The notes under the pieces were generated by a model that saw nothing but the letters and a program-made list of their open reading frames with translations, was not told the origin of the DNA and did not search any database. The position numbers were made by a program, and so were the translations under genes. 64,000 bases of DNA from Flavivirga amylovorans (GTDB taxonomy: Bacteria > Bacteroidota > Bacteroidia > Flavobacteriales > Flavobacteriaceae): assembly GCF_030540875.1 (NCBI RefSeq), contig NZ_JAUOEM010000001.1:1116001-1180000 (forward strand), in the 5' to 3' direction. The first letter of the stretch is position 1, and each line of letters starts with the position of its first letter. Below are positions 1 through 64,000 of this stretch, piece after piece.

Positions 1-2
1 AT

Positions 3-392
3 TTCTCTTTAAATAAATTGCCAGAATGGAAGCTTAAAGATTCAGAATTAATTATGATGACCATTCGTAGTCACGATCAATTTAATACGACTATTTATGG
101 TTTAAATGATCGTTATCGTGGTGTTTTTAATGAACGACGAATTATTTTTATGAATCGCGAAGACATGAAAAGTAGAAACCTTGAAGAGCACCAGGTTGTA
201 AACTTAACTTCAGAATTTAATGGTAAACTCAGAAAAGCCAATAACTTCAAAGTTGTTGGTTATGATATTCCTAAAAACTGTTGTGCGACTTATTTTCCAG
301 AAACAAATGTGTTAGTACCTATAGATAGTTATGCGCATACAGCGAAAACACCAGCTTCTAAGAGTATTATTATTACCGTGAAAGCGAATTAG
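3..392 (+). CDS. FdhF/YdeP-family molybdopterin oxidoreductase, C-terminal fragment
   Basis: The reading frame is open to the left edge, so this is the 3' end of a gene that begins outside the window; the in-window TTG at position 18 is not a real start. The visible 129 residues match the C-terminal molybdopterin-dinucleotide-binding domain of FdhF/YdeP-type oxidoreductases: an RSHDQFNTTIYG stretch, then DRYRGVFNERR, then YDIPKNCCATYFPETNVLVP, which is typical of this family's tail. These enzymes bind Mo/W-bis-MGD and resemble formate dehydrogenase alpha subunits, but their substrate is often unknown. It lies beside a molybdenum-dependent nitrate reductase locus, though on a separate transcript. 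The stop codon overlaps the end of a convergent ParE pseudogene. Family assignment is secure; the substrate is not. Confidence 0.85.
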   Translation, partial: FSLNKLPEWKLKDSELIMMTIRSHDQFNTTIYGLNDRYRGVFNERRIIFMNREDMKSRNLEEHQVVNLTSEFNGKLRKANNFKVVGYDIPKNCCATYFPETNVLVPIDSYAHTAKTPASKSIIITVKAN

Positions 393-682
393 ATTTTACT
401 TTTTAAGTTTTTAGGATTTTGTTTGTCGTTCCAGAAGAGTAATATTTCTAGTGTGTTTTCATCTAAAGCCCTGTAAATTAATGTAGTTTTCTTTGAAATA
501 GTTAAATTCATATGACCACTTCCTGAATGTTTGCCTAATAAAGGAAATTTTTTAAGCTGTTCTAAAACGTCTTAAACTAAATTAATAAAGGATGTAGCTT
601 CTTTGTTTGTCCATTTTTTAAGAATAAAATCTATTTCAGCTTCAAAAGATAATTCAGTTGTTTTAGTCCAAAAAATTCTCAT
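389..682 (-). pseudogene. ParE/RelE-type toxin, inactivated by an in-frame stop
   Basis: Reading the minus strand from ATG at 682 gives a RelE/ParE-like protein of about 97 codons: it begins MRIFWTKTTELSFEAEIDFI and ends near LLFWNDKQNPKNLKSKI, with the family's characteristic DxRQNP-like end (here NDKQNP). A TAA stop at 572-574 interrupts the frame after FINLV; the frame continues correctly afterwards with DVLEQLKKFPLLGKHSG. A single C-to-T change of a CAA codon would explain it. The gene starts 5 bases after the upstream antitoxin ends, the normal order for such a pair. The toxin is therefore probably dead while the antitoxin stays intact. Confidence that this is a decayed ParE is good; a sequencing error cannot be excluded. 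Confidence 0.8.
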
Positions 683-687
683 AGAAT

Positions 688-930
688 TTAAAAAAGATTG
701 TACTTAGCTCTAATATTAGCCATTACTTCTTCATGGGACTTAACACGACCTTGTTCAGAATCTTCTATGCTTTGAGATAAGAGTCTTTGAATAGATTCAG
801 GTAATTCAGAAATTGAACTCTGTTGAGCTATATCTTCGTTTATTACTTGTTCAAGCTTATATAAGGTTTCTTCATCTGAAACTTTCATCAACTTTTTAAC
901 TATTTTATATTTTCTAGCTTCTAAATCCAT
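688..930 (-). CDS. Antitoxin of a decayed ParDE-type pair
   Basis: A small acidic protein of about 80 residues starting MDLEARKYKIVKK and carrying a central helix region (EETLYKLEQVIN) and the tail RVKSHEEVMANIRAKYNLF. This resembles short Bacteroidota addiction-module antitoxins encoded directly upstream of ParE-like toxins. An upstream in-frame ATG exists at 960, but a good -7 box (TATATTTG on the minus strand, 949-956) lies inside that extension, so I place the start at 930. The partner toxin downstream carries a premature stop, leaving an orphan antitoxin. Function as an antitoxin rests mainly on gene order and general resemblance. Confidence 0.65.
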   Translation of the reverse strand: MDLEARKYKIVKKLMKVSDEETLYKLEQVINEDIAQQSSISELPESIQRLLSQSIEDSEQGRVKSHEEVMANIRAKYNLF

Positions 931-1131
931 AACCATCATGTATACATACAAATATAACAAAAATTGCTCCTAAAATAGTATAATATGAGCTGAGGATGAC
1001 ATCAATAAGTTGATTCATTGAAATTTATTCATTTTTAATTCATGCCCTTATATTTTATCTAATGGATAATTATTCTGACACTAATCTGAGAAATCGTTAA
1101 TAATCAATAACTCGCTAAAAATTATTAAAAC

Positions 1132-1181
1132 TACGTATTTGAAATTACGTAATACTACGTATATTTGTTTTAAAATACGTA
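1132..1181 (+). promoter_or_regulatory. nirB promoter with four TACGTA half-sites
   Basis: Four TACGTA hexamers lie at 1132-1137, 1146-1151, 1156-1161 and 1176-1181, with centres 14, 10 and 20 bp apart. The middle two form TACGTA-ATAC-TACGTA (1146-1161), whose outer frame TAC-N10-GTA equals the geometry of a NarL 7-2-7 site. A Bacteroidota -7 box, TATATTTG, is at 1160-1167 and overlaps the operator by 2 bases. The nirB ATG is at 1185. The exact reverse complement of the 16-mer is found before the NarL-like regulator gene at 7633, and a related site precedes narK. I infer that the site is bound by that regulator or by a Crp/Fnr-type protein. Confidence 0.7.
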
Positions 1182-1184
1182 GTT

Positions 1185-3704
1185 ATGATAAAGATTATAG
1201 TTGTAGGTAATGGTATGGTAGGATATAAATTTTGTGAAAAATTCGTATCTCACTCAAACTCTAAAAACTTTAAACTTACTGTTTTTGGAGAAGAAATAAG
1301 ACCAGCTTACGATCGTGTGCATTTAAGTGAGTTTTTTGAAAATGGAGATGCGAAAGCATTAGAAATGGCTTCCAGAACATGGTACGAAGAACAAGGGATC
1401 GAACTAATTACTAATGAACGAATTACGGATATACACAGGTCTTCCAAAAAAATAACAACAACCAAAGATTTACATTATAAATATGATTATTTGGTCTTAG
1501 CTACTGGATCTGCACCCTTTGTACCAAATATTAACGGTATAGAAAAGAAAGGTGTCTTTGTTTATAGAACTATAGAAGATTTAGAAGCTATGCTAGCCTA
1601 TGCAGATATCTTAAAATCTAAAAATTCAGAAACTACAAAAGCAGCTGTTCTAGGAGGGGGACTTCTGGGTTTAGAAGCTGCTAAAGCTGTTATGGATATG
1701 GGCTTTGAACCTCATGTTGTAGAGTTTGCCCCCAAATTAATGCCTAGACAATTAGATACACGTGCCAGTAAGGTTTTACAAGAAAAAATAGAATCTATAG
1801 GTATTAATGTTCACTTATCTAAAGCCACCAATAAAATTCTAGGAGATGATTCTATTACTGGGATGGAATTTGGTGAATATGATAAAATAGATGTAGACAT
1901 GTTAGTTATTTCTGCAGGTATTAGACCTAGAGATGAATTAGCTAAAACCTGCGACCTGGAAATGGGAGTAAGAGGTGGTATTGTGGTGAATGATAAAATG
2001 CAAACATCCGATCCCGAAATTTACGCTATAGGAGAAGTTGCTTTATACAATCAAATGATTTACGGTTTAGTAGCTCCAGGTTATGACATGGCTGACGTTG
2101 CTGTGAATCAAATTTTAGGTCATTCTGAAGTTGTGATGGAAAGTGATATTGATATGTCTACAAAACTAAAATTAATAGGCGTTGATGTAGCAAGTTATGG
2201 AGAGCCTTTTATGCCAGTAGAAAAAGGCTATTCAATAATTTACGAAAACAAAACAAAAAATTTATATAAGCGAATTAATATTAGTCACGATGGTAAAAAA
2301 CTATTAGGAGGTATCTTGGTTGGAGATGCATCAGATTATAATATGTTACACCAAATTTATCTGAACGGTTTACCAATTCCTGAGGATGCTGAAGAATTAA
2401 TTGTTGGAGCCAGAGGCGAAGGCGAAGGCGGGTTTGGTAGTGTGATGGATATTCCGGATGCTGCTCAAGTATGTTCTTGTGAAAGTGTTACTAAAGGAGA
2501 TATTTGTTGCTCCATTACAGAAGGCGATTGTAATAACTTAGGAGATGTTATAGCAAAAACAAAAGCAACAACAGGCTGCGGAGGTTGTAAGCCCATGGTA
2601 GTCGATTTAGTCAATGAAACGCTTAAATCACTTGGAAAAGAAGTCAAAGAAACCATTTGTGAGCATTTCGATTTTAACAGACAAGAACTTTACGATTTAA
2701 TAAAGATAAATAAAGTAAAAGATTATCAGGAAGCTTTAAATCTGTTTGGCGAAGGTCATGGCTGTGAAACTTGTAAACCACTAGTAGCTTCTATATTTGC
2801 AAGTATTCATATGGAAACGCCTAACCGCCAAGTAGGGATTCAAGATACAAACGATCGATTTTTGGCAAATATTCAACGTAACGGAACCTATTCTGTAGTA
2901 CCAAGAATTCCTGGAGGAGAAATTACACCAGACAAGTTAATTGTTATTGGTCAAGTTGCTAAGAAATATGATTTGTACACTAAAGTAACTGGAGGACAGC
3001 GTATCGATTTATTTGGCGCACAATTACATGAATTACCACTAATATGGAAAGAACTTATAGATGCTGGTTTTGAAAGTGGTCATGCCTACGGTAAATCACT
3101 TCGAACCGTTAAAAGTTGTGTAGGATCTACATGGTGTCGCTATGGTATGCATGAAAGTGTTACTTATGCTATAGAAATTGAAAACCGTTATAGAGGATTA
3201 CGTTCACCACATAAATTAAAAGGTGGTGTGTCAGGATGTATCCGAGAATGTGCAGAAGCTAGAGGAAAAGATTTCGGATTGATAGCTGTAGAAGGAGGTT
3301 GGAATTTATACGTATGTGGAAACGGTGGAGCCACACCAAAACATGCTGTATTATTTGCAGAGCAATTAGATGATGCCACGGCTATTAAATACTTAGATAG
3401 GTTTTTAATGTTTTACATACGAACCGCTGGACCACTAGTAAGAACAGCTCCTTGGTTGGATAAACTAGAAGGTGGCATAGAATATTTAAAGCAAGTCGTT
3501 ATTGAAGATTCTCTTGGAATAGCGGAGGAATTAGAATTAGAAATGCAAGGTTTGGTTGATAAGTATGAATGTGAGTGGAAACAAGCTATTGACAACCCAG
3601 AAATGATGAAACGTTTTAAGCATTTTGTTAATTCGGACGATACAGATGATAATTTGGTATTTGTGCCAATGCGTGATCAAAAAATGCCGAAGGCTTGGAA
3701 CTAG
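1185..3704 (+). CDS. nirB: Assimilatory nitrite reductase large subunit
   Basis: Cytoplasmic NAD(P)H-dependent reduction of nitrite to ammonium. At 839 residues it matches the family (E. coli NirB 847). Order of domains: an FAD/NAD(P)-binding pyridine nucleotide reductase (residues about 1-400; GNGMVGYKF near the start and GGGLLGLEAA for the second Rossmann fold), two cysteine-rich BFD-type [2Fe-2S] regions (CSCE...GCGGCKP, then CETCKP), a ferredoxin-like half domain and the nitrite/sulfite reductase domain with the sirohaem/[4Fe-4S] signature CVGSTWC (CX5C) and CIREC (CX3C). The start is the ATG 18 bases after the -7 box. It heads the cluster with nirD, a DUF4202 gene and a NarX-like kinase. 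Nothing appears truncated. Confidence 0.97.
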   Translation: MIKIIVVGNGMVGYKFCEKFVSHSNSKNFKLTVFGEEIRPAYDRVHLSEFFENGDAKALEMASRTWYEEQGIELITNERITDIHRSSKKITTTKDLHYKYDYLVLATGSAPFVPNINGIEKKGVFVYRTIEDLEAMLAYADILKSKNSETTKAAVLGGGLLGLEAAKAVMDMGFEPHVVEFAPKLMPRQLDTRASKVLQEKIESIGINVHLSKATNKILGDDSITGMEFGEYDKIDVDMLVISAGIRPRDELAKTCDLEMGVRGGIVVNDKMQTSDPEIYAIGEVALYNQMIYGLVAPGYDMADVAVNQILGHSEVVMESDIDMSTKLKLIGVDVASYGEPFMPVEKGYSIIYENKTKNLYKRINISHDGKKLLGGILVGDASDYNMLHQIYLNGLPIPEDAEELIVGARGEGEGGFGSVMDIPDAAQVCSCESVTKGDICCSITEGDCNNLGDVIAKTKATTGCGGCKPMVVDLVNETLKSLGKEVKETICEHFDFNRQELYDLIKINKVKDYQEALNLFGEGHGCETCKPLVASIFASIHMETPNRQVGIQDTNDRFLANIQRNGTYSVVPRIPGGEITPDKLIVIGQVAKKYDLYTKVTGGQRIDLFGAQLHELPLIWKELIDAGFESGHAYGKSLRTVKSCVGSTWCRYGMHESVTYAIEIENRYRGLRSPHKLKGGVSGCIRECAEARGKDFGLIAVEGGWNLYVCGNGGATPKHAVLFAEQLDDATAIKYLDRFLMFYIRTAGPLVRTAPWLDKLEGGIEYLKQVVIEDSLGIAEELELEMQGLVDKYECEWKQAIDNPEMMKRFKHFVNSDDTDDNLVFVPMRDQKMPKAWN

Positions 3705-3794
3705 AAGTTGCCTAAAAAGTTGAATTGTTTAACTGTTGAATTGTGTGATTTAATTGAAATTACGATTAAATAAATCAAGGAATAAACATTTTCC

Positions 3795-3975
3795 GCGTTA
3801 GGGATTGAAGCGGCATCCTTTTTTAATATTGAAACGTCATTGCGAGGCAATTTTTCTTTGCCGTGGCAATCTGTTAATCAATAAAAAGATTACCACGTCG
3901 TTTCTCTCCTCGTAATGACAGAAACGAGAACAAATAAAAAGATATAGAGGAAAGCCCGACCCTTTAGGGTAACGC
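3795..3975. other. Conserved-looking structured intergenic element with an inserted palindrome
   Basis: Between nirB and nirD (about 300 bases), the segments GCGTTAGGGATTGAAGCGGC (3795-3814) and AGGAAAGCCCGACCC (3948-3962) followed by TTTAGGGTAACGC flank the palindromic repeat at 3835-3920. The outer ends GCGTTA (3795-3800) and TAACGC (3970-3975) are complementary, and CCC/GGG can pair near them, so the RNA could close on itself around the inserted repeat. I recall similar GGGATTGAAGCGGCATCC / AAAGCCCGACCC pairs between genes in other Flavobacteria, but I cannot name a described family. Its function is unknown. Confidence 0.4.
3835..3920. repeat. REP-like palindromic repeat (GTCATTGCGAGG...CCTCGTAATGAC)
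   Basis: An imperfect inverted repeat: CGTCATTGCGAGGC at the left pairs with CTCCTCGTAATGACAG at the right, and the inner GTGGCAATCT pairs with AGATTACCAC around an AT-rich loop. This is the general form of dispersed GTCATTGCGAGG repeats seen in Bacteroidota intergenic DNA. It lies inside the nirB-nirD gap and could form a hairpin in the transcript, lowering or stabilising downstream mRNA. Confidence 0.65.
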
Positions 3976-4005
3976 CAAAATAAAATAATATAACATACTA
4001 TAAAA

Positions 4006-4383
4006 ATGCAAGATATACTTAGTCAGTACGAAACAGTAACAGAAGCCGATGTAAAAGAATGGTTTAATGTTGGAGTCGTGTCCGATTTTCCAGAAAATAG
4101 TGGTGCCTGTATTAAATATAAAACGAAACAAATAGCGGTTTATAATTTTAGCAGAACATCTAAATGGTATGCCACACAAAACCTATGTCCGCATAAAATG
4201 GAGATGGTACTATCGTTAGGTATGATAGGAGATAAAGATGATATTCCTAAAGTAGCTTGTCCTATGCATAAAAAGAATTTCTCTTTAGAAGATGGTTCTA
4301 ATCTTGCAGGGGAAGATTTAAAAATAGCGACCTATCCTGTTAAAATTAAGGACGGAAATGTGTATATTGGCTTTTCTGATTAA
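4006..4383 (+). CDS. nirD: Nitrite reductase small subunit (Rieske-like)
   Basis: A 125-residue NirD-type protein, the partner of NirB in NAD(P)H-nitrite reductase. The Rieske ligand pattern is intact: CPH (C-X-H) in NLCPHKMEM and CPMH (C-X2-H) in ACPMHKKNFSL, spaced about 20 residues apart. E. coli NirD lacks these ligands, so here a [2Fe-2S] cluster is more likely to be bound, as in the Bacillus NasE-type subunits. It lies 300 bases after nirB and 11 bases before the DUF4202 gene, consistent with one transcript interrupted by the repeat element at 3795-3975. Confidence 0.92.
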   Translation: MQDILSQYETVTEADVKEWFNVGVVSDFPENSGACIKYKTKQIAVYNFSRTSKWYATQNLCPHKMEMVLSLGMIGDKDDIPKVACPMHKKNFSLEDGSNLAGEDLKIATYPVKIKDGNVYIGFSD

Positions 4384-4394
4384 CACACAAATAA

Positions 4395-4979
4395 ATGAAG
4401 CCCACAAGATTCGAAACAAGTATCGCATTAATAGATAAAAAAAATTCTGAAGACATAAATACATATCAGGTTTCTGGTATAGATTACCCGAAGGAATTAC
4501 TGTATTCGCAGCGTATGTCTCGAAAATTATTACAGTTTAATCCAAATGCTTCAAGAGCGCTCCAAATAGCTGCACGAGCACAGCATATTTGTAGATGGAA
4601 GATCGCAAGAGATGAATACCCTATGGATAGAGTTGGGTATTTAAAATGGCGAGAAACGCTAAAAAAAATGCATGCAGAATTAACTGCCGAAATTCTTAAT
4701 CAAGTTGGATACGATACTGAGTTTATTGATAGAGTTTCTTTATTGATAAACAAAAAGTTAATTAAAAAAAATGAAGAATCTCAAGCTTTAGAAGATACTA
4801 TTTGTTTGGTTTTTTTAGATTATTATTTTGAAGAGTTTGCTGCTAAGCATGAAGATGAAAAGATTATAGATATTCTTAAAAAAACCTGGGTTAAAATGTC
4901 TGATAAAGGGCATGAAGCTGCTCTAAAAATCAAATTTTCAGACAAAAGTTTGGCTTTAATAAAGCAGGCGATTGGTTAA
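4395..4979 (+). CDS. DUF4202 family protein
   Basis: A 194-residue soluble protein matching the DUF4202 family: an N-terminal IDKKNSEDINTYQVSGIDYPKELLYSQRMSRKLL segment, then ARAQHICRWKIARDEYPMDRVGYLKWR and DTICLVFLDYY. The H and D residues spaced through these helices suggest an HD-like metal site, but the activity is unknown. DUF4202 genes are often found beside nitrite reductase genes. Here it sits 11 bases after nirD and 11 bases before the sensor kinase, so it is very probably co-transcribed with them. A role in nitrite reductase maturation or in nitrogen signalling is only a guess from context. Confidence 0.85.
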   Translation: MKPTRFETSIALIDKKNSEDINTYQVSGIDYPKELLYSQRMSRKLLQFNPNASRALQIAARAQHICRWKIARDEYPMDRVGYLKWRETLKKMHAELTAEILNQVGYDTEFIDRVSLLINKKLIKKNEESQALEDTICLVFLDYYFEEFAAKHEDEKIIDILKKTWVKMSDKGHEAALKIKFSDKSLALIKQAIG

Positions 4980-4990
4980 TAATTTATAAC

Positions 4991-6805
4991 ATGAGTAAAA
5001 ACGGTAATTCTTTAGATCAACGTACGTTTGATAAACTAAGCCGTTTGTACATTATTGCATTAAGTGCAGTAGCACTTTCGGTTATTGTTAGTCAAATCCT
5101 TATTAGAAAGCATTTAAACACCCAACAAAGTGATTCTACAGTCATTAATATTGCTGGAAGACAGCGTATGTTAAGTCAGAAACTGACAAAAGAAGTCTTT
5201 TCACTTTCTATAGTAGACAATCAAGAAAAGCGAGGTGCGTTAAAAAAGGAGTTTAAAAATACACTCCAACTATGGGAGTCGTCGCATGATGCGCTCCAGA
5301 AGGGGAATGATAGTCTTGGGTTGCCAGGTAATAATAGTGATGTAATTATAGCGATGTTTAAAGATATTAATTTGTCTTTTAATGCTATAAAAGAAGCATC
5401 TTTTTCAATTATAAAAACGATTGAAAACAATCCAATGGTTCCAACTTCAGTATTTGCAGATGAATTAGAGGTTATTCAACAAAACGAAGCAGCATTTTTG
5501 CTGCAAATGGATCAAATTGTTAACCAATTCGATTTAGAGGCAGAAGAAAAAGTAGCCTGGCTACGTAATTTGGAAACGGTTCTAATGGCAATAACTTTAT
5601 TGCTTTTATTGGCGGAATTACTTTTTATATTCTGGCCAGCAGCTAAAACCGTAAAAAATAATCTTTCCGAATTATTGGAAGCAGAGAAGAAAGCAAAAGA
5701 AATGGCTTATAATGCCGATGTATTAAGTGAAGCCAAAGAAAAATCAATTAAAGAGCTGCGTGCACTAAGTCATGCTATAGACGAAACCCTTTTGTTTGCT
5801 CGTATTGCTCCTAATGGTGTTGTAACACATATGGGCAATAAGTTTTCACGTTTGTTTAAGTTTAGCAAGTTTAATACAAATGTGCTTTTTTCCGAAGTAC
5901 TGTCTATTCATGAAAAAGAACAAACCATTATAGATGACATCGTTTCCAAACATAAAAAAACTGGGTGGCAGGGCGAAGTTAGAGCCACAACAAAGGAAGG
6001 CGTTAGGGTGTGGTTAGAAATGTCAATCATTCCTTTTAGCCCTACTGGTGATACATCTGAATTGTTAATTATTGCTTCAGAAATAACCTCGAAAAAGGCA
6101 GGGCAAATAGAAATAGAAAGATTGACAAAAGCCAGTTTTGAAGAGAAGATGAGTCAGCAAAAAACGATTTCCAGTAAGATTATCGAAAATCAGGAAAAGG
6201 AGCAAAACCGTATCGCTAAAGATGTTCACGATGGTATCGGGCAAATGCTTACAGGGTTAAAGTATAATCTTGAGAGTATTGATATTAGTGATATTGATAA
6301 AACAGCTGTTAAAATTGAACATCTTAAAGAATTGACCGCTAATATTATAAAAGGCGTAAGGACTGCAACATTTAATTTAACACCTCCAGAGTTAACAGAT
6401 TACGGTATCGTACCAGCAATAACGAAATTGACACAAGAACTATCTAAACTTACGGGAAAGCATATCGTGTTTTATAATAAAACAGATTTTATTGATAGAC
6501 AGGATTCGTTAGCAGAAATTAATATCTATAGAATTGTACAGGAAGCGATAAATAATGCTATAAAATATGCAGATTCTACACATATTATAGTATCTCTGTC
6601 GCATAGTAAAGACATACTTAGTATTGTTATTGATGATGATGGGAAAGGTTTTGATCCCAGCAAGGTTAAAAATGTTAAGAATGGAGAAGGAGGTATGGGA
6701 ATGACTTTTATGAAAGAACGCATTAAATATATTAATGGCCGATTATTTCTTAATTCTGAAATAGGTAAAGGGACTCGTGTTACTTTGAATATTCCTTTGA
6801 ATTAG
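4991..6805 (+). CDS. NarX-like nitrate/nitrite sensor histidine kinase
   Basis: A 604-residue membrane sensor. Residues about 20-40 and 198-220 are membrane segments enclosing a periplasmic four-helix-type region with the PilJ/NIT-like signature VINIAGRQRMLSQKL (like the nitrate-binding P-box of NarX). It is followed by a coiled coil, a PAS/PAC domain (about 255-375), a HisKA_3 dimerisation domain with the phosphoacceptor in DVHDGIGQ (His413) and an HATPase_c domain with DDDGKGFDP and GGMGMTFMKERI. It follows the DUF4202 gene by 11 bases. Its likely partner is the NarL-like regulator at 7633, now separated from it by a GIY-YIG gene and repeats. Nitrate or nitrite as ligand is inferred from the domain and neighbours. 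Confidence 0.88.
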   Translation: MSKNGNSLDQRTFDKLSRLYIIALSAVALSVIVSQILIRKHLNTQQSDSTVINIAGRQRMLSQKLTKEVFSLSIVDNQEKRGALKKEFKNTLQLWESSHDALQKGNDSLGLPGNNSDVIIAMFKDINLSFNAIKEASFSIIKTIENNPMVPTSVFADELEVIQQNEAAFLLQMDQIVNQFDLEAEEKVAWLRNLETVLMAITLLLLLAELLFIFWPAAKTVKNNLSELLEAEKKAKEMAYNADVLSEAKEKSIKELRALSHAIDETLLFARIAPNGVVTHMGNKFSRLFKFSKFNTNVLFSEVLSIHEKEQTIIDDIVSKHKKTGWQGEVRATTKEGVRVWLEMSIIPFSPTGDTSELLIIASEITSKKAGQIEIERLTKASFEEKMSQQKTISSKIIENQEKEQNRIAKDVHDGIGQMLTGLKYNLESIDISDIDKTAVKIEHLKELTANIIKGVRTATFNLTPPELTDYGIVPAITKLTQELSKLTGKHIVFYNKTDFIDRQDSLAEINIYRIVQEAINNAIKYADSTHIIVSLSHSKDILSIVIDDDGKGFDPSKVKNVKNGEGGMGMTFMKERIKYINGRLFLNSEIGKGTRVTLNIPLN

Positions 6806-6828
6806 TTTAAAGTCAAGTCCATTGTGTA

Positions 6829-6975
6829 GTCATGTCGACGATAGGAGACATCACATAGCGTTTTATAAGAATAGACAATGCGCGTTTTATGCGATTTCTC
6901 ACTTTGTTCGAAATGACTAAGTGTGTTAATTAGGATTGGTAGTCATGTCGACATCAGGAGACATCATATAATACA
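6829..6975. repeat. Dispersed GTCATnTCGAC...GAGAnATCACAT repeats, left of GIY-YIG copy 1
   Basis: Two direct copies of GTCATGTCGACNNNAGGAGACATCA (6829-6853 and near 6942) flank an inverted copy, GCGATTTCTCACTTTGTTCGAAATGAC (about 6890-6917). The same family recurs at 7375-7466, 25295-25500, 25855-26290 and 34371-34560. The direct and inverted copies can pair into hairpins. They border both GIY-YIG genes in this window. Confidence 0.7.
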
Positions 6976-7005
6976 GGAATGTTAAAAAAAATCATATTCA
7001 GGTGA

Positions 7006-7305
7006 TTAGAATATTTGATTATTCAAGTTTTCCCATTTAGGATTAAAATCAGATACTAACTTATTTTTCTTTTCTCGTCTCCATTTTTTCAATTCTTTTT
7101 CTCTGGCAATACCGATTTTGGGATAATCAAAAGTTTCATAATAAACAAGATAAACACAACCATACTTACCAGCAAAGGACTTTTTAGCATTTTGACTATC
7201 AAAATAATGTTGAGACAATCTGTTTTGGATATTATTGGTAAACCCGATATATAAGGTCGTTCGAAATTTATTAGTTGTTATGTAAACGAAGTATTTGTGT
7301 AGCAT
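7006..7305 (-). CDS. GIY-YIG nuclease family protein, copy 1
   Basis: A 99-residue single-domain GIY-YIG protein: FVYITTNKFRTTLYIGFTNN contains the motif's Y and Y-I-G elements, followed by the conserved R/H (NRLSQHYF) and a catalytic Glu region (ARAKELKKWRREKK-like; here AREKELKKWRREKK). It resembles stand-alone UvrC-N-like endonucleases. A second copy at 25533 differs at only 5 of 99 positions. Both copies are bordered on each side by the dispersed GTCATTTCGAC repeats, and this one lies between a kinase and its presumed response regulator, which suggests it moved in. Its own mobility or homing activity is unproven. Confidence 0.85.
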   Translation of the reverse strand: MLHKYFVYITTNKFRTTLYIGFTNNIQNRLSQHYFDSQNAKKSFAGKYGCVYLVYYETFDYPKIGIAREKELKKWRREKKNKLVSDFNPKWENLNNQIF

Positions 7306-7374
7306 GAATTAAATATAATACTTTTACTTAAAAAGTAGGATTTGTCATATGATTAATTTGAAATATTAAAAAGA

Positions 7375-7466
7375 CCTCAGAGTCATGACAATAGGAGACA
7401 TCGCATAGTATTTTAAATAAGAAGTGATCCCTTTTATGTGATTTCTCACTTTGTTCGAAATGACTC
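7375..7466. repeat. Dispersed repeats, right of GIY-YIG copy 1
   Basis: GTCATGACAATAGGAGACATCGCATAG (about 7383-7409) and the inverted TATGTGATTTCTCACTTTGTTCGAAATGAC (about 7435-7464) face each other across about 25 bases. They match the family left of the GIY-YIG gene. The rest of the 7305-7633 gap holds the regulator promoter. Confidence 0.7.
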
Positions 7467-7577
7467 AGAATGTAGAATTATTATTTTAGTTGATTCATAA
7501 ACAAATCTTAATTTAGACAACCACATAATAAGTCTTTAGCTATTATGCCCACATTTTATCTATAATCCACATCAAAA

Positions 7578-7608
7578 TACGTAGTATTACGTAAAATTCT
7601 TATTTTTG
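7578..7608 (+). promoter_or_regulatory. Promoter of the NarL-like regulator with TACGTA operator
   Basis: TACGTA-GTAT-TACGTA at 7578-7593 is the exact reverse complement of the nirB operator 16-mer at 1146-1161. A -7 box, TATTTTTG, lies at 7601-7608, and the gene's ATG is at 7633. Because the regulator's own promoter carries the site, autoregulation is likely if the regulator is the binder. Confidence 0.72.
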
Positions 7609-7632
7609 TACTTATAATTCAAGTTTATAAAT

Positions 7633-8286
7633 ATGATTAACATAGTTTTAGCAGATGACCATGAGCTAGTAAGGGATGGTATAAAAGCACTTTTAGAGGA
7701 TCAACAAGGGATCGAGGTTATAGATGAAGCTGCAGACGGTCGAGACGCTTTAGAAGTTTTAAGTCGTACCAATCCAGATTTGTTAATTGTAGATATAAGA
7801 ATGCCTGAACTTAATGGTATTGAAGTTGTAACAGAAGTTACGAAAACATATAAAAATGTAAAAACTTTGGTGCTCTCAATGCACGACTCCGAAGAATACG
7901 TTGTTAAAGCGATTCAGGCTGGAGCTGATGGTTATTTATTAAAAGGAGCCAGTAAAGATGAGTTCTTAAAAGCTATTACCAAAGTAGCATCTGGAGGTAA
8001 ATACTTTACAGGTGATGTATCTGCCATTATTATGAATAATTTTGTAAGCGGAAATGCTACAGCTACTCCAAAGAAAGAAGTAGAAGCAGACCCGTTTCAT
8101 CTTACCAAAAGAGAAAAGCAAATACTTAGTTTAGTTTTACAACTTAAAAATAATAAAGTGATTGCTGAAGAACTTAAAATTAGCAAGCGTACAGCCGAAG
8201 TGCATCGTTTTAATCTTATGAAAAAATTAGATGTAAAAAATATTATGGAACTTAATAATAAAGCTAAGGAGTATAAACTTGTTTAA
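7633..8286 (+). CDS. NarL/LuxR-family response regulator
   Basis: A 217-residue two-domain regulator. The N-terminal receiver has the acidic pair D8-D9, phosphoacceptor Asp54 (LLIVDIRMPELNG), the switch Ser (VLSMHD) and Lys (YLLKGAS). The C-terminal LuxR-type helix-turn-helix (about residues 150-217) reads FHLTKREKQILSLVLQ...IAEELKISKRTAEVHRFNLMKKLDV. It is the obvious partner of the HisKA_3 kinase at 4991, as in NarXL/NreBC systems. Its promoter, and those of nirB and narK, share the TAMGTA-N4-TACKTA operator, so it is the best candidate for that site's binder. The partner assignment is inferred, not shown. Confidence 0.9.
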   Translation: MINIVLADDHELVRDGIKALLEDQQGIEVIDEAADGRDALEVLSRTNPDLLIVDIRMPELNGIEVVTEVTKTYKNVKTLVLSMHDSEEYVVKAIQAGADGYLLKGASKDEFLKAITKVASGGKYFTGDVSAIIMNNFVSGNATATPKKEVEADPFHLTKREKQILSLVLQLKNNKVIAEELKISKRTAEVHRFNLMKKLDVKNIMELNNKAKEYKLV

Positions 8287-8512
8287 TTTGTAAAATAATT
8301 TTTTACTCTTATTAAAAAACCTAAAAAAAGACTTTATTAAGTTATTGGAAATATATCCAAAATATTCTGGGTTAATAATTTTAAGCTATTGCTATTTATA
8401 AGATTAAAAAGAAAGATTCTTTCAATATGCTTTGAATCTAAAAGTTCGAAGCGTTAGGTTAACTAAATTAATCGTGAACCATATCAGAAAGCACCATGAG
8501 TGTGTAGGATTT

Positions 8513-8863
8513 TTAGATGGTTTTATGTAAATAGATATTTGATACTATTAGAAGTCCTATAAAGATTAGGTTTATTATGGTTAGAATTATGGAGTCACGA
8601 TGTGCTGTATGAGCAACAATGGCCGTTATGAAAAACAAACCAATACCTGCGTATGACCACTCTTTTATTTGTATTGGAATAGATGGTAATAGTAAAATTA
8701 TTACACCAACAATCTTTAAAATAGCTAATTCGATTCGAAAAAAATCAGGAAATCCCAGCTCTCTAATTCCCTCGATTGTGGATTTATTAAAAAGGTAAGT
8801 ATAAGAACTTAGTATTAGCATTAAAGATACTAATGATGTTGATGTCCAATATATTATATTCAT
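8513..8863 (-). CDS. DoxX-like small membrane protein
   Basis: A 116-residue protein with four predicted membrane helices: residues about 5-25, 42-64, 68-88 and 92-112. The internal sequence GIRELGFPDFFRIELAILKIVGVIILLLP is typical of the DoxX-like family, where F-R-x-E-L and K sit at the second helix. The function of the family is poorly defined. It stands alone on the minus strand, followed upstream (8971-9085) by an attC-like element, so it may be the first gene of a cassette-like series. The 8286-8513 gap shows nothing I recognise. Confidence 0.7.
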   Translation of the reverse strand: MNIIYWTSTSLVSLMLILSSYTYLFNKSTIEGIRELGFPDFFRIELAILKIVGVIILLLPSIPIQIKEWSYAGIGLFFITAIVAHTAHRDSIILTIINLIFIGLLIVSNIYLHKTI

Positions 8864-8970
8864 ATTTTTGTTAATTAGTTTGTTTTTATTCTTTTAATCT
8901 AATTAAAATCAAAAACTAGACGGCTTTGCAAATCAATTCGTTGTTCGATTTCGTTGGGTTTTAGCTTTTG

Positions 8971-9085
8971 ACTAACGTTTATGTATAAGATTAATTATGT
9001 TTATTAAACAACCAACTTACTAAAAATGTAATGAATCAGAGAAAGATCCGCAAGATTTTCTGTATAGGTTAAGTGTTGGGCAATT
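8971..9085. repeat. attC-like cassette boundary element 1
   Basis: Begins ACTAACGTTTATGTATAAGATT and ends AAGTGTTGGGCAATT, with a central hairpin GAAAGATCC-GCAA-GATTTTC (9042-9060). The same order (TAACG-TGTATAAGATTAATT...hairpin...GTTGGC/GTTGCC) is seen at 56125-56260 and, more loosely, at four other places between minus-strand genes. Integron attC sites have this layout of short terminal core sites round an imperfect palindrome. No integrase is present in the window. Confidence 0.45.
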
Positions 9086-9135
9086 ATTTTTGTACTGCGT
9101 TGTCTTTTTGCCGTTTTTAGAGTCTTAATATTCAA

Positions 9136-10395
9136 TCACCTATTTCTAAATTTGAAAACTTTTACATATCCCATGGCTAATTCCGTGAAATCTGCCTGTC
9201 CAAGATTTGAATTTATAAAAGCACCTATGTAAAGATTGTTAGTAGTTTTTTTAGCAGTTCCTATAAGGTAATATTTTAGTCCCAATCGAGCAGATATTGT
9301 ACGTTTAATCTTGAAGTAAGACTCTTCTAAATCCCCAAGTCTAAAATTACCACCGCTTTCAGGGATTGTTCTAGGCACATATCCCCAACCTTGATTAATA
9401 CGCCAGTCAATTTTATATGCAGGTTTATAAAGGTTTATACCAAACTGTAAGTCTATTCCAAAATGATTTAATAACAATTCGCCATTTGCAGTTATGCCAA
9501 CATTTAAAGCATTAGCAAATGCATTAGACTTCAAATCTGAAAATTCCCTACCATTTTGTACAAGAGATTCATTATTCGAAATATAATTGTAATACGCCTC
9601 ATAAAACCTAAAATAAGCACCTACGCCAAGTTTTAATATATTATTATAGATCTTACCATATTCTCCTGAGATAGTATACACACTTTCCTTGTCATCAAAA
9701 GCTTCAGAAAGTACATTTAGACCGTAACCTGTACGTATTGAGATATAATTAGATATAGTCCTTTCGGGCGCTTTTACAGGTGTTGAATTTTTAAATGATT
9801 TTTTTGAAGTATTTATTTCTGCTCCAAGACTAAATAGAAAAGAATTATAACCTTGGTTTGGCAATTTAGTATGTCCGTTAGAATTATGAGCATAGCCAGT
9901 TCCAATTCTCCAATTAATTTGCTTAGATTGTATCATGTTGTAATACATAAACAATCTAAATGACCAAGTGAAGTCTGTAGATACAGCTTTATTAAATTCG
10001 TTTGTAATTGGGTGGTGTTTTATAGTAAAATAAGAAATTCCTGTGCCTAAATGAACGCTTATATTTTTAGATTTAAAAGCATTGAATTCTAAAAACGGTT
10101 GTATTGTAAAAATCTCTCCTAGTTCAGTTTTGTTACCTAAATTAGTGTATCCTATACTTACACCAGTTTTTGGAATTTTTAAGTATGAAGCCCATGCTTT
10201 TGTATGTTTTGTGTGGTGCCAGCCTAAGCTTATAATGGCTTGTTTTTGAAGTCCTCTATCTGGAAAACTGGTATTTGATTCCCCAGTAATACCAATAAGA
10301 AGTTCAGGAGTAATACTGAATAAATTAGAGTCATTTTCTTGTCCTGTTGAAATTAAAACGCTTAATAATAATAGAAGGGTAAGCCTGTTTATCAT
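9136..10395 (-). CDS. Acyloxyacyl hydrolase / PagL-like outer-membrane protein
   Basis: A 419-residue outer-membrane beta-barrel protein. It opens with a signal peptide (MINRLTLLLLLSVLISTGQ). The first half contains the PagL-type segment WRIGTGYAHNSNGHTKLPNQGYNSFLFSLG; the His-x-Ser pair in AHNSNG matches the catalytic H/S of lipid A 3-O-deacylases. The second half (after residue about 210) is another stretch of amphipathic strands ending VKVFKFRN, larger than the ~150-residue classical PagL, so a double-size or extended barrel is likely. It would act on lipid A or another acylated glycolipid in the outer membrane. It is bounded by attC-like DNA on the upstream side of its neighbour. Confidence 0.7.
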   Translation of the reverse strand: MINRLTLLLLLSVLISTGQENDSNLFSITPELLIGITGESNTSFPDRGLQKQAIISLGWHHTKHTKAWASYLKIPKTGVSIGYTNLGNKTELGEIFTIQPFLEFNAFKSKNISVHLGTGISYFTIKHHPITNEFNKAVSTDFTWSFRLFMYYNMIQSKQINWRIGTGYAHNSNGHTKLPNQGYNSFLFSLGAEINTSKKSFKNSTPVKAPERTISNYISIRTGYGLNVLSEAFDDKESVYTISGEYGKIYNNILKLGVGAYFRFYEAYYNYISNNESLVQNGREFSDLKSNAFANALNVGITANGELLLNHFGIDLQFGINLYKPAYKIDWRINQGWGYVPRTIPESGGNFRLGDLEESYFKIKRTISARLGLKYYLIGTAKKTTNNLYIGAFINSNLGQADFTELAMGYVKVFKFRNR

Positions 10396-10571
10396 AAAAA
10401 AAAATTATAAGAGAGGGGCTTAGGGGTGCAATTTTAACATATTTAGTTATGATTAGAAAGAATTAATGTAAAAAAATCTTTAATATCTGTTTTGTATTGA
10501 TTCCAGACATGCGAATAATTGTCTTTAAAAAGACTTATTTTTAATTCAGTGCTTTGTCAGCAAGCAGCTGT

Positions 10572-11105
10572 TCATTTTATATTCAAAAACCCTTTCGCAA
10601 TTTTATCCACGACTGCATGATGCGTATCCCATTTTTTATAAACCTCTGTCGCCCATTTTTTAATCAACTCCTTGTTTTCAACTTCAGTATTCGATTTTAT
10701 AAGAATGTCAGTAGTCGTTATGTTTCCTCTATTAAGTGCATTAGGAGGATTTAAATACTCATCTTGCTTATCAACTTTGTACTTATTCAAATACTCACTC
10801 AGTTTAGGTGATAAATCATAAGTCCACTTCATATTGTAATTGAAAATCAAGTGGAGTCTGGTAAGGTGAAAGTGGTTATTCCACCTTCCATGGATTTCAG
10901 GGTGTTGTAAAGTATGAGCATCTACTATTAGAAATCTATAGATGTGATTTTTAGGTTTAGCAAAATCAATGTCTTGGAATCCAAGATTAAAAATTTCTAA
11001 ACATTCGTGAATACCCCTTTTCGTATTAGCACTGCAAAATTGGCATATTCCAGTATCAAAAAGAGTTACTCCGTTCTTTATCGCTAAATCAATGTAATCT
11101 TGCAT
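10572..11105 (-). CDS. DUF5946 family protein
   Basis: A 177-residue soluble protein of the DUF5946 type: the N-terminal CQFCSANTKRGIHECLEIFN cysteine/His cluster suggests metal binding, followed by YRFLIVDAHTLQHPEIHGRWNNHFHLTRLHLIF, a characteristic conserved block. The biochemical role is unknown. The gene is a single-gene unit, with an attC-like element (11118-11234) immediately upstream of its start, in a minus-strand series that looks like a cassette array. Confidence 0.75.
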   Translation of the reverse strand: MQDYIDLAIKNGVTLFDTGICQFCSANTKRGIHECLEIFNLGFQDIDFAKPKNHIYRFLIVDAHTLQHPEIHGRWNNHFHLTRLHLIFNYNMKWTYDLSPKLSEYLNKYKVDKQDEYLNPPNALNRGNITTTDILIKSNTEVENKELIKKWATEVYKKWDTHHAVVDKIAKGFLNIK

Positions 11106-11117
11106 TGTCTTTTTCGC

Positions 11118-11234
11118 TTGTTGCCAACTGGTTACGGGTTAACGTGCGTTAATTTTCGGTTTAGCACAGACTTTAGCAATTCCGAGTGGATTCGGACGCA
11201 GTCGAATCCACTCGGAATTGCATTGTTGTTCACC
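11118..11234. repeat. attC-like element 2 with an 18-bp perfect hairpin
   Basis: TTGTTGCCAACTGGTTACGG begins the element and CATTGTTGTTCACC ends it. CAATTCCGAGTGGATTCG (11177-11194) and CGAATCCACTCGGAATTG (11203-11220) are perfect inverted repeats round the 8-base loop GACGCAGT. It lies exactly between the start of the DUF5946 gene and the end of the next minus-strand gene. Confidence 0.55.
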
Positions 11235-11247
11235 ATTTTTATTTACA

Positions 11248-11769
11248 TTATTTTATTAAATTCCAATCAACTAATATGGTTTTAGTTGTCGGATTAAATT
11301 CAAATTCCGTAATTTTTTCTTTACATTTTAAGGTTAGATACCCATTTTCAAGTTTGTTGGTATAGAAGTATCCTAATAGTTGTCCCCAACAATATGTCGG
11401 TAGACAGCTTTCTTTTTCCAATTCCGAGAGTTGCTCAAATTCCTTTATTGAAATATCTTTTAAATATGGAATTTCAAAATTTCCAATATTTAGTTTTCCG
11501 TTACTCAATTCAATATTTTCAATCTCTATTGATAAGTCAGCATATGAGATTACCAAATTGTCATTTTCATTTTCAGATTCAATAGGCAAATAAAATTTTC
11601 CGTCAAAGTCTGCTAAAACTTCTTTGTCAGATTCTTTAAATTTAATTTCAGCTCCAGGTAATGATAAAGAATCCATTAATATCTTTCCGCTAACTTGACT
11701 AAATGCAATATCTGTCAAGGCAAAAAATATAATTAGTAATATGTAATTTAGTTTTTTCAAATGATACAC
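11248..11769 (-). CDS. Secreted carboxypeptidase-regulatory-like domain protein
   Basis: A 173-residue protein with a signal peptide (residues 1-25, ending IAFSQ). It continues SGKILMDSLSLPGAEIKFKESDKEVLADFDGKFYLPIE, the pattern of a carboxypeptidase-D regulatory-like (CarboxypepD_reg/Cna-B) beta-sandwich, common at the N-terminus of Bacteroidota TonB receptors. Here the protein ends soon after, with no receptor domain. The Cys residues in ESCLPTYCWG may form a disulfide. Exported and possibly periplasmic or surface-attached; function unknown. Boundaries on both sides are attC-like elements. Confidence 0.65.
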   Translation of the reverse strand: MYHLKKLNYILLIIFFALTDIAFSQVSGKILMDSLSLPGAEIKFKESDKEVLADFDGKFYLPIESENENDNLVISYADLSIEIENIELSNGKLNIGNFEIPYLKDISIKEFEQLSELEKESCLPTYCWGQLLGYFYTNKLENGYLTLKCKEKITEFEFNPTTKTILVDWNLIK

Positions 11770-11957
11770 AACGGTTTATATATGGAACGTAGCGTGCAAA
11801 AAAGACACTAACCTTTCGGATTAACACATAGCCGAATTTTTATATTTTGTTTTTAATTTTTCTTTTTTAAAAGCCAAATTTAATAATTTGGCGGACTTCC
11901 CAAATATACACAGCCCCTTCGATCTAGCCCAAACTCCGCATTGAATATAGGTGGTGT
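11767..11957. repeat. attC-like element 3
   Basis: Starts CACAACGGTTTATATATGGAACG and contains the hairpin GCCAAATTTAATAATTTGGC (about 11872-11891). The CAACGGTTT...TATAT start and the AAGCCAAATTT core match the element at 55257 (CCAACGGTTTTATATAAG; AAGCCAAATTTTTAAATTTA). It lies between the start of one minus-strand gene and the end of the next. No coding sequence was found in the 220-base gap. Confidence 0.45.
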
Positions 11958-11988
11958 TATAAAATGTTTAGGTGACAATTTAGATTTT

Positions 11989-12618
11989 TCATTTAACCTT
12001 GGATAGAAACCATTCTCTATTTTCATTTTTATCATAAAAAAGGATTGCTAGTTTTTCCAACAGATCGTAAGAATGGTCTTTTAGATCCTTGGCATTAAGA
12101 TATTCAACCACGTCTTTCTCTTCATAACCATCAGCTTTCCAGCCCCAAGTGTTATCCTCGTCACCATAACAAACAATACAATCATCTGTTACTTTAAATC
12201 CAGCTTTGATAAGTTCAACTTTGATGTCATGACCACATTTCCATAATTCACCACAGAGAATATCATCAGGTAATTCCCATTCCTCAATCAATTCTTCTTT
12301 TTTTTCCTTATCTAAATTTGAAAGGCTAATTAATTTAGAATAAGAATCACTGTCATCTTCTTTACTATCAATCAATTCTTCAATGTCAGTTGGAAAAAGA
12401 TTCTTTGCATATATTTCAAATGATTGCTCATTTAATCCTTTTCTGTCTTTTCCTCCATAGTTCAAAGTTATGTGAGTGACTGCTATACCTCCTTGACATC
12501 CTTGTTGCAGTTTAATCCAGCTAATGGGTTCAATTATGTCTCTTTTGTTTTTAATAATTTCTGAAATTGCATCCAGCTTTATTGAATCGCAATACGTATC
12601 AAACGAATATTTTTTCAT
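11989..12618 (-). CDS. Hypothetical acidic protein
   Basis: A 209-residue soluble, acidic protein, with no signal peptide or membrane segment. Visible features are a CQGGIAVTHITLNYGGKDRKGLNEQSFEIYAKNLFP block and several Cys/Trp residues (CGELWKCGHD, CIVCYGDEDNTWGWK) that could bind metal. I do not recognise the family. It lies at the end of the minus-strand cassette-like series, before the divergent narK promoter region. Confidence 0.55.
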   Translation of the reverse strand: MKKYSFDTYCDSIKLDAISEIIKNKRDIIEPISWIKLQQGCQGGIAVTHITLNYGGKDRKGLNEQSFEIYAKNLFPTDIEELIDSKEDDSDSYSKLISLSNLDKEKKEELIEEWELPDDILCGELWKCGHDIKVELIKAGFKVTDDCIVCYGDEDNTWGWKADGYEEKDVVEYLNAKDLKDHSYDLLEKLAILFYDKNENREWFLSKVK

Positions 12619-12848
12619 TTCAGCGTTTTTTATGTTTTATAACATAGATATATAGTTAACATTAACTACATATCTATTATATCAACGAATATAATAAATC
12701 TTTTATGTTAACCTTAATCTCGATAAGGTCTATCGAAGTTCATTTTCATTTTATTAATTCTGAAGAATCTATCCCTTATAATTTCCTTTTTTTACAAAAT
12801 CCTCAAAATCTACTTTCAATAATTATCAATCTGATATTTATTCGTAAT

Positions 12849-12911
12849 TACGTATTTAAGTATTTTTAAATTAAGTATAAATACTTAATTTTGTACGTAT
12901 AAAAATACTTA
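12849..12911 (+). promoter_or_regulatory. narK promoter with TAMGTA-N4-TACKTA operator
   Basis: TAAGTA-TAAA-TACTTA (12872-12887) has the same 6-4-6 geometry as the nirB and regulator operators and sits in a 22-bp inverted repeat (AATTAAGTAT-AA-ATACTTAATT). A -7 box, TAATTTTG, spans 12886-12893 and overlaps the operator by 2 bases, as in nirB. Extra half-sites lie on both sides: TACGTA at 12849-12854, TAAGTA at 12857-12862, TACGTA at 12894-12899 and TACTTA at 12906-12911. The ATG is at 12915. Confidence 0.65.
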
Positions 12912-12914
12912 ATT

Positions 12915-14336
12915 ATGAATACACCTAAACAAACAAAGTCTACAAAATTAAATTTATTGAACCTCAAGAATGTATCTATTCGTACATTTTGGATTACGTC
13001 TATATCTTTTTTCATGTGCTTCTTTGCCTGGTTTGGTATCGTCCCTTTTATGCCGGATGTTGTTAAAGATTTGGGATTAACTCCAGACCAAAAGTGGAAT
13101 TCTATCATTTTAGCCGTTTCGGGAACTGTATTTGCTCGTTTACTTATTGGTAAATTATGTGATAAATACGGACCAAGAAAGTGTTATACATGGCTACTGG
13201 TTTTAGGGGCTATACCAGTTATTTTATGCGGATTGGTACAAACGCCACTTCAGTTTTTAATATGCAGATTATTTATTGGTTTTATAGGGGCATCATTTGT
13301 TATTACACAAGTACACACGTCTTTAATGTTTGCGCCTAATATTGTTGGTACAGCAAATGCCACATCTGCTGGTTGGGGTAATTTAGGAGGAGGTGCCAAC
13401 CGTTTAGGGATGCCTTTAATAGCTGCGGCAGTTGTAAGCTTTGGAGTCGCAGACGCAGAAGCCTGGAGATATTCTATGGTCGTAGCGGGTATTATATGTT
13501 TTTTAATGGGAATTGTATATCATTTCTTTACACAAGATACTCCAGAAGGAAATTTAAGCGAGCTAAGAGCTACTGGTAAAACTATTGAAACTAAAAAAGA
13601 TCAGGTTGATTTTTTAACGGTGCTGAAAGATTATAGAATCTGGATACTCTTTGTTGTATATGCTGCCAGTTTTGGTATTGAGCTTACGGTTTATGGCACG
13701 ATGGACGATTATCTTCAAAACACCTTTCAATTAGAAAGGCTTACGGCAGGTAATATTGTTTTGTCGTTTGCTTTAATGAACATATTTGCTCGTACGTTAG
13801 GCGGATTTTTTGGTGACAAATTTGGAAAATTAAAAGGACTTAGAGGTCGTGTGCTATTCCTGTCATTCATATTAACACTGCAAGGTGTTATGTTGGTTAC
13901 ATTCTCATCTGCAACCAGTATCGTTATAGGTATTGTATTTTTAATTCTATTTAGCTTATCAGTTCAAATGGCCGAAGGAGCTACATTTTCGGTCGTTCCA
14001 TTTATAAATAAAAAGGCCATAGGTTCAGTCTCAGGTATAGTTGGTGCTGGTGGAAATGTAGGTGCGTTTTTAGCTGCGATATTGCTTAAATCCAAATCTG
14101 CTGTAGCAGAAAAAGCAGCTATAGCAGCAAATCAAGGACTAGGAGAGGATGTTATAAATAGTGCACAAGCTGCAGCATCTTCTGCAGCAGTTTCCCAAGG
14201 ATATTTAATGATTGGTTGTATCGTAATTATTACTGGTGTAGTGGCATTAACAATCCGATTTTCTAAAGAAGATGAAAAAGTTGCAGATACAGAATTAAAA
14301 CAATCTTTGGGAACATTAGCATCAGTAAATAGCTAA
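12915..14336 (+). CDS. narK: Nitrate/nitrite transporter (MFS)
   Basis: A 473-residue major facilitator with about 12 membrane helices. Both nitrate signatures of the NarK/NasA-transporter (NNP) family are present: SAGWGNLGGGANRLG (NS1) and SGIVGAGGNVGAF (NS2). Between them the long loop after helix six carries the typical RxxGK region (DTPEGNLSELRATGKT). It imports nitrate and probably exports nitrite. It precedes the nitrate reductase gene by 125 bases and begins the second half of the locus. The operator upstream links its control with nirB. Confidence 0.93.
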   Translation: MNTPKQTKSTKLNLLNLKNVSIRTFWITSISFFMCFFAWFGIVPFMPDVVKDLGLTPDQKWNSIILAVSGTVFARLLIGKLCDKYGPRKCYTWLLVLGAIPVILCGLVQTPLQFLICRLFIGFIGASFVITQVHTSLMFAPNIVGTANATSAGWGNLGGGANRLGMPLIAAAVVSFGVADAEAWRYSMVVAGIICFLMGIVYHFFTQDTPEGNLSELRATGKTIETKKDQVDFLTVLKDYRIWILFVVYAASFGIELTVYGTMDDYLQNTFQLERLTAGNIVLSFALMNIFARTLGGFFGDKFGKLKGLRGRVLFLSFILTLQGVMLVTFSSATSIVIGIVFLILFSLSVQMAEGATFSVVPFINKKAIGSVSGIVGAGGNVGAFLAAILLKSKSAVAEKAAIAANQGLGEDVINSAQAAASSAAVSQGYLMIGCIVIITGVVALTIRFSKEDEKVADTELKQSLGTLASVNS

Positions 14337-14461
14337 TTTATTGCTGCGATAATTATCATTTTATGAATATCAATATTGATTTTTATGGTATTCAGAATAA
14401 TTAAAACACAAGTTGCATCGCATGGTTTTATTTTTTTAATTAGTATAAAATGTTATGGTAA

Positions 14462-17400
14462 ATGGTTACAAATGAAGTGAAAACTACCTGTTCTTATTGT
14501 GGTGTCGGATGCGGTATTGTAGTTAAGAAAGACATTAATAATAAGGTATTTGTAGAAGGGGATAAGAACCACCCAGTAAATAAGGGTATGCTTTGCTCAA
14601 AAGGCATGAATTTACATTATGTGGTTAATGATACATCAGATAGAATTTTGTATCCAGAAATGAGATGGAGCAGATCGCATCCAAGAGAACGCGTAAGTTG
14701 GGATGATGCACTAGATAGAGCCAGTAGCGTTTTTAAATCAATTATAAAAAAATACGGCCCCGATAGTGTTGGGTTTTATATGTCTGGGCAGAGCCTTACC
14801 GAAGAATATTACATTGCCAATAAACTAACAAAAGGGTTTTTAGGAACCAATAATATAGATACCAACTCACGTTTATGTATGAGTTCTGCTGTTGTTGGGT
14901 ATAAAAAAACATTTGGAGAGGATAGTGTCCCTATTTCTTATGAAGATATAGAACTGGCAGATTGTTTTTTGATTACAGGCGCAAACCCGGCGTGGTGTCA
15001 TCCCATTCTTTTTAGGCGTATTGAAAAGCGTAAAGAAGACAACCCAGATGTTAAAATTATTGTTATAGATCCTCGTAAAACAGACTCTGCTAATTTTGCA
15101 GATTTACACCTTCAATTACTGCCAGGAACCGATGTTATTCTATATAATGCCATAGGAAGACGTTTATTTGAACGAGGTTTGATAGATGAAAAATTTATTA
15201 AAAACCATACGGAAGGTCTAGCTCCTTACAAGGATTTAATCTTTTCAACATCTATAAAACAAGCATCAAAACTTTGTGGCGTATCAGAAAAAGATATTAA
15301 AAAAGCGGCAGATATCATTGGACTTTCGAAAGGCTTTATCAGCATGTGGGCCATGGGACTCAATCAAAGTGTTGTGGGAACCGATAAAAATGTATCATTA
15401 TTAAACTTATCATTGATCACAGGCCAGATAGGTAAGCCTGGTTCTGGACCATTTTCACTTACCGGGCAACCTAATGCAATGGGTGGACGTGAAGTAGGGG
15501 GTATGGCCAATTTATTAGCCGTTCATAAAGATTTAATGAATGAAGAACACAGGAGGGAAGTGGCTCAGTTTTGGGGTGTTGATAAAATATCGGAGAAACC
15601 AGGGTATTCAGCTACCGAAATGTTTGAAGCACTAGAAAGCGGTAAATTAAAAGCTGTTTGGATTGTTTGTACCAATCCATTAGTGAGTATGCCAAACACG
15701 CATCAAATTGAACGTGCTATGAAAAAGGCAAAGTTCGTTGTTGTTCAAGATATCTCCCATAAATCTGATACTGTAGACTATGCCGATTTAGTATTACCAG
15801 CAGCAGGCTGGTTGGAGAAGGAAGGAACTATGACGAATTCTGAAAGACGTATTTCGTACTTACCAAAAGAAATTGATGCCCCAGGAGAAGCAAGACCAGA
15901 TGTTGAAATTTTTTGTGATTTTGCACAGCGTATGGGATTCAGAGGCTTTAATTATGGCAATGCCAGTGAGATTTACGATGAGTATGCATCCATGACTAAA
16001 GGAACCAATATTGATGTATCGTTTCTAAACTATGATAGATTAAAAAATGAAGGCACTTTTCAGTGGCCAGTACCAGAATATAGACACGAGGGAACACCAA
16101 GACTTTTTGAAGATAAAAAGTTTTATACTCCGTCTCAAAAAGCGCAATTTAACTTACCGAGTACTATTAAGAATACGTCGGTTCAGCCTAGTGAAGACTT
16201 TCCATTAATTTTAACTACGGGACGTGTTAGAGATCAATGGCATACAATGACTAAAACAGGAAAAGTGTCCAGGTTAAAAACACATTACCCAACACCTGTT
16301 TTAGAAATAAATCCAGTTGATGCTTATTTGTGCAAGTTGAAAGATAGCGGTATTGCTGAAATTAGAAGTGAAAATGGGGTTGTTAGAGTACGAGCTAAAA
16401 TAACCGATACTATAAAGAAGGGGGTTGTGTTTTTACCAATGCATTGGGGAAAACAGCTTCAAAGTGATTTAAATAGAACGAATAACTTAACGAATACACA
16501 TGTAGACCCGGTATCCAAAGAACCAGATTTTAAGTTTACTTGCGTATCCGTTTCAAAATATGAAAAACCTGTTGAAAAAATTATCATTGTAGGTGCTGGT
16601 GCTGCGGCGTTTAGGTTCGTGCAAAATTATCGTGAGTCTAACGAAGTAGACGAAATTCATGTATTTTCAAAAGAGCCTAATTTGTTCTACAACAGAGTGT
16701 TGCTTCCTGAGTATGTAACTGAAGAACTAACTTGGGAACAACTTCTTAAAATTAAAAAATTAGAGTTAAACAAGTTAAATATTCAAGTACATCCAGAAAC
16801 ATCTATTTCAAACATAGATAAAGAAAATAAGGTTGTAACAGATAGTCATAACGAAAAACATACGTTTGATAAATTGATTTTAGCAACGGGTAGTCGTGCC
16901 TTTATTCCCAAGGATGTACAAATAGATTTGCCAGGGCGTTTTACCATGCGTAATAAAATGGATGCAGATAAGTTTAAAGCATATTTAGATGCTACAAATT
17001 TACCTCCTGAAGACCAACACGTTGTTATTGTTGGAGGCGGTTTGTTAGGTCTAGAGTTAGCTGCAGCTATGAAGCATAAGAATGCTAAAATTACTATTGT
17101 ACAGCGTGCTTCTCGCTTAATGGAACGCCAGTTAGATAAAGTATCCAGTAAACTATTGGCATTAGATGTTCAAGAACGTGGCATACAAATTTATTTTGAT
17201 AACGAAGTAAGCACCGTATTTGATGATGAAGATACAGGTGAATTGAACATTACTCTAAAAAGCGGAAAACTCATTACGGCCAATGCCATTGTATATGCTA
17301 TTGGTACCATTCCTAATGTTGAAATAGCGAGAGAAAATGGTATTGATTGTAGTAGAGGCGTCAAAGTGAATCAGCATTTACAATCGTCAGATCCCGACAT

Positions 17401-17983
17401 ATTTGCTATTGGAGAAATAGCAGAGTTTAACAATCAGTTATTTGGAATTACATCAGCAGCAGAAGAGCAAGCAGCTATACTAGCAAATTTTATTGCGGGA
17501 GACATTAGCTGTTCTTATAATGGTTCGGTACTAATGAATATTTTGAAATTTAATGATTTAAACCTTTGTAGTATAGGAGACATTATTGTACCAGATAATG
17601 ATGATAGTTACGAAGAGATCATTTTTACAGATATTAAAAAGCGTTATTACAAAAAATGTATTGTCAAAGATGATTTGCTTATTGGAGCTGTTTTAATGGG
17701 TGATAAAAATGAATTTGCCGAATTTAAAACCATGATTGAAAGCAAGATTGAAATGGCAGACAAACGAAATACCTTGCTTCGTGGTTCGTCAAATGACACA
17801 CCGGTATTAGGGAAATTGGTATGTTCTTGTAGTCAAGTTGGTGAAGGTAATATAGAAGAAGCTATAGCAAAAGGTTGCACTAATTTTACAGAATTATGTA
17901 ATAAAACAGGAGCAGGTTTAGGCTGTGGAAGTTGTAAAACCGAGGTTAGGGAAATACTTCATAATTCAAAAGTATTAGCATGA
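14462..17983 (+). CDS. nasA: Assimilatory nitrate reductase fused to an NAD(P)H/FAD reductase
   Basis: A 1173-residue fusion. Residues about 1-690 are a molybdopterin (bis-MGD) nitrate reductase of the NasA type: the N-terminal [4Fe-4S] motif uses C10, C13, C17 and C45 (CSYCGVGC...MLCSKG), with SRLCMSS, GANPAWCHP, and the C-terminal MGD domain (LTTGRVRDQWHTMTKTG). From about 700 there is a NirB/NasC-like FAD/NAD(P) reductase (IIIVGAGAAAFRF, VVIVGGGLLGLE), and the end is a BFD-like [2Fe-2S] domain (CSCSQVGEGN...CGSCKTEV). In many bacteria the reductase is a separate subunit (NasC). It probably reduces nitrate to nitrite in the cytoplasm using NAD(P)H directly. The next gene overlaps it by 4 bases. 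Confidence 0.93.
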   Translation: MVTNEVKTTCSYCGVGCGIVVKKDINNKVFVEGDKNHPVNKGMLCSKGMNLHYVVNDTSDRILYPEMRWSRSHPRERVSWDDALDRASSVFKSIIKKYGPDSVGFYMSGQSLTEEYYIANKLTKGFLGTNNIDTNSRLCMSSAVVGYKKTFGEDSVPISYEDIELADCFLITGANPAWCHPILFRRIEKRKEDNPDVKIIVIDPRKTDSANFADLHLQLLPGTDVILYNAIGRRLFERGLIDEKFIKNHTEGLAPYKDLIFSTSIKQASKLCGVSEKDIKKAADIIGLSKGFISMWAMGLNQSVVGTDKNVSLLNLSLITGQIGKPGSGPFSLTGQPNAMGGREVGGMANLLAVHKDLMNEEHRREVAQFWGVDKISEKPGYSATEMFEALESGKLKAVWIVCTNPLVSMPNTHQIERAMKKAKFVVVQDISHKSDTVDYADLVLPAAGWLEKEGTMTNSERRISYLPKEIDAPGEARPDVEIFCDFAQRMGFRGFNYGNASEIYDEYASMTKGTNIDVSFLNYDRLKNEGTFQWPVPEYRHEGTPRLFEDKKFYTPSQKAQFNLPSTIKNTSVQPSEDFPLILTTGRVRDQWHTMTKTGKVSRLKTHYPTPVLEINPVDAYLCKLKDSGIAEIRSENGVVRVRAKITDTIKKGVVFLPMHWGKQLQSDLNRTNNLTNTHVDPVSKEPDFKFTCVSVSKYEKPVEKIIIVGAGAAAFRFVQNYRESNEVDEIHVFSKEPNLFYNRVLLPEYVTEELTWEQLLKIKKLELNKLNIQVHPETSISNIDKENKVVTDSHNEKHTFDKLILATGSRAFIPKDVQIDLPGRFTMRNKMDADKFKAYLDATNLPPEDQHVVIVGGGLLGLELAAAMKHKNAKITIVQRASRLMERQLDKVSSKLLALDVQERGIQIYFDNEVSTVFDDEDTGELNITLKSGKLITANAIVYAIGTIPNVEIARENGIDCSRGVKVNQHLQSSDPDIFAIGEIAEFNNQLFGITSAAEEQAAILANFIAGDISCSYNGSVLMNILKFNDLNLCSIGDIIVPDNDDSYEEIIFTDIKKRYYKKCIVKDDLLIGAVLMGDKNEFAEFKTMIESKIEMADKRNTLLRGSSNDTPVLGKLVCSCSQVGEGNIEEAIAKGCTNFTELCNKTGAGLGCGSCKTEVREILHNSKVLA

Positions 17984-19413
17984 TGAACGAACCATATAGA
18001 TTAAGAATTAATGGAGGTGTGGTATCTCCTGGCGAATTAAAATATATATGTGAAGCCGCAGAAGGTTTAGGCTTAGATGCTATTTCTTTTGGCTCTCGTC
18101 AAGACATTATATTTCCAGAGAAAATTGATAAAAGTAAGTTTGGTAAATTTGACAAAATTCAATTTATTAAACCAAAAAAAGATGGTATAGAAAACATTGT
18201 ATCTTCTTATGTATCGGCAGATATATTGTCAAGTACTTCATGGCTTACTAGTGATAGGTATTTATATGTTATAGAACAATTTAAGCATAAATTAAGCTTA
18301 AGAGTTAATGTAACAGACCCAAAACAACGTTTGGTGCCGTTGTTTACTGGGAATATTAATTTTATAGCTTCAGAGCACGAGGATTATTGGTATTTGTATG
18401 TAAGGCTTCCTGGTTGGAGGAAAACACAAATGTATCCTGCACTTATCTATAGTTGGGATATGGATAAAATTGAACTGGCTATTGAAAACATTTTGCAGGA
18501 AGAACCTGAAACTATTGAAACACTTTTTGAATTAGTAAGCGATGCGATAGATACTAATAATAGAACGGTTGATAAACCCTTGGAGGTCCCTTTTTACCCG
18601 TTTCCATATTATGAGGGAATGAATCGTATTGGCACAGATGGTTATTGGCTGGGATTATATTGGAGAAATAACAGATATGACTTAGCTTTTTTAAAAGCCA
18701 TGTGTGACTTATGTTCTGAAAATAAGATTGGTAAAATTTCGATCACTCCATGGAAATCTTTTATCGTTAAAGGAATTCCATCAAAGTCTAAACTGCAATG
18801 GGAAAAGCTTTTGGGTAAATTTGGTATCAATGTGCGTCATTCCATGTTAGAGATGAATTGGCACGTTCCAGTCAATAATAAAGATGCTTTAAGTTTAAAA
18901 AAATACCTTGTTACTAATTTTGATCAGAATGATATCAGTACGTATGGGTTAACTTTTGGTATTACGAGTCATGAAAGTGATACTTATAATTTCACCTCTA
19001 TAGTTATCGAGAAAAATAAACAACCAGAAGCTATTGGAGATTTTAAAATAAGAGATACCTATAATTTATTGTATGCAAAGAAATTCGATCCAAATACACT
19101 GGAATACATCATGCATGTTCAAGATGTCGATAAGGTAGAATTACCAGGGCTTTTAATGGAATTAAGTCAGTTATATTTTGAGCAATTAGGAACTGAAGAT
19201 GATGATGAAAAAACCGTTGAAATAGCTTCAGAGACATCTGAAGAAGAAGTATATCAATGTAAAGATTGTTTAACTGTTTATAATGAGGTCTATGGAGACA
19301 TGACTCAAAATATAGCTAAAAACACAACGTTTGATAGTCTTCCTGAAACTTATGAATGTTCTCTTTGTGAAGCCCCAAAGAGTCATTTTGAAAAGAAAGT
19401 ATTAGTAAAGTAG
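17980..19413 (+). CDS. Rubredoxin-tailed nitrite/sulfite reductase half-domain protein
   Basis: A 477-residue cytoplasmic protein. The N-terminus (MNEPYRLRINGGVVSPGELKYICEAAEGLGLDAISFGSRQDIIF) is a ferredoxin-like half domain of nitrite/sulfite reductases, and the middle repeats this fold, but the sirohaem/[4Fe-4S] cysteine pattern CX5C...CX3C is absent, so it is unlikely to be a reductase itself. The C-terminal 55 residues form a rubredoxin domain with CKDC...CSLC. It overlaps nasA by 4 bases and must be translationally coupled. It probably carries electrons to, or helps assemble, the nitrate or nitrite reductase; this is inferred from context. Confidence 0.8.
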   Translation: MMNEPYRLRINGGVVSPGELKYICEAAEGLGLDAISFGSRQDIIFPEKIDKSKFGKFDKIQFIKPKKDGIENIVSSYVSADILSSTSWLTSDRYLYVIEQFKHKLSLRVNVTDPKQRLVPLFTGNINFIASEHEDYWYLYVRLPGWRKTQMYPALIYSWDMDKIELAIENILQEEPETIETLFELVSDAIDTNNRTVDKPLEVPFYPFPYYEGMNRIGTDGYWLGLYWRNNRYDLAFLKAMCDLCSENKIGKISITPWKSFIVKGIPSKSKLQWEKLLGKFGINVRHSMLEMNWHVPVNNKDALSLKKYLVTNFDQNDISTYGLTFGITSHESDTYNFTSIVIEKNKQPEAIGDFKIRDTYNLLYAKKFDPNTLEYIMHVQDVDKVELPGLLMELSQLYFEQLGTEDDDEKTVEIASETSEEEVYQCKDCLTVYNEVYGDMTQNIAKNTTFDSLPETYECSLCEAPKSHFEKKVLVK

Positions 19414-19438
19414 GGAGTGAAGTATAATTTAGAGAAGC

Positions 19439-19897
19439 TTACACTCTTGGTTTGTCTATTCCTCTGTCGTACATCACAATACTTCCAGCTACAGATACAT
19501 TCAAGCTTAATTGAGATTTGAATTTCACCAAAAAATGACTTTTTTCTATAGCTTGATTAGATAACCCATGGTCTTCTGCTCCTAATAAATAAACACAGCG
19601 TCTTGGATGATGAAAGGTTTCTAAATCTTCTGCTTCATCTGTTAATTCTACACCGACTATACGAGCGCCTTTTGGTAAGTTTTTTAAAAAATCGTCAAAA
19701 TTTTCATAATGAAAATAAGGCATTGATTTTACTGCATTATGTGTGTCACAAGCTTGTTTTGCATATCTATTCCCAATAGTAAAAATAAAACTTGCTCCAA
19801 GATTTTGTGCAGATCTCCAAAGCACACCAAGATTTTTAGGGGTTTTTCCGTTTTGTATACCTATACCAAAGAATTCATTTTCGAAGTTATTTATCAT
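19439..19897 (-). CDS. SpoU-family RNA methyltransferase
   Basis: A 152-residue SPOUT-type methyltransferase. The three SpoU motifs are visible: GKTPKNLGVLWRSAQNLGA (motif 1), RCVYLLGAEDHGLSNQ (motif 2) and LNVSVAGSIVMYDR (motif 3), which form the SAM-binding knot. The length matches the minimal TrmL/YibK class, which acts on tRNA wobble ribose, although a TrmH-like role cannot be excluded. It ends 25 bases from the nitrate locus and is convergent with it. Confidence 0.88.
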   Translation of the reverse strand: MINNFENEFFGIGIQNGKTPKNLGVLWRSAQNLGASFIFTIGNRYAKQACDTHNAVKSMPYFHYENFDDFLKNLPKGARIVGVELTDEAEDLETFHHPRRCVYLLGAEDHGLSNQAIEKSHFLVKFKSQLSLNVSVAGSIVMYDRGIDKPRV

Positions 19898-20127
19898 AAT
19901 TTCAAAAATAAGTATTCTCAGGTTTCTACTAAAAAATTAAGGTTCTAATTTACTTCAAATAAAAGTTATAATCTTATTATTATATACTCAAGATACATTC
20001 TTTAATGCTACAATAAATATTATTTTATGTAAGTTTATTAGTGTTAAAATTACATTTAATCGAATAAATTTGACTTTTAAAGATGTTTATTGTTATATTC
20101 GTAATGCTAACCTACACGAGAATAATT

Positions 20128-20913
20128 ATGAAACAGTCTTGCCTTATGATAAAAAGACACTACTTTTTATCGTTTTTGTTTATTCAATTTTCTTTAATAC
20201 TTGTACACTCACAATCAATTACTGTGAGTGATAATACTCCATATGAAAGTCCAACATATACCTTTAGTTATATCACAACTGAAGCAATTGGTGCTGGGAG
20301 TAATACACCAAATATATTTTATATGACATTACCAGATGGGTTTCCATCAATTACTAACACTATAGATTATCCAAGTTTATTAGATTCTAACATTGTATTA
20401 AAAGTAAATGGAAGTGAAAGGGTTATAGATGCTACTACCTTTGGACCAATAGGTGGATCGTGGGCAAATGGAATTCAAATGTCTACCTTAGGCGGATCAC
20501 CAGGATTAACAATACCAGCAGGATCATCTATTGAAATTATAGTTACAGGAATTATTATAAATCCTACTGCTGGAGATTACACATTTAAATGGAGAACGGC
20601 AGAGGCAAATGGAGTTGCGACAGAATGGCACTCAGCTGATTTGAATTTTGATATTTTATCTCCTAATAAATATGTTGAATCGAGTTTAAAAGTTGGATTA
20701 TACCCTAATCCATCTAAAGGAATAACAAATATTAGTGTTTCTAATGATTCCAAAATTGAAATCACTGACTTACATGGAAAACGTATTTTAGAAAAAGAAA
20801 TAGATACAGGTGTGTCTCAATTAGTTTTATCGGACTTTAAAATTGGTACTTATATATTAAAAGTAGAAGGGAGCAACCATAGTATAGCTTATAAAAAATT
20901 AGTTAAAAAATAG
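20128..20913 (+). CDS. T9SS-secreted protein with C-terminal sorting domain
   Basis: About 261 residues. The ATG at 20128 gives a basic stretch and a hydrophobic signal peptide ending LILVHSQ; ATG 20146 is an alternative, and the longer frame from 20083 is unlikely. The middle has a beta-rich region without a clear family, including a possible IVTGIIINPTAGDYTFKW Ig-like strand set. The last 80 residues are a T9SS type A sorting domain (VGLYPNPSKGITNISVSND...GTYILKVEGSNHSIAYKKLVK), so the protein crosses the outer membrane by the type IX system and is probably surface-anchored. Function unknown. A strong terminator follows. Confidence 0.8.
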   Translation: MKQSCLMIKRHYFLSFLFIQFSLILVHSQSITVSDNTPYESPTYTFSYITTEAIGAGSNTPNIFYMTLPDGFPSITNTIDYPSLLDSNIVLKVNGSERVIDATTFGPIGGSWANGIQMSTLGGSPGLTIPAGSSIEIIVTGIIINPTAGDYTFKWRTAEANGVATEWHSADLNFDILSPNKYVESSLKVGLYPNPSKGITNISVSNDSKIEITDLHGKRILEKEIDTGVSQLVLSDFKIGTYILKVEGSNHSIAYKKLVKK

Positions 20914-20944
20914 TGAAAAAGAAGAAACCTTAAAATGAAGTCTA

Positions 20945-20977
20945 AAAGCTAAAATATCATTTATTTTAGCTTTTTTT
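20945..20977 (+). terminator. Rho-independent terminator
   Basis: AAAAGCTAAAATA (20945-20957) and TATTTTAGCTTTT (20962-20974) form a 13-bp stem with a 4-base loop followed by more T. It ends the T9SS gene transcript and insulates the downstream H-NOX region. Confidence 0.85.
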
Positions 20978-21032
20978 ATTATTAAATTTTTAAAAGCAAT
21001 AAATGATTTAAGAGACTTCATGTATTTAAAAA

Positions 21033-21122
21033 CCATTCGTCGACACTTAATTTCCATTCAACTATACTTAATTTCCATTTAACGAGGCATACTGTAACGT
21101 ATATCTTATTACATTATTTTTA
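21033..21122 (+). promoter_or_regulatory. Triple 21-bp-phased direct repeat (LytTR-type operator) before the H-NOX region
   Basis: CCATTCGTCGA (21033-21043), CCATTCAACTA (21054-21064) and CCATTTAACGA (21075-21085) are three direct repeats exactly 21 bp apart, joined by near-identical spacers (CACTTAATTT, TACTTAATTT). A -7-like box, TATTTTTA, at 21115-21122 begins 30 bases after the last repeat. Four other promoters in the window show the same repeat pair and the same distance. LytTR regulators bind two imperfect direct repeats about 21-22 bp apart, so the LytTR regulator at 24562 is the obvious candidate; binding is inferred. Confidence 0.7.
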
Positions 21123-21140
21123 TATGGAATTAAATTTATT

Positions 21141-21560
21141 ATGATGAAAAATAATTTAAAAATTCTCCTTATAGAGGACGATATGATAGAAATCATGAAG
21201 CTAAACAGAGTTGTAAAATCTCTGGATCTTAAGCACGATATAGTAGAAGCCCATAATGGAGAAGAGGCTTTGAAAATTTTAGAAAAAAAATACGAATTAC
21301 CTCACATAATTTTATTAGATTTAAACATGCCAAAAATTAATGGTCTGGAATTTTTGTCCATTTTGAAAAAGGACGAAGACTTAAGACATATTCCTGCTAT
21401 TATATTAACAACCTCTAATAATCAAAAAGATTTATTAGAATGTTATAAGTTAGGTATTGCTGGTTATGTTTTAAAACCTTTAAAGTACGAGGATTATGTT
21501 ACTAAAATAGAGAACTTGCTAGCGTATTGGAGTATCAATGAACTAATAAAACTAAGGTAA
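21141..21560 (+). CDS. Stand-alone CheY/Rcp1-like receiver
   Basis: A 139-residue single receiver domain of the Rcp1 type. It has the acidic pocket (IEDD, residues 11-14), phosphoacceptor Asp60 (IILLDLNMP), the Thr (ILTTS) and the Lys (VLKPL). It has no output domain. It is preceded by the triple direct-repeat operator and followed, 157 bases later, by H-NOX, a PAS kinase, an Hpt and a LytTR regulator. Because the kinase lacks a receiver of its own, this protein may carry phosphate between kinase and Hpt; that is inference. Confidence 0.88.
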   Translation: MMKNNLKILLIEDDMIEIMKLNRVVKSLDLKHDIVEAHNGEEALKILEKKYELPHIILLDLNMPKINGLEFLSILKKDEDLRHIPAIILTTSNNQKDLLECYKLGIAGYVLKPLKYEDYVTKIENLLAYWSINELIKLR

Positions 21561-21716
21561 GGCGCTAACAATAGTAAATTATTGACATATAAGCCATTCA
21601 TAAAAAGGATGCATAAAACTCTTATTTATAGAAAGGTTTAATTTAAGAAACGTGCTAGTAGCATGTATTCTTAGTTTTTAATTAACGAATTGTTTTAATT
21701 ACAAAAAAATTAATGT

Positions 21717-22256
21717 ATGAAAGGTATTGTATTTACAGAGTTTTTAGATCTTGTTGAAGAAAAATTTGGTTTGGAAGTAGTCGATAAGATCATATCGCAA
21801 TCAGAATTAGAATCCGAAGGCGCTTATACAGCAGTCGGAACTTATAAATTCTCAGAAATGCTACAATTACTTCAGCACTTAAGTACTCATACAAATATTG
21901 AAATAGATGATTTGTTATTAGTTTACGCAGAACATTTTTTTGATGTTTTAAAACAAAGTTATCCAGGGCTTTTAGCAACGTATAAAGATCCTATAGAGAT
22001 GTTGGCGTCCATTGAAAATCATATTCATGTGGAAGTCAGGAAAATTTATCCTGATGCAGAACTGCCTACTTTTGAAGTTCTTGAAAAAACAAGTAATTCA
22101 CTTGTAATGATTTATAAATCAAGCAGGTCGATGCATCATTTTGGACTGGGATTAATGAACAAAACGTTCGAACATTTCAATTCTACTGCGACTATTGAGT
22201 TAGAGAAAATAAAAGAGGATGGAACAGAGGTTAAGTTTTTAATTAATAAAAATTAA
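21717..22256 (+). CDS. H-NOX haem-based nitric oxide sensor
   Basis: A 179-residue H-NOX (HNOB) protein of the stand-alone type. The proximal haem ligand lies in NHIHVEVRKIYPDAELP (His104, the His of the conserved IH pair), and the porphyrin-propionate motif YxSxR is YKSSR (Tyr133, Ser135, Arg137). Aligned from that motif, the distal position that holds the O2-stabilising Tyr140 of Caldanaerobacter H-NOX is Phe142 here, so an NO-selective, O2-excluding haem is predicted. The stop overlaps the start of the histidine kinase gene by one base (TAATG), so the two are coupled. In Shewanella and Vibrio, stand-alone H-NOX proteins inhibit a partner kinase when NO binds. Family assignment is strong. 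Confidence 0.94.
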   Translation: MKGIVFTEFLDLVEEKFGLEVVDKIISQSELESEGAYTAVGTYKFSEMLQLLQHLSTHTNIEIDDLLLVYAEHFFDVLKQSYPGLLATYKDPIEMLASIENHIHVEVRKIYPDAELPTFEVLEKTSNSLVMIYKSSRSMHHFGLGLMNKTFEHFNSTATIELEKIKEDGTEVKFLINKN

Positions 22257-24235
22257 TGAGTCAAGATCAAATTGACATGTTGAAACGTGCGCTAGCACGC
22301 GAAAAAGTTGCCAGAAAACAGGCAGAAAAAATCCTTGAAGATAAAGCAGGCGAATTATACGAAGCTAAGCAAAAATTAGAAAAATCTTATTCGGAGTTAG
22401 AAGCATTGTTGGATAAAACAGATTCTCAGTTACAAGGTGTTTTTGAAAATATTGTTGATGCTTATGTTATTATAGACCTTAAGGGCTATATTCTAAAAAT
22501 GAATGATGCAGCTGTAGATATGTTAGGGTTTGATAATGCTAAGGAAAATTTCAACCTTATAAAGATGGCAGCACCAGAAGAGACTAAACGTGTTACAGAT
22601 TCATTTAAATTGTTATTAAAAAATGGTGCCATTACAGATTTTTTTCTAAATATTATAACCAGAAAAAAAGAATCTAAATTGGTTCATATTAATGCGAGTG
22701 TTATTTACGATAAAGGAGTTCCAGTAGCGGCACAAGGTATTGTTAGAGATATAACCATAGCCAAACAAAATGAGGAAGAATTAATTGAATCAGAAAATAG
22801 ATTATCAACACTTATTCTTAATTTAGATAGTGGTGTTTTACTTGAAGATGAAAACAGAAAAATAGTACTCACAAACAAAAAGTTTTGTGAATTATTCAGT
22901 ATTCCAATATCTCCAGAATTAATGATAGGACAGGATTGTTTAAATGCAGCAGAACAAAGCAAAAATTTATTTGTAGATAAAGAAAAATTTATATCAAAAA
23001 TTAATAGCATTCTAGTTGATAGAGTAACTGTTTTAGGAGATGAGCTTAAAATGTTAGATGGTAAAATTTTAGAACGCGACTATATTCCTATTTTTAAAAA
23101 TAATCAATATAAGGGACATCTATGGAGTTATAGAGATGTTACTTTAAAAAGAAATTATAGTCAAAGTTTAGAGGCTCAAAAACAAAAGTATAGTAACATT
23201 ATAGCCAATATGAATTTAGGCTTGGTTGAGGCTGATAATGATGGTAAGATATTAATGATAAATCAGAGCTTTTCTGAAATGTCTGGATATTCAGAAGAAG
23301 AAATCATAGGAAAAACAGGTAAAGAACTATTTTTAACAGAAGAAAATGCTGAGGTTATAGAAACTAAAGATGTAAAACGTCGTAAAGGCGAATCACATTC
23401 TTACGAAATAAAAGTTAAAAATAAATCAAATGAAGATAGACATTGGCTAATAAGTGGAGCTCCCAATTATAATTTAAATGGAGAATTAGTAGGTTCTATA
23501 GGTGTTCATTTAGATATCACTGAGATAAAAAAATTAGAACTCCAGAAAGAAAAATTGTTAGCAAAACTGGAAAAGAGTAATGATGAATTACAAGAATACG
23601 CACACATAGTATCTCACGATTTAAAGTCACCATTACGAAGTATAGACGCTTTGGTTAATTGGATAAAAGAAGATAACAAAGGTAAATTAGATGCTGTGAG
23701 TATTCAGAACTTCGAACTCATAGAAACGACATTAGAAAAGATGGAACAACTTATTTCTGATATTTTGTTGTATTCCAGTATAGGTTCTGAGGTTCCTGAA
23801 AAAGAACCCGTAGATTTAAATGACGTAGTTAGTGAACTAAAAACAATACTGTTTGTACCAGAACACATTTCTGTAAATGTACTTAACAAATTACCAGTAG
23901 TAAAAGGAGACAAAACGAAGCTCAAGCAGCTATTTCAAAACTTAATAAGCAATGGGGTTAAGTTTAATGATAAAGAACAGGGTATTATTGAAATAGATGT
24001 ATTAGAACAAAAATCGTTTTATCAATTTTCAATAAAAGATAATGGTGTAGGTATTAAAAAGGAATATCATGACAAGATTTTTAAAATATTCCATTCCCTA
24101 AATACGAGTAAAGAGTCAACAGGAATTGGACTCTCTATAGTCAAAAAAATTATTGACTTATATAAAGGTGAAATCTGGATTGATTCTGAAGTAGGGAAAG
24201 GCACAACATTTTATTTTACACTCAAAAAGAAATGA
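22256..24235 (+). CDS. Multi-PAS histidine kinase, H-NOX partner
   Basis: A 659-residue soluble kinase without membrane segments. The N-terminus is a long signalling-type coiled coil (MSQDQIDMLKRALAREKVARKQ..., residues 1-60), a feature seen in H-NOX-associated kinases. Three PAS/PAC domains follow (about 65-180, 190-300, 315-430), then HisKA with the phosphoacceptor His454 in HIVSHDLKSPLRS, and HATPase_c with NGVKFNDK, KDNGVGIK and GIGLSIVKKII. There is no receiver on the protein. It overlaps H-NOX by one base and the Hpt gene by four, so all three are translated together. I infer that H-NOX controls its activity in response to NO. Confidence 0.92.
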   Translation: MSQDQIDMLKRALAREKVARKQAEKILEDKAGELYEAKQKLEKSYSELEALLDKTDSQLQGVFENIVDAYVIIDLKGYILKMNDAAVDMLGFDNAKENFNLIKMAAPEETKRVTDSFKLLLKNGAITDFFLNIITRKKESKLVHINASVIYDKGVPVAAQGIVRDITIAKQNEEELIESENRLSTLILNLDSGVLLEDENRKIVLTNKKFCELFSIPISPELMIGQDCLNAAEQSKNLFVDKEKFISKINSILVDRVTVLGDELKMLDGKILERDYIPIFKNNQYKGHLWSYRDVTLKRNYSQSLEAQKQKYSNIIANMNLGLVEADNDGKILMINQSFSEMSGYSEEEIIGKTGKELFLTEENAEVIETKDVKRRKGESHSYEIKVKNKSNEDRHWLISGAPNYNLNGELVGSIGVHLDITEIKKLELQKEKLLAKLEKSNDELQEYAHIVSHDLKSPLRSIDALVNWIKEDNKGKLDAVSIQNFELIETTLEKMEQLISDILLYSSIGSEVPEKEPVDLNDVVSELKTILFVPEHISVNVLNKLPVVKGDKTKLKQLFQNLISNGVKFNDKEQGIIEIDVLEQKSFYQFSIKDNGVGIKKEYHDKIFKIFHSLNTSKESTGIGLSIVKKIIDLYKGEIWIDSEVGKGTTFYFTLKKK

Positions 24236-24552
24236 TAGAACAACCTAATTTATCATACATAAATACGCTTTCAGGCGGAGATGAGGCTTTTAAAGCTAAG
24301 ATGATTACTATTATTAAAAATGAATTTCCAATTGAAAAAGAAATCTACTATAAAAACATTGAAGCTGAAAACTTTAAAGAATCAGCAGAAAATGTACACA
24401 AAATTAAACATAAAATTAGTATTTTAGGACTTGAAAAAAGTTATAAGGTAGCTGACGATTTTGAAAATAATTTAAAAGAGGGCAGTATAATTGGTAAAGA
24501 AGAGTTTGATGCCATTTTACAACTTATTACAGACTTTTTAAAGACACTATAA
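24232..24552 (+). CDS. Histidine phosphotransfer (Hpt) protein
   Basis: A 106-residue helical-bundle protein with the Hpt motif VHKIKHKISILGL; the first His (His56) is the likely phosphoacceptor, followed by K and a G. It overlaps the kinase gene by four bases (ATGA) and precedes the LytTR regulator by 9 bases. A free Hpt implies a multi-step phosphorelay in which the phosphate first reaches a receiver, then Hpt, then one or more output receivers. Candidate receivers in the window are the protein at 21141, the LytTR regulator and the two receiver-GT2 fusions. Confidence 0.85.
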   Translation: MIEQPNLSYINTLSGGDEAFKAKMITIIKNEFPIEKEIYYKNIEAENFKESAENVHKIKHKISILGLEKSYKVADDFENNLKEGSIIGKEEFDAILQLITDFLKTL

Positions 24553-24561
24553 TTACTTCTT

Positions 24562-25275
24562 ATGAATTGTATTATTATTGATGATGAAGCTACGGCCAGA
24601 GCTATTATCTCTCAGCTTTGCACAAATATTCCAAGTTTAAACATTCTTGAAGAATTTCCTAATGCGATTCAAGCCATTAAGTTTTTAAATCAAAATCATG
24701 TAGATCTTATCTTTTTAGATATACACATGCCAGACTTTACGGGGTTTGATTTTATTCAAACCTTAAAGAATCCTCCTAAAATAATTTTGACGACTTCGGA
24801 TGCTAATTTTGCGATTGAAGCTTTTGAATACGATTGTATTGTAGATTATTTGGTAAAACCCATAGCCTTACCACGTTTTGAGAAAGCCATACAAAAAGCT
24901 GAAGCGACAGCGTCTGATACAATTAAAAGTAATGAACCTACTACTGCTTTAGAAACAGCTTCGGGTAATGATTTGTATATAAATATAGACAGACGTTTAA
25001 TAAAACTAGATATTCCTAGTATTTACCTTATTGAAGCTAAAGGTGATTATATCAATGTGAAAACAGAGGACAAAAATTACACAGTGCATTCTACCTTAAA
25101 AAAGATTGAAGAAAAATTACCAGATTCATTATTCCTTAAAGTACATCGTTCTTACATCATCAATATTAAAAAAATCATAGATATTGAAGATAATAGTGTA
25201 CTAATTAAAAAGGATGTGATTCCTGTTAGTCGCTCAAACAGACCGGAACTGATGAAGCGTTTGAATTTGTTGTAA
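24562..25275 (+). CDS. LytTR-family response regulator
   Basis: A 237-residue regulator. The receiver (residues 1-115) has D7-D8, phosphoacceptor Asp53 (LIFLDIHMPDFTG), Thr (ILTTSDAN) and Lys (YLVKPI). The C-terminal LytTR domain (about 140-237) shows the usual pattern: IYLIEAKGDYINVKTEDKNYTVHSTLKKIEEKLP...FLKVHRSYIINIKKI...VIPVSRSNRPEL. It ends the H-NOX operon. It is the only LytTR protein in the window, and five promoters in the window carry 21-bp-phased direct repeats, the usual LytTR operator form. I infer that it regulates its own operon and the polysaccharide locus. Confidence 0.92.
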   Translation: MNCIIIDDEATARAIISQLCTNIPSLNILEEFPNAIQAIKFLNQNHVDLIFLDIHMPDFTGFDFIQTLKNPPKIILTTSDANFAIEAFEYDCIVDYLVKPIALPRFEKAIQKAEATASDTIKSNEPTTALETASGNDLYINIDRRLIKLDIPSIYLIEAKGDYINVKTEDKNYTVHSTLKKIEEKLPDSLFLKVHRSYIINIKKIIDIEDNSVLIKKDVIPVSRSNRPELMKRLNLL

Positions 25276-25294
25276 GCTTTAAAATTATACGTAG

Positions 25295-25500
25295 TCAATT
25301 TCGACAGAGTGAAGGATGAGCGACGAGAAATCACATTGAGTAATTTAAGATATTAATAATCAAATATCAGCGACGAGAAATCACATAACAGTTAGCCATA
25401 TTATGTGATATCTCAATCGTACCTCATTTCGACATGACTCCAAGACATGATTTTGTACTCTGAGTCATTTCGACGTTAGGAGAAATCACATCATCATAAA
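25295..25500. repeat. Dispersed repeats, left of GIY-YIG copy 2
   Basis: Several copies of the GTCATTTCGAC...GAGAAATCACAT family, direct and inverted, for example GTCAATTTCGACAGAGTGAA, CGACGAGAAATCACAT, ATGTGATATCTCAATCGTAC and GTCATTTCGACGTTAGGAG. They match those beside GIY-YIG copy 1. No gene is seen in this gap. Confidence 0.7.
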
Positions 25501-25532
25501 GTTTTGAAATAGCTAAAATATTATAATTAGTC

Positions 25533-25832
25533 ATGCTGCATAAATACTTAGTTTATATAACTACCAATAAGTATCGAACCACTTTGTATATTGGTTTTAC
25601 TAATAACATCCAAAACAGGTTATCTCAACACTATTTTGATAGTCAAAATGCTAAGAAGTCATTTGCGGGCAAATATGGCTGTATTTATCTAGTATACTAT
25701 GAAACTTTTGAATATCCTAAGCTTGGCATAGCCAGAGAAAAAGAATTAAAAAAATGGAGACGTGAAAAGAAAAATAAATTAGTATCAGATTTTAATCCAA
25801 AATGGGAGAATTTGAATAATCAAATATTTTAA
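25533..25832 (+). CDS. GIY-YIG nuclease family protein, copy 2
   Basis: A 99-residue GIY-YIG protein with the same motif set as copy 1 (YITTNKYRTTLYIGFTNN, NRLSQHYF, AREKELKKWRREKK). It differs from copy 1 at five residues only (F/L, F/Y, V/I, D/E, I/L), although it lies 18 kb away and on the other strand. Both copies are wrapped in the same dispersed repeats, so recent duplication together with flanking repeats is likely. Activity is not shown by the sequence alone. Confidence 0.85.
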   Translation: MLHKYLVYITTNKYRTTLYIGFTNNIQNRLSQHYFDSQNAKKSFAGKYGCIYLVYYETFEYPKLGIAREKELKKWRREKKNKLVSDFNPKWENLNNQIF

Positions 25833-25854
25833 TACTTTTGGTTATATGTTGCTT

Positions 25855-26290
25855 CAGATATATTCAACATGACTCCAAGACATAATTTCACATTCCGAGT
25901 CATTTCGACGACAGGAGAAATCACATAATCTTAGTAATATAAAATTTATAATAATGCGATATCTCAATCGTACCTCATTTCGACATGACTCCAAGACATG
26001 ATTTTGTACTCCGAGTCATAACATGATAACCAAATATAAATTTAACTTCGTAGTCAATTTCGACAGAGTGAAGCATGAGCGACGAGAAATCACATCAAGA
26101 AAGGTGTTTGCTCAATTATTATGCGATGTCTCAATCGTGCCTCATTCGACATGACTCTAGGGAATAATTTCACATTCTGAGTCATTTCTACATTTCGACT
26201 TCACTCAAGGTAAACTTTAAGAGAAATCACATAATCTTAGCAATATAGAGCTTATAATTATGAGATGTCTCAATTACTATTCACTTTTCA
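25855..26290. repeat. Cluster of dispersed repeats, right of GIY-YIG copy 2
   Basis: At least five copies of the GTCATTTCGAC/GAGAAATCACAT family in both orientations, including GAGTCATTTCGACGACAGGA, GCGATATCTCAATCGTACC, GAGCGACGAGAAATCACATC and GCGATGTCTCAATCGTGCC. Together they fill most of the 600-base gap before the secreted-protein promoter at 26350. I see no gene here. Confidence 0.7.
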
Positions 26291-26349
26291 TGACCTCGTA
26301 TTATTGACGTAGACGACTTTATTCAAAATCATTTAACCGCAATAGCTTT

Positions 26350-26418
26350 CCATTCGTCTACACTTGATTTTCATTCACCGAAAATAAAAATATACCCCCT
26401 AATGGTCATGTAACTTTG
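26350..26418 (+). promoter_or_regulatory. LytTR-type operator and promoter before the T9SS secreted protein
   Basis: CCATTCGTCTA (26350-26360) and TCATTCACCGA (26371-26381) are direct repeats exactly 21 bp apart with the spacer CACTTGATTT, almost identical to the spacer of the 21033 operator. A perfect -7 box, TAACTTTG (26411-26418), begins 30 bases after the second repeat. The gene starts at 26439. Confidence 0.7.
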
Positions 26419-26438
26419 TAGTATAAAACACAAAGACC

Positions 26439-29018
26439 ATGAAAAAAATATTACTACTACTTGTACTTATTTACACGAATGTATATACACAAGATATACC
26501 GTTTAATTGTGATTACAATGCATACTTATTCCAATACAATGATGTGTATGCTATAGATTTAGCTTCTGGTAGCTCATATACAGTCGCTACCGATGTTACA
26601 GAAGGCTCTATTAATGCAGCCGCATATAATCCTGCAGATGGCTTTATCTGGGGGTCATTAAGCTTTCCTTCAAAATCTATAGTTAGAATAGGTAAAGACT
26701 TTTCAACGCTTACATTTTATGTAGATGAATTACCGACTTCTAGTAGGTATGTTGGAGATGTTAGTGCAGAAGGTATTTATTATCTAAAAGGTGGTGGAAC
26801 ACCATATTATGCTATAGATCTAAATCCTGAATCTGATAACTACGGAAATTATATAGCAACTAAGAATTTATCAAAAAGTATAAGTATTCACGACTGGGCA
26901 TTTAATGCTGTGGACGGTAAGCTATATACTGTAGAAAAGAAAACGAATATATTATACCGTATAGAAGCAGAAAACGGCACCATGGAAAGTTTAGGCGAAG
27001 TCCCAATCTTATCTGGTTTAAATTACACCTATGGCGCCGTTTATTTTGATGCATCTGGACGTTTTTATGTATCGGCAAATCAAACAGGAACTATTTATGT
27101 GATACAGAACGTACAAGATTTAGATGGTACGAATGCTATGGATTCTAATCTATTTGCTTTTGGTCCTTCTAGTTCTCAAAATGATGGTGCGCGTTGTCCA
27201 ACAGCTCCAGTACCACAAGAAGATTGTACCAATGGTATTGATGATGATGGAGATGGTCTAATAGATTGTGAAGATCCTTCATGTTCTGGTTATGCAGCGT
27301 GTCCTGTAATAGAAGCACCAACATCTAGTGGTAATTCAGGAGGACTGGAAAGCAACAACAGGTTGTCTGAACAGATTAATAAACGAAACTTTAATCGTGC
27401 TAAGAACAATTACAAATTTGATAAAACATCAGCGAAACGATTTACAAAATCTGCTAAATATGGTAAAAAGACTGGTAAAACAGGATTACAATTATCAGAC
27501 TTCGTTCCGTTAGAGATTTTAAATGAAGATCATGTTATAGAATCATCCCCTACAGATTTATTAGGTATTACGAATGCAACAGATATATATTCAGTGGACT
27601 ATATGAAAGCAAACGAAGCTGTTGCAACGATAATGGTTTTAAAAACGGATAAAGGCGTTTACGAACACACGAAATACATTTGTGATAGATTATTAGGCGC
27701 CGAATTAATATCTGTATCAACGATAGAAATCAAAGAACAGAAATTTATAAAAGCATTGATTAGAAATATTGATGGTTCTTTGGAATTTGTATTGAGTTTA
27801 TCAGCAAAACCTATTAATAATGGTAGCGAATTTGGAATTGAAAGCCATTGGAATTTAGATAAATATGAAAACAATGTGCCGTTCTATAATTTCCAAATAT
27901 GGTCAAATTCTTTAGATGATTTATTACGTCTTGGAGAAGAAGTAGTACGATTGTTAGATGTTCAAAAACCAGTAACAAGTTATGATAACTCAACACCACC
28001 AACCGTATTTGTTAGAAAAGGTAAGTATCATCATGGAAAACTAGAATTACAAATTGTAAATACCAATAGGAGTGAAGCCGTAAAATTTGATGGCGGATTA
28101 AGAGTTACTGAATCGGATACAGTAGAGTACGTGTCATCAACCTTAGATTTAGATGGTAATTATATTACCAATATAGAAGTAGATGCAGGTAACTTGTTTG
28201 ATATAGGTTTTAGAATAGGCGATGGGATAGAAACTCCAGATGATTTGTTTATGTCTGATGGTCCTTGGGGATACGATAATGCAGCACCAAGTACAGTCGT
28301 TAACACATATAATGTAACACCTAATGAAGAGGAATTTAATGATGATGAATATCCTATTGAGCGTAATATAGAATTAGTAGCCAATACGAGCGAATATATT
28401 GCAGCTTACAGAGCTTTAACACCTAAATTTAATCCAATAAATTTATCAGATTATAATAGCTTACAGTTTAGAGCTAAAGGAACTGGTACTTTGATTGTAA
28501 GATTGGTTAAGGAAGGTGTAAGCAACTGGGAAGAACAATACAAAACCAGTGTTGCATTAACTAACGAATTACAGGATTATAGTTTAACGTTTTCTGAATT
28601 TACATCTATTACTGGTGATAATTTTGAAGCGAACGATGTAACGTCTATAGTGTTTACTATGCTAGCAGAAACCGGTGTTGTAGAAACTAAAGAAATGACG
28701 TTGCAACAATTACGTTTTTCGACTAGTAGCACACTTTCGGTAGAATCATTTACTAATGAAAAATTTAATAAGACGTTTGCATCTCCTAACCCAATGGTAT
28801 CTAATACAACGATCCATTTTACAAGTCAAGCTTCAGAAAAAGTTGAGTTGTTAGTCTACAATCAATTAGGAAGTTTGGTTAAAAAGATGACTCATGAGAC
28901 TGTAAGTGGTAAAAATGAAATAAAATTAAATAGAACAGGTTTAGGTTCAGGGTTGTATTTCTGTAATATAAAAAGCAATGCAACAACTTATAAAACAATA
29001 AAATTACTCATAGAATAA
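26439..29018 (+). CDS. Large T9SS-secreted protein with propeller and carbohydrate-binding-like domain
   Basis: An 859-residue exported protein. Signal peptide residues 1-17 (ending VYTQ). Residues about 20-260 form a propeller-like repeat region (AFNAVDGKLYTVEKKTN, FDASGRFYVSANQTG). DCTNGIDDDGDGLIDCEDPSC (about 265-285) is a short Asp-rich calcium-binding-type repeat. The segment about 660-770 (NLSDYNSLQFRAKGTGTLIVRLVKEG...SIVFTML) resembles a CIA30/galactose-binding beta-sandwich, and the end is a T9SS type A sorting domain (ASPNPMVSNTTIHF...GLYFCNIKSNATTYKTIKLLIE). Surface-anchored or released; sugar binding is plausible. It has its own LytTR-type operator, like the polysaccharide genes. 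Confidence 0.78.
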   Translation: MKKILLLLVLIYTNVYTQDIPFNCDYNAYLFQYNDVYAIDLASGSSYTVATDVTEGSINAAAYNPADGFIWGSLSFPSKSIVRIGKDFSTLTFYVDELPTSSRYVGDVSAEGIYYLKGGGTPYYAIDLNPESDNYGNYIATKNLSKSISIHDWAFNAVDGKLYTVEKKTNILYRIEAENGTMESLGEVPILSGLNYTYGAVYFDASGRFYVSANQTGTIYVIQNVQDLDGTNAMDSNLFAFGPSSSQNDGARCPTAPVPQEDCTNGIDDDGDGLIDCEDPSCSGYAACPVIEAPTSSGNSGGLESNNRLSEQINKRNFNRAKNNYKFDKTSAKRFTKSAKYGKKTGKTGLQLSDFVPLEILNEDHVIESSPTDLLGITNATDIYSVDYMKANEAVATIMVLKTDKGVYEHTKYICDRLLGAELISVSTIEIKEQKFIKALIRNIDGSLEFVLSLSAKPINNGSEFGIESHWNLDKYENNVPFYNFQIWSNSLDDLLRLGEEVVRLLDVQKPVTSYDNSTPPTVFVRKGKYHHGKLELQIVNTNRSEAVKFDGGLRVTESDTVEYVSSTLDLDGNYITNIEVDAGNLFDIGFRIGDGIETPDDLFMSDGPWGYDNAAPSTVVNTYNVTPNEEEFNDDEYPIERNIELVANTSEYIAAYRALTPKFNPINLSDYNSLQFRAKGTGTLIVRLVKEGVSNWEEQYKTSVALTNELQDYSLTFSEFTSITGDNFEANDVTSIVFTMLAETGVVETKEMTLQQLRFSTSSTLSVESFTNEKFNKTFASPNPMVSNTTIHFTSQASEKVELLVYNQLGSLVKKMTHETVSGKNEIKLNRTGLGSGLYFCNIKSNATTYKTIKLLIE

Positions 29019-29043
29019 TTAATAGCTAATCTAATTTCTATTA

Positions 29044-29078
29044 AGAGGTAAAAGACATTGTTTTTTTGCCTCTTTTTT
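29044..29078 (+). terminator. Rho-independent terminator
   Basis: AGAGGTAAAA (29044-29053) pairs with TTTTGCCTCT (29064-29073), one G-T pair, then a run of T. It closes the transcript of the 859-residue secreted protein. Confidence 0.75.
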
Positions 29079-29429
29079 ACTTAAAAAGTGAATAAACCAA
29101 AAGTAAAGCCTTAATTATATTAGTAGTATAGATAATAAGCATGTAGTTTATAAATGGAAATTCAAACTTGATATTGGATTTCAATCACCACCTAAATTCA
29201 CGCATATCCATCAATTAAAACCTGTAGTAGGATCTCTGGCTAGTATGCCATTATGCCCTAACAACAGCAGAAACAAACTAAATTGGTTATTATTTCTAAT
29301 AAATAGATGTGTATAGTTCATACTGTCTAAAGGGGTAATAGAATTCGAATGAATTTTTATTATCTAGTTAAAGGTTAAAACCCTGCAATTTCATTGCAGT
29401 TACTTTAGTCTCTATAAACTTTTTTGCGT

Positions 29430-29596
29430 GCCGATTGTCATTTCGAACACAGAGAGAAATCTCATCACAAATTCCAAAATAATGAGATTCCTCTTTGTAA
29501 GCTTCGCTTATATCTTCAAACAAAATATATTTTGTTTTCGATAGCATTCGGAATGACAAACCAACTTTAAAAAAAGAATTCCATTCTTTTTTTAAA
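29430..29596. repeat. Inverted GTCATTTCGAAC/GGAATGACAA element and a 14-bp perfect hairpin
   Basis: GATTGTCATTTCGAACACAG on the left pairs loosely with CATTCGGAATGACAAACC on the right, with AGAAATCTCATCACAA and TAATGAGATTCCTC between them. Next to it TTTAAAAAAAGAAT (29566-29579) and ATTCTTTTTTTAAA (29583-29596) form a perfect stem. This fills part of the roughly 640-base gap before the lipoprotein gene; I see no gene in the rest of it. Confidence 0.6.
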
Positions 29597-29721
29597 ACTA
29601 TGGATTTTCAATCTATAGTAGTTTATTTAGCTTTCTGCTAGTTATGTTAAATTAAATATATTCTATTTACTTCCACGCAACCAAATAACAAAAGGTGCAT
29701 CTTTTAAATAAATTTGAAAGT

Positions 29722-30243
29722 ATGAAGAGTAAAATTTATGTCATAGCGTTACTATTACTTAGTATTTTAATAGCGTCTTGTGAGTCTGATGATTTAACAT
29801 ATCAAGATGACTTTGAGAATAGCCGTAATGTTTGGATGGATTTTAAAGAATCTTCTGAAAACTCATATAAATATGTAGTTTCTAATTCATCGTGGGTTGG
29901 CTTTGCTTGGGAAACGACTATAACTGTCTCTAACGGAAAAGTTATTCAAAGGCATTTTAAATATACTAATACAGAAGGTTTATCCGATGATATTCCAGAT
30001 GAAGATTTGGAATGGACTGAAGATGAAAATGAAATAGGTAGTCATAAAGATGTAGCGGAACCTTTGACATTGGATGAAGTATACGAAAAAGCGAAACAGG
30101 AATGGTTATTAAAAAGAAAGGAAGCACAAACATACTTCGAAACTAAAAACAATGGATTAATCTCGATGTGTGGCTATGTAGAAAATGGTTGTCAGGACGA
30201 TTGTTTTATAGGAATCATTATAAAAAGTGTTGAGGTGTTATAA
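29722..30243 (+). CDS. Hypothetical lipoprotein
   Basis: A 173-residue protein from ATG 29722 (an upstream in-frame GTG at 29695 is less likely because it precedes the basic stretch). The lipoprotein signal is MKSKIYVIALLLLSILIASC, with the lipobox Cys at the end. The mature part is acidic and Trp-rich (WMDFKESSENSYKYVVSNSSWVGFAWETT...), with late cysteines (SMCGYVENGCQDDC). I do not recognise the family. It lies between the secreted-protein gene and the TPR-barrel exporter, convergent with the latter. Confidence 0.65.
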   Translation: MKSKIYVIALLLLSILIASCESDDLTYQDDFENSRNVWMDFKESSENSYKYVVSNSSWVGFAWETTITVSNGKVIQRHFKYTNTEGLSDDIPDEDLEWTEDENEIGSHKDVAEPLTLDEVYEKAKQEWLLKRKEAQTYFETKNNGLISMCGYVENGCQDDCFIGIIIKSVEVL

Positions 30244-30299
30244 GCCAGAAAGATAAATAAGAATAAGAGTAGGCGTTAGCTTGTAACTAACTCATGTGG

Positions 30300-32360
30300 T
30301 TACTTCTTAAAAACAGGCTTCTCAAACAAATACCACTTAAAACGCAGCCCAATTTCAGTAAACGTAAATCCAGCAGCAGTAGCAGAAGCTATATTACTTC
30401 TAGTCCCATAAATATTTAATAAAGCGCGGTCACAAAATTTATAACCTAACTTGCCTTGAATACGATATGTACTTTGTTTTTCATTGTTTTCAATAAATTG
30501 ATAACCCGTAGCAGCCGTTAACTCATAAAACCATTCTTTAGGTTTGGTGGTCACTTCATCTTTAATCAAGTTTATAAAAATCTCTGTAGCATTAAATTTT
30601 TCTGGACTAAAATAAATAGCTGGAACTTGGTTCTTAAAAGTAATGTACTGATAGTTTAGGCCTGCTTTTAATGATGGTTTACTAAGGATGTTATAATACA
30701 AGGAGGTAAACAATAAATTTCTGCTGTTATCATCGTTTTGCGACGTATAATAATATTGCGTAAACCAGCCTAAATTAAAGTTGGTACTTAAGTTATAATT
30801 CGCATAAAAGTGGTTCATAACAATTTCACGATCTAATAGATCTGCATTAAAATTTTGAAGCTCTCGTTTATAACCAATATCTAAAACTTGTAATTTAAAG
30901 GGTTTTATATTAAAAGACACATCGGTTAGTAATTGCGTGTAATCATCTGTATCCGCTTTTGCTGAGGTGATACCAGCAGTGCCTTTAAAAGTGATGTTTG
31001 GTAATAACTGATAGGCTAATCCTAATGAAAAATTATTTGATGTCGCTTTATTATCGGTTACAGAATTACTAGTCGTTCTATATCCGTAATTAGCAAGCCA
31101 CTTAAATTTTGTAGATGTTGGGAATTCAAGATTCGTTTGGAATGCATAAGTTTCGTTATCCCCATTATCAAAAGTATAAGACCCTTTCGTTTCTAAAAAA
31201 GGGGTAAAACGCATATCTAAATCTTTAATAAAATTAGTAGCATCTTTTTGTTTATCATAAAACTGTAAAGTGTTGTTTGCCGACTCGTAGGCTTCATTAT
31301 AAAAACCAGAGGCTTTTAGTGCATTGGCCTTTCCTAAGTTGCCATCAAAAGAGGAGGTATCGTTTTTTAAAATACTGTTGTAATCCATCACACTCTTTTT
31401 AAAATCACTTTTATAGATATTCAATGTCGCTCGTAAGGCTAAAACCCAATTATCATTAGGCTTTATTTTTATCAATTCATCTATTAAAGATTGAGCTTCT
31501 TTATACTTTTTATTCCAAATTAAGGCTTGAATATAGAGCTCTTGCGTTTGCTGTTTGAGTGTAGCATCGTTTAAATTTGCTAAGGTGCTATAAGCCTCTT
31601 CACTAATTTTAAAAGCGGCTTTTTCTTTGCCTTTTAAGTGTTTTACTAAGGCAAGTCCGTTTAAGGCTATCGTTTTATCAGTTTCATTGCTACCTATAGT
31701 ATTATAGATTGTTTCGACTTTATCGAAGGTTTCAGTTATTAAATATAGATTGGCTAAATTGATTAAGGTTTCTTTATCATTTTTAAAAAGAGATAAATTC
31801 TCTTTTAAAAGGCGTTCAGCTTCCTCATAGTTCTGTTGCTGTTGATTTTTATAAGCATAACCTAAATTGATGTACTTTTTGGAGGTTAATGCATTTTGGT
31901 TTCCTGGAGAAGTTTCTAAAGCTTTATTAACATATCTTAAAGCCTCATCATAGATCTTTAGATTAGATAAGGTGTTGGCATACCCTAAAAGCGCTGGAAA
32001 ACTTTGATCGTTTTCTTTAATAAGATTTTCATAATAGTTTTTAGCTGTATCATAGTTTTTATCCCATAGTAGAGATTCAGCGTAATTCAGTTTGATTTCA
32101 AAATCATTGGGATAGTCTTTTAACAAATCTGTAAATATAGAAACAGCTTCTTTAGAGTTTCCATTTAATCCGACGGCACGCCCATAGCATAGTTTTGCTG
32201 TTTTATTTTGTGGATACTCCTTTAAAACAGTTTTAAAGTATGTTTCAGCAGCTTCATATTTGCCAGTTTCTAAGTAGGTGAATCCTTCTTGCATGTTTTG
32301 AGACACCCCAAGTGAACTAATAAACAGGGCTATTAAAACTAAATATGATTTAAATGTCAT
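30300..32360 (-). CDS. TPR / outer-membrane beta-barrel protein (YaiO/PgaA-like exporter)
   Basis: A 686-residue protein. After the signal peptide (MTFKSYLVLIALFISSLGVSQ) it has a long series of about ten TPR helix pairs (YLETGKYEAAETYFKTVL..., YAESLLWDKNYDTAKNYYENL..., YNEAYESANNTLQFY) up to residue about 370, followed by amphipathic strands (about 390-686; SYTFDNGDNETYAFQTNLEFP...LGLAYQLLPNITFKGTAGIT...GLRFKWYLF), typical of YaiO-type barrels. A periplasmic TPR joined to a barrel is the plan of exopolysaccharide exporters such as PgaA and BcsC. Its start faces the LytTR operator of the divergent STAS-flippase operon. Export of the polysaccharide made by the neighbouring genes is inferred. 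Confidence 0.8.
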   Translation of the reverse strand: MTFKSYLVLIALFISSLGVSQNMQEGFTYLETGKYEAAETYFKTVLKEYPQNKTAKLCYGRAVGLNGNSKEAVSIFTDLLKDYPNDFEIKLNYAESLLWDKNYDTAKNYYENLIKENDQSFPALLGYANTLSNLKIYDEALRYVNKALETSPGNQNALTSKKYINLGYAYKNQQQQNYEEAERLLKENLSLFKNDKETLINLANLYLITETFDKVETIYNTIGSNETDKTIALNGLALVKHLKGKEKAAFKISEEAYSTLANLNDATLKQQTQELYIQALIWNKKYKEAQSLIDELIKIKPNDNWVLALRATLNIYKSDFKKSVMDYNSILKNDTSSFDGNLGKANALKASGFYNEAYESANNTLQFYDKQKDATNFIKDLDMRFTPFLETKGSYTFDNGDNETYAFQTNLEFPTSTKFKWLANYGYRTTSNSVTDNKATSNNFSLGLAYQLLPNITFKGTAGITSAKADTDDYTQLLTDVSFNIKPFKLQVLDIGYKRELQNFNADLLDREIVMNHFYANYNLSTNFNLGWFTQYYYTSQNDDNSRNLLFTSLYYNILSKPSLKAGLNYQYITFKNQVPAIYFSPEKFNATEIFINLIKDEVTTKPKEWFYELTAATGYQFIENNEKQSTYRIQGKLGYKFCDRALLNIYGTRSNIASATAAGFTFTEIGLRFKWYLFEKPVFKK

Positions 32361-32401
32361 GAGCGATTTTTAATACATGCAAGGTAAGCAATAGATTTTA
32401 A

Positions 32402-32471
32402 TCATTCATCTACAGCAACCTGCCACTCACCGATATTGCACCTAAACTTTACATATTTGATAGCATCTTTG
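32402..32471 (+). promoter_or_regulatory. LytTR-type operator and promoter of the STAS-flippase operon
   Basis: TCATTCATCTA (32402-32412) and CCACTCACCGA (32423-32433) are direct repeats exactly 21 bp apart. A -7-like box, CATCTTTG (32464-32471), begins 31 bases after the second repeat, the same distance as at 26411. The first gene starts at 32513. The site also lies 41 bases upstream of the divergent TPR-barrel gene and could affect both. Confidence 0.66.
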
Positions 32472-32512
32472 TTTCAGAAATTAAAAAGAATAATAACTAA
32501 AAAATAGAAATT

Positions 32513-32791
32513 ATGGCACTTAAAATTACCAATCAAGATGGAACATTTTTAATAGAAGGAACTATCAACACTTCTACGGCACTGAATTTTCAAAATCATT
32601 TAGAATCTATTTTAAATGTATATGAGACACTAACGATTGATATTGAAAACGTCACAGAAATTGATGCTAGCGGTATGAATGCTTTAAGAGCTCTATACTC
32701 AAATGCATTAATTTACAACAGACCCTTTTATATTATTGGTACGGGTTGTAAAGAAATCTATGATGATTTCATGTTTACCAATGCAGCATAA
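32513..32791 (+). CDS. STAS-domain protein 1a
   Basis: A 92-residue STAS (anti-sigma-factor antagonist-like) protein. It has the phosphorylatable-Ser motif TEIDASGMNALRAL, as in SpoIIAA/RsbV (D-x-S-G). It is the first gene of an operon: STAS 1a, STAS 1b, flippase, each starting close to or overlapping the previous. A nearly identical copy occurs on the minus strand at 36666. No SpoIIAB/RsbW kinase or PP2C phosphatase is encoded in the window, so the partner is elsewhere or the proteins act otherwise, for example as scaffolds. Confidence 0.88.
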   Translation: MALKITNQDGTFLIEGTINTSTALNFQNHLESILNVYETLTIDIENVTEIDASGMNALRALYSNALIYNRPFYIIGTGCKEIYDDFMFTNAA

Positions 32792-32824
32792 TTAATTCTT
32801 AGTATAAACTCAAATCTAAATATT

Positions 32825-33133
32825 ATGAACTTCAAAATTATAAATAACAAAGGTGTTTTTGAAATACACGGACACTTTACAAATGCAAATACCAACCAAG
32901 TAGCTGACTTCTTTAATAATCTATTGGATAGATATTATGAGATTGTAATATGTCTTAAACAAGTAAAATGTATAGATAGTAAAGCCATAAATGTTATGCA
33001 GTTTATAACTACTAAAGCTAAAAGACGAAGTAAAGTACTATTTGTTTTAGGGAAAGATAATATACGTATAAAGAAGCAATTTGAAGAAGTTAACTTAATG
33101 AACATATTTAGAAATGATTACTCTAGCAAATAA
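32825..33133 (+). CDS. STAS-domain-like protein 1b
   Basis: A 102-residue STAS-fold protein: VFEIHGHFTNANTNQVADFFNNLLDRYYEIVICLKQVKCIDSKAINVMQFITTKAK. The position of the phosphorylatable Ser-Gly in STAS 1a reads IDSKAI here, so the canonical D-x-S-G is not kept; the minus-strand paralogue reads IDETAI and lacks Ser. The reading frame overlaps the start of the flippase by 20 bases. It may pair with STAS 1a as a non-phosphorylatable partner; that is a suggestion from gene order only. Confidence 0.75.
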   Translation: MNFKIINNKGVFEIHGHFTNANTNQVADFFNNLLDRYYEIVICLKQVKCIDSKAINVMQFITTKAKRRSKVLFVLGKDNIRIKKQFEEVNLMNIFRNDYSSK

Positions 33134-34355
33134 TTTAAAGAAAAGAGTGACTCCAGAACAGTTATTTATGATAAGTGTTCTAGCTGTAAACGGCGGGAAT
33201 TATTTATATAATCTCATTCTTGGTCGTTTGTTAGGACCAGCACAATTTTCAGATGCTGCGGTATTAATAACATTTTTATTGGTACTGTCTTTTGTCGCCA
33301 TGACGTTTCAGTTGGTCACAGCAAAATTCTCAGTACTTTTTGAAAACCAATTATTTAAAAGCTTTGTTTCAAAAATTTATAAAAACGCATTAATCGTTGG
33401 CATCGTAATGGGGGCATTAATTATTGGTTTTGCAATACAATTACAAGAACTGTTTAATACTTCGTCATCCAGTATGTTCGTAATATTTGGCTGTGGAGTA
33501 CCCTTATATTTTTTAATGAGTGTGAATAGAGGTGTTTTTCAAGGAAAAAAAGCATTTAAGGCATTATCTATGACGTATCAATTTGAAATGCTTAGCCGTT
33601 TGCTGGTTACCTTAGGGTTGATCTTTTTGTTCAACATACAATCTTCTGTAGTCATAGCGATGGGTATTTTAATCTCATTTGGATTTGGTTTAATACCTTT
33701 TAAATTCAAGGCAATTGATCTTAAATTGAAATCTTCCCTATCTGTTTTACAAGCGAAACAAGTAAAACAGTTTTTTATATTAACAGCGTTTTATGAATTG
33801 ACACAAATCATAATAAACAACAGTGATATTCTTTTAGTAAAACATTACTTTGAATCTTATGAAGCAGGCTTATATGCGTCTTTAGCTTTAATAGGACGTA
33901 TCGTTTACTTTATAGCCTGGATGTTTGTTATGTTGCTATTGCCAACGGTGGTTCAATTAAAAAAAGAGGGGAAGGAAACGGCCTCTATATTGTTTAAATA
34001 TGTTGGGTATATAGCTGTCATTTCAATACTGATTGTTTTAGCATGTTTAATGTTTCCCGAAACCATCATAAAACTATTATTTGGTAATAATTACATTGCT
34101 ATGGCACCTCTTTTATGGAAATACGCTATGGCTACCAGTATGTTTGCCATTTCTAACATATTTGCGTATTACTATTTGTCTTTAGATACCTATATACCAG
34201 TGATTATATCGGGCGTATTTGGAATACTTCAAATGATATTAGTGATCTTTTATCACGATAGTTTACAGCAAGTTGTTTATATGCAGATTATTGCCATGGC
34301 TTTATTACTGATTATTCAACTTCTATGCTTCAAATTAGATCAGAGAAGCGTTTAA
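33114..34355 (+). CDS. Polysaccharide flippase-like membrane protein 1
   Basis: A 413-residue protein with about 12 membrane segments, of the MATE/Wzx-type polysaccharide biosynthesis family: GNYLYNLILGRLLGPAQFSDAAVLITFLL at the start and the loop LLVKHYFESYEAGLYASLALIGRI, typical of Wzx/PST flippases. It likely moves lipid-linked sugar units across the inner membrane. Only the first ATG lies before the first membrane segment, so it overlaps STAS 1b by 20 bases and is coupled to it. A paralogue of 414 residues lies at 38541, next to the second GT4 gene. Confidence 0.87.
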   Translation: MITLANNLKKRVTPEQLFMISVLAVNGGNYLYNLILGRLLGPAQFSDAAVLITFLLVLSFVAMTFQLVTAKFSVLFENQLFKSFVSKIYKNALIVGIVMGALIIGFAIQLQELFNTSSSSMFVIFGCGVPLYFLMSVNRGVFQGKKAFKALSMTYQFEMLSRLLVTLGLIFLFNIQSSVVIAMGILISFGFGLIPFKFKAIDLKLKSSLSVLQAKQVKQFFILTAFYELTQIIINNSDILLVKHYFESYEAGLYASLALIGRIVYFIAWMFVMLLLPTVVQLKKEGKETASILFKYVGYIAVISILIVLACLMFPETIIKLLFGNNYIAMAPLLWKYAMATSMFAISNIFAYYYLSLDTYIPVIISGVFGILQMILVIFYHDSLQQVVYMQIIAMALLLIIQLLCFKLDQRSV

Positions 34356-34370
34356 TCTGTATTTGTCATT

Positions 34371-34980
34371 CTGAGGAGCACCATAAGTGTGACGTGAGAA
34401 TCTGTCAAATTTAAAACAAAATCACCTTTTATTTTTTCTTTCAATAATGCGATTTCTCGTCGCTCATGCTTCGCTCAGTCGAAATGACACAGAACGTTGA
34501 ATGATCTCTTTAAGTCATGTCGAACGCAGTGAGACATCACACAGCAATGGCTTTACTATGCTTCTGTAACCTATCTCTATATTAATAACTAAATTTAACT
34601 ATTGTTAAATGAAAAATATAATTATAAGTAAATTGTGAATGCTTTAGTTGAAAACTATAAATAGAGAATCTATTCTATTTATATAGTAGCTTCTATTCTT
34701 CAAATTAGATCGTAATAGAGATTAATTTTGCCTGTCATTCAGAGCAAAGCGAACCTGCCTGCAGCAGGCAGGGAATCTCAATGTGTATCAATTAGAAATT
34801 AATGGTTTGTGTTATTTTTAGATTCTTCAGTCGTTCTTTCTTCTGAATGACAAAGTATTTCTTCAGATTAAATTAAAAGGCGTTTAGTAACTACTTGTCA
34901 TTCCTGCGAAGGCAGGAATCCACTTAGAAAGTAATAGTTTCAATTCATAAGATTCCTGCCTTCGCAGGAATGAGAGCCTA
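34371..34980. repeat. Dispersed repeats in the 760-base gap before the GT4 gene
   Basis: TGTCATTCTGAGGAGCACCA (34384 region), then the inverted GCGATTTCTCGTCGCTCATG...CGAAATGACAC (34450-34495), GTCATGTCGAACGCAGTGAG (34517 region), GTCATTCAGAGCAAAGCGAA...GCAGCAGGCAGGGAATCT (34735-34780), and the inverted pair TGTCATTCCTGCGAAGGCAG (34898 region) / GATTCCTGCCTTCGCAGGA (34951-34970). These are REP-like elements of the type seen beside the GIY-YIG genes. No gene is evident. Confidence 0.65.
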
Positions 34981-34995
34981 ATCTAAACCAAATTA

Positions 34996-35065
34996 CCATT
35001 CATCTACAGTAAATGTCAACCTATCTACAACCAACCCTTTTCAAAATATAAAATCCTCAAATTTA
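34996..35065 (+). promoter_or_regulatory. LytTR-type operator and promoter of GT4 gene 1
   Basis: CCATTCATCTA (34996-35006) and CAACCTATCTA (35017-35027) are 21 bp apart. A weak -7-like box, CAAATTTA (35058-35065), begins 31 bases after the second repeat, as at the other four sites. The gene starts at 35115. Confidence 0.62.
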
Positions 35066-35114
35066 TACTATAACTAAAGAAAAAAACTATTAAGAAACTT
35101 TAAAACATAGACTT

Positions 35115-36332
35115 ATGAAACTAGCAATCGTAACAGCATATCCACCAAGTAAAGTCACTTTAAACGAATATGCATATCATTTAGTAAAACATTTTAGACA
35201 AAGAGAAAACCTTACTGAAATTGTTCTATTAACCGATAAAACAGAAGGAGAAAAAGATTTACAATTTGTAGAAGCTGGTTGTAAAGTGACCGTTAAAGCA
35301 TGTTGGTCATTTAATAGTTATACAAATATTATAAAAGTAACTCAAGCTATAAACCAAACAAAACCTGATGCCGTATTATTCAATTTACAGTTTATGAAGT
35401 TTGGAGATAAAAAGATTGCTGCAGCTTTAGGGTTAATGTTACCTTGGGTTTGTAAACTAAAAAAGATCCCGACAATAGCTTTATTGCATAATATAATGGA
35501 AGAAGTAGACTTAGAAAGTGCTGGTTTTACTTCGAATAAAATCATGAAAAAAATATACGGATTTATAGGGGCGACTTTAACCAGATTAATTCTCAAGGCA
35601 GATGTGGTAGCCGTTACAATGCAAAAGTATGTAGATGTTTTAGAAGAAAAATATAAGGTCAAAAATGTAAAATTAATCCCTCATGGAACATTTGAAATCC
35701 TCGAAGAGCCGAGTTTTAATGTGCCACTACAACCTTTTAAAGTGATGACTTTCGGGAAATTTGGAACGTATAAAAAGGTAGAAAACTTAATTGAAGCAGT
35801 AGAAGCAATTAGAAGATATTCAAATTTAAATTTAGAAATTGTCATAGCAGGAACCGATAACCCAAATACACCAGGGTATTTAGAGTCTGTAAAAAAGGCT
35901 TATAGCCATGTAGAAGGATTAACTTTTACGGGGTACGTTGAAGAGCAGGATGTACCAAAATTGTTCAAAGAGAGTGCGCTTGTAGTATTTCCTTATACAT
36001 CTACAACAGGAAGCTCTGGTGTTTTACATCAAGCAGGAAGTTATGGTAAAGCGGTCGTGATGCCAGACATAGGAGATTTAGCTCTTTTGGTTAAAGATGA
36101 AGGGTATAGAGGTGAGTTTTTCGAGCCAACAAGTGTGAGCAGTTTAGCATTGTCGATACAAAAAATCCTTGAAAATAATGCTTATAGAGTAGAATTAGAA
36201 CGCGCTAATTATAAGGCTGCTACGGCATATCCTATGTCCAGAATAACGAATATGTACTTAAACACCTTTCAATCTATAATTTTGAAAAAGAAAAAAGAAA
36301 CATCACAAGAAGAACAAATGACACTGGTTTAA
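35115..36332 (+). CDS. GT4-family glycosyltransferase 1
   Basis: A 405-residue cytoplasmic glycosyltransferase of the GT-B fold: the N-terminal MKLAIVTAYPPSKVTLNEYAYHLVKHF (donor-acceptor cleft), and the C-terminal GT4 block PFKVMTFGKFGTYKKVENLIEA...LVVFPYTSTTGSSGVLHQAGSYGKAV, where NDP-sugar binds. A paralogue at 39829 is very similar over its entire length except near the C-terminus. It is convergent with the STAS 2b gene, with one base between the stop codons. Donor and product are unknown. Confidence 0.87.
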   Translation: MKLAIVTAYPPSKVTLNEYAYHLVKHFRQRENLTEIVLLTDKTEGEKDLQFVEAGCKVTVKACWSFNSYTNIIKVTQAINQTKPDAVLFNLQFMKFGDKKIAAALGLMLPWVCKLKKIPTIALLHNIMEEVDLESAGFTSNKIMKKIYGFIGATLTRLILKADVVAVTMQKYVDVLEEKYKVKNVKLIPHGTFEILEEPSFNVPLQPFKVMTFGKFGTYKKVENLIEAVEAIRRYSNLNLEIVIAGTDNPNTPGYLESVKKAYSHVEGLTFTGYVEEQDVPKLFKESALVVFPYTSTTGSSGVLHQAGSYGKAVVMPDIGDLALLVKDEGYRGEFFEPTSVSSLALSIQKILENNAYRVELERANYKAATAYPMSRITNMYLNTFQSIILKKKKETSQEEQMTLV

Positions 36333-36333
36333 A

Positions 36334-36642
36334 CTATTTAAAATCGTAATCATTTCCGAAAACATAAATTAGATTGGCTTTATTTAATTGACTATAGATT
36401 CTTTTGTTTTCATTGCCAAGCACAAAAAGTATTTTACTTCTTCGCTTGGCTTTGTTGGAGATAAACTTCATAACGTTGATAGCTGTTTCATCAATCTGCT
36501 TTACATGTTTAAGGCATATTACAATCTCATAATATGTATCTAATAGATTGTTAAAAAACGTGGCGACCTGATTGGTATGCTCGTTAATGAAATCACCATG
36601 GATTTCAAACACACCTTTGTTGTTTACTATTTCAAGATTCAT
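36334..36642 (-). CDS. STAS-domain-like protein 2b
   Basis: A 102-residue paralogue of STAS 1b (VNNKGVFEIHGDFINEHTNQVATFFNNLLDTYYEIVICLKHVKQIDETAINVMKF). The Ser-Gly of the STAS phosphorylation site reads IDETAI, so it cannot be phosphorylated there. It follows STAS 2a by 23 bases on the minus strand. The STAS 2a/2b pair is an inverted duplicate of the 32513 pair. Confidence 0.75.
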   Translation of the reverse strand: MNLEIVNNKGVFEIHGDFINEHTNQVATFFNNLLDTYYEIVICLKHVKQIDETAINVMKFISNKAKRRSKILFVLGNENKRIYSQLNKANLIYVFGNDYDFK

Positions 36643-36665
36643 AATGATATGATTTGGGGATAAAA

Positions 36666-36944
36666 TTATGCAGTCTTAGTAATCTTTAAATCATCATAGA
36701 TTTCTTTACAACCCGTACCAATAATATAAAAGGGCCTGTTATAAGTTACTGCGTTATCGTAAAGTACTCTTAGAGCATGCATGCCACTGGCATCTATTTC
36801 TGTGACATTCTCAATATCAATAGTCAATGTTTCTTGTAAATTTAATATGGATTCTAAATGCTCTTGAAAATTTAATGCTGTAGAAGCGTTAATAGTTCCT
36901 TCAACTAAAAATGTTCCGTTTTGATTGGTAATTCTAAATGCCAT
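36666..36944 (-). CDS. STAS-domain protein 2a
   Basis: A 92-residue paralogue of STAS 1a, with the conserved TEIDASGMHALRVL and the D-x-S-G site, and the shared tail PFYIIGTGCKEIYDDL. Roughly four of five residues match STAS 1a. There is no LytTR-type repeat upstream (36944-37082). Confidence 0.87.
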   Translation of the reverse strand: MAFRITNQNGTFLVEGTINASTALNFQEHLESILNLQETLTIDIENVTEIDASGMHALRVLYDNAVTYNRPFYIIGTGCKEIYDDLKITKTA

Positions 36945-37081
36945 AATTTTGATTTTTTATGTGTTAGTAATTAAAAGCAATCTTTTTGCTCCATTTTATT
37001 AATGAAACAAAAATATTTTCTTGAATATTTTTGTTAGAGAAGTTTCTTTAGTTTTTAATATATGTATAATGATTTAGACCA

Positions 37082-38215
37082 TTATCTATAGTGTACAGCT
37101 ATTTGTCCTAGTTGTCCAACAATCTTAATAGAGTCTTTCATAGACAATTTAGAACCGTCGGCATGGATCCATCTTTTAAGTGGTTGTTCGCAGATATAAG
37201 AAATGGCTTTTTTCTTTCCGTAATGTTTTCGCATTCTTATAAAAATCTCAACATCAAAGAGCCAACGAGTAATAAATTTGTCTTTAAACATATGTTTTGT
37301 AATGTCTTTATCCATAATTTTTGCACCACATTGAGTATCATTAAACGGCATACCTAAAATGGTTCTTATAATCAGGTTTATTGTTTTACTAATGATTTTA
37401 CGAGCAGATTCTTTCGTAATATTGGCGCCCATTCTACTCATTCTGGAACCACTAATAATTTTAAAATCGGAAGTCTCTATGGTTTTAACCAAATCATCAA
37501 AATCCCTAAAATCTGTAGATAAATCAGCATCTAAATAGCCTATATAATCTAATTGGGGGTCTTTTGCTAAATGCAACACACCCTGTCTAACAGCTTCACC
37601 TTTCCCACCATTCTTTTCACAATTAAATACACTAATATTAGCTTCTCTATTCTTGCATAAGTTGTTTAACACTTCTAAGGTATTATCTGTACTACCATCA
37701 TTTACAAAACACAAATGATAGCCTAAGTTACTATCAACAAAATCAAAAAACTCTTTACTTAAAAGCCTTTCCTCTTCATTATAACAAGGAATAACAACGC
37801 CAACACAGCGTTTTTGAAGCATTTGTGCTTTTTTGTTCTCTGATTTAGCTGTTTTTATTCCAAATATTCTGGAGATTCTAACAGTTACTTCGCTAAGAGA
37901 TACCGGTTTTTTCATGTAATCATCGATGCCCAAATCGAATCCATCAATAATGGTATCTTCATCTGTATTTCCAGAAAGCACTAAGATTTTGGTTTTAGAC
38001 TTTTTTTCTAATCTAATGGATTTTACGACTTCTAATCCAGACATACCACTCATGTTTATATCTACAATAACGATGTCCGGTTTAAATGTGTCAAAAAGAT
38101 CTAGGCCTTCTTTTCCATTGTTAGCACATTTTATATCATAACCTAAATCGGTTAAATGTTTTTCTAATGATAACAGTATTAACTGTTGGTCATCTATTGC
38201 TAAAATTTTTATCAT
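37082..38215 (-). CDS. Receiver-GT2 (ALG5-like) fusion protein 1
   Basis: A 377-residue fusion, starting at the ATG of MIKILAIDDQQ (38215); an in-frame upstream ATG (38257) is less likely. Residues 1-120 are a receiver: DD pair, phosphoacceptor in DIVIVDINMSG, Ser in ILVLSGNT, Lys in DYMKKPV. From about residue 140 a GT2 glycosyltransferase follows: GVVIPCYNEEE, CFVNDGSTD, GYLDADLSTD (DxD metal site), KESARKIISKTIN, DTQCGAKIM and RWLFDVEIF, the pattern of dolichyl/polyprenyl-phosphate glucosyltransferases (ALG5). It has no membrane segment. I infer that phosphorylation of the receiver controls the transferase. It is divergent from flippase 2. Confidence 0.9.
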   Translation of the reverse strand: MIKILAIDDQQLILLSLEKHLTDLGYDIKCANNGKEGLDLFDTFKPDIVIVDINMSGMSGLEVVKSIRLEKKSKTKILVLSGNTDEDTIIDGFDLGIDDYMKKPVSLSEVTVRISRIFGIKTAKSENKKAQMLQKRCVGVVIPCYNEEERLLSKEFFDFVDSNLGYHLCFVNDGSTDNTLEVLNNLCKNREANISVFNCEKNGGKGEAVRQGVLHLAKDPQLDYIGYLDADLSTDFRDFDDLVKTIETSDFKIISGSRMSRMGANITKESARKIISKTINLIIRTILGMPFNDTQCGAKIMDKDITKHMFKDKFITRWLFDVEIFIRMRKHYGKKKAISYICEQPLKRWIHADGSKLSMKDSIKIVGQLGQIAVHYR

Positions 38216-38540
38216 AACTAGCGTGTTTTGATGTCTGATTTTTTTTTGAAAAAACACCTTAAAAGGTAAGTTTTTTTGAATTGTTTTGTAGTAAATATAT
38301 TCTTTTTTTTGAAAGAAATGTAATATTTTTAATAAAAAAACAAGATAAAGTGTTATATTTATCCGATATAATGCAATATTTTATGAGGTAATATGGCTAA
38401 TAATGCATTTTTCAAAATTATAGCTTAACCCTTAGTGTCATTAGATTAAATAGTATAAAAAAATGCGTTTTTTTTACAAAATAGACAAGTCCGTTTGATA
38501 CAAAAATTATGTAGGCGAAATGTTATTAAATTATTAACCA
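38216..38540. other. Divergent intergenic region between receiver-GT2 1 and flippase 2
   Basis: About 325 AT-rich bases with no gene. A -7-like box for the leftward gene, TACATTTC on the minus strand, is at 38315-38322. No LytTR-type repeats are visible, unlike the second receiver-GT2 gene at 51935. Confidence 0.5.
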
Positions 38541-39785
38541 ATGCAAATAAAATCGTTTATTATACCAAAAAAAGTTAGCCCAGAGCAGTTATTTATGCTA
38601 AGTGTATTACTAGTTAATGGCGGGAATTATTTATATAATTTAATTCTTGGACGACTTTTAGGACCAACACAATTTGCAGATGCCGCTGTATTGGTCACAT
38701 TTTTACTCGTATTATCCTTTGTAGCGATGACGTTTCAATTAGCAACAGCAAAATTTTCCGTGCTTTTTGAGTCTAACTTATTTACAACCTTTATTATAAG
38801 GGTTTATAAAAATGCTGTTTTAATAGGGATACTCTTAGGAATAACGATTATAATATGTGCACCTCAGTTACAAATCGTATTTAATACTTCAACATCACAC
38901 ATGTTTGTCATCTTTGGTATTGGTGTGCCTTTTTATTTTTTGATGAGTGTTAACAGGGGCATCTTTCAAGGAAAAAAAGAATTAAAATCACTTTCTATTA
39001 CGTATCAGGCAGAAATGCTTAGTAGGCTTATAATAACACTGGCTTTAATTTTTATACTATCCGATATAGCAAGTTCCACACTAATTGCCTTAGGGATCTC
39101 CATATCCTTTCTATTTGGTTTAATACCCTTCAGATATAAAGACATATCATTTAAAACAAAAACAGTCATTGGTAAAACAGAGCTTAAATCAATACGAAGT
39201 TTTTTTTTATTAACCGCATTTTATGAACTCACCCAAATTATCATTAATAACAGTGATATCTTATTAGTGAAGCATTATTTTGAACCTTATGAAGCAGGTT
39301 TATATGCCTCGTTAGCACTCATCGGCCGTATTGTATATTTTGTTGCCTGGATGTTTGTGATGTTATTATTACCAAAGGTCGTACAACTAAAAAAGGAAAA
39401 TAAAGACACATCAAAAGTGCTATTTAATTATGTGTTATATATAATTATTATTTCCTTGACAATAATACTAGGTTGTTCTTTATTTCCTGAAACAATTATT
39501 ATCATTCTTTTTGGAGAAAGCTATATATCAATGGCTGGTTTGCTTTGGAAATATGCATTAGCAACCTCCATGTTTGCCATATCAAACATATTTGCCTACT
39601 ACTATTTGTCTTTAGATAGATATGTACCAGTCATCATATCTGGAGTATTTGGGATGTTGCAAATGGCATTAGTCATATTTTTTCATGATAGCTTAAAACA
39701 AGTCGTTTATATGCAAATAATAGCGATGGTTTTATTGCTATGCATCCAGCTTATATTTTACAAATTTGATTATAAAAACAGATAA
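38541..39785 (+). CDS. Polysaccharide flippase-like membrane protein 2
   Basis: A 414-residue, 12-helix paralogue of flippase 1, with the same blocks: VNGGNYLYNLILGRLLGP, NRGIFQGKKELKSL, ITLALIFILSD, NSDILLVKHYFEPYEAGLYA. It precedes GT4 gene 2 by 43 bases, so this pair probably forms an operon, whereas in the first module the flippase and GT4 are 760 bases apart. No STAS gene precedes it. Confidence 0.87.
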   Translation: MQIKSFIIPKKVSPEQLFMLSVLLVNGGNYLYNLILGRLLGPTQFADAAVLVTFLLVLSFVAMTFQLATAKFSVLFESNLFTTFIIRVYKNAVLIGILLGITIIICAPQLQIVFNTSTSHMFVIFGIGVPFYFLMSVNRGIFQGKKELKSLSITYQAEMLSRLIITLALIFILSDIASSTLIALGISISFLFGLIPFRYKDISFKTKTVIGKTELKSIRSFFLLTAFYELTQIIINNSDILLVKHYFEPYEAGLYASLALIGRIVYFVAWMFVMLLLPKVVQLKKENKDTSKVLFNYVLYIIIISLTIILGCSLFPETIIIILFGESYISMAGLLWKYALATSMFAISNIFAYYYLSLDRYVPVIISGVFGMLQMALVIFFHDSLKQVVYMQIIAMVLLLCIQLIFYKFDYKNR

Positions 39786-39828
39786 ACCCATTATTTAATG
39801 AGTACAATAATTATTTAACCCCAATATT

Positions 39829-41034
39829 ATGAAATTAGCCATCGTAACTGCATATCCGCCTAGTAAAGTCACATTAAATGAATATGCATATCATTTAGTA
39901 AAGCACTTTAGACAAAGGGACGCATTAACAGAAGTTGTATTATTAACAGATAAAACCGAAGAAGACAAAGAGTTACAATTTGTAGAAGCAGGTTGTAAAG
40001 TCACTGTTAAAGAATGTTGGTCATTTAATAGTTATACTAATATAATAAATGTGACCAAAGCCATTAATAAAACACAACCTGACGCTGTATTATTCAATTT
40101 ACAGTTTATGAAGTTTGGCGACAAAAAGATTGCTGCAGCCTTGGGCTTGATGTTACCTTGGGTTTGTAAACTAAAAAAGATCCCGACAATAGCTTTATTA
40201 CACAATATAATGGAAGAAGTCGATTTAGAAAGTGCTGGTTTTACATCGAATAAAATCATGCAAAAGATTTACGGGTTTATAGGATCGACTTTAACCAGAT
40301 TAATTCTTCAGGCTGATGTTGTTGCTGTTACCATGGAAAAATATGTCGGTATTTTAGAAGCAAAATATAAAACTAAAAATGTGAAACTCATACCACACGG
40401 TACGTTTGAAATTCCCGAAAAACCAGATTCTAAAATAGCAACAGACCCTATGCAAATTATGACCTTCGGAAAGTTTGGTACTTATAAAAAGGTAGAGGAA
40501 ATGATTGAAGCAGTCGAAAAGGTAAGACAATTTACAGGATTAAATCTAGAGGTTGTAATTGCAGGAACCGATAACCCCAATGTACCTGGCTATTTAGAAA
40601 AAGTGAAAACCGATTATAAACATATAAAACAAGTGCGTTTTACTGGCTATGTAGAAGAAAGTGACGTGCCCGTACTATTTAATGAAAGTGCCGTTGTTGT
40701 ATTTCCGTATACATCCACAACAGGAAGTTCTGGAGTATTACATCAAGCAGGTAGTTACGGTAAAGCCGTTATTATGCCTGATTTAGGGGATTTAGCCTTA
40801 CTTGTTAAAGATGAAGGCTATCGAGGCGAATTTTTTGAACCTACTTCTGTGGATAGTTTAGCAAAAGCTATCGAAAAGATCGTGACAGACGATGATTATA
40901 GAAAAGAACTTGGACATGCCAATTATAAAGCAGCAACCGCATACCCCATGTCTAAAATCACAGAAATTTATTTAGATACGTTTAAAGAGATAAACAACGG
41001 AGATACTAAAAAAGTCATACTGTATAAAAGTTGA
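39829..41034 (+). CDS. GT4-family glycosyltransferase 2
   Basis: A 401-residue paralogue of the GT4 at 35115. The first 180 residues are almost identical (MKLAIVTAYPPSKVTLNEYAYHLV...), and the GT4 nucleotide-sugar block is the same (TGSSGVLHQAGSYGKAVIMPD). The differences are mostly in residues 190-260 and at the C-terminus, which could alter donor or acceptor choice. It follows flippase 2 closely. Confidence 0.87.
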   Translation: MKLAIVTAYPPSKVTLNEYAYHLVKHFRQRDALTEVVLLTDKTEEDKELQFVEAGCKVTVKECWSFNSYTNIINVTKAINKTQPDAVLFNLQFMKFGDKKIAAALGLMLPWVCKLKKIPTIALLHNIMEEVDLESAGFTSNKIMQKIYGFIGSTLTRLILQADVVAVTMEKYVGILEAKYKTKNVKLIPHGTFEIPEKPDSKIATDPMQIMTFGKFGTYKKVEEMIEAVEKVRQFTGLNLEVVIAGTDNPNVPGYLEKVKTDYKHIKQVRFTGYVEESDVPVLFNESAVVVFPYTSTTGSSGVLHQAGSYGKAVIMPDLGDLALLVKDEGYRGEFFEPTSVDSLAKAIEKIVTDDDYRKELGHANYKAATAYPMSKITEIYLDTFKEINNGDTKKVILYKS

Positions 41035-41062
41035 TACGGATTTTACTAATTTTTAAAAGGTG

Positions 41063-41218
41063 GTTAAAACAACTAAAATTACAATTCCTTGTTGCTAAAA
41101 GTAGTTTTGGCTTTATTAAAAATGATCTAGATTTGTAAGTATTATTGTATATTTGGTATATATGATATGAGTATATACACCAGAGTATATATCCGTACAT
41201 TGTAGATAATTATCAAAG
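41063..41218 (+). repeat. Repeated leader, copy 1 (before AbiH)
   Basis: TTAAAACAACTAAAATTACA...CTTGTTGCTAAAAGTAGTTTTGGC, then TTATTAAAAATGATCTAGAT and TTGTAAGTATTATTGTATATTTGG, followed by a variable run of TATAT/GTATATA repeats ending TGTAGATAATTATC. TATATTTG at 41148-41155 is a -7 box. Three more copies lie before the next gene units (42632, 43490, 44501). Confidence 0.75.
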
Positions 41219-41230
41219 AACATTTCATAT

Positions 41231-42334
41231 ATGAATCAATACAATAGAGTCGTCATAATAGGAAATGGTTTTGACAAAGCTGCTGGACTTAAAACTAGCT
41301 ATAAAGACTTTATTGATTATTATATAAAAAATGCTGTCGGATATTTTTTTTCTGAAAATGAATATGATTCAGAATTATTATCTATAAGAGAAGTAAAGGT
41401 AAATTACAGAGAGCCTTTAATGGATCGTCTTAAAGCTCTTGAAAACAAAGAAAGTGCAATTGCCGCTTTAAAATTCATAGAAGGTGTTAGTAAGATTACA
41501 TATAAGCATACTTATTTCGAAGAAATAATAAAAAACAATAATGAAAGATGGGTAGATATTGAACAATACTATTTTGATAAGCTAATGAGTATTTATAATC
41601 TAAGAGGTCATGGTAACTCAATAGCTCACAAAGTAAGTAGGATAAAACAGCTTAATAGTTTTATGGATATATTAACCTTTAAACTAAACGATTATATATC
41701 ATATATAGACTCAAACGCTAAAATTTCTTATTCAAACTCACCACTTAGCTCTTTAATTGAGAAATCGCAAACAAGTTTAAGTAATGAAATATCTAGTTTA
41801 GTTACTAGACATAGCCGAATAGAAGATCCAAATAATGTCATTTTTCTTAACTTCAATTATACCAATACTGTTAGATCATTAACAAATAATAGTTTTGTTA
41901 AACCAAATATAAAACATATCAATATACACGGTCAAATAAACAACTCTAACAATCCAATAATATTTGGCTATGGAGATGATACAAATGAATCATATTATAA
42001 ATTGGAATATGAAGATAATAACGAATTAATAAGAAAAATTAAATCATTCCAATATCCTCGAACAAGAAATTATCATCATTTACTGAATATTTTGGAATCA
42101 AAAGAATTTGATGTTTTTATAGTTGGCCATTCTTGTGGACTGTCGGACAGAACACTGTTAAAGACGATTTTTGAGCATAATAACTGCCTAGCAATTCAAA
42201 ATTTTCATTATAAAGGAGAGTCTGATGATTTTAATAAAAGAATGCAGATTTCAAGACATTTTAGTGATAAGGCATTAATGAGAGAAAGAGTCTTGCCATT
42301 TGATTCTAATGCCACAATACCACAAACCCAATAA
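41231..42334 (+). CDS. AbiH-family phage-resistance-type protein
   Basis: A 367-residue protein matching the AbiH family of abortive phage infection: it starts RVVIIGNGFDKAAGLKTSYKDFIDYY, the family's Rossmann-like opening with GNGFD, and has the middle NNVIFLNFNYTNTVRSL, then HINIHGQINNSNNPIIFGYGDD and the end VFIVGHSCGLSDRTLLKTIFEH. AbiH was first named for phage exclusion in Lactococcus; its mechanism is poorly known. It lies in the repeat-rich accessory island with a ParDE-type pair. Confidence 0.87.
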   Translation: MNQYNRVVIIGNGFDKAAGLKTSYKDFIDYYIKNAVGYFFSENEYDSELLSIREVKVNYREPLMDRLKALENKESAIAALKFIEGVSKITYKHTYFEEIIKNNNERWVDIEQYYFDKLMSIYNLRGHGNSIAHKVSRIKQLNSFMDILTFKLNDYISYIDSNAKISYSNSPLSSLIEKSQTSLSNEISSLVTRHSRIEDPNNVIFLNFNYTNTVRSLTNNSFVKPNIKHINIHGQINNSNNPIIFGYGDDTNESYYKLEYEDNNELIRKIKSFQYPRTRNYHHLLNILESKEFDVFIVGHSCGLSDRTLLKTIFEHNNCLAIQNFHYKGESDDFNKRMQISRHFSDKALMRERVLPFDSNATIPQTQ

Positions 42335-42395
42335 CGATCTACAACAACGGTAATCGTTGCACAAGGCTCTAAAAAACATAAAATTTAACTCGAAA

Positions 42396-42576
42396 GCCCC
42401 CGCTGCTCCATAGTATGCGCTACCGCTAGTATTTACTAGTGGCGTACTGAGTAAGTTTTAAGTGTAAGAAAGAAAAAGAGAAAGCTATTACAGAGAAGCA
42501 AAAGCTTTTCTAAATTATTTTTTATCGGACGAGACAAGGCTTACCGTTACTGGTAAATACTAACGGTAGCAGGGGT
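42396..42576. repeat. MITE-like foldback element, copy A
   Basis: CCCCCGCTGCTCC at the left and GGTAGCAGGGG at the right are inverted ends. Inside, GCTACCGCTAGTATTTACTA (42419-42438) pairs with TGGTAAATACTAACGGTAGC (42551-42570). A similar copy lies at 43309-43480, about 910 bases on. No coding sequence is contained. It has the form of a small non-autonomous inverted-repeat element. Confidence 0.6.
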
Positions 42577-42631
42577 GTACTTACAAAGTTGCTTACTAAA
42601 TCATGCAATTACTCATGGTTGAGAGCATTGG

Positions 42632-42735
42632 TCCAAAAGTAATTCTAACTCTATAAAAACGATCTATACTTGTAATCATTATTGTATATTTGAGTGTATA
42701 TATACGCCAGTATATATACCTTTATGTTGTAGATG
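42632..42735 (+). repeat. Repeated leader, copy 2
   Basis: CCAAAAGTAATTCTAACTCTATAAAAACGATCTATACTTGTAATCATTATTG, then the -7 box TATATTTG (42685-42692), the GTATATATACGCCAGTATAT run and TGTAGATGATTA, just before the next gene. It matches the leader before AbiH. Confidence 0.7.
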
Positions 42736-42739
42736 ATTA

Positions 42740-43162
42740 ATGATGAACTCAGAAAAAAAATTGGAAAAACAAGAAAAAGATATCAAGAAAGCCGTACTCA
42801 AGGTTTTCATCCTAATAATTGCCATTCTAGCCCCAATTATTTATTACCAAGAAAATGACGTTGACCGTGTAAAGAAAGAATATGAGAAAATAAAAAATGA
42901 AGAATATTACGGTCATGTAATAAAAAAGAAAGAAGATGGAGATTACCTTAGGGCGTCTAGATATATATTCTTGAAAGACTATAGGAAAATTTATGTATCA
43001 AATGACCTCTACTCGAGAATTTCGGTAGATGATTCAGTTTCAAAAGTTAAAGGTTGTGATTCTATATATTTCTATTTAAAAAGTGGAGAAATCGTAATTG
43101 AAGATAATAATGAATTTAAAAGAGAAAAATATTTTAATCTTTTGGAAAAGAAAAAAGAATAA
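42740..43162 (+). CDS. Hypothetical membrane-anchored protein
   Basis: A 140-residue protein. An amphipathic charged N-terminus (MMNSEKKLEKQEKDIKK) is followed by one membrane helix (residues about 19-38, VLKVFILIIAILAPIIYY) and a charged coiled-coil/beta region (NDVDRVKKEYEKIKNEEYYGHVIKKKEDG...). I do not recognise the family. It stands between a leader repeat and a MITE-like copy in the accessory island. Confidence 0.55.
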   Translation: MMNSEKKLEKQEKDIKKAVLKVFILIIAILAPIIYYQENDVDRVKKEYEKIKNEEYYGHVIKKKEDGDYLRASRYIFLKDYRKIYVSNDLYSRISVDDSVSKVKGCDSIYFYLKSGEIVIEDNNEFKREKYFNLLEKKKE

Positions 43163-43308
43163 CGACATGTAAAATCATATATAACAAAAAAAGCATTAAA
43201 TAGAATCTAATCGTACTATTTATAAACACTGTCAAATCGTTGATTTGGCTTTTAGGAATGAAAAAATTAGAAATAAAAGCCAGCAATAACAATTTATATA
43301 TTGCATAT

Positions 43309-43480
43309 CCCCGCTGCTCCATAGTATGCGCTACCGCTAGTATTTACTAGTGGCGTACTGAGTAAGTTTTAAGTGTAAGAAGGAAAAAGAGAAAGCTTTT
43401 ACAGAGAAGCAAGAGCTTTTCTAAATCATTTTTTATTGGACGGGACAAGGCTTACCACCACTAGGAAATACTAGCGGGAG
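43309..43480. repeat. MITE-like foldback element, copy B
   Basis: Starts CCCCGCTGCTCCATAGTATG and carries GCTACCGCTAGTATTTACTAGTGGCGTACTGAG, then the same AAGAAGGAAAAAGAGAAAGC...GAGAAGCAAGAGCTTTTC interior as copy A. Its right end (CTTACCACCACTAGGAAATACTAGCGGGAG) is more degenerate, so this copy is partly decayed. Confidence 0.6.
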
Positions 43481-43489
43481 TGTTACCAA

Positions 43490-43575
43490 GAAGTAGTTTT
43501 GGCTCTATTAAAAACGATCTAGATTTATAAGTATTATTGTATGTTAGAGTGTATAAATATATACTCAGGTACGTT
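43490..43575 (+). repeat. Repeated leader, copy 3
   Basis: AGAAGTAGTTTTGGCTCTATTAAAAACGATCTAGATTTATAAGTATTATTGT followed by ATGTTAGAGTGTATAAATAT (the -7 box is changed here, TATGTTAG). It stands before the antitoxin gene, which has its own nearby -7-like box TATATTTG (43617-43624), followed by ATG 43645. Confidence 0.68.
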
Positions 43576-43644
43576 ATACTTCATACGCACTCAGGCGATT
43601 GAATGAAACTCTTTTTGTATATTTGTTTTATTAATTTAAAGATT

Positions 43645-43863
43645 ATGGATATTCAATCAACAAAAATAGAATTAGTAAAGGCTATTTTAGCTATAGACAA
43701 CAATGATTTTATTCAAAAAGTTGCTGAATTCATTAAGAAAGAAAAAGTTGACTTTTGGACAGAATTAAGTGTTTCTGAGCAAAATGAAATCAGAGAAGGA
43801 ATTAATGAACTTGATAAAGGAAAAAGAGTCTCTTATGATTCATTTTTGAAGAAAATTTCTTAA
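43645..43863 (+). CDS. Antitoxin of a ParDE-type pair
   Basis: A 72-residue acidic protein starting MDIQSTKIELVKAILAID; an in-frame ATG at 43603 is less likely because a -7-like TATATTTG box lies between the two. It ends QNEIREGINELDKGKRVSYDSFLKKIS. The stop overlaps the start of the toxin gene by one base (TAATG). Small acidic antitoxins of this kind sit before RelE/ParE-type toxins in many Bacteroidota genomes. Confidence 0.75.
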   Translation: MDIQSTKIELVKAILAIDNNDFIQKVAEFIKKEKVDFWTELSVSEQNEIREGINELDKGKRVSYDSFLKKIS

Positions 43864-44165
43864 TGAAAGTGTTTTTATCAGAACTAACTGAAAACAAACT
43901 TCTAAAATTGTCAGACTATATTTTAGAAAATTGGAATTTAAAAGCACGTGATAAGTTTATTGAAAAACTGACAGAAAAAATCAAACAGATTTCAAAACAA
44001 CCAGAAAGCTGTCCTCAATCTTCTGAATTTAAAGGTCTTTATAAGTGTGTCGTAACAAAGCAAACTACTTTTTATTATCGAATATCAACAGAATTAAACG
44101 AAATTGAAATAATTACAATTTTTGACACAAGACAAAATCCTAATAGGTTGAAAAAAGACATTTAA
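43863..44165 (+). CDS. ParE/RelE-family toxin
   Basis: A 100-residue protein of the RelE/ParE superfamily: VFLSELTENKLLKLSDYILENWNLKARDKFIEKL...FKGLYKCVVTKQTTFYYRISTELNEIEIITIFDTRQNPNRL, including the family ending DTRQNP. The upstream antitoxin overlaps it by one base. Unlike the pair at 389-930, this one is intact. Target (gyrase or mRNA) cannot be read from the sequence. Confidence 0.85.
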   Translation: MKVFLSELTENKLLKLSDYILENWNLKARDKFIEKLTEKIKQISKQPESCPQSSEFKGLYKCVVTKQTTFYYRISTELNEIEIITIFDTRQNPNRLKKDI

Positions 44166-44173
44166 CCTAAAAT

Positions 44174-44362
44174 ATGAGACAAACAGTTCAAAATAAGATT
44201 ACTAACCTTAAAGCTTTAGCTAAAGGTAGTAGTACTAATTCTTCTGCTAAAAGTTCTAATAGAATGGTTAATGATAACTTATCTAAATCTATTCGAACTG
44301 AAAGAGATGCAAAAGTTTTTAGAAAAGAACTTTCTATTGCTTTTAAACTAGCGAAAGAATAA
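44174..44362 (+). CDS. Small hypothetical protein after the ParDE-type pair
   Basis: A 62-residue basic protein (MRQTVQNKITNLKALAKGSSTNSSAK...TERDAKVFRKELSIAFKLAKE). It starts 8 bases after the toxin and ends before a terminator at 44391, so it is probably part of the same transcript. A Ser-rich middle and a helical end are visible; no family recognised. Confidence 0.45.
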   Translation: MRQTVQNKITNLKALAKGSSTNSSAKSSNRMVNDNLSKSIRTERDAKVFRKELSIAFKLAKE

Positions 44363-44390
44363 ATATTAAATATATCTTTATAATATATGT

Positions 44391-44418
44391 AGCTCACTTT
44401 TTTAAGTGGGCTTTTTTT
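44391..44418 (+). terminator. Rho-independent terminator
   Basis: AGCTCACTT (44391-44399) pairs with AAGTGGGCT (44404-44412), one G-T pair, followed by a run of seven T. It ends the toxin-antitoxin transcript. Confidence 0.8.
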
Positions 44419-44500
44419 ATAAATAATTACTGCCAATAAAGGGACTAAGATTAATCAAGGACTATAATATACTTATAAGCTTCTTTCGAAAGACCGTTCT

Positions 44501-44640
44501 ATTAAAACAACTAAAATTACAAACCTTTGTTATCAAAAGTAGTTTTGGGGCTATTAAAAAGTAAGTATTATTGTATATTTGGGGTATATATAATATGGAT
44601 ATATTCATTAGTGTGTGTCCGTACGTTGACTACAACTATA
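44501..44640 (+). repeat. Repeated leader, copy 4
   Basis: TTAAAACAACTAAAATTACAAACC...TTGTTATCAAAAGTAGTTTTGG, then GGCTATTAAAAAGTAAGTATTATTG, a -7 box TATATTTG and a TATATAATATGGATAT run. It matches the leader before AbiH over most of its length and precedes the lipoprotein gene. Confidence 0.73.
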
Positions 44641-44665
44641 AATTATAGAAACTCAAATAAATGCT

Positions 44666-45667
44666 ATGAAACAAACAGGGTTAAAAAGATTAAAATCCCA
44701 TTTTAAAATTGTAATCTTAATGACATTAACTCTATTACAATTTAGTTGTAGCGATAATGATGGAAATGAAAACACTCCAAGTCGGGCAACAACAAAGTTA
44801 TTTGCGATTGCTGGAGTAGGTAGTAATTTAAAAATTGTTGAAGTAGACCCTACAAGCGGGCTTTCAATTTCTACATTTTTAGACTTTGAACCAATGCAGG
44901 CTAGTGTAAATTTTGATTTCACGTATTTTAATAGTGCCAATCAATTATTGATTAGAAGAAATGTTTATGAAAACGGAATAGGGCCTCAAATAATAAAAGT
45001 TAATATTGATACCAAAGAAGAAAATATCATTAGTTCTGAAGACTTTAGTACAATAATTGCCGGAAATGGAAAATTATTTGGTTTCAAACGAATAGTTGTC
45101 AATACTTCACTTCAATCAATTGATCTCGTTGAGATTAACCCAGAAAATGCTTCAACAATTTCCACAATAGAAATATTTGAAGCTATAGAGGATGCTCCAA
45201 GTAATGACAAAACGGGTGTATCAAGTGTTTTTTATTCTTATGATACAAATGAATTATTAATTCCGAGAAGGACTTCGTTTTTATCAAATGCAATTGACAA
45301 ATTAATAAAAATTGATGCTAATTCAGGTGCAAAAGCTATTGTTAATATAAGTCATTACGAATCTATTGCAGTTGGGAGAAATGGACGTTTATTTGCTGTT
45401 AAGAGGATTTATGACTCTAATTTAGGAGAAATTACTTTTTATGGAGTTGTTGAAGTCGATATCAATAATGGAGAAGAAATAGGGATCTTAAAAGCGTTTG
45501 ATAATCCGAATTCATTTTCTGATTCAGAAATTATTTTTTTAAGTGAAACCAACGAAATATTAGTAGATACAGGAACTATATATAAAATAAATGTTGATAC
45601 TAAAAGTGAATCTATCTTGAGCAATACTAGTGGGTTTTATAGTTATAGAAGTGTAAATATTTACTAA
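44666..45667 (+). CDS. Beta-propeller-like lipoprotein
   Basis: A 333-residue lipoprotein: the lipobox LLQFSC puts Cys at about residue 28, then an Asp-rich linker (SDNDGNEN). The mature part holds repeated propeller-blade patterns (IVEVDPTSGLSISTFLD, IIKVNIDTKEENIIS, LVEINPENASTISTIE, LIKIDANSGAKAI, VVEVDINNGEEIG, IYKINVDTKSESIL), six blades in all. It is probably anchored in the outer membrane and may bind a partner or substrate. It is the last unit of the accessory island; function unknown. Confidence 0.72.
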   Translation: MKQTGLKRLKSHFKIVILMTLTLLQFSCSDNDGNENTPSRATTKLFAIAGVGSNLKIVEVDPTSGLSISTFLDFEPMQASVNFDFTYFNSANQLLIRRNVYENGIGPQIIKVNIDTKEENIISSEDFSTIIAGNGKLFGFKRIVVNTSLQSIDLVEINPENASTISTIEIFEAIEDAPSNDKTGVSSVFYSYDTNELLIPRRTSFLSNAIDKLIKIDANSGAKAIVNISHYESIAVGRNGRLFAVKRIYDSNLGEITFYGVVEVDINNGEEIGILKAFDNPNSFSDSEIIFLSETNEILVDTGTIYKINVDTKSESILSNTSGFYSYRSVNIY

Positions 45668-45844
45668 AAATAACAAACAATATTAGTAAATATCTATGTT
45701 ATTAATTCTAAAATTAAATTTGACTTGTAATGTTAAATATTAACCAAAATGATAACATTTGGTATTATTATTGTAAATTTATTCTCTGAAAGTGCCCGTC
45801 TATACACTCCGCTATATGTGAGCACTATAAAATAAGAAAAATCG

Positions 45845-45876
45845 ACCTAGACGTTTTTACGCTCTAGGTTTTTTTT
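45845..45876 (+). terminator. Rho-independent terminator
   Basis: ACCTAGA (45845-45851) pairs with TCTAGGT (45863-45869), followed by eight T. It lies between the lipoprotein gene and the convergent glycoside hydrolase gene and may serve both directions weakly. Confidence 0.7.
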
Positions 45877-45920
45877 GCTTCCGACTGTCAGCAATTTGCC
45901 TTCCTTAGAGAAATAAAGTT

Positions 45921-47435
45921 TCAAGGATGGTTAATATACTCATAAGCCTCTTTTTCAACCCCATGTTCATCTATAAAACCAAAACGCTTTTGAGCATTTT
46001 TACGCCAAGGCAGTCTACCAACAACTTCTTTTGGTATCTCTGTAAAGTCGTATAAAGTCCAGGACATAAAAGGGATGTTATTTTCAGAGAAGATGGTTTG
46101 GGCGTCTTTATGATAGTCGGCTTGGTCTGTTTCCGAGTTTCCAAACGGATTCCATAAACCACTGTAGGATGACATACCAAATTCGGTAATAGCAATGGGT
46201 TTGTCTGGTATGTCCGTTTTTAAGGTCTTGTATGTCACTTCTAAATCGTCCAACGCTTCATAATAGTGAAAAGATACAACATCAACCTTGTCTTTTAAAA
46301 GTGTTGCACTTTCTGCATTAGACCAACCAATGGTTACAGGGTGTTCCGAATCTAAGGACTTTACCAAGTTAATCATATGGTCCAACCACGCCATCACATT
46401 GACCTGGTTACGCGATTCAAAATCTAAATTGGGCTCATTTTTAATATCCCAGGCAAACAAGGCGTTATGGTTTTTTAATGCCGAAACGATGGTTTCTGCG
46501 TGACGCTGGTTTAAAGTCCAGTCTAAAACTGCATAATCGCCATAAAAATCAAAAAGTGTGACCATGACTTTTATGTGCTCCGCTTCAGCGACATCCATAA
46601 CCTGTACTAACTTTTTAAGTTTTTCAGAATCGACATTCGCTTTACCAAACGCTTCATAAGGCACAAAAATACGAATGCTATTTAGGCCTGCGTCTTTAAT
46701 GCGTTTAAAGTCTTTAGAAATGATGTCCGCATCAAACTGCTCACCAAACATATCCCAGGGCGAGGCTTGGGGATAATAATTAATACCTTTAATATCTAAG
46801 TTTTCATTTGAAACCGTCTTATTATCAGGTTTAAAATCTGCACTTGATTCTTTTACCATATGCCGAATGCGCCAAAAACCATCTTCTAAGAGCAAAATAA
46901 CCTTATAGGTGGATACATCGGTGGTTTCTAAAATCAAGGTCTCATTTTTGTAAATACGTTTGTATTCAACCACATTTTTATCAGTAAGAACCACTAATTG
47001 ACCATCCTCACTAAAAAACTCTAAATTAAGATCGTGTTGCAATGTGGTACTTTCAATCGTGATACCAGCATCAAGGTTTTCATCAATAATAGCATAGATG
47101 TTTTTACGTGCATTTTCTGTGTAATAATCATCAATGCCTTTTTTAGTATTAGTTTGATACCCTAAATGTTTTACATACCAGGCATCTAAATAATTAGTTT
47201 CAATACACCCTAAAGTTTGTTCGTCCATGGGCCTGCCTTCATTTTTAAGGGTTTCCCAAGTGATTTTTGGTAGGTATTGATCGATTTTTTTCACATCGGT
47301 ATGTAGCATGCTACTTCTATCTGCACCAGTATTCAGATAGCTATATAAGGCACTAAAACCATAGATAATAAAGCCAATAACGAGTACATAAGAAAGTACT
47401 AGAATACTACGCAATATGTTTCTGTTAATGTTCAT
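45921..47435 (-). CDS. Membrane-anchored clan-A glycoside hydrolase (GH5-like)
   Basis: A 504-residue protein. Residues about 9-30 are an uncleaved membrane anchor. The segment about 100-205 resembles an NTF2/SnoaL-type domain. A (beta/alpha)8 domain follows (from NLDIKGINYYPQASPWDM). The catalytic acid/base is Glu334 in WDIKNEPNL and the nucleophile is Glu418 in AITEFGMSS, 84 residues apart, as in GH5-type enzymes. Other clan-A marks are SIRIFVPYE and VVSFHYYEAL. It is the last gene of a three-gene operon with an overlapping junction (TAATG). A role in trimming or releasing the polysaccharide at the membrane is inferred. Confidence 0.85.
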   Translation of the reverse strand: MNINRNILRSILVLSYVLVIGFIIYGFSALYSYLNTGADRSSMLHTDVKKIDQYLPKITWETLKNEGRPMDEQTLGCIETNYLDAWYVKHLGYQTNTKKGIDDYYTENARKNIYAIIDENLDAGITIESTTLQHDLNLEFFSEDGQLVVLTDKNVVEYKRIYKNETLILETTDVSTYKVILLLEDGFWRIRHMVKESSADFKPDNKTVSNENLDIKGINYYPQASPWDMFGEQFDADIISKDFKRIKDAGLNSIRIFVPYEAFGKANVDSEKLKKLVQVMDVAEAEHIKVMVTLFDFYGDYAVLDWTLNQRHAETIVSALKNHNALFAWDIKNEPNLDFESRNQVNVMAWLDHMINLVKSLDSEHPVTIGWSNAESATLLKDKVDVVSFHYYEALDDLEVTYKTLKTDIPDKPIAITEFGMSSYSGLWNPFGNSETDQADYHKDAQTIFSENNIPFMSWTLYDFTEIPKEVVGRLPWRKNAQKRFGFIDEHGVEKEAYEYINHP

Positions 47436-48664
47436 TATAGCTTTATGTTTTCAAATGATTTTTCAATACGGGCGGTCTCTATGATGATTTTAAAGGTGTC
47501 ATTTATAGCGTTTGGTACAGGGATAATAGCTTCGTTTAATTTGAAGGTTACATACCCTTCAAAAGAACTTTTAGAAAGGGTTTTAATTTTTGTGTCGTTT
47601 TGGTAAAAATGCAGTTTTACTTGTAAGCCATCTGGTATCATTTGTTTCATAAAACTTTGCAAAGGGCCAACAGTGATGGTTCTGGAATTATCTGAGAAAA
47701 CCACCTCAAAATCGGTAATCACTTGTTTAAAATTAAGAGCTAGGGGAGCGCTTTCTGCCATACCTTCAATAAATGCTTTCACAGTCCATGCGTCTTCATG
47801 GTCTGGGTGAATCATTTTAGCGGTTGCAATACCATTAATGGTTGTACCAGATGTTTTAAGAATGTTGTTGTCTTTGTTTGTAATAAAGACATCGACATAG
47901 GTACCATCGCTAACGATGTTATCATATTTATCCCGAATTACGGAGGTTGTAAATGTTGTAATTTGATTGCCGTCAGCATAATTATGATGTTGTTGATACG
48001 AGATCTCAAAATTAGTAGGGATAGCAGGCAATACATTAAGAGTATACTCTTTAGAATGGGTGCCTAAAGCTTCCGAACTAATAAGCATGCGACCAGATTT
48101 AGTCTCAGAATACAGGTTTTTATAAGCTATTAAATAATTAGTATACAAAACGTTATTGTATTCTGAAGTCAAAAACTGATGTTTTATGTTAACCTGTGTG
48201 CTGTCTTGTAATGGATTATCGAGGGGGTCTGTTGGAATCACGACCAGCATCGCATAATCGGTTCCTCCAGCTTCAATACTTGGTGGTCCCAGATAGGTTT
48301 CCATGGTAATGACCTCTTGTTTAGGAGTGATATAAAATTTACCAGATAGGTTAGTACCCTTAGTCAATAGTTTCCAATTGACGAATCCCGTTTTGTTTGC
48401 TATACTTTTAGGCATTTCAAACGTTAAGATGGTGTTCTTATTCGTGCCCTGAATGACAACAGAACCATAACTATTGGAACAATATAATAAAGGGTTCGTT
48501 TCGCTGTACCCAGAAAATTTTAATAGGATGTTTTGACCAGCTTCAAATTCAGTTTCATGGGTTAAAAGCTTGAAAGGATCCTTTATTTCAGATTGCGCTA
48601 TAAGTAAAAAAGACGCTATAAACATCAAAACAGAGACTAGTATGTATGTGTGTTTATGCATCAT
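47435..48664 (-). CDS. Secreted Ig-like-domain protein of the polysaccharide operon
   Basis: A 409-residue protein with a signal peptide (MMHKHTYILVSVLMFIASFLLIAQ). The rest is beta-rich and resembles tandem Ig-like/invasin-type domains: EFEAGQNILLKFSGYSETNPLL, TYLGPPSIEAGGTDYAMLVVIPTDPLDNPLQDSTQVNIKHQF, YADGNQITTFTTSVIRDKYDNIVSDGTYVDVFITNKD. It has no T9SS sorting domain and no lipobox, so it may stay in the periplasm. It shares overlapping ends with both neighbours (TAATG), so all three genes are one translational unit. I do not recognise a specific family; it probably assists the membrane protein or the hydrolase. Confidence 0.7.
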   Translation of the reverse strand: MMHKHTYILVSVLMFIASFLLIAQSEIKDPFKLLTHETEFEAGQNILLKFSGYSETNPLLYCSNSYGSVVIQGTNKNTILTFEMPKSIANKTGFVNWKLLTKGTNLSGKFYITPKQEVITMETYLGPPSIEAGGTDYAMLVVIPTDPLDNPLQDSTQVNIKHQFLTSEYNNVLYTNYLIAYKNLYSETKSGRMLISSEALGTHSKEYTLNVLPAIPTNFEISYQQHHNYADGNQITTFTTSVIRDKYDNIVSDGTYVDVFITNKDNNILKTSGTTINGIATAKMIHPDHEDAWTVKAFIEGMAESAPLALNFKQVITDFEVVFSDNSRTITVGPLQSFMKQMIPDGLQVKLHFYQNDTKIKTLSKSSFEGYVTFKLNEAIIPVPNAINDTFKIIIETARIEKSFENIKL

Positions 48665-51600
48665 TAATTCGGATTTCCTATATATGTGTTAACTTCAATT
48701 TTCACATAACTATAATCAGGGTGCGATATGGGTTGTAAAACAGATTGTGTCTGATTTTCAATCCTATTAGGTACCACTTTATTTGAAATAGCTTCATTTG
48801 GTAAGCCGTTTACAAAACAGTTTTTCATATCGCTATTAATGAGTTTTATGGTATTATTTTGAAGTAATTTGTATTCAAAAGGTTGCTGTCTTTGTTGTCT
48901 GATGCCTTCTTTAAGAAATAAATGGTCTACCCAAATCATGGTTTTATCAGCATCGTAAAACGAAATAATCAACTGTGGAATGGTGACTTCTTCTAATCCT
49001 GAATTAAACAGACTTCCACTGATAGCTTCTGAAGTGATGTTTAATGCACTTAGTGTCGTTGCCTTATATAAATCGGATCCTGAGACATTACCAGCAACTT
49101 GCAAATTGAATTTTGTGGGTTGTTCTTCAAACGCTACTGGTGTAAATTCATCTGGATTAAAAGTTTTTGGAATAGAATCTTGTGTTTTAGACCATGCGAT
49201 GCCTTCAAAATTAATTCTAAACGAACTCACTTCTTTAGGCATTAATTTATGTTTTACCTGATGTTTGGCGTTATAGGTCGCTAATTCTTTATTAGCATCA
49301 TTATAAAGCGTTCCTTTAAGGACCACATCTGCAGGAACATTATCTACATTCTGTACCTCTCCAATAATAGTATAGTGATTGTTCTGTTTTACTAATTTAG
49401 CCGAAAGGATTTCTAAAACAGGCTGTTTTAAAACATCCTCGTGGTGAGTTTGCTCGGTGGTGACGCGTCGTCTGCCTTGGTTGAAATAACGTGTCGAATT
49501 ATCTGAATATAACTGATCTGGAGGCAAGTCCAGATTAATGTCTTCGGGTTGAATAAACCATTTGCCATTCCTTTTTACAAGCGATTTATAATCCACTTTA
49601 TTAATTCTCTCTAAAGGAGTAATCCAATCAGTGATCACTTTGACACTAGCCAAACTATCCGTTTTACTGGTTACAATCGTTTTAAGCGCATCTAATTTTG
49701 CATAGGAACTTAATACACCGTCTGTGACCGATATTTCAAGCATGTATTGCGCTATGGGTAAATTGCTTTCGGGATTGATCAGACTATGTGCTTTTTCAAA
49801 TGCTTTAAAATCTAAGGCATCGTAATAGGCCATGATCACATTTTCGGGAGACCGATGTGAATCATTCTTGATGTAGAACAGATAAATACCATAACTAACG
49901 CATATGGCAAGAATAACAGACCAAATATGAGTGATTTTTAAAACGCCTTTAGAAAAGCCTGTGTAATTGTTTTTAAAATTTAAATATGCTGGAATTAGCT
50001 TTTCTTTGGTTTTTAAAGCACGGAGCCATAACATTTGAATGTTCAGCATAAAAGCAATAAGTACCGTTAAAAAATGCATAATACCCCAAAGAATTTTTAG
50101 CCATAGTGCAACATCGTCTTTTGGTAATATGGAAGGCATGGGAGGAACATTCAATTTTTCCCAAACCATAATACCATTTTCTAATTGCCGTAAGCGCTGC
50201 CAGCCACAGAAATATAAAATAGGATCGTAAAATTTATCATTAGAGAAAATATATTTTAAATGATATTTTTCGGGTGTCGTTAAAAACTGCTGCAAAGAAC
50301 CAATACCTTCAACCCCTTTAAATTTTGAGTTTTCTAAGCGTTCAATAGGGCGTGTAGTAAGTTCGGGCAATCGTCTTGCAGAATGATAATTACCATCCAC
50401 AGACTTGGCCTTAGTTTGTGCCGATAGCCATGCCATCTGGTCTCCAAAACCTAAAGTCATATACCGCCAAAGGTCATGCTGATCCTGATTAAGGAAATTA
50501 ACAATAGGAAGCATCTTTATTTTCTGCGGTTGCGATGGTCTAAAATAGCCCAGACTCATTGTGAAGATGGTCATAAATAAAAATAGACTAGCAAGAATAC
50601 CCCCTATAATTCTATGATATATAGCCCCAAATGTATCTTGAATAAGCGTTTTTAGATCCCCTTCAATAAAACGATAGGCAAATTCACCAAAAAGGGGCAA
50701 AGACATAATAGAGGCCCATAGTGTGAACCGATCTAATGTCAATATATTAAAAGCAGTATCTCCCAATGCCATTTTAGGAATAGGAGTTGTACCTCCTGTA
50801 CCTAAAATAGTTAAAAGCGTTATGGACAGTCCGAAAAATAGATAACGTTTGCTATAATATCTATAAAATATATAGGGTAATAGAATGAGTAAAATGCCCC
50901 AAGGGATTAAAAAGAAGACCAATCCGGACGAGGTGACCTCAAGGAAGTTATCTCTGGAACCATGAGGAATTGGAACTTGTGTAATCGGGTTATTCTTGGA
51001 ATTAATCCAGTAGGGAAGGATGCACCCCACAATAATAACGAGTGAAAGGAATCCAAAATTAACAATGCGTTTAAAAAGTTTAAAGAAGCTTCTTAGGAAC
51101 ACCTTAAATGTGACGTCTTTCATGGTATTTACCTGCTCTCTTGACGCATCCATAATTACCATACCTATTAATGGGAATATAAAAAAGATCATTCCGAAAA
51201 TAGGAGTGACATGATGCGAGGTGACTGTTACAGCTATTAGAGACAAACTTGTAAGCAAGTAGCGGTATTTACCAGTCTTTAACCATAAGTAAATTTCTGG
51301 TAAAGCATGCATTAATATGGAGATTCCTATAATACTGGGTAATTGACCAAACACATGCAGCGTTTCTACAAAAGACGATGATAATACGGCTAAAATTGCA
51401 GCATAACCCGCTGCGGTTCTATTCGAAGTAATTAATAGTGAGAACCTATAGACGCCCGTTATAAATAATACAATGCTGATAAGCGCAACGGTGAATAATC
51501 CAAACTTTAAACCTCCTATAAATGATAAAGCTGCGATGGCTTGATGCACTAGCGGCGGATAACTCATAACCGTAAAGCCAGTATACCATTTATAGTTCCA

Positions 51601-51771
51601 GGGTTCAAACCAACTAGTAGAATAATGCTCTGCAAAAAACAAATGAATTAATGCGTCATAGGTACTCTCTAAAGTAAAAAAGATGGCTGTACCATGAAAT
51701 GCTATACCTATAAGTAAAGCCGCAATTAAGTATTTATTAGACGTTTCTTTCATTAATTTTTGTAGTAACAA
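48664..51771 (-). CDS. Large polytopic membrane protein, PTPS-related/GT-C-like
   Basis: A 1035-residue protein. The first 585 residues have about 12 membrane helices and an early loop TYDALIHLFFAEHYSTSWFEPWNYKWYTGFTVMSYPPLVH with the Asp, paired His and P-P pattern of the 6-pyruvoyl-tetrahydropterin-synthase-related (GT-C-like) membrane family. After a last helix (about 620-640) come an NTF2-like region (SPENVIMAYYDALDFKAFEKAHSLI..., about 655-760) and an FxLYD-type sandwich (HYTIIGEVQNVDNVPADVVLKGTLYND..., about 800-900). ATG 51753 is an alternative start. It leads the operon with the Ig-like protein and the hydrolase. Transfer or polymerisation of sugars at the outer face of the membrane is a reasonable guess. 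Confidence 0.75.
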   Translation of the reverse strand: MLLQKLMKETSNKYLIAALLIGIAFHGTAIFFTLESTYDALIHLFFAEHYSTSWFEPWNYKWYTGFTVMSYPPLVHQAIAALSFIGGLKFGLFTVALISIVLFITGVYRFSLLITSNRTAAGYAAILAVLSSSFVETLHVFGQLPSIIGISILMHALPEIYLWLKTGKYRYLLTSLSLIAVTVTSHHVTPIFGMIFFIFPLIGMVIMDASREQVNTMKDVTFKVFLRSFFKLFKRIVNFGFLSLVIIVGCILPYWINSKNNPITQVPIPHGSRDNFLEVTSSGLVFFLIPWGILLILLPYIFYRYYSKRYLFFGLSITLLTILGTGGTTPIPKMALGDTAFNILTLDRFTLWASIMSLPLFGEFAYRFIEGDLKTLIQDTFGAIYHRIIGGILASLFLFMTIFTMSLGYFRPSQPQKIKMLPIVNFLNQDQHDLWRYMTLGFGDQMAWLSAQTKAKSVDGNYHSARRLPELTTRPIERLENSKFKGVEGIGSLQQFLTTPEKYHLKYIFSNDKFYDPILYFCGWQRLRQLENGIMVWEKLNVPPMPSILPKDDVALWLKILWGIMHFLTVLIAFMLNIQMLWLRALKTKEKLIPAYLNFKNNYTGFSKGVLKITHIWSVILAICVSYGIYLFYIKNDSHRSPENVIMAYYDALDFKAFEKAHSLINPESNLPIAQYMLEISVTDGVLSSYAKLDALKTIVTSKTDSLASVKVITDWITPLERINKVDYKSLVKRNGKWFIQPEDINLDLPPDQLYSDNSTRYFNQGRRRVTTEQTHHEDVLKQPVLEILSAKLVKQNNHYTIIGEVQNVDNVPADVVLKGTLYNDANKELATYNAKHQVKHKLMPKEVSSFRINFEGIAWSKTQDSIPKTFNPDEFTPVAFEEQPTKFNLQVAGNVSGSDLYKATTLSALNITSEAISGSLFNSGLEEVTIPQLIISFYDADKTMIWVDHLFLKEGIRQQRQQPFEYKLLQNNTIKLINSDMKNCFVNGLPNEAISNKVVPNRIENQTQSVLQPISHPDYSYVKIEVNTYIGNPN

Positions 51772-51814
51772 TCTTATAATGTAAATATATATAATTAAAG
51801 TAAAGGTTCCATTT

Positions 51815-51881
51815 TTAATTATCTACAGAAAATGACCATTCGTCTAAACAACTCTTGTGGTTTATCTAAATATCAATTTTA
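51815..51881 (+). promoter_or_regulatory. LytTR-type operator in the divergent region before receiver-GT2 2
   Basis: TTAATTATCTA (51815-51825) and CCATTCGTCTA (51836-51846) are 21 bp apart; the second equals the repeat at 26350. A weak -7-like box, CAATTTTA (51874-51881), begins 28 bases later. The rightward gene starts at 51935, and the large leftward operon starts at 51771, 44 bases from the first repeat, so both could respond. Confidence 0.6.
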
Positions 51882-51934
51882 ACAAGCGTTAGCTACATAC
51901 ATTTGTTATATAAATAATCACAAAATATTTAGTT

Positions 51935-53119
51935 ATGAAGGTGTTAGCTATAGATGATCAACAACTCGTATTGTTACCATTACAAAAAAGATTAGAGGAG
52001 TTAGGTTATGATGTGAGAATCGAAACAGATGCAAATAAAGGCATAAAACTATATGATGCTTTTAATCCGGATTTAGTCATTGTTGATATTAACATGCCTG
52101 AAATTTCAGGGTTGGAAATTGTAAAGTATATACGCGCTTCAAAAAAACCAACAACGTCAGTTATGGTATTGTCGGGTAATACAAATGATACTGTAATCAC
52201 AGCAGGTTTCGATTTAGGAATTAATGATTACATGAAAAAACCACTAAGCTTAAATGAAATTTGTGCCAGAGTAAAACGCTTAATCGGAGCTCCAGAAATT
52301 AGTAATCCAAACACTAAAAGTAATGTTATGATTCAGCAACGTTGTGTTGGCGTGGTAATACCATGTTATAATGAGGAAGAGCGCTTGTTAAGTAAAGAAT
52401 TTATAGATTATATAGATAAAAATACGGGTTACCATTTATGCTTTGTAAACGATGGCAGTAAAGACAAAACGTTAGAAGTTTTAGAAACATTACAAAAAGG
52501 GAGAGACCATTTTATAACAGTTTACAATTGTAAGAAAAATGGCGGAAAAGCAGAAGCTGTACGTTTAGGTATGTTGCATATGGCTAAAAAATCAGACTTA
52601 GATTATATAGGGTTTTTAGATGCCGATTTATCTACAGATTTATCCGATTTTGACGATTTAGTTAAAACTATTGAAACCTCAGATTTTAAAATAGTTAGTG
52701 GATCTCGTATTGCAAGAATGGGTGCCAATATTACTAAAGAATCCGCAAGAAAAATAATTAGTTTAACAATCAATTTTATCATCAGAAAGATTCTAAAAAT
52801 GGATTTTAAAGACACACAGTGTGGTGCTAAAATTTTCCACAAAGAGGTTATAGAAATTGCTTTTAGTAAAAAGTTTGTTACACAATGGATTTTTGATGTA
52901 GAAATCTTTAAAAGAGTATCGCAGTATTATGGTTTAAAAAAAGCTAAAACAATGCTTTGCGAACAACCACTAAAACGATGGATTCATGCTGATGGGTCTA
53001 AACTATCTATGAAAGATTCAATTAAAATCGTTGGTAAGTTAGCACAAATAGCCTGGGTTTATAGAGGGAATAAGACTCCTGTTAAATATGAAAAAGAAGG
53101 TAAGTTAAAAATCGTATAA
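51935..53119 (+). CDS. Receiver-GT2 (ALG5-like) fusion protein 2
   Basis: A 394-residue paralogue of the fusion at 37082. Receiver residues 1-118: D7-D8, phosphoacceptor Asp51 (LVIVDINMP), Ser80 (VMVLSGNT), Lys102 (YMKKPL). A 20-residue linker leads to GT2 from residue 137: GVVIPCYNEEE, FVNDGSKD, FLDADLSTD with DxD at 229-231, KESARKIISLTIN, DTQCGAKIF, QWIFDVEIF, and an end KRWIHADGSKLSMKDSIKIVGKL. It has no membrane segment. A basic tail (TPVKYEKEGKLKIV) is extra compared with copy 1. It is preceded by a LytTR-type operator and followed, 13 bases later, by the pseudo-GT2. Confidence 0.9.
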   Translation: MKVLAIDDQQLVLLPLQKRLEELGYDVRIETDANKGIKLYDAFNPDLVIVDINMPEISGLEIVKYIRASKKPTTSVMVLSGNTNDTVITAGFDLGINDYMKKPLSLNEICARVKRLIGAPEISNPNTKSNVMIQQRCVGVVIPCYNEEERLLSKEFIDYIDKNTGYHLCFVNDGSKDKTLEVLETLQKGRDHFITVYNCKKNGGKAEAVRLGMLHMAKKSDLDYIGFLDADLSTDLSDFDDLVKTIETSDFKIVSGSRIARMGANITKESARKIISLTINFIIRKILKMDFKDTQCGAKIFHKEVIEIAFSKKFVTQWIFDVEIFKRVSQYYGLKKAKTMLCEQPLKRWIHADGSKLSMKDSIKIVGKLAQIAWVYRGNKTPVKYEKEGKLKIV

Positions 53120-53132
53120 TCAAAATAATAAG

Positions 53133-53621
53133 ATGAAAATTGGAATTATAATAATATGTTATAACAATGCTGTAGATATAGGTAAAAGCTTATTTAGTGG
53201 GGTTTCTAACCTTACCGATGTTGATTTGTGTCTTGTGAATAACGGCAGTAAAGATGCAACCCTAGAAAAATTACAAGAATTAAAAGAGGCATCGGGATTA
53301 AAAAGTACCATTATAGATATTAAACACAACAAAGGATATACTGTAGCTATTAAAGCAGGAGCAAGATATCTCTCCAATCATAACGATTTAAAACTTATAG
53401 GCTATATTAATGTTAATAAAATGAATGATGTTATGTCTTTGTTAGATTTGTTAAATGCAGTACAGCATCATAAAGAAGCAATTATTCAGCATCACCTGAA
53501 CGTTATTAATAAGCATTTTGAGCAAAGGGCTCTTTTAAAAAATACATTCTCGGTAATAGACTATTTAAATCGTTTGAATATTAAATTGGGGCATACACAA
53601 ATAAATGTGATTGGTCATTAA
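53133..53621 (+). CDS. Truncated GT2-like protein lacking the DxD site
   Basis: A 162-residue protein resembling only the N-terminal nucleotide-binding half of a GT2 (GIIIICYNNAVDIGKSLFSG, CLVNNGSKDATLEKLQEL, NKGYTVAIKAGARYL). Where active relatives read GYLDADLSTD, this one reads GYINVNKMNDV, so both Asp of the DxD metal site are gone. It starts 13 bases after receiver-GT2 2 and continues in the same orientation. It is unlikely to be a catalyst and may instead be a regulatory or assembly partner, or a decaying gene; the intact frame of 162 codons speaks slightly for the former. Confidence 0.75.
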   Translation: MKIGIIIICYNNAVDIGKSLFSGVSNLTDVDLCLVNNGSKDATLEKLQELKEASGLKSTIIDIKHNKGYTVAIKAGARYLSNHNDLKLIGYINVNKMNDVMSLLDLLNAVQHHKEAIIQHHLNVINKHFEQRALLKNTFSVIDYLNRLNIKLGHTQINVIGH

Positions 53622-53685
53622 TTGTAACTATTAAATATTACATTTCTAGAACCAAGCAATTACTTTTCGTATTCGTTATGCAACG

Positions 53686-54246
53686 TTATATATTTTCATT
53701 TATACAGGTTGCTCCTTTTTTGATTGCTTTTATTTTCTGTCTTGTTCTTCCTTTTGCTTTTAAGTCGACATGTTCTCCTTCATCTGTGTCAGGAATTCTA
53801 ATAATGTCAATTTTAGATTCTGTCAAACTTTTCAATTCCGTTTTGTTTAGTAAAAAAGTAAAGGAATAAGCTGTAAAGTTTTCAGAACTTGTTGTGTTAA
53901 ATCCACCACCAAATCCAGGGAAGAATGGACCGTTCGATGAAGATGTTATACTTTCAATTTTAGGTTTAGCCTTTTTAATTGTTTTTAAATTAATCTTAGA
54001 ACCATTTTCAAGTTTTATTAATATTTCTGCTCCCTCGTCAAACTCATGTTCTCTTTCTCCCCAATAATTAAATTTGATATCAAATCTTATTGTGTCATTT
54101 TTTATTTCAAAATAGACAGTTTTATTATAAAAATCGAATGATGTTATTTTTTCATTTGTAAATGGGTCTTTATCAGTTTTACACTTTTGAGAATATGTTT
54201 TTATTGATATTAAGATTAACAAAATAATGATTGTTTTTTTTTGCAT
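53686..54246 (-). CDS. Hypothetical secreted protein (cassette gene)
   Basis: A 186-residue exported protein: signal peptide MQKKTIIILLILISIKTYSQ, then a beta-rich mature part with a glycine-rich centre (GPFFPGFGGGF) and a basic end (KGRTRQKIKAIKKG). No family recognised. It is a single gene followed upstream by an attC-like element, the first unit of the second cassette-like array. Confidence 0.6.
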   Translation of the reverse strand: MQKKTIIILLILISIKTYSQKCKTDKDPFTNEKITSFDFYNKTVYFEIKNDTIRFDIKFNYWGEREHEFDEGAEILIKLENGSKINLKTIKKAKPKIESITSSSNGPFFPGFGGGFNTTSSENFTAYSFTFLLNKTELKSLTESKIDIIRIPDTDEGEHVDLKAKGRTRQKIKAIKKGATCINENI

Positions 54247-54261
54247 GTCTGTTTTTCATAA

Positions 54262-54398
54262 TGTTGCACAATGGTCTCGGCTATGAGTAGTTGTGTTGCT
54301 TAGTGGTTAACTTAGCAAGTACGCACCAAACTGAAAATCCGCAAGGATTTTCAGAAATAGGAGAGAACAAGCAATTACTTAGAGCCATTGTTGGCAGT
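54262..54398. repeat. attC-like element 4
   Basis: ATGTTGCACAATGGTCTCGG begins it and GAGCCATTGTTGGCAGTTC ends it. CTGAAAATCC-GCAA-GGATTTTCAG (54331-54354) is a perfect 10-bp stem with a 4-base loop. It separates two minus-strand single genes. Confidence 0.5.
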
Positions 54399-54404
54399 TC
54401 GTTG

Positions 54405-55229
54405 TTATTCCTTAAGTTTAATTTTCTGTTGTTTAGATTTTTCAAATTCTGTGTTCAAGTCAAGTTGTATTACATTTTTATTGCTCAATTTATAGGATAG
54501 AAAAAATTTGTTGTCAGTAATGTCAATAAATGAAGTGTAAACTGTTCCTCCAACTCGTCCATTTTCAAGCTCTCTTGCTGGTTGCCCAGCTTGTCCGAAA
54601 GTATTTCCAACTTTTAAAAGGTTGATTTCAGCTTCATTATTTTCCAATTCAAGAATTCTGTTTTCAATGCTTTCATAGCGATTACAAGGATAGTTCCCAG
54701 CTTCTGGTTCAGACAAAAGATAGTTGGTCATAATTAATTTGTTGTCCTCAATCCAGTGAAGCATTCTTTCTCCATTTATCCATTCTACCACAACTGCTTT
54801 TCCTGTTTTATCGCCAAACATCATATGACTTTTATTCAAAGCTATTTTTTCTTTTTCTAAAAATACCAAGGCTTCTTCTACTGTTGAGCAATGAGCTAAA
54901 ATTTTATCTCCCAAATTGTTTTTTGGGTTCCTATAGCCTTTTATTTTTTTTTTTTCAGGTGTTACGGCAGCATCAAAAAAAAGTCCTTTATCATTGATTC
55001 CTCCTTGTGCAAAATTATCCCATCCGTACCACAGTCGGGCAAACTCATTTTTTGATCTGGGTTCAATTTGGATATATGCATCAACATCCAACCAATAATC
55101 TTCACTATTGACGACATATATTTTACCCGTTTTTGAGTCAACATAGTAAAGCACTGAACAAGCAGTTGATTCCATGGGTGTCATTAAGAACCCGAAAAAT
55201 GCCACCAGTAAAAGTTTAATCTTTTTCAT
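54405..55229 (-). CDS. Choloylglycine hydrolase / linear amide C-N hydrolase family protein
   Basis: A 274-residue Ntn-type hydrolase. The signal peptide ends TPMESTA, leaving the catalytic Cys as the new first residue (CSVLYYVDSKTGKIYVVNSEDYW). Further family features: GGINDKGLFFDAAVTP, the Asp/Asn pair in NYLLSEPEAGNYPCNRY (conserved NPxxG-like region), and WDxG-like GWDNFAQGG. Such enzymes cleave amides such as bile salts, penicillin V or N-acyl homoserine lactones. Substrate is not predictable. It is a cassette-like gene, bounded by attC-like elements 4 and 5. Confidence 0.8.
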   Translation of the reverse strand: MKKIKLLLVAFFGFLMTPMESTACSVLYYVDSKTGKIYVVNSEDYWLDVDAYIQIEPRSKNEFARLWYGWDNFAQGGINDKGLFFDAAVTPEKKKIKGYRNPKNNLGDKILAHCSTVEEALVFLEKEKIALNKSHMMFGDKTGKAVVVEWINGERMLHWIEDNKLIMTNYLLSEPEAGNYPCNRYESIENRILELENNEAEINLLKVGNTFGQAGQPARELENGRVGGTVYTSFIDITDNKFFLSYKLSNKNVIQLDLNTEFEKSKQQKIKLKE

Positions 55230-55256
55230 TCCTTGTATTTTAATTTCTTCATAATG

Positions 55257-55400
55257 AATGCCAACGGTTTTATATAAGAATAGTAGAGTGGAAAAACGCT
55301 GTTACTATTCTGTTTAACACAAGCCAAATTTTTAAATTTAGCGACTTAGCAAAAGTACCCAAATATTGGGTTAAGCACTAATTGCACTATTATTTTTATA
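55257..55400. repeat. attC-like element 5
   Basis: AATGCCAACGGTTTTATATAAG at the left, AAGCCAAATTTTTAAATTTA in the middle and AATATTGGGTTAAGCAC at the right. Start and core closely resemble element 3 (CAACGGTTTATATATGG; GCCAAATTTAATAATTTGGC). It lies between the start of the amide hydrolase gene and the end of the next minus-strand gene. Confidence 0.45.
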
Positions 55401-55425
55401 CGTCTTAGTTAGAAACTGGCAATCT

Positions 55426-55821
55426 TCAATCATAGCTCCATCCCTTGTCAATTTTCGTAACTTTATCTTTTGAGTCAAAGTAAACATTTGAACGATACCA
55501 AGCAAAATCATTTATATCATATTCTCTATTGCTTTTTCGTCTTAGAAAGCCATCATTTGTATAATGAAATTCAGTTCGATTTGTAATCGTATCGGTAAAA
55601 ATAAATAAGGGTTTTCCAATAGTATTTATAACTTCTTCTTTTGTTAAACCCATTGTAATTGAGTCAAATTTATTCGGCGTATAATTTTCGGCAAATTCAG
55701 TATCGATATATGGGTCAAAAATATTGTACCCTTCCATTAAAGAAAGACCTCCAAACATAAAAACAAAATATATAGTTGGTATCATTAAAGCTAAAGTCAA
55801 TATTTTATATACTAATCTCAT
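55426..55821 (-). CDS. Hypothetical BamE/SmpA-like small protein
   Basis: A 131-residue protein with an N-terminal membrane anchor or signal (residues 8-29). The segment KFDSITMGLTKEEVINTIGKPLFIFTDTITNRTEFHYT resembles the BamE/SmpA fold pattern (GMTxxEVxxxLGxP). It precedes, with 2 bases between, another small membrane protein gene at 55824-56099 upstream on the minus strand. Family assignment is tentative. Confidence 0.6.
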   Translation of the reverse strand: MRLVYKILTLALMIPTIYFVFMFGGLSLMEGYNIFDPYIDTEFAENYTPNKFDSITMGLTKEEVINTIGKPLFIFTDTITNRTEFHYTNDGFLRRKSNREYDINDFAWYRSNVYFDSKDKVTKIDKGWSYD

Positions 55822-55823
55822 TT

Positions 55824-56099
55824 TTATATTAATGGCTGAAGTGAGGTAAATAAATATCCACAGATAAAAATTATTGAAATCAATCCGAATGAAATTGGAA
55901 GATTATTTAAAAATGAATTTTTCCTGTTTTGTTTTGACCAAACAGCAATGGTAAATGATGTTATTAAGCCTCCTAAAATAATTAAGATTAGCGAAAAAAT
56001 AAGAAGTTTTCCGTTATTTGTTGGATGTGAAACTGCGGACAAAATTAATGCCGAAACAAAAGCAATTATGCTTAAAATCAGTTTTATCTTTTTGGTCAT
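55824..56099 (-). CDS. Small hypothetical membrane protein
   Basis: A 91-residue protein with three membrane segments (residues about 5-23, 29-52 and 66-88). It is the first gene of a two-gene cassette with the BamE-like gene, 2 bases apart. No family recognised. Confidence 0.55.
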   Translation of the reverse strand: MTKKIKLILSIIAFVSALILSAVSHPTNNGKLLIFSLILIILGGLITSFTIAVWSKQNRKNSFLNNLPISFGLISIIFICGYLFTSLQPLI

Positions 56100-56124
56100 A
56101 TATTCACGAAGTTTTTTTCTTGCT

Positions 56125-56260
56125 TGTTGCTAACGTGTTTGTATAAGATTAATTGCGTGTTTAAGCACTAAAGTTAGCAAATAAATCACAGATAGAAAGT
56201 CCACGAGGACTTTCGTAAGTAGACTATAACTAGCAATGAATTATAGGTATCGTTGCCAAA
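56125..56260. repeat. attC-like element 6
   Basis: TTGTTGCTAACGTGTTTGTA...TAAGATTAATTGCGTGTTTAAG at the left, then GAAAGTCC-ACGA-GGACTTTC (56195-56214, a perfect 8-bp stem), and ATCGTTGCCAAAAG at the right. It is the most complete member of this element family in the window and closes the second cassette-like array. Confidence 0.55.
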
Positions 56261-56267
56261 AGTAGTT

Positions 56268-56522
56268 TTATGTCGCAAGCTTAAGCAAGTGAGCCAAAAA
56301 AGCGAAAACTGCTTGTGTTCTGTTTGGTTTTTCTAGCACGTTCACTTTTTTTATTAGGCAGTTGCTTAGTTTAGCAAAATTGCACGAGTCCAAAAGTCCG
56401 ATGTAACTTTTTTGAGAAAACTTGTATTTGGAAAAACTTGAAAAAATCAAATAGGGGATGTGCCATTTGTCCGAAGTCCATTTAGTTTTTGTTGATAAGC
56501 AAGCAACTTTTTTAATTTCCAT
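56268..56522 (-). CDS. Doubtful short ORF in repeat-type DNA
   Basis: An 84-residue frame (KVACLSTKTKWTSDKWHIPYLIF...NRTQAVFAFLAHLLKLAT) next to attC-like element 6. I recall similar short frames beside such repeats in Flavobacteria; they may be translations of repeat DNA rather than real proteins. No RBS or -7 box was seen. Listed with low confidence because nothing else explains this stretch. Confidence 0.2.
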   Translation of the reverse strand: MEIKKVACLSTKTKWTSDKWHIPYLIFSSFSKYKFSQKSYIGLLDSCNFAKLSNCLIKKVNVLEKPNRTQAVFAFLAHLLKLAT

Positions 56523-56682
56523 AAAATCGTAGAAAGAGAAAATCCGTTGGATTTGTTTTTTATAAAACTATTTTTGGTAACTATTAAGTAAACACATTTT
56601 ATTGCGTTTATTTAATATTATACCATAAACCCTGAATTTATCTAGTTTTCATACTTGTAAAGCGATCTTCTATACCCAATAT

Positions 56683-57477
56683 TTAATCATGGAGAATGAG
56701 TAACGGAACGGTGCTATTGAAAGTTTGTTTTAGAGTAACGCTATCGTTTAATATCCAATCAAAAAAACCTTTCTTACTACGGATTAGGCAAAGCAAACCA
56801 ACATCGTTTTTCTCCAAATAATCATTTAAATCCCGATTAGTATTTCCGGTTCCAAATGCATAAGTCACAGAATGATTGAGATCTCCAATATGATCTAAAG
56901 CCTCTTGTATGTTTGGTTTTTGGTCTTCTGAAATATGAAGAACTTTGAGTTTACTGTCGTGTATCGAAGCAATTTTGCGCAAAGGTTCAATGACCTTGGC
57001 ATTAGAGAACGTATTGTCGCTAATGGCAAAAACAATTTCATTAAGAGGACGATAAAAATAAAATGTTGGAACAACTACTACCGGAATGGAGGTTTTAGAA
57101 ATAACACCTCCAGCAATACTTCCAATAAACACCTCTTTTAATCCACTGGCTCCTTTAGTGCCCATGACGATAAAATCGTATATACCGCTATTACCTAGAG
57201 ATGTGATGGCAGAAACAGCATAGTTCTTGATTAATTTAGTTTTAAATGTTACTTCCGGAGCTTGTTTCTGTAACTTTTCTATTAATTGATTCATGCTACT
57301 TTGCGCGTCTTCATGGAGCAAGCCGTCTATCGATTTCATAAGAAGTGCTGTTGACTTTGTCCCATAAACGTGTAAAATAGTTATTTCTAAGGAGGCCCTT
57401 TTAAATAATTCAACAGCATAAAATAAAGCATTCAGAGATGTATCTGAAAAGTCAATGGGAACGAGGATTTTATTCAT
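56683..57477 (-). CDS. Universal stress protein (tandem UspA)
   Basis: A 264-residue protein of two UspA-type domains. The first (residues 1-140) is complete, with KILVPIDFSDTSLNALFYAVEL and the ATP-binding-type loop VMGTKGASGLKEVFIGSIAGGVISKTSIPVVVV (G-2X-G-9X-G(S/T)). The second (about 145-264) is shorter and lacks this loop, so it probably does not bind ATP. It lies divergently from a second Usp gene beside the ATPase operon. Confidence 0.88.
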   Translation of the reverse strand: MNKILVPIDFSDTSLNALFYAVELFKRASLEITILHVYGTKSTALLMKSIDGLLHEDAQSSMNQLIEKLQKQAPEVTFKTKLIKNYAVSAITSLGNSGIYDFIVMGTKGASGLKEVFIGSIAGGVISKTSIPVVVVPTFYFYRPLNEIVFAISDNTFSNAKVIEPLRKIASIHDSKLKVLHISEDQKPNIQEALDHIGDLNHSVTYAFGTGNTNRDLNDYLEKNDVGLLCLIRSKKGFFDWILNDSVTLKQTFNSTVPLLILHD

Positions 57478-57890
57478 TTTTCAAACTAATTTAATATTAA
57501 GTGATTTTTTTGATTTAAAGTCTTGATTTCGTCATGTTGGATTTGAAAAATTTTAAGAATACTAACTGTTTCATCATCCAAATTGTGGCTCCTAACTTTA
57601 TCTATTCTACACAAACCTATGAACAAAATCTTTAGACAAACTTTAGAAAACAGAAAATGATTAGTTAGAGGTTGTAAAATGTGGCTACAATTTAAATATA
57701 GATATGAATATATGGAACGTAGATTTATTTTTAGTAGCATCAATTTCTTAAACTTTTCTAAAGAATCGCATGATAGTTTTGTGAAAATTAAGAGAAATAA
57801 AGAAATACACGTTTGTGCTAAGCAAAGCTGAAGAACTTGTGCTGAGTGCAGTTGAAGTTCGATATTCAAAAAATAATAAAATTAGAATAC
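57478..57890. other. Divergent intergenic region between the two Usp genes
   Basis: About 410 bases with no supported gene. A 127-codon frame on the minus strand (57486-57869) has no recognisable features and would fill the whole divergent promoter region, so I do not accept it. No repeat family or clear operator was identified. Confidence 0.45.
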
Positions 57891-59033
57891 ATGAAACTAT
57901 TAGAAAATATTTTATTAGCAGACGATTTTAGTAAATCTTCTGAAAATGTTGTAGAAACGGCAATTGAACTCGCAAAAGTATTACAAGCTAAGATCATTCC
58001 GATTCATGTACTTCCTGATGATATTGTGAACGAAAAAGTGAAATCATTACTACATGAAACGGCAGTCGCGAAGTTAGAGGAAACAGCAAATAAGATAGAA
58101 AAAGCAGGTGTGCAAGCAGGAAAGCCAATTCTTGAATTTGGATCAATAAATGATCGTATTGTTCGAGCAGCAGTAAATGTAAATACCAATCTAATTTTAA
58201 TTGGTTCTGGAGAAAGCCAAAAAGGAGACCGATTTCGATTAGGAACAACAGCCGAAAGGATTATTCAAAAAAGTGAAAAACCTGTTTTTGTAGTAAAAGA
58301 AGGAGTCCCACTTAATATTCAAAATATACTTTGTCCAATTGATTTTTCTGAAACATCAAAACGTGCTCTTAAAGATGCCATCACGATGGCTCACAAATTT
58401 AAGGCTGAATTAACGATTCTTGGTGTTTGTGAAACCCAATATTCTACCTGGCCTATAGCAGAAGAGAATAAGGATGAAGAGAACTATATAAGGAGTGCTC
58501 AACATAAAGAAAAGTTCAATACTTTTTTGAAAGAATTCAATCTAACAGGCCTGAACTGGGTTAAAGAAACCCCTAAAGGAAATCCTGCTAAAGAAATACT
58601 CAGTACCATTTCAAGAAAAATGATTGATTTACTTGTTATGGGAACAGCAGGAAGAACGGGCTTGAACCGCCTTATTATTGGTAGTGTAACCGAAAAGGTA
58701 GTGAGGGAAGTTCCCTGTTCTTTTTTAACGCTGAAGTCTGAGAATGTTATCAATCTACAATTAGAAGTTAATATTCGTGATATAGAAAATCTATATAAAA
58801 CAGCGGTTCAACTGGTAGAAGATGGTTTTTATGAAGATGCCATAGACCAATTAAAAGCTTGTTTGAAAATAAACAATATGCATATACCTGCTTATTTAGG
58901 TATAGCCAAGATTTACGAAAAATTGGATGAACCAGAAAAAGCCAAAAAATTTAGAGATAGCGGAAATGGAATAAAGGAAAAAATATGGTATACAAAAATA
59001 GAAGAAGAAGTTCGTAAGCTACGAGGAAGTTAA
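57891..59033 (+). CDS. Tandem UspA protein with a C-terminal TPR
   Basis: A 380-residue protein from ATG 57891 (the in-frame GTG at 57846 is less likely). Two UspA domains (about 1-140 and 143-285) are complete, each with a nucleotide loop (LIGSGESQKGDRFRLGTTAERIIQKSEKPVFVV; VMGTAGRTGLNRLIIGSVTEKVVREVPCSFL). Residues about 300-380 form TPR-type helices (ENLYKTAVQLVEDGFYEDAIDQLKACLKINN...). It starts the ATPase gene group, ending 30 bases before subunit A, so it is likely co-transcribed. Linking a stress sensor to an ion-pumping ATPase is inferred from gene order. Confidence 0.85.
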   Translation: MKLLENILLADDFSKSSENVVETAIELAKVLQAKIIPIHVLPDDIVNEKVKSLLHETAVAKLEETANKIEKAGVQAGKPILEFGSINDRIVRAAVNVNTNLILIGSGESQKGDRFRLGTTAERIIQKSEKPVFVVKEGVPLNIQNILCPIDFSETSKRALKDAITMAHKFKAELTILGVCETQYSTWPIAEENKDEENYIRSAQHKEKFNTFLKEFNLTGLNWVKETPKGNPAKEILSTISRKMIDLLVMGTAGRTGLNRLIIGSVTEKVVREVPCSFLTLKSENVINLQLEVNIRDIENLYKTAVQLVEDGFYEDAIDQLKACLKINNMHIPAYLGIAKIYEKLDEPEKAKKFRDSGNGIKEKIWYTKIEEEVRKLRGS

Positions 59034-59063
59034 GAAATATTCAATAACAATGAATTATAACGC

Positions 59064-60809
59064 ATGAAAAAAGCAAAAGGGAAAGTGGCGAGTGTTAACG
59101 AGTCACTGGTTGGTGTCAAAACTACCGAAGGCGCTGTAATGAACGGCGAAGTGGCTTATATTATTATTGAGAATGGTAAACGTCTTAAATCTGAAGTTAT
59201 TGATGTAAAACCAGGGAAAATGGTTTATCTACAGGTTTTTGAGGATACCAGTTGGATGAAAGTAGGTGACCTTGTAGAATTCACTGGACTGCCTTTAGCT
59301 GTAAAATTAGGACCGGGCATATTGGGGGCGGTAACAGATGGGCTTCAAAACCCCTTGTACGAACTAGCAAAAAAGGAATGGTTTCTCGAAAGAGGGTTAG
59401 AGGTAGAGCCTTTGGATACTAACGTAAAATGGCATTTTACACCTTCAGTAAAAAAAGGTGATATTGTAACCGGTGGTAGTGTGTTGGGATCTGTTCCTGA
59501 AAAGTTATTTCAACATAAGATTTTCGTGCCTTTTTCACTACAAGGTGATTATACTGTTGAGGATATGGTAGCAGAAGGCGATTACACTATTGATAAAGAT
59601 ATCACCGTCGTTCGAGATACTAATGGAGTAACTCTTAATCTGAAAATGGCATTTGATTGGCCAGTGAAAAAACCCATGCCTTTCCATGAACGTTCCGTTC
59701 CCGTTGAACCTATGCCAACTGGTATTAGGGTACTAGATGCGCTTTTTCCCATAGCATATGGAGGGACAGCATGTAATCCAGGACCTTTTGGAGCGGGTAA
59801 GACTGTATTACAGCACAGTCTGGCCAGGCATTCGCGAGCAGATGTTGTTATTATAGCAGCATGTGGAGAACGAGCAGGCGAAGCAGTAGAAGTATTCAAA
59901 GACTTTCCGGAACTGATAGATCCTAGAACAGGAAAATCTCTTATGGACCGTACATTTATTGTAGGGAATACATCTTCGATGCCTGTAGCTGCTAGAGAAG
60001 CGTCGGTATATATGGCTACAACAGTAGGTGAGTATTATCGGAAACAAGGCTTAGATGTTCTTATTTTGGCAGATTCCACTTCACGTTGGGCGCAGGCGCT
60101 TAGAGAAACTTCAGGTAGAAAGGAAGAAATTCCGGGACCAGAAGCTTTTCCAATGTATATCTCTACATTAATTTCAGCATTTTATGACCGAGCTGGTGTT
60201 GACATTCTAGCAGATGGAAACATAGGGTCGTTAAGTATTATAGGTACCGTATCTCCCGCCGGAGGAAACTTTGATGAACCGGTTACGCAAGCCACGCTAT
60301 TGAGTACAGGCGCTTTTTGGGGATTGTCAAGAGCCCTGTCCGATGCACGTAAATATCCCGCCATTGACCGTATAGATAGTCATTCCAAATATCCTTCACT
60401 CCTTAAAGAAGAAGAAGTGTCCTTCTTATTAGAATTGTTGCGTGATGGTAAAACCATAGCCTCAAACATTATTCTAATGGGTGAAAAGGGAATCACAGAT
60501 GAAGCCTACATTCGGTATCAAAAAGCAGAATTGCTTGATGCCGTATTTCTACAGCAAAATAGTTTTCATGATGTAGATGGGGTGACGCCGTCCGATAGAT
60601 TGCGGTTAATGTTCAATGTGGTCAAGGAAATTATTGATACTCCAATAGCCATTAAAGGAAAAGATGCTATTCGATCACATTTTAACTTTATCAGACAGGC
60701 CTACATTGATTGGAATGCTATACGGATTGATGATATAGGGTTCGAAAAACAAAAGTCTCAAATATTGAATTTGGTTAAAAAAAGAGCCTATGTTAAAGAA
60801 AACGTATGA
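59064..60809 (+). CDS. atpA: V/A-type ATPase catalytic subunit A
   Basis: A 581-residue subunit A (Enterococcus NtpA 593). It has the A-specific non-homologous insertion before the P-loop and the P-loop GPFGAGKTVLQH, with the Walker B-like VLILADSTSRWAQALRE and the GER motif AACGERAGEAVEV. It forms the catalytic hexamer with subunit B. Its end overlaps subunit B by 20 bases. Confidence 0.95.
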   Translation: MKKAKGKVASVNESLVGVKTTEGAVMNGEVAYIIIENGKRLKSEVIDVKPGKMVYLQVFEDTSWMKVGDLVEFTGLPLAVKLGPGILGAVTDGLQNPLYELAKKEWFLERGLEVEPLDTNVKWHFTPSVKKGDIVTGGSVLGSVPEKLFQHKIFVPFSLQGDYTVEDMVAEGDYTIDKDITVVRDTNGVTLNLKMAFDWPVKKPMPFHERSVPVEPMPTGIRVLDALFPIAYGGTACNPGPFGAGKTVLQHSLARHSRADVVIIAACGERAGEAVEVFKDFPELIDPRTGKSLMDRTFIVGNTSSMPVAAREASVYMATTVGEYYRKQGLDVLILADSTSRWAQALRETSGRKEEIPGPEAFPMYISTLISAFYDRAGVDILADGNIGSLSIIGTVSPAGGNFDEPVTQATLLSTGAFWGLSRALSDARKYPAIDRIDSHSKYPSLLKEEEVSFLLELLRDGKTIASNIILMGEKGITDEAYIRYQKAELLDAVFLQQNSFHDVDGVTPSDRLRLMFNVVKEIIDTPIAIKGKDAIRSHFNFIRQAYIDWNAIRIDDIGFEKQKSQILNLVKKRAYVKENV

Positions 60810-62121
60810 GAATATAGATAGTATCGGGAGAGCCATCCTGAGCATTAAAGCAGAAGGTGTACATAATAAGGAATTGGCAGAAGTAATATACCCAAATGGT
60901 AATAAAGCATTTGCGCAAGTCATTGCGCTAAATGGTGATCAAGTGACGCTTCAGTTGTTTGGTGGAGGGTTTGGAGTTTCAACAGATTGTAAGATTCGTT
61001 TTCTCGGAAAACCTGTCCAGATCGGGTTTTCTGATGATATGTTGGGAAGAGTGTATTCAGGTAATGGCCAACCTATAGATAATGGCCCGGAACTATTATC
61101 AGATATGGTTCGGGTAGCAGGCCCCTCAATCAATCCTGTAAAACGGTTGATACCAAAAGAAATGATTCGTACCGGAGTACCAATGATTGATGTTTTTAAT
61201 ACGCTGGTACGATCTCAAAAGATACCCATTTTTGCCAAGGCAGGAGAACCTTACAATCGTTTGTTGGCTAATATTGCTACCCAGACTGATGCAGATATCA
61301 TCATTATTGGTGGCGTAGGACTAAAATATGATGAATACCATTTTTTCAAGCAGCGTATAGAAGAGGCTGGAAGCAAGAGTAAAACGATTATGTTTATACA
61401 CACGCATAGAGACTCCATCGTTGAAGGGTTAATGGTGCCAGATTTAGCCCTGGCAGTTGGAGAACGCTTTGCTCTTCAAGGGAAAAACGTATTTGTATTG
61501 TTGTCAGATATGACGCAATGGTCTGACTACCTCCGGCAAGTTGCTAACGCCCAAGATCAGATCCCCGCAAACCAAGGCTATCCAGGAGACTTATATTCTC
61601 AATTAGCGAGCAGATATGAAAAAGCAGCAGATATTGACGGTGCAGGTAGTTTGACCATTCTTGGTGTAACAACTATGGATGACGTTACCCATCCCGTACC
61701 AGATAATACAGGATATATTACAGAAGGTCAGTTCTATATGAAGGATGGTTATTTGGAATTGTTTGGTTCGCTAAGCCGTCTTAAACAACAGGTTAATGAT
61801 AAGACAAGACACGACCATAGAAGTATTATGAATGCCATGGCGAGACTGTTATCTGAATCTGAAGAAAGGGTTAAAGCACAGAAATTTGGGTCGGTTAAAG
61901 ATGATTATTCTCTTAGGCTATTGGATTATCGCAAAACATTTCAAAAAGAATTAATGGATCCATTCCTATTCCTTGAATTAGAAGATGCCCTTGATCTATG
62001 TTGGGATATTTTGGCAAAGCATTTTAAAAAAGAAGAAGTCGGACTATCATCTAAACTTATAGAAACTTATTGGCCAGAAAAAGGAACGTTTAAAATTTTA
62101 AAAAATATGACTGATGAGTGA
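60790..62121 (+). CDS. atpB: V/A-type ATPase subunit B
   Basis: A 443-residue non-catalytic subunit B. At the P-loop position it reads AKAGEPYNRLLANIA, without the GxxxxGKT motif, as usual for subunit B. VLLSDMTQWSDYLRQVANAQDQIPANQGYPGDLYSQLASRYEKAA is the B-type signature. It overlaps subunit A by 20 bases and the next gene by 8. Confidence 0.95.
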   Translation: MLKKTYENIDSIGRAILSIKAEGVHNKELAEVIYPNGNKAFAQVIALNGDQVTLQLFGGGFGVSTDCKIRFLGKPVQIGFSDDMLGRVYSGNGQPIDNGPELLSDMVRVAGPSINPVKRLIPKEMIRTGVPMIDVFNTLVRSQKIPIFAKAGEPYNRLLANIATQTDADIIIIGGVGLKYDEYHFFKQRIEEAGSKSKTIMFIHTHRDSIVEGLMVPDLALAVGERFALQGKNVFVLLSDMTQWSDYLRQVANAQDQIPANQGYPGDLYSQLASRYEKAADIDGAGSLTILGVTTMDDVTHPVPDNTGYITEGQFYMKDGYLELFGSLSRLKQQVNDKTRHDHRSIMNAMARLLSESEERVKAQKFGSVKDDYSLRLLDYRKTFQKELMDPFLFLELEDALDLCWDILAKHFKKEEVGLSSKLIETYWPEKGTFKILKNMTDE

Positions 62122-62713
62122 TAAAACGTTGGATAAATTAATTGCTACGCTAAAATATGAAGCTATTGAAGCTGCTGAAAAATCTGCAAAAATAATATTG
62201 GAAGAGGCGCATTCACAAGCCCGAAAAATTATAAAAGAGGCAGAAGAAAAAAAGAAACAAGTTCTTATAGAGGCTAATAAAAAGGCAGAATCTATCCTCA
62301 ATAAAGGAGAAAGTGCACTGCAACAAGCTGCCAGAGACCTAAACATTAGAGTACAAAATGATTTAATTAAGCTTTTTGATGAGGTATTGAAAAAAGAAGT
62401 TAGTGAAGTTTTTACGCCAGACCTCATGAAAACAGCAGTTTTAAAGGTTATTGAGAATTTAGATCATGGAGCAGAATTAAAACTTCCGAATGATTTCGAA
62501 CAAAAATTGATAGATCATGTCCACCTACGTATACAAATATCCGATGACCTCATATTCTTCAATAAAGATGATAGTATACTAGGTGGATTATCAATTTATA
62601 AAATGGATGAAGGCTGGAGTTACCATATTACACCAGAAGAAGTTGCAACATTAATAAATAACCAACTTAGTACCAAGTGGTCGAATATCTTAAAAAAGAC
62701 TAAGAACGCATGA
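62114..62713 (+). CDS. atpE: V/A-type ATPase subunit E-like
   Basis: A 199-residue protein: a long N-terminal helix (residues 1-85, KSAKIILEEAHSQARKIIKEAEEKKKQVL) followed by a mixed alpha/beta domain, the plan of the peripheral stalk subunit E. It overlaps subunit B by 8 bases and the next gene by 4. The assignment rests on the fold plan and gene order rather than strong identity. Confidence 0.8.
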   Translation: MSDKTLDKLIATLKYEAIEAAEKSAKIILEEAHSQARKIIKEAEEKKKQVLIEANKKAESILNKGESALQQAARDLNIRVQNDLIKLFDEVLKKEVSEVFTPDLMKTAVLKVIENLDHGAELKLPNDFEQKLIDHVHLRIQISDDLIFFNKDDSILGGLSIYKMDEGWSYHITPEEVATLINNQLSTKWSNILKKTKNA

Positions 62714-63291
62714 TTACAGGAAATCTGGAATATTTAATAAGTAGCTTACCATACTTGTCCTTTCAGGATTCAGAAGAAGAGCGTTTAAAGGTAGCCTCTC
62801 TACTTAGAAAATATGCTGGAGTTTCAGAAAAAGAAAAATCGTTAATTACTATCTTGGATGATGAAGCAGCAAAGTTTTTAACACCTACTGCGAGTCATCT
62901 TCTATCACAGATCAATCTAAATACTATTCATGAGGTAGCATTTTGGGAAAATGGAAATAAGGTATTAGCTGCTTTTTCAGAATATGTTTTTCTCATAAAG
63001 GAGCACATCAGAGAAGTGAGAATATCACGAAGAAAACACTCCGACCAAACGACATCTAAAAAGCAATCTTCACTAATAATAAGTGGAGACCCATTGAATG
63101 AAGAAATACAACTTCTTAAGTTGAAATGGAACAAACTGGAAACGCTTTCAATTGGTCATTATACAGACTTTGGAGCTTTGATCATTTATAAACTAAAGTT
63201 ATTGCTATTGCTTCGATGGTGGAGTTTTGACATGGATAAAGGTTTTGAGGTTTTTTTACAAACGATAAAAAAGGCGGAATATGGCAGATAA
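62710..63291 (+). CDS. DUF2764 family protein (V-ATPase-associated)
   Basis: A 193-residue helical protein starting NLEYLISSLPYLSFQDSEEE, typical of DUF2764, which occurs in Bacteroidota V-type ATPase operons and may replace subunit C. NEEIQLLKLKWNKLETLSIGHYTDFGALIIYKLKLLLLLRWWSF is its conserved C-terminal block. It overlaps the neighbours by 4 and 11 bases. Confidence 0.85.
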   Translation: MITGNLEYLISSLPYLSFQDSEEERLKVASLLRKYAGVSEKEKSLITILDDEAAKFLTPTASHLLSQINLNTIHEVAFWENGNKVLAAFSEYVFLIKEHIREVRISRRKHSDQTTSKKQSSLIISGDPLNEEIQLLKLKWNKLETLSIGHYTDFGALIIYKLKLLLLLRWWSFDMDKGFEVFLQTIKKAEYGR

Positions 63292-63892
63292 AATTTTAAT
63301 GAACAAGAATGCCTTGGCTGCCTTAAAAACAGAACTTAAGGAGTATAATATCGCTCTACCGGTTTTTGAGATGAAAGAACAGCAGTTAAAAGAAGTTGTT
63401 CAGTCCATAGAACATAGTATAAACCGTTTGGAAAAAGCTATAGAACAAACCAATAAAGAAATAAAAACGTGGGTTGCTGTAATGGCTGAGGATACAGTTG
63501 ATTTATCCGATTTAATAAAGGTAGACCATGTCAATACTGAGAAACGAGAAATAGCAGGAGTCGGTATTGAAGCATTTGTAGATGTGATTTTTGAAAACAT
63601 AGAAGTAGATCTTCTAGCGACACCATTATGGGTAGATACAGCTATTAATGTTGTAAAAGACCAAAAAACCAATCATATCATATTAGAGATAGAAAAGAAA
63701 AATATAGAACTGTTACGAGAAGAATTGACAGAAGCCCGTCGGATGAAAAATGCACTCAAGGAAGTATTCATACCAGAAGCCATAGAGAGCATCAGAAAAA
63801 TTGAAATTTATTTAGGCGATGTGGAGCGCTTGGCTATAGGCTGTGCCAAATTGGTAAAAAAGAAAAAATTGGATAAAAAGGCTGTGTCATGA
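63281..63892 (+). CDS. atpD: V/A-type ATPase subunit D
   Basis: A 203-residue subunit D, the rotor axle. A long coiled-coil N-terminus (MNKNALAALKTELKEYNIALPVFEMKEQQLKEVVQSI) and C-terminus (EARRMKNALKEVFIPEAIESIRKIEIYLGDVERLAIGCAKLVKKKKL) flank a small central domain, as usual. It overlaps subunit I by 4 bases. Confidence 0.9.
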   Translation: MADKILMNKNALAALKTELKEYNIALPVFEMKEQQLKEVVQSIEHSINRLEKAIEQTNKEIKTWVAVMAEDTVDLSDLIKVDHVNTEKREIAGVGIEAFVDVIFENIEVDLLATPLWVDTAINVVKDQKTNHIILEIEKKNIELLREELTEARRMKNALKEVFIPEAIESIRKIEIYLGDVERLAIGCAKLVKKKKLDKKAVS

Positions 63893-64000
63893 TCGTTAGA
63901 ATGAAGGAAATATTACTTTTTACCACATCAAGTTCAGTAGACGAGACCGTCCATAAACTTGGTGGGCTTGGCGTTGTAGATATTAAAGAAATCCATCAGC
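63889..64000 (+). CDS. atpI: V/A-type ATPase subunit I, N-terminal fragment
   Basis: Starts with ATGATCGTTAGAATGAAGGA: MIVRMKEILLFTTSSSVDETVHKL, GGLGVVDIKE, which is the opening of the cytoplasmic N-terminal domain of subunit I (V-type subunit a). It is cut by the window end. It overlaps subunit D by 4 bases. Confidence 0.85.
   Translation, partial: MIVRMKEILLFTTSSSVDETVHKLGGLGVVDIKEIHQ

Follow-up and report, generated by a model that had tools for sequence, protein, structure and literature searches.

We found that a receiver domain and a GT2 glycosyltransferase domain are joined in one protein, REC-GT2, and that the phosphorylation site of its receiver is invariant among the relatives compared. 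The gene lies on the minus strand of the window (the whole stretch of 64,000 nucleotides from Flavivirga amylovorans that was analysed), with its ATG at 38215 and its stop at 37082, and encodes 377 aa. The first-pass annotation, which named no strand, had claimed such a fusion at 37082-38215, and Pfam bears it out: Response_reg matches residues 4-114 at 2.9e-25 and Glycos_transf_2 matches residues 140-306 at 2.6e-21, both far over the cut-off, so that the two domains are not chance assignments. The window holds a second copy, 66% identical to the first. The features of the two copies are as follows.

37082-38215, minus strand: REC-GT2 copy 1, 377 aa
37856-38215, minus strand: receiver of copy 1, residues 1-120
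38060-38062, minus strand: codon of the phosphoacceptor D52 of copy 1
37523-37531, minus strand: DxD site of copy 1 (D229-D231)
37082-37807, minus strand: GT2 domain of copy 1, residues 137-377, preceded by a variable linker
51935-53119, plus strand: REC-GT2 copy 2, 394 aa, divergent from the GT-C-like gene

Conservation was calculated for 68 distinct full-length REC-GT2 proteins, i.e., the fetched loci together with both copies of the window (71 if identical proteins are counted); the most divergent members, G113 and G117 (39-41% identical), stand outside this residue count. The acidic pair, phosphoacceptor Asp, Ser and Lys, which had been read as kept in copy 1, are D8, D9, D52, S81 and K103, and all five are invariant in 68/68 proteins. 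The DxD site of the GT2 domain, also annotated as kept, is nearly as constant (D229 in 68/68, D231 in 67/68). Averaged over positions, the share of proteins keeping the residue of copy 1 is 0.64 for the receiver, 0.77 for the GT2 domain and 0.27 for the linker between them. REC-GT2 thus has what is expected of a response regulator, namely the acidic pair, Asp, Ser/Thr and Lys, with an output of catalytic type in the same chain, and the invariance of the receiver site argues that something phosphorylates it.

The type of the enzyme was studied with an AlphaFold2 model (27 sequences, pLDDT 80.1, pTM 0.63). The modelled receiver (residues 1-122) matches OmpR-type receivers with Z of about 22. The modelled GT2 part (residues about 136-377) matches dolichyl-phosphate mannose synthase (DPMS; 5mm1, Z 21.2 over 215 residues, rmsd 3.1) and GtrB (9nyd, Z 20.8), with aligned lengths of 212-215 residues across DPMS and GtrB, and ArnC is the top match both in Foldseek and in a PDB sequence search with the GT2 part. 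The DPMS, GtrB and ArnC families transfer sugar to polyprenyl phosphate. By its modelled fold, the GT2 half is of this polyprenyl-phosphate transferase type: REC-GT2 shares with the class the GT-A fold (residues 137-377) and the DxD, and differs from it in the receiver in front and in the lack of a transmembrane anchor. No transmembrane or hydrophobic segment was found in REC-GT2, and the C-terminal transmembrane helices of the solved DPMS, GtrB and ArnC forms are absent from it; to our knowledge, membrane anchors are missing from some DPMS, and these helices are thus not strictly defining. A polyprenyl-phosphate acceptor and a nucleotide-sugar donor are accordingly predicted functions of REC-GT2. 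The earlier label of ALG5-like GT2, which goes by ALG5 motifs, holds as to the polyprenyl-phosphate type (5mm1, 9nyd, ArnC) but not as to ALG5 itself, a structure of which is absent among the matches listed. It should be noted that the relative placing of receiver and GT2 is not firm in the model (pTM 0.63; linker pLDDT below 50), so that a gating contact cannot be read from it.

Around the two copies, the window contains the following genes.

30300-32360, minus strand: TPR protein, its C-terminal half by eye an outer-membrane barrel (export porin type)
32513-32791 and 32825-33133, plus strand: two small STAS proteins, module A
33114-34355, plus strand: flippase-type polysaccharide transporter, module A
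35115-36332, plus strand: GT4 glycosyltransferase, module A
36334-36642 and 36666-36944, minus strand: two small STAS proteins, module B
38541-39785, plus strand: flippase-type transporter of module B, transcribed divergently from REC-GT2 copy 1
39829-41034, plus strand: GT4 glycosyltransferase, module B
45921-47435, minus strand: glycoside hydrolase, GH2/GH158-like; its single hydrophobic segment, at the N terminus, is taken to anchor it in the membrane
47435-48664, minus strand: secreted or anchored Ig-like protein (Big_1, sub-threshold)
48664-51771, minus strand: GT-C-like membrane protein, residues 1-460 GT-C-like, followed by an NTF2-like part and beta domains
53133-53621, plus strand: short GT2 protein of 162 aa behind copy 2

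There are two flippase/GT4/STAS sets in the window, and copy 1 falls inside the second. We counted the neighbours in 63 stretches with a full REC-GT2: the GT-C-like, flippase and GT4 genes are each present in 59, the hydrolase and the Ig-like protein in 58, the TPR protein in 42 and the STAS protein called STASa in 26, all of which are lower bounds, since the stretches end at about 20 kb, and at least three pairs of stretches represent one genome twice. In 50 of the 63, the GT-C-like gene lies next to REC-GT2 in divergent orientation; in the window this is true of copy 2 only, the divergent partner of copy 1 being the flippase gene. Receiver-less GT2s fill the same slot of the same cluster in relatives. 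These genes form a conserved flavobacterial cluster of exopolysaccharide type, the product of which is presumably an exopolysaccharide. Matches of the TPR protein to PgaA/BcsC-type TPR models are far below the cut-off, and no PelF, PelG or PelD model is among the Pfam and NCBIfam matches listed at E<=0.01, from libraries in which such models may be absent. A stand-alone receiver of 123 aa adjoins REC-GT2 in L139 (4779-5150), L068 (10001-10372, probably the same genome) and L069 (279-650, where its neighbour is a receiver fragment truncated at the end of the contig); these are 52-54% identical to the receiver of copy 1, as if the receiver could undergo duplication or exchange independently of the enzyme. 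Between flippase A and GT4 A (34356-35114), there are about 760 intergenic bases with several REP-like palindromic repeats, as judged by eye.

A STAS protein in the locus is a likeness to the syp system of Vibrio fischeri, in which SypA is, as we take it, a STAS protein switched by serine phosphorylation. Both STASa proteins of the window keep IDASG; in the 33 STASa rows of relatives, which include some genomes twice, ID.SG is kept in 12 and LD.SG in one more. With ID.SG in only 12/33 relative rows, a general SypA-like partner switch by serine phosphorylation is unsupported.

A PDB sequence search with the GT-C-like protein at E<=0.1 found nothing, and a structure model (pLDDT 63) was therefore used. 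At this pLDDT, residues 1-460 match oligosaccharyltransferase chains with Z up to 18.9 and ArnT with Z 15.9 and 15.3, and also AftA, PglB and DPY19 (Z about 13-19 overall); the best 17 VIA rows (Z 14-19) are oligosaccharyltransferase/translocon chains, which we take to be STT3/AglB, and ArnT. The Foldseek list is mixed, with transglutaminase 3 first and oligosaccharyltransferase chains second and lower. ArnC is known to make a lipid-linked sugar that ArnT then uses. Judged by the models, REC-GT2 and the GT-C-like protein look like such a pair of donor maker and user, and we propose the GT-C-like protein as the user of the polyprenyl-phosphate sugar.

Candidate regulatory sites were searched for with the word CCRTTCRTC. 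The window has four exact sites, compared to 0.74 expected (four were reached in 1 of 100 shuffles), and each of them lies upstream of a relevant gene. Sites with one mismatch are at chance level (24 versus 24 expected); therefore, only exact or matrix-supported sites were used.

21033-21062, plus strand: LytTR-type box and repeat (21033 exact, 21054 with one mismatch), upstream of the sensor operon
26350-26358, plus strand: LytTR-type box, upstream of the DUF6923/Por_Secre_tail protein at 26439-29018
34996-35004, plus strand: LytTR-type box, upstream of GT4 module A
51836-51844, plus strand: LytTR-type box, in the gap that separates REC-GT2 copy 2 from the GT-C-like gene
38216-38540, no strand assigned: divergent intergenic region of copy 1 and flippase B, with no exact LytTR-type box

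Over all stretches, the word occurs 89 times in intergenic DNA (136 kb) and 24 times in coding DNA (1.5 Mb); with repeats removed, there are 82 distinct intergenic boxes versus 1.1 expected from first-order resampling, counts that are not independent because orthologous promoters are related. In relatives, the boxes precede REC-GT2/GT-C, GT4, TPR and the relay operon itself. The boxes have the consensus ACCATTCGTCTACA, followed some 21 bp further along by a weaker repeat. Against the background of the AlgR/LytTR consensus, a LytTR regulator is the putative binder of these candidate boxes. The promoter of copy 1 had been said to lack the LytTR-type repeat of copy 2; this is what we observed, with an exact site at 51836 for copy 2 and none upstream of copy 1, where 220 bases score below the matrix threshold. 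A box above the threshold is present in 0/5 promoters of the clade of copy 1 (fork support 89/86), in 38/60 of other REC-GT2 promoters and in 15/21 receiver-less ones; the matrix was trained on the sites themselves, so that the latter two fractions lean upward, while the comparison with copy 1 is on equal footing. One member of the clade (L058) was left unscored, its upstream stretch being too short, and another (L139) has a weak sub-threshold site. The DUF6923 protein, which has a T9SS-type sorting tail and a box in front, is kept beside the relay or the cluster in L138/L178, L058 and L140, and is a possible secreted member of the regulon.

The sensor operon preceded by the first box encodes the following relay parts, one after the other.

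21141-21560, plus strand: stand-alone receiver, first gene of the operon
21717-22256, plus strand: H-NOX (heme NO/O2-binding) protein
22256-24235, plus strand: PAS histidine kinase (HisKA and HATPase_c)
24232-24552, plus strand: HPt phosphotransfer protein, which Pfam Hpt matches weakly (E 0.0012, under the cut-off)
24562-25275, plus strand: receiver-LytTR response regulator

H-NOX proteins have familiar heme motifs; for the one of the window, the closest PDB chain is 6bdd, an entry with the PDB label aldolase, which it matches over its full length (E 4.5e-98). The Hpt model matches five of the six orthologs scanned, the window's included; one passes the cut-off, and L078 has no match. In the 68 genomes with REC-GT2 (61 from the family sample and seven from the phylum sample), orthologs were found for LytTR in 67 (E<=1e-80), for HPt in 67 (E<=1e-6) and for H-NOX in 63; down to the limit of the search, 1e-40, each of the 68 has a LytTR match, that of G106 being only distant. 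Within 35 kb of the nearest REC-GT2, on one contig, lie LytTR in 53 of these genomes, HPt in 56 and H-NOX in 55, counted by the best match per genome with few exceptions, and with weaker second matches (H-NOX of G160 and G135) left out. HPt and LytTR are at most 1.6 kb apart in 64/68. Where linkage fails, the genes are mostly on other contigs; in G100, LytTR, HPt and H-NOX are each more than 2 Mb from REC-GT2, and three genomes (G227, G172 and G011) have HPt and H-NOX near REC-GT2 with the best LytTR match elsewhere. Fisher values for the linkage take no account of relatedness and carry no weight here.

As a control, we used 80 of the 238 family-sample genomes outside the 61, i.e., 17 with a close receiver-less GT2 and 63 others, taken first in number order and including G062, the REC-GT2 of which is cut by a contig end. 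The GT-C-like gene is present in 16/17 of the former versus 1/63 of the latter (the one being G062), LytTR at E<=1e-70 in 16/17 versus 13/63, and H-NOX in 16/17 versus 12/63; the genomes are related, and such co-occurrence overstates independence. Within 36 kb of the receiver-less GT2 on one contig, LytTR lies in 10 and H-NOX in 11 of the 17 genomes. The relay is thus equally present with receiver-less GT2s, and goes with the cluster regardless of the receiver. Ten genomes (G009, G024, G034, G051, G057, G063, G071, G083, G086 and G087) have H-NOX and LytTR without a GT-C-like match at E<=1e-60. By eye, nitrite/nitrate assimilation genes lie near the H-NOX operon in the window (1-19413, with a NarX-like kinase at 4991-6805 and a LuxR-type regulator at 7633-8286) and are a possible local source of NO; two nearly identical 99-aa proteins, GIY-YIG-like by eye (7006-7305, minus strand, and 25533-25832, plus strand), bracket a stretch with part of the nitrate genes and the relay.

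The reading that we prefer, to which we give an even chance, is that REC-GT2 is a response regulator with a soluble polyprenyl-phosphate transferase as its output, and that one relay controls both the transcription of the cluster and the synthase. The GT2 domain would take a sugar off a nucleotide donor and place it on polyprenyl phosphate at the inner membrane face, a flippase-type protein would turn the sugar-lipid over, and the GT-C-like protein beside copy 2 would use it as the donor to build or decorate a polymer, which the TPR/barrel protein would export and the hydrolase would trim. Phosphoryl groups from the H-NOX/kinase/receiver/HPt relay would reach two proteins: the LytTR regulator, the putative binder of the boxes before the cluster genes, and REC-GT2, the activity of which would be set by phosphorylation after translation; copy 1, having no LytTR box, would then mainly feel this direct arm. 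The phosphotransfer to REC-GT2, the sign of the control and NO as the signal are all presumed here. The phosphorylation-gated transfer that the first-pass annotation had suggested is likewise conjectural; the invariant receiver site and the linked relay raise its likelihood, and the receiver-less GT2s in the same cluster slot make it less obligatory. Because clusters with these GT2s have the same relay and boxes, the receiver appears as an added layer. A bolder version is tentative, and we consider it rather unlikely: an NO-sensing phosphorelay would switch polysaccharide synthesis directly at the transferase-response regulator, in parallel to LytTR and with no second messenger, and copy 1, outside the LytTR regulon, would be a fast, purely post-translational arm.

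The linkage of the relay is not proof that it acts on REC-GT2, since receiver-less clusters show an equally strong tie to the relay and boxes, and the LytTR arm alone explains the linkage. This favours an alternative that is possible, albeit clearly less probable than the preferred reading, in which another kinase, not encoded here, phosphorylates REC-GT2, and the H-NOX relay acts on transcription only, via LytTR. H-NOX is on another contig in 7/63 REC-GT2 genomes and over 2 Mb off in one (G100), and HPt is on another contig in 10/67 and over 2 Mb off in one, several of these assemblies being broken; however, HPt lies within 35 kb of REC-GT2 in 56/68 genomes, and relays commonly have one HPt that feeds two receivers. 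The simplest account is a gas-sensing relay with LytTR over a polysaccharide cluster, in which one lineage added a receiver to its lipid-sugar synthase.

Somewhat less probable still, at about one chance in four in our judgment, is that the receiver governs place or assembly, i.e., that phosphorylation drives receiver pairing or docking on the GT-C-like protein or the flippase, while the GT2 domain is always active. Something must bring an enzyme that has no membrane segment to its lipid acceptor, the GtrB structure 9nyf is titled 'tetramer volume', and the receiver is nearest to dimerising receivers of the OmpR type. However, the terminal helix of the GT2 fold in the model (residues 359-376) could itself bind the membrane, and receiver-less relatives hold the same slot without such aid. 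A similarly low probability attaches to a product other than a secreted polymer, such as a glycolipid of the cell surface or a glycan on proteins. Oligosaccharyltransferases are the nearest matches of the GT-C-like model, and no NCBIfam polysaccharide-synthase model reaches the cut-off for the ten cluster proteins scanned; on the other side, a TPR protein of export type, a hydrolase, a flippase and a GT4 are the usual kit for secreted polysaccharides.

The fusion was described as uncommon. It is almost wholly confined to one family in our samples, but within that family it is frequent: 62 of 299 Flavobacteriaceae genomes match over both domains (even family sample, E<=1e-20; 61 listed as such and G062, cut by a contig end; two at 39-41% identity). 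In the phylum sample, which shares several genomes with the family sample, 12 of 395 genomes match, 11 from Flavobacteriaceae and one from another family of the class, and in the class sample at E<=1e-60, the only match among 247 genomes is the window's own. Algibacter, Maribacter, Zobellia, Winogradskyella, Tenacibaculum and Flavobacterium hydatis are carriers among the matches listed. A plasmid-borne origin was rejected, as tblastn at 1e-20 gave no match in 72,556 plasmid records. In a tree of 87 GT2 domains (66 with and 21 without a receiver), the receiver-bearing ones are all on one side of one branch (99/98, from a bootstrap that had not settled) and receiver-less outgroups occupy the other side, which we read as a single fusion; no later loss of the receiver was seen among these 87 domains. 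It is improbable that the receiver does nothing to the enzyme, being a relic or a phosphate sink: the receiver is less conserved than the GT2 domain (0.64 vs 0.77) and receiver-less forms exist, but the five site residues are invariant in 68/68 proteins from across the family while the linker varies freely (0.27), and the one-branch distribution shows no later loss in that sample.

None of the papers listed in our searches of the open-licence PMC literature deals with a flavobacterial receiver-GT2. The architecture has a partial precedent with another glycosyltransferase domain, in the MTH_548-type proteins: the accessible part of PMC5847659 describes one or two receivers fused to a GT2-class, BcsA-like PF13641 domain in three genera of Methanobacteriaceae only. 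These are like REC-GT2 in joining a receiver to a GT2-class glycosyltransferase, and are archaeal and PF13641, whereas REC-GT2 is PF00535 of the DPMS/GtrB/ArnC type and lies in a polysaccharide-type cluster in Flavobacteriaceae. Membership of REC-GT2 in the MTH_548 type was rejected, as PF00535 is its best match and PF13641 is below the cut-off in copy 2 and unlisted for copy 1 at E<=0.01. Thus, receiver-GT2 fusions are already on record with a different GT2 domain in methanogens; the linkage to the H-NOX/LytTR relay and the LytTR-type boxes are a new addition to this observation.

The closest regulatory layout is that of V. fischeri, where, in the accessible part of PMC12369376, HnoX/HahK and SypF feed SypG, which acts on transcription, and SypE, which acts below it. 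The two systems have in common, as far as that part goes, an H-NOX operon with a kinase, an HPt step, a transcription regulator and a second regulator below transcription; in the window, H-NOX lies beside a histidine kinase, an HPt (weak match) and a DNA-binding regulator. The differences are that the window's DNA-binding regulator is a LytTR protein, and that SypE acts on SypA, whereas here the second regulator would be the glycosyltransferase itself. The H-NOX of Kordia algicida (PDB 6BDD) is treated as an isolated gas-binding domain, with its pathway unnamed, in the accessible part of PMC7356049; that of the window stands in an operon.

These results describe a predicted lipid-linked-sugar enzyme with its own invariant phosphorylation site, near a gas-sensing relay. 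The control of slime and biofilm in bacteria is usually ascribed to transcription or to second messengers, cyclic di-GMP among them; here, an environmental signal may act directly on an enzyme. The receiver-bearing and receiver-less enzymes that share one slot are a natural contrast for what the switch adds. The findings also provide a concrete and testable explanation of how nitric oxide might be linked to matrix production in many flavobacteria of marine and algae-associated habitats.
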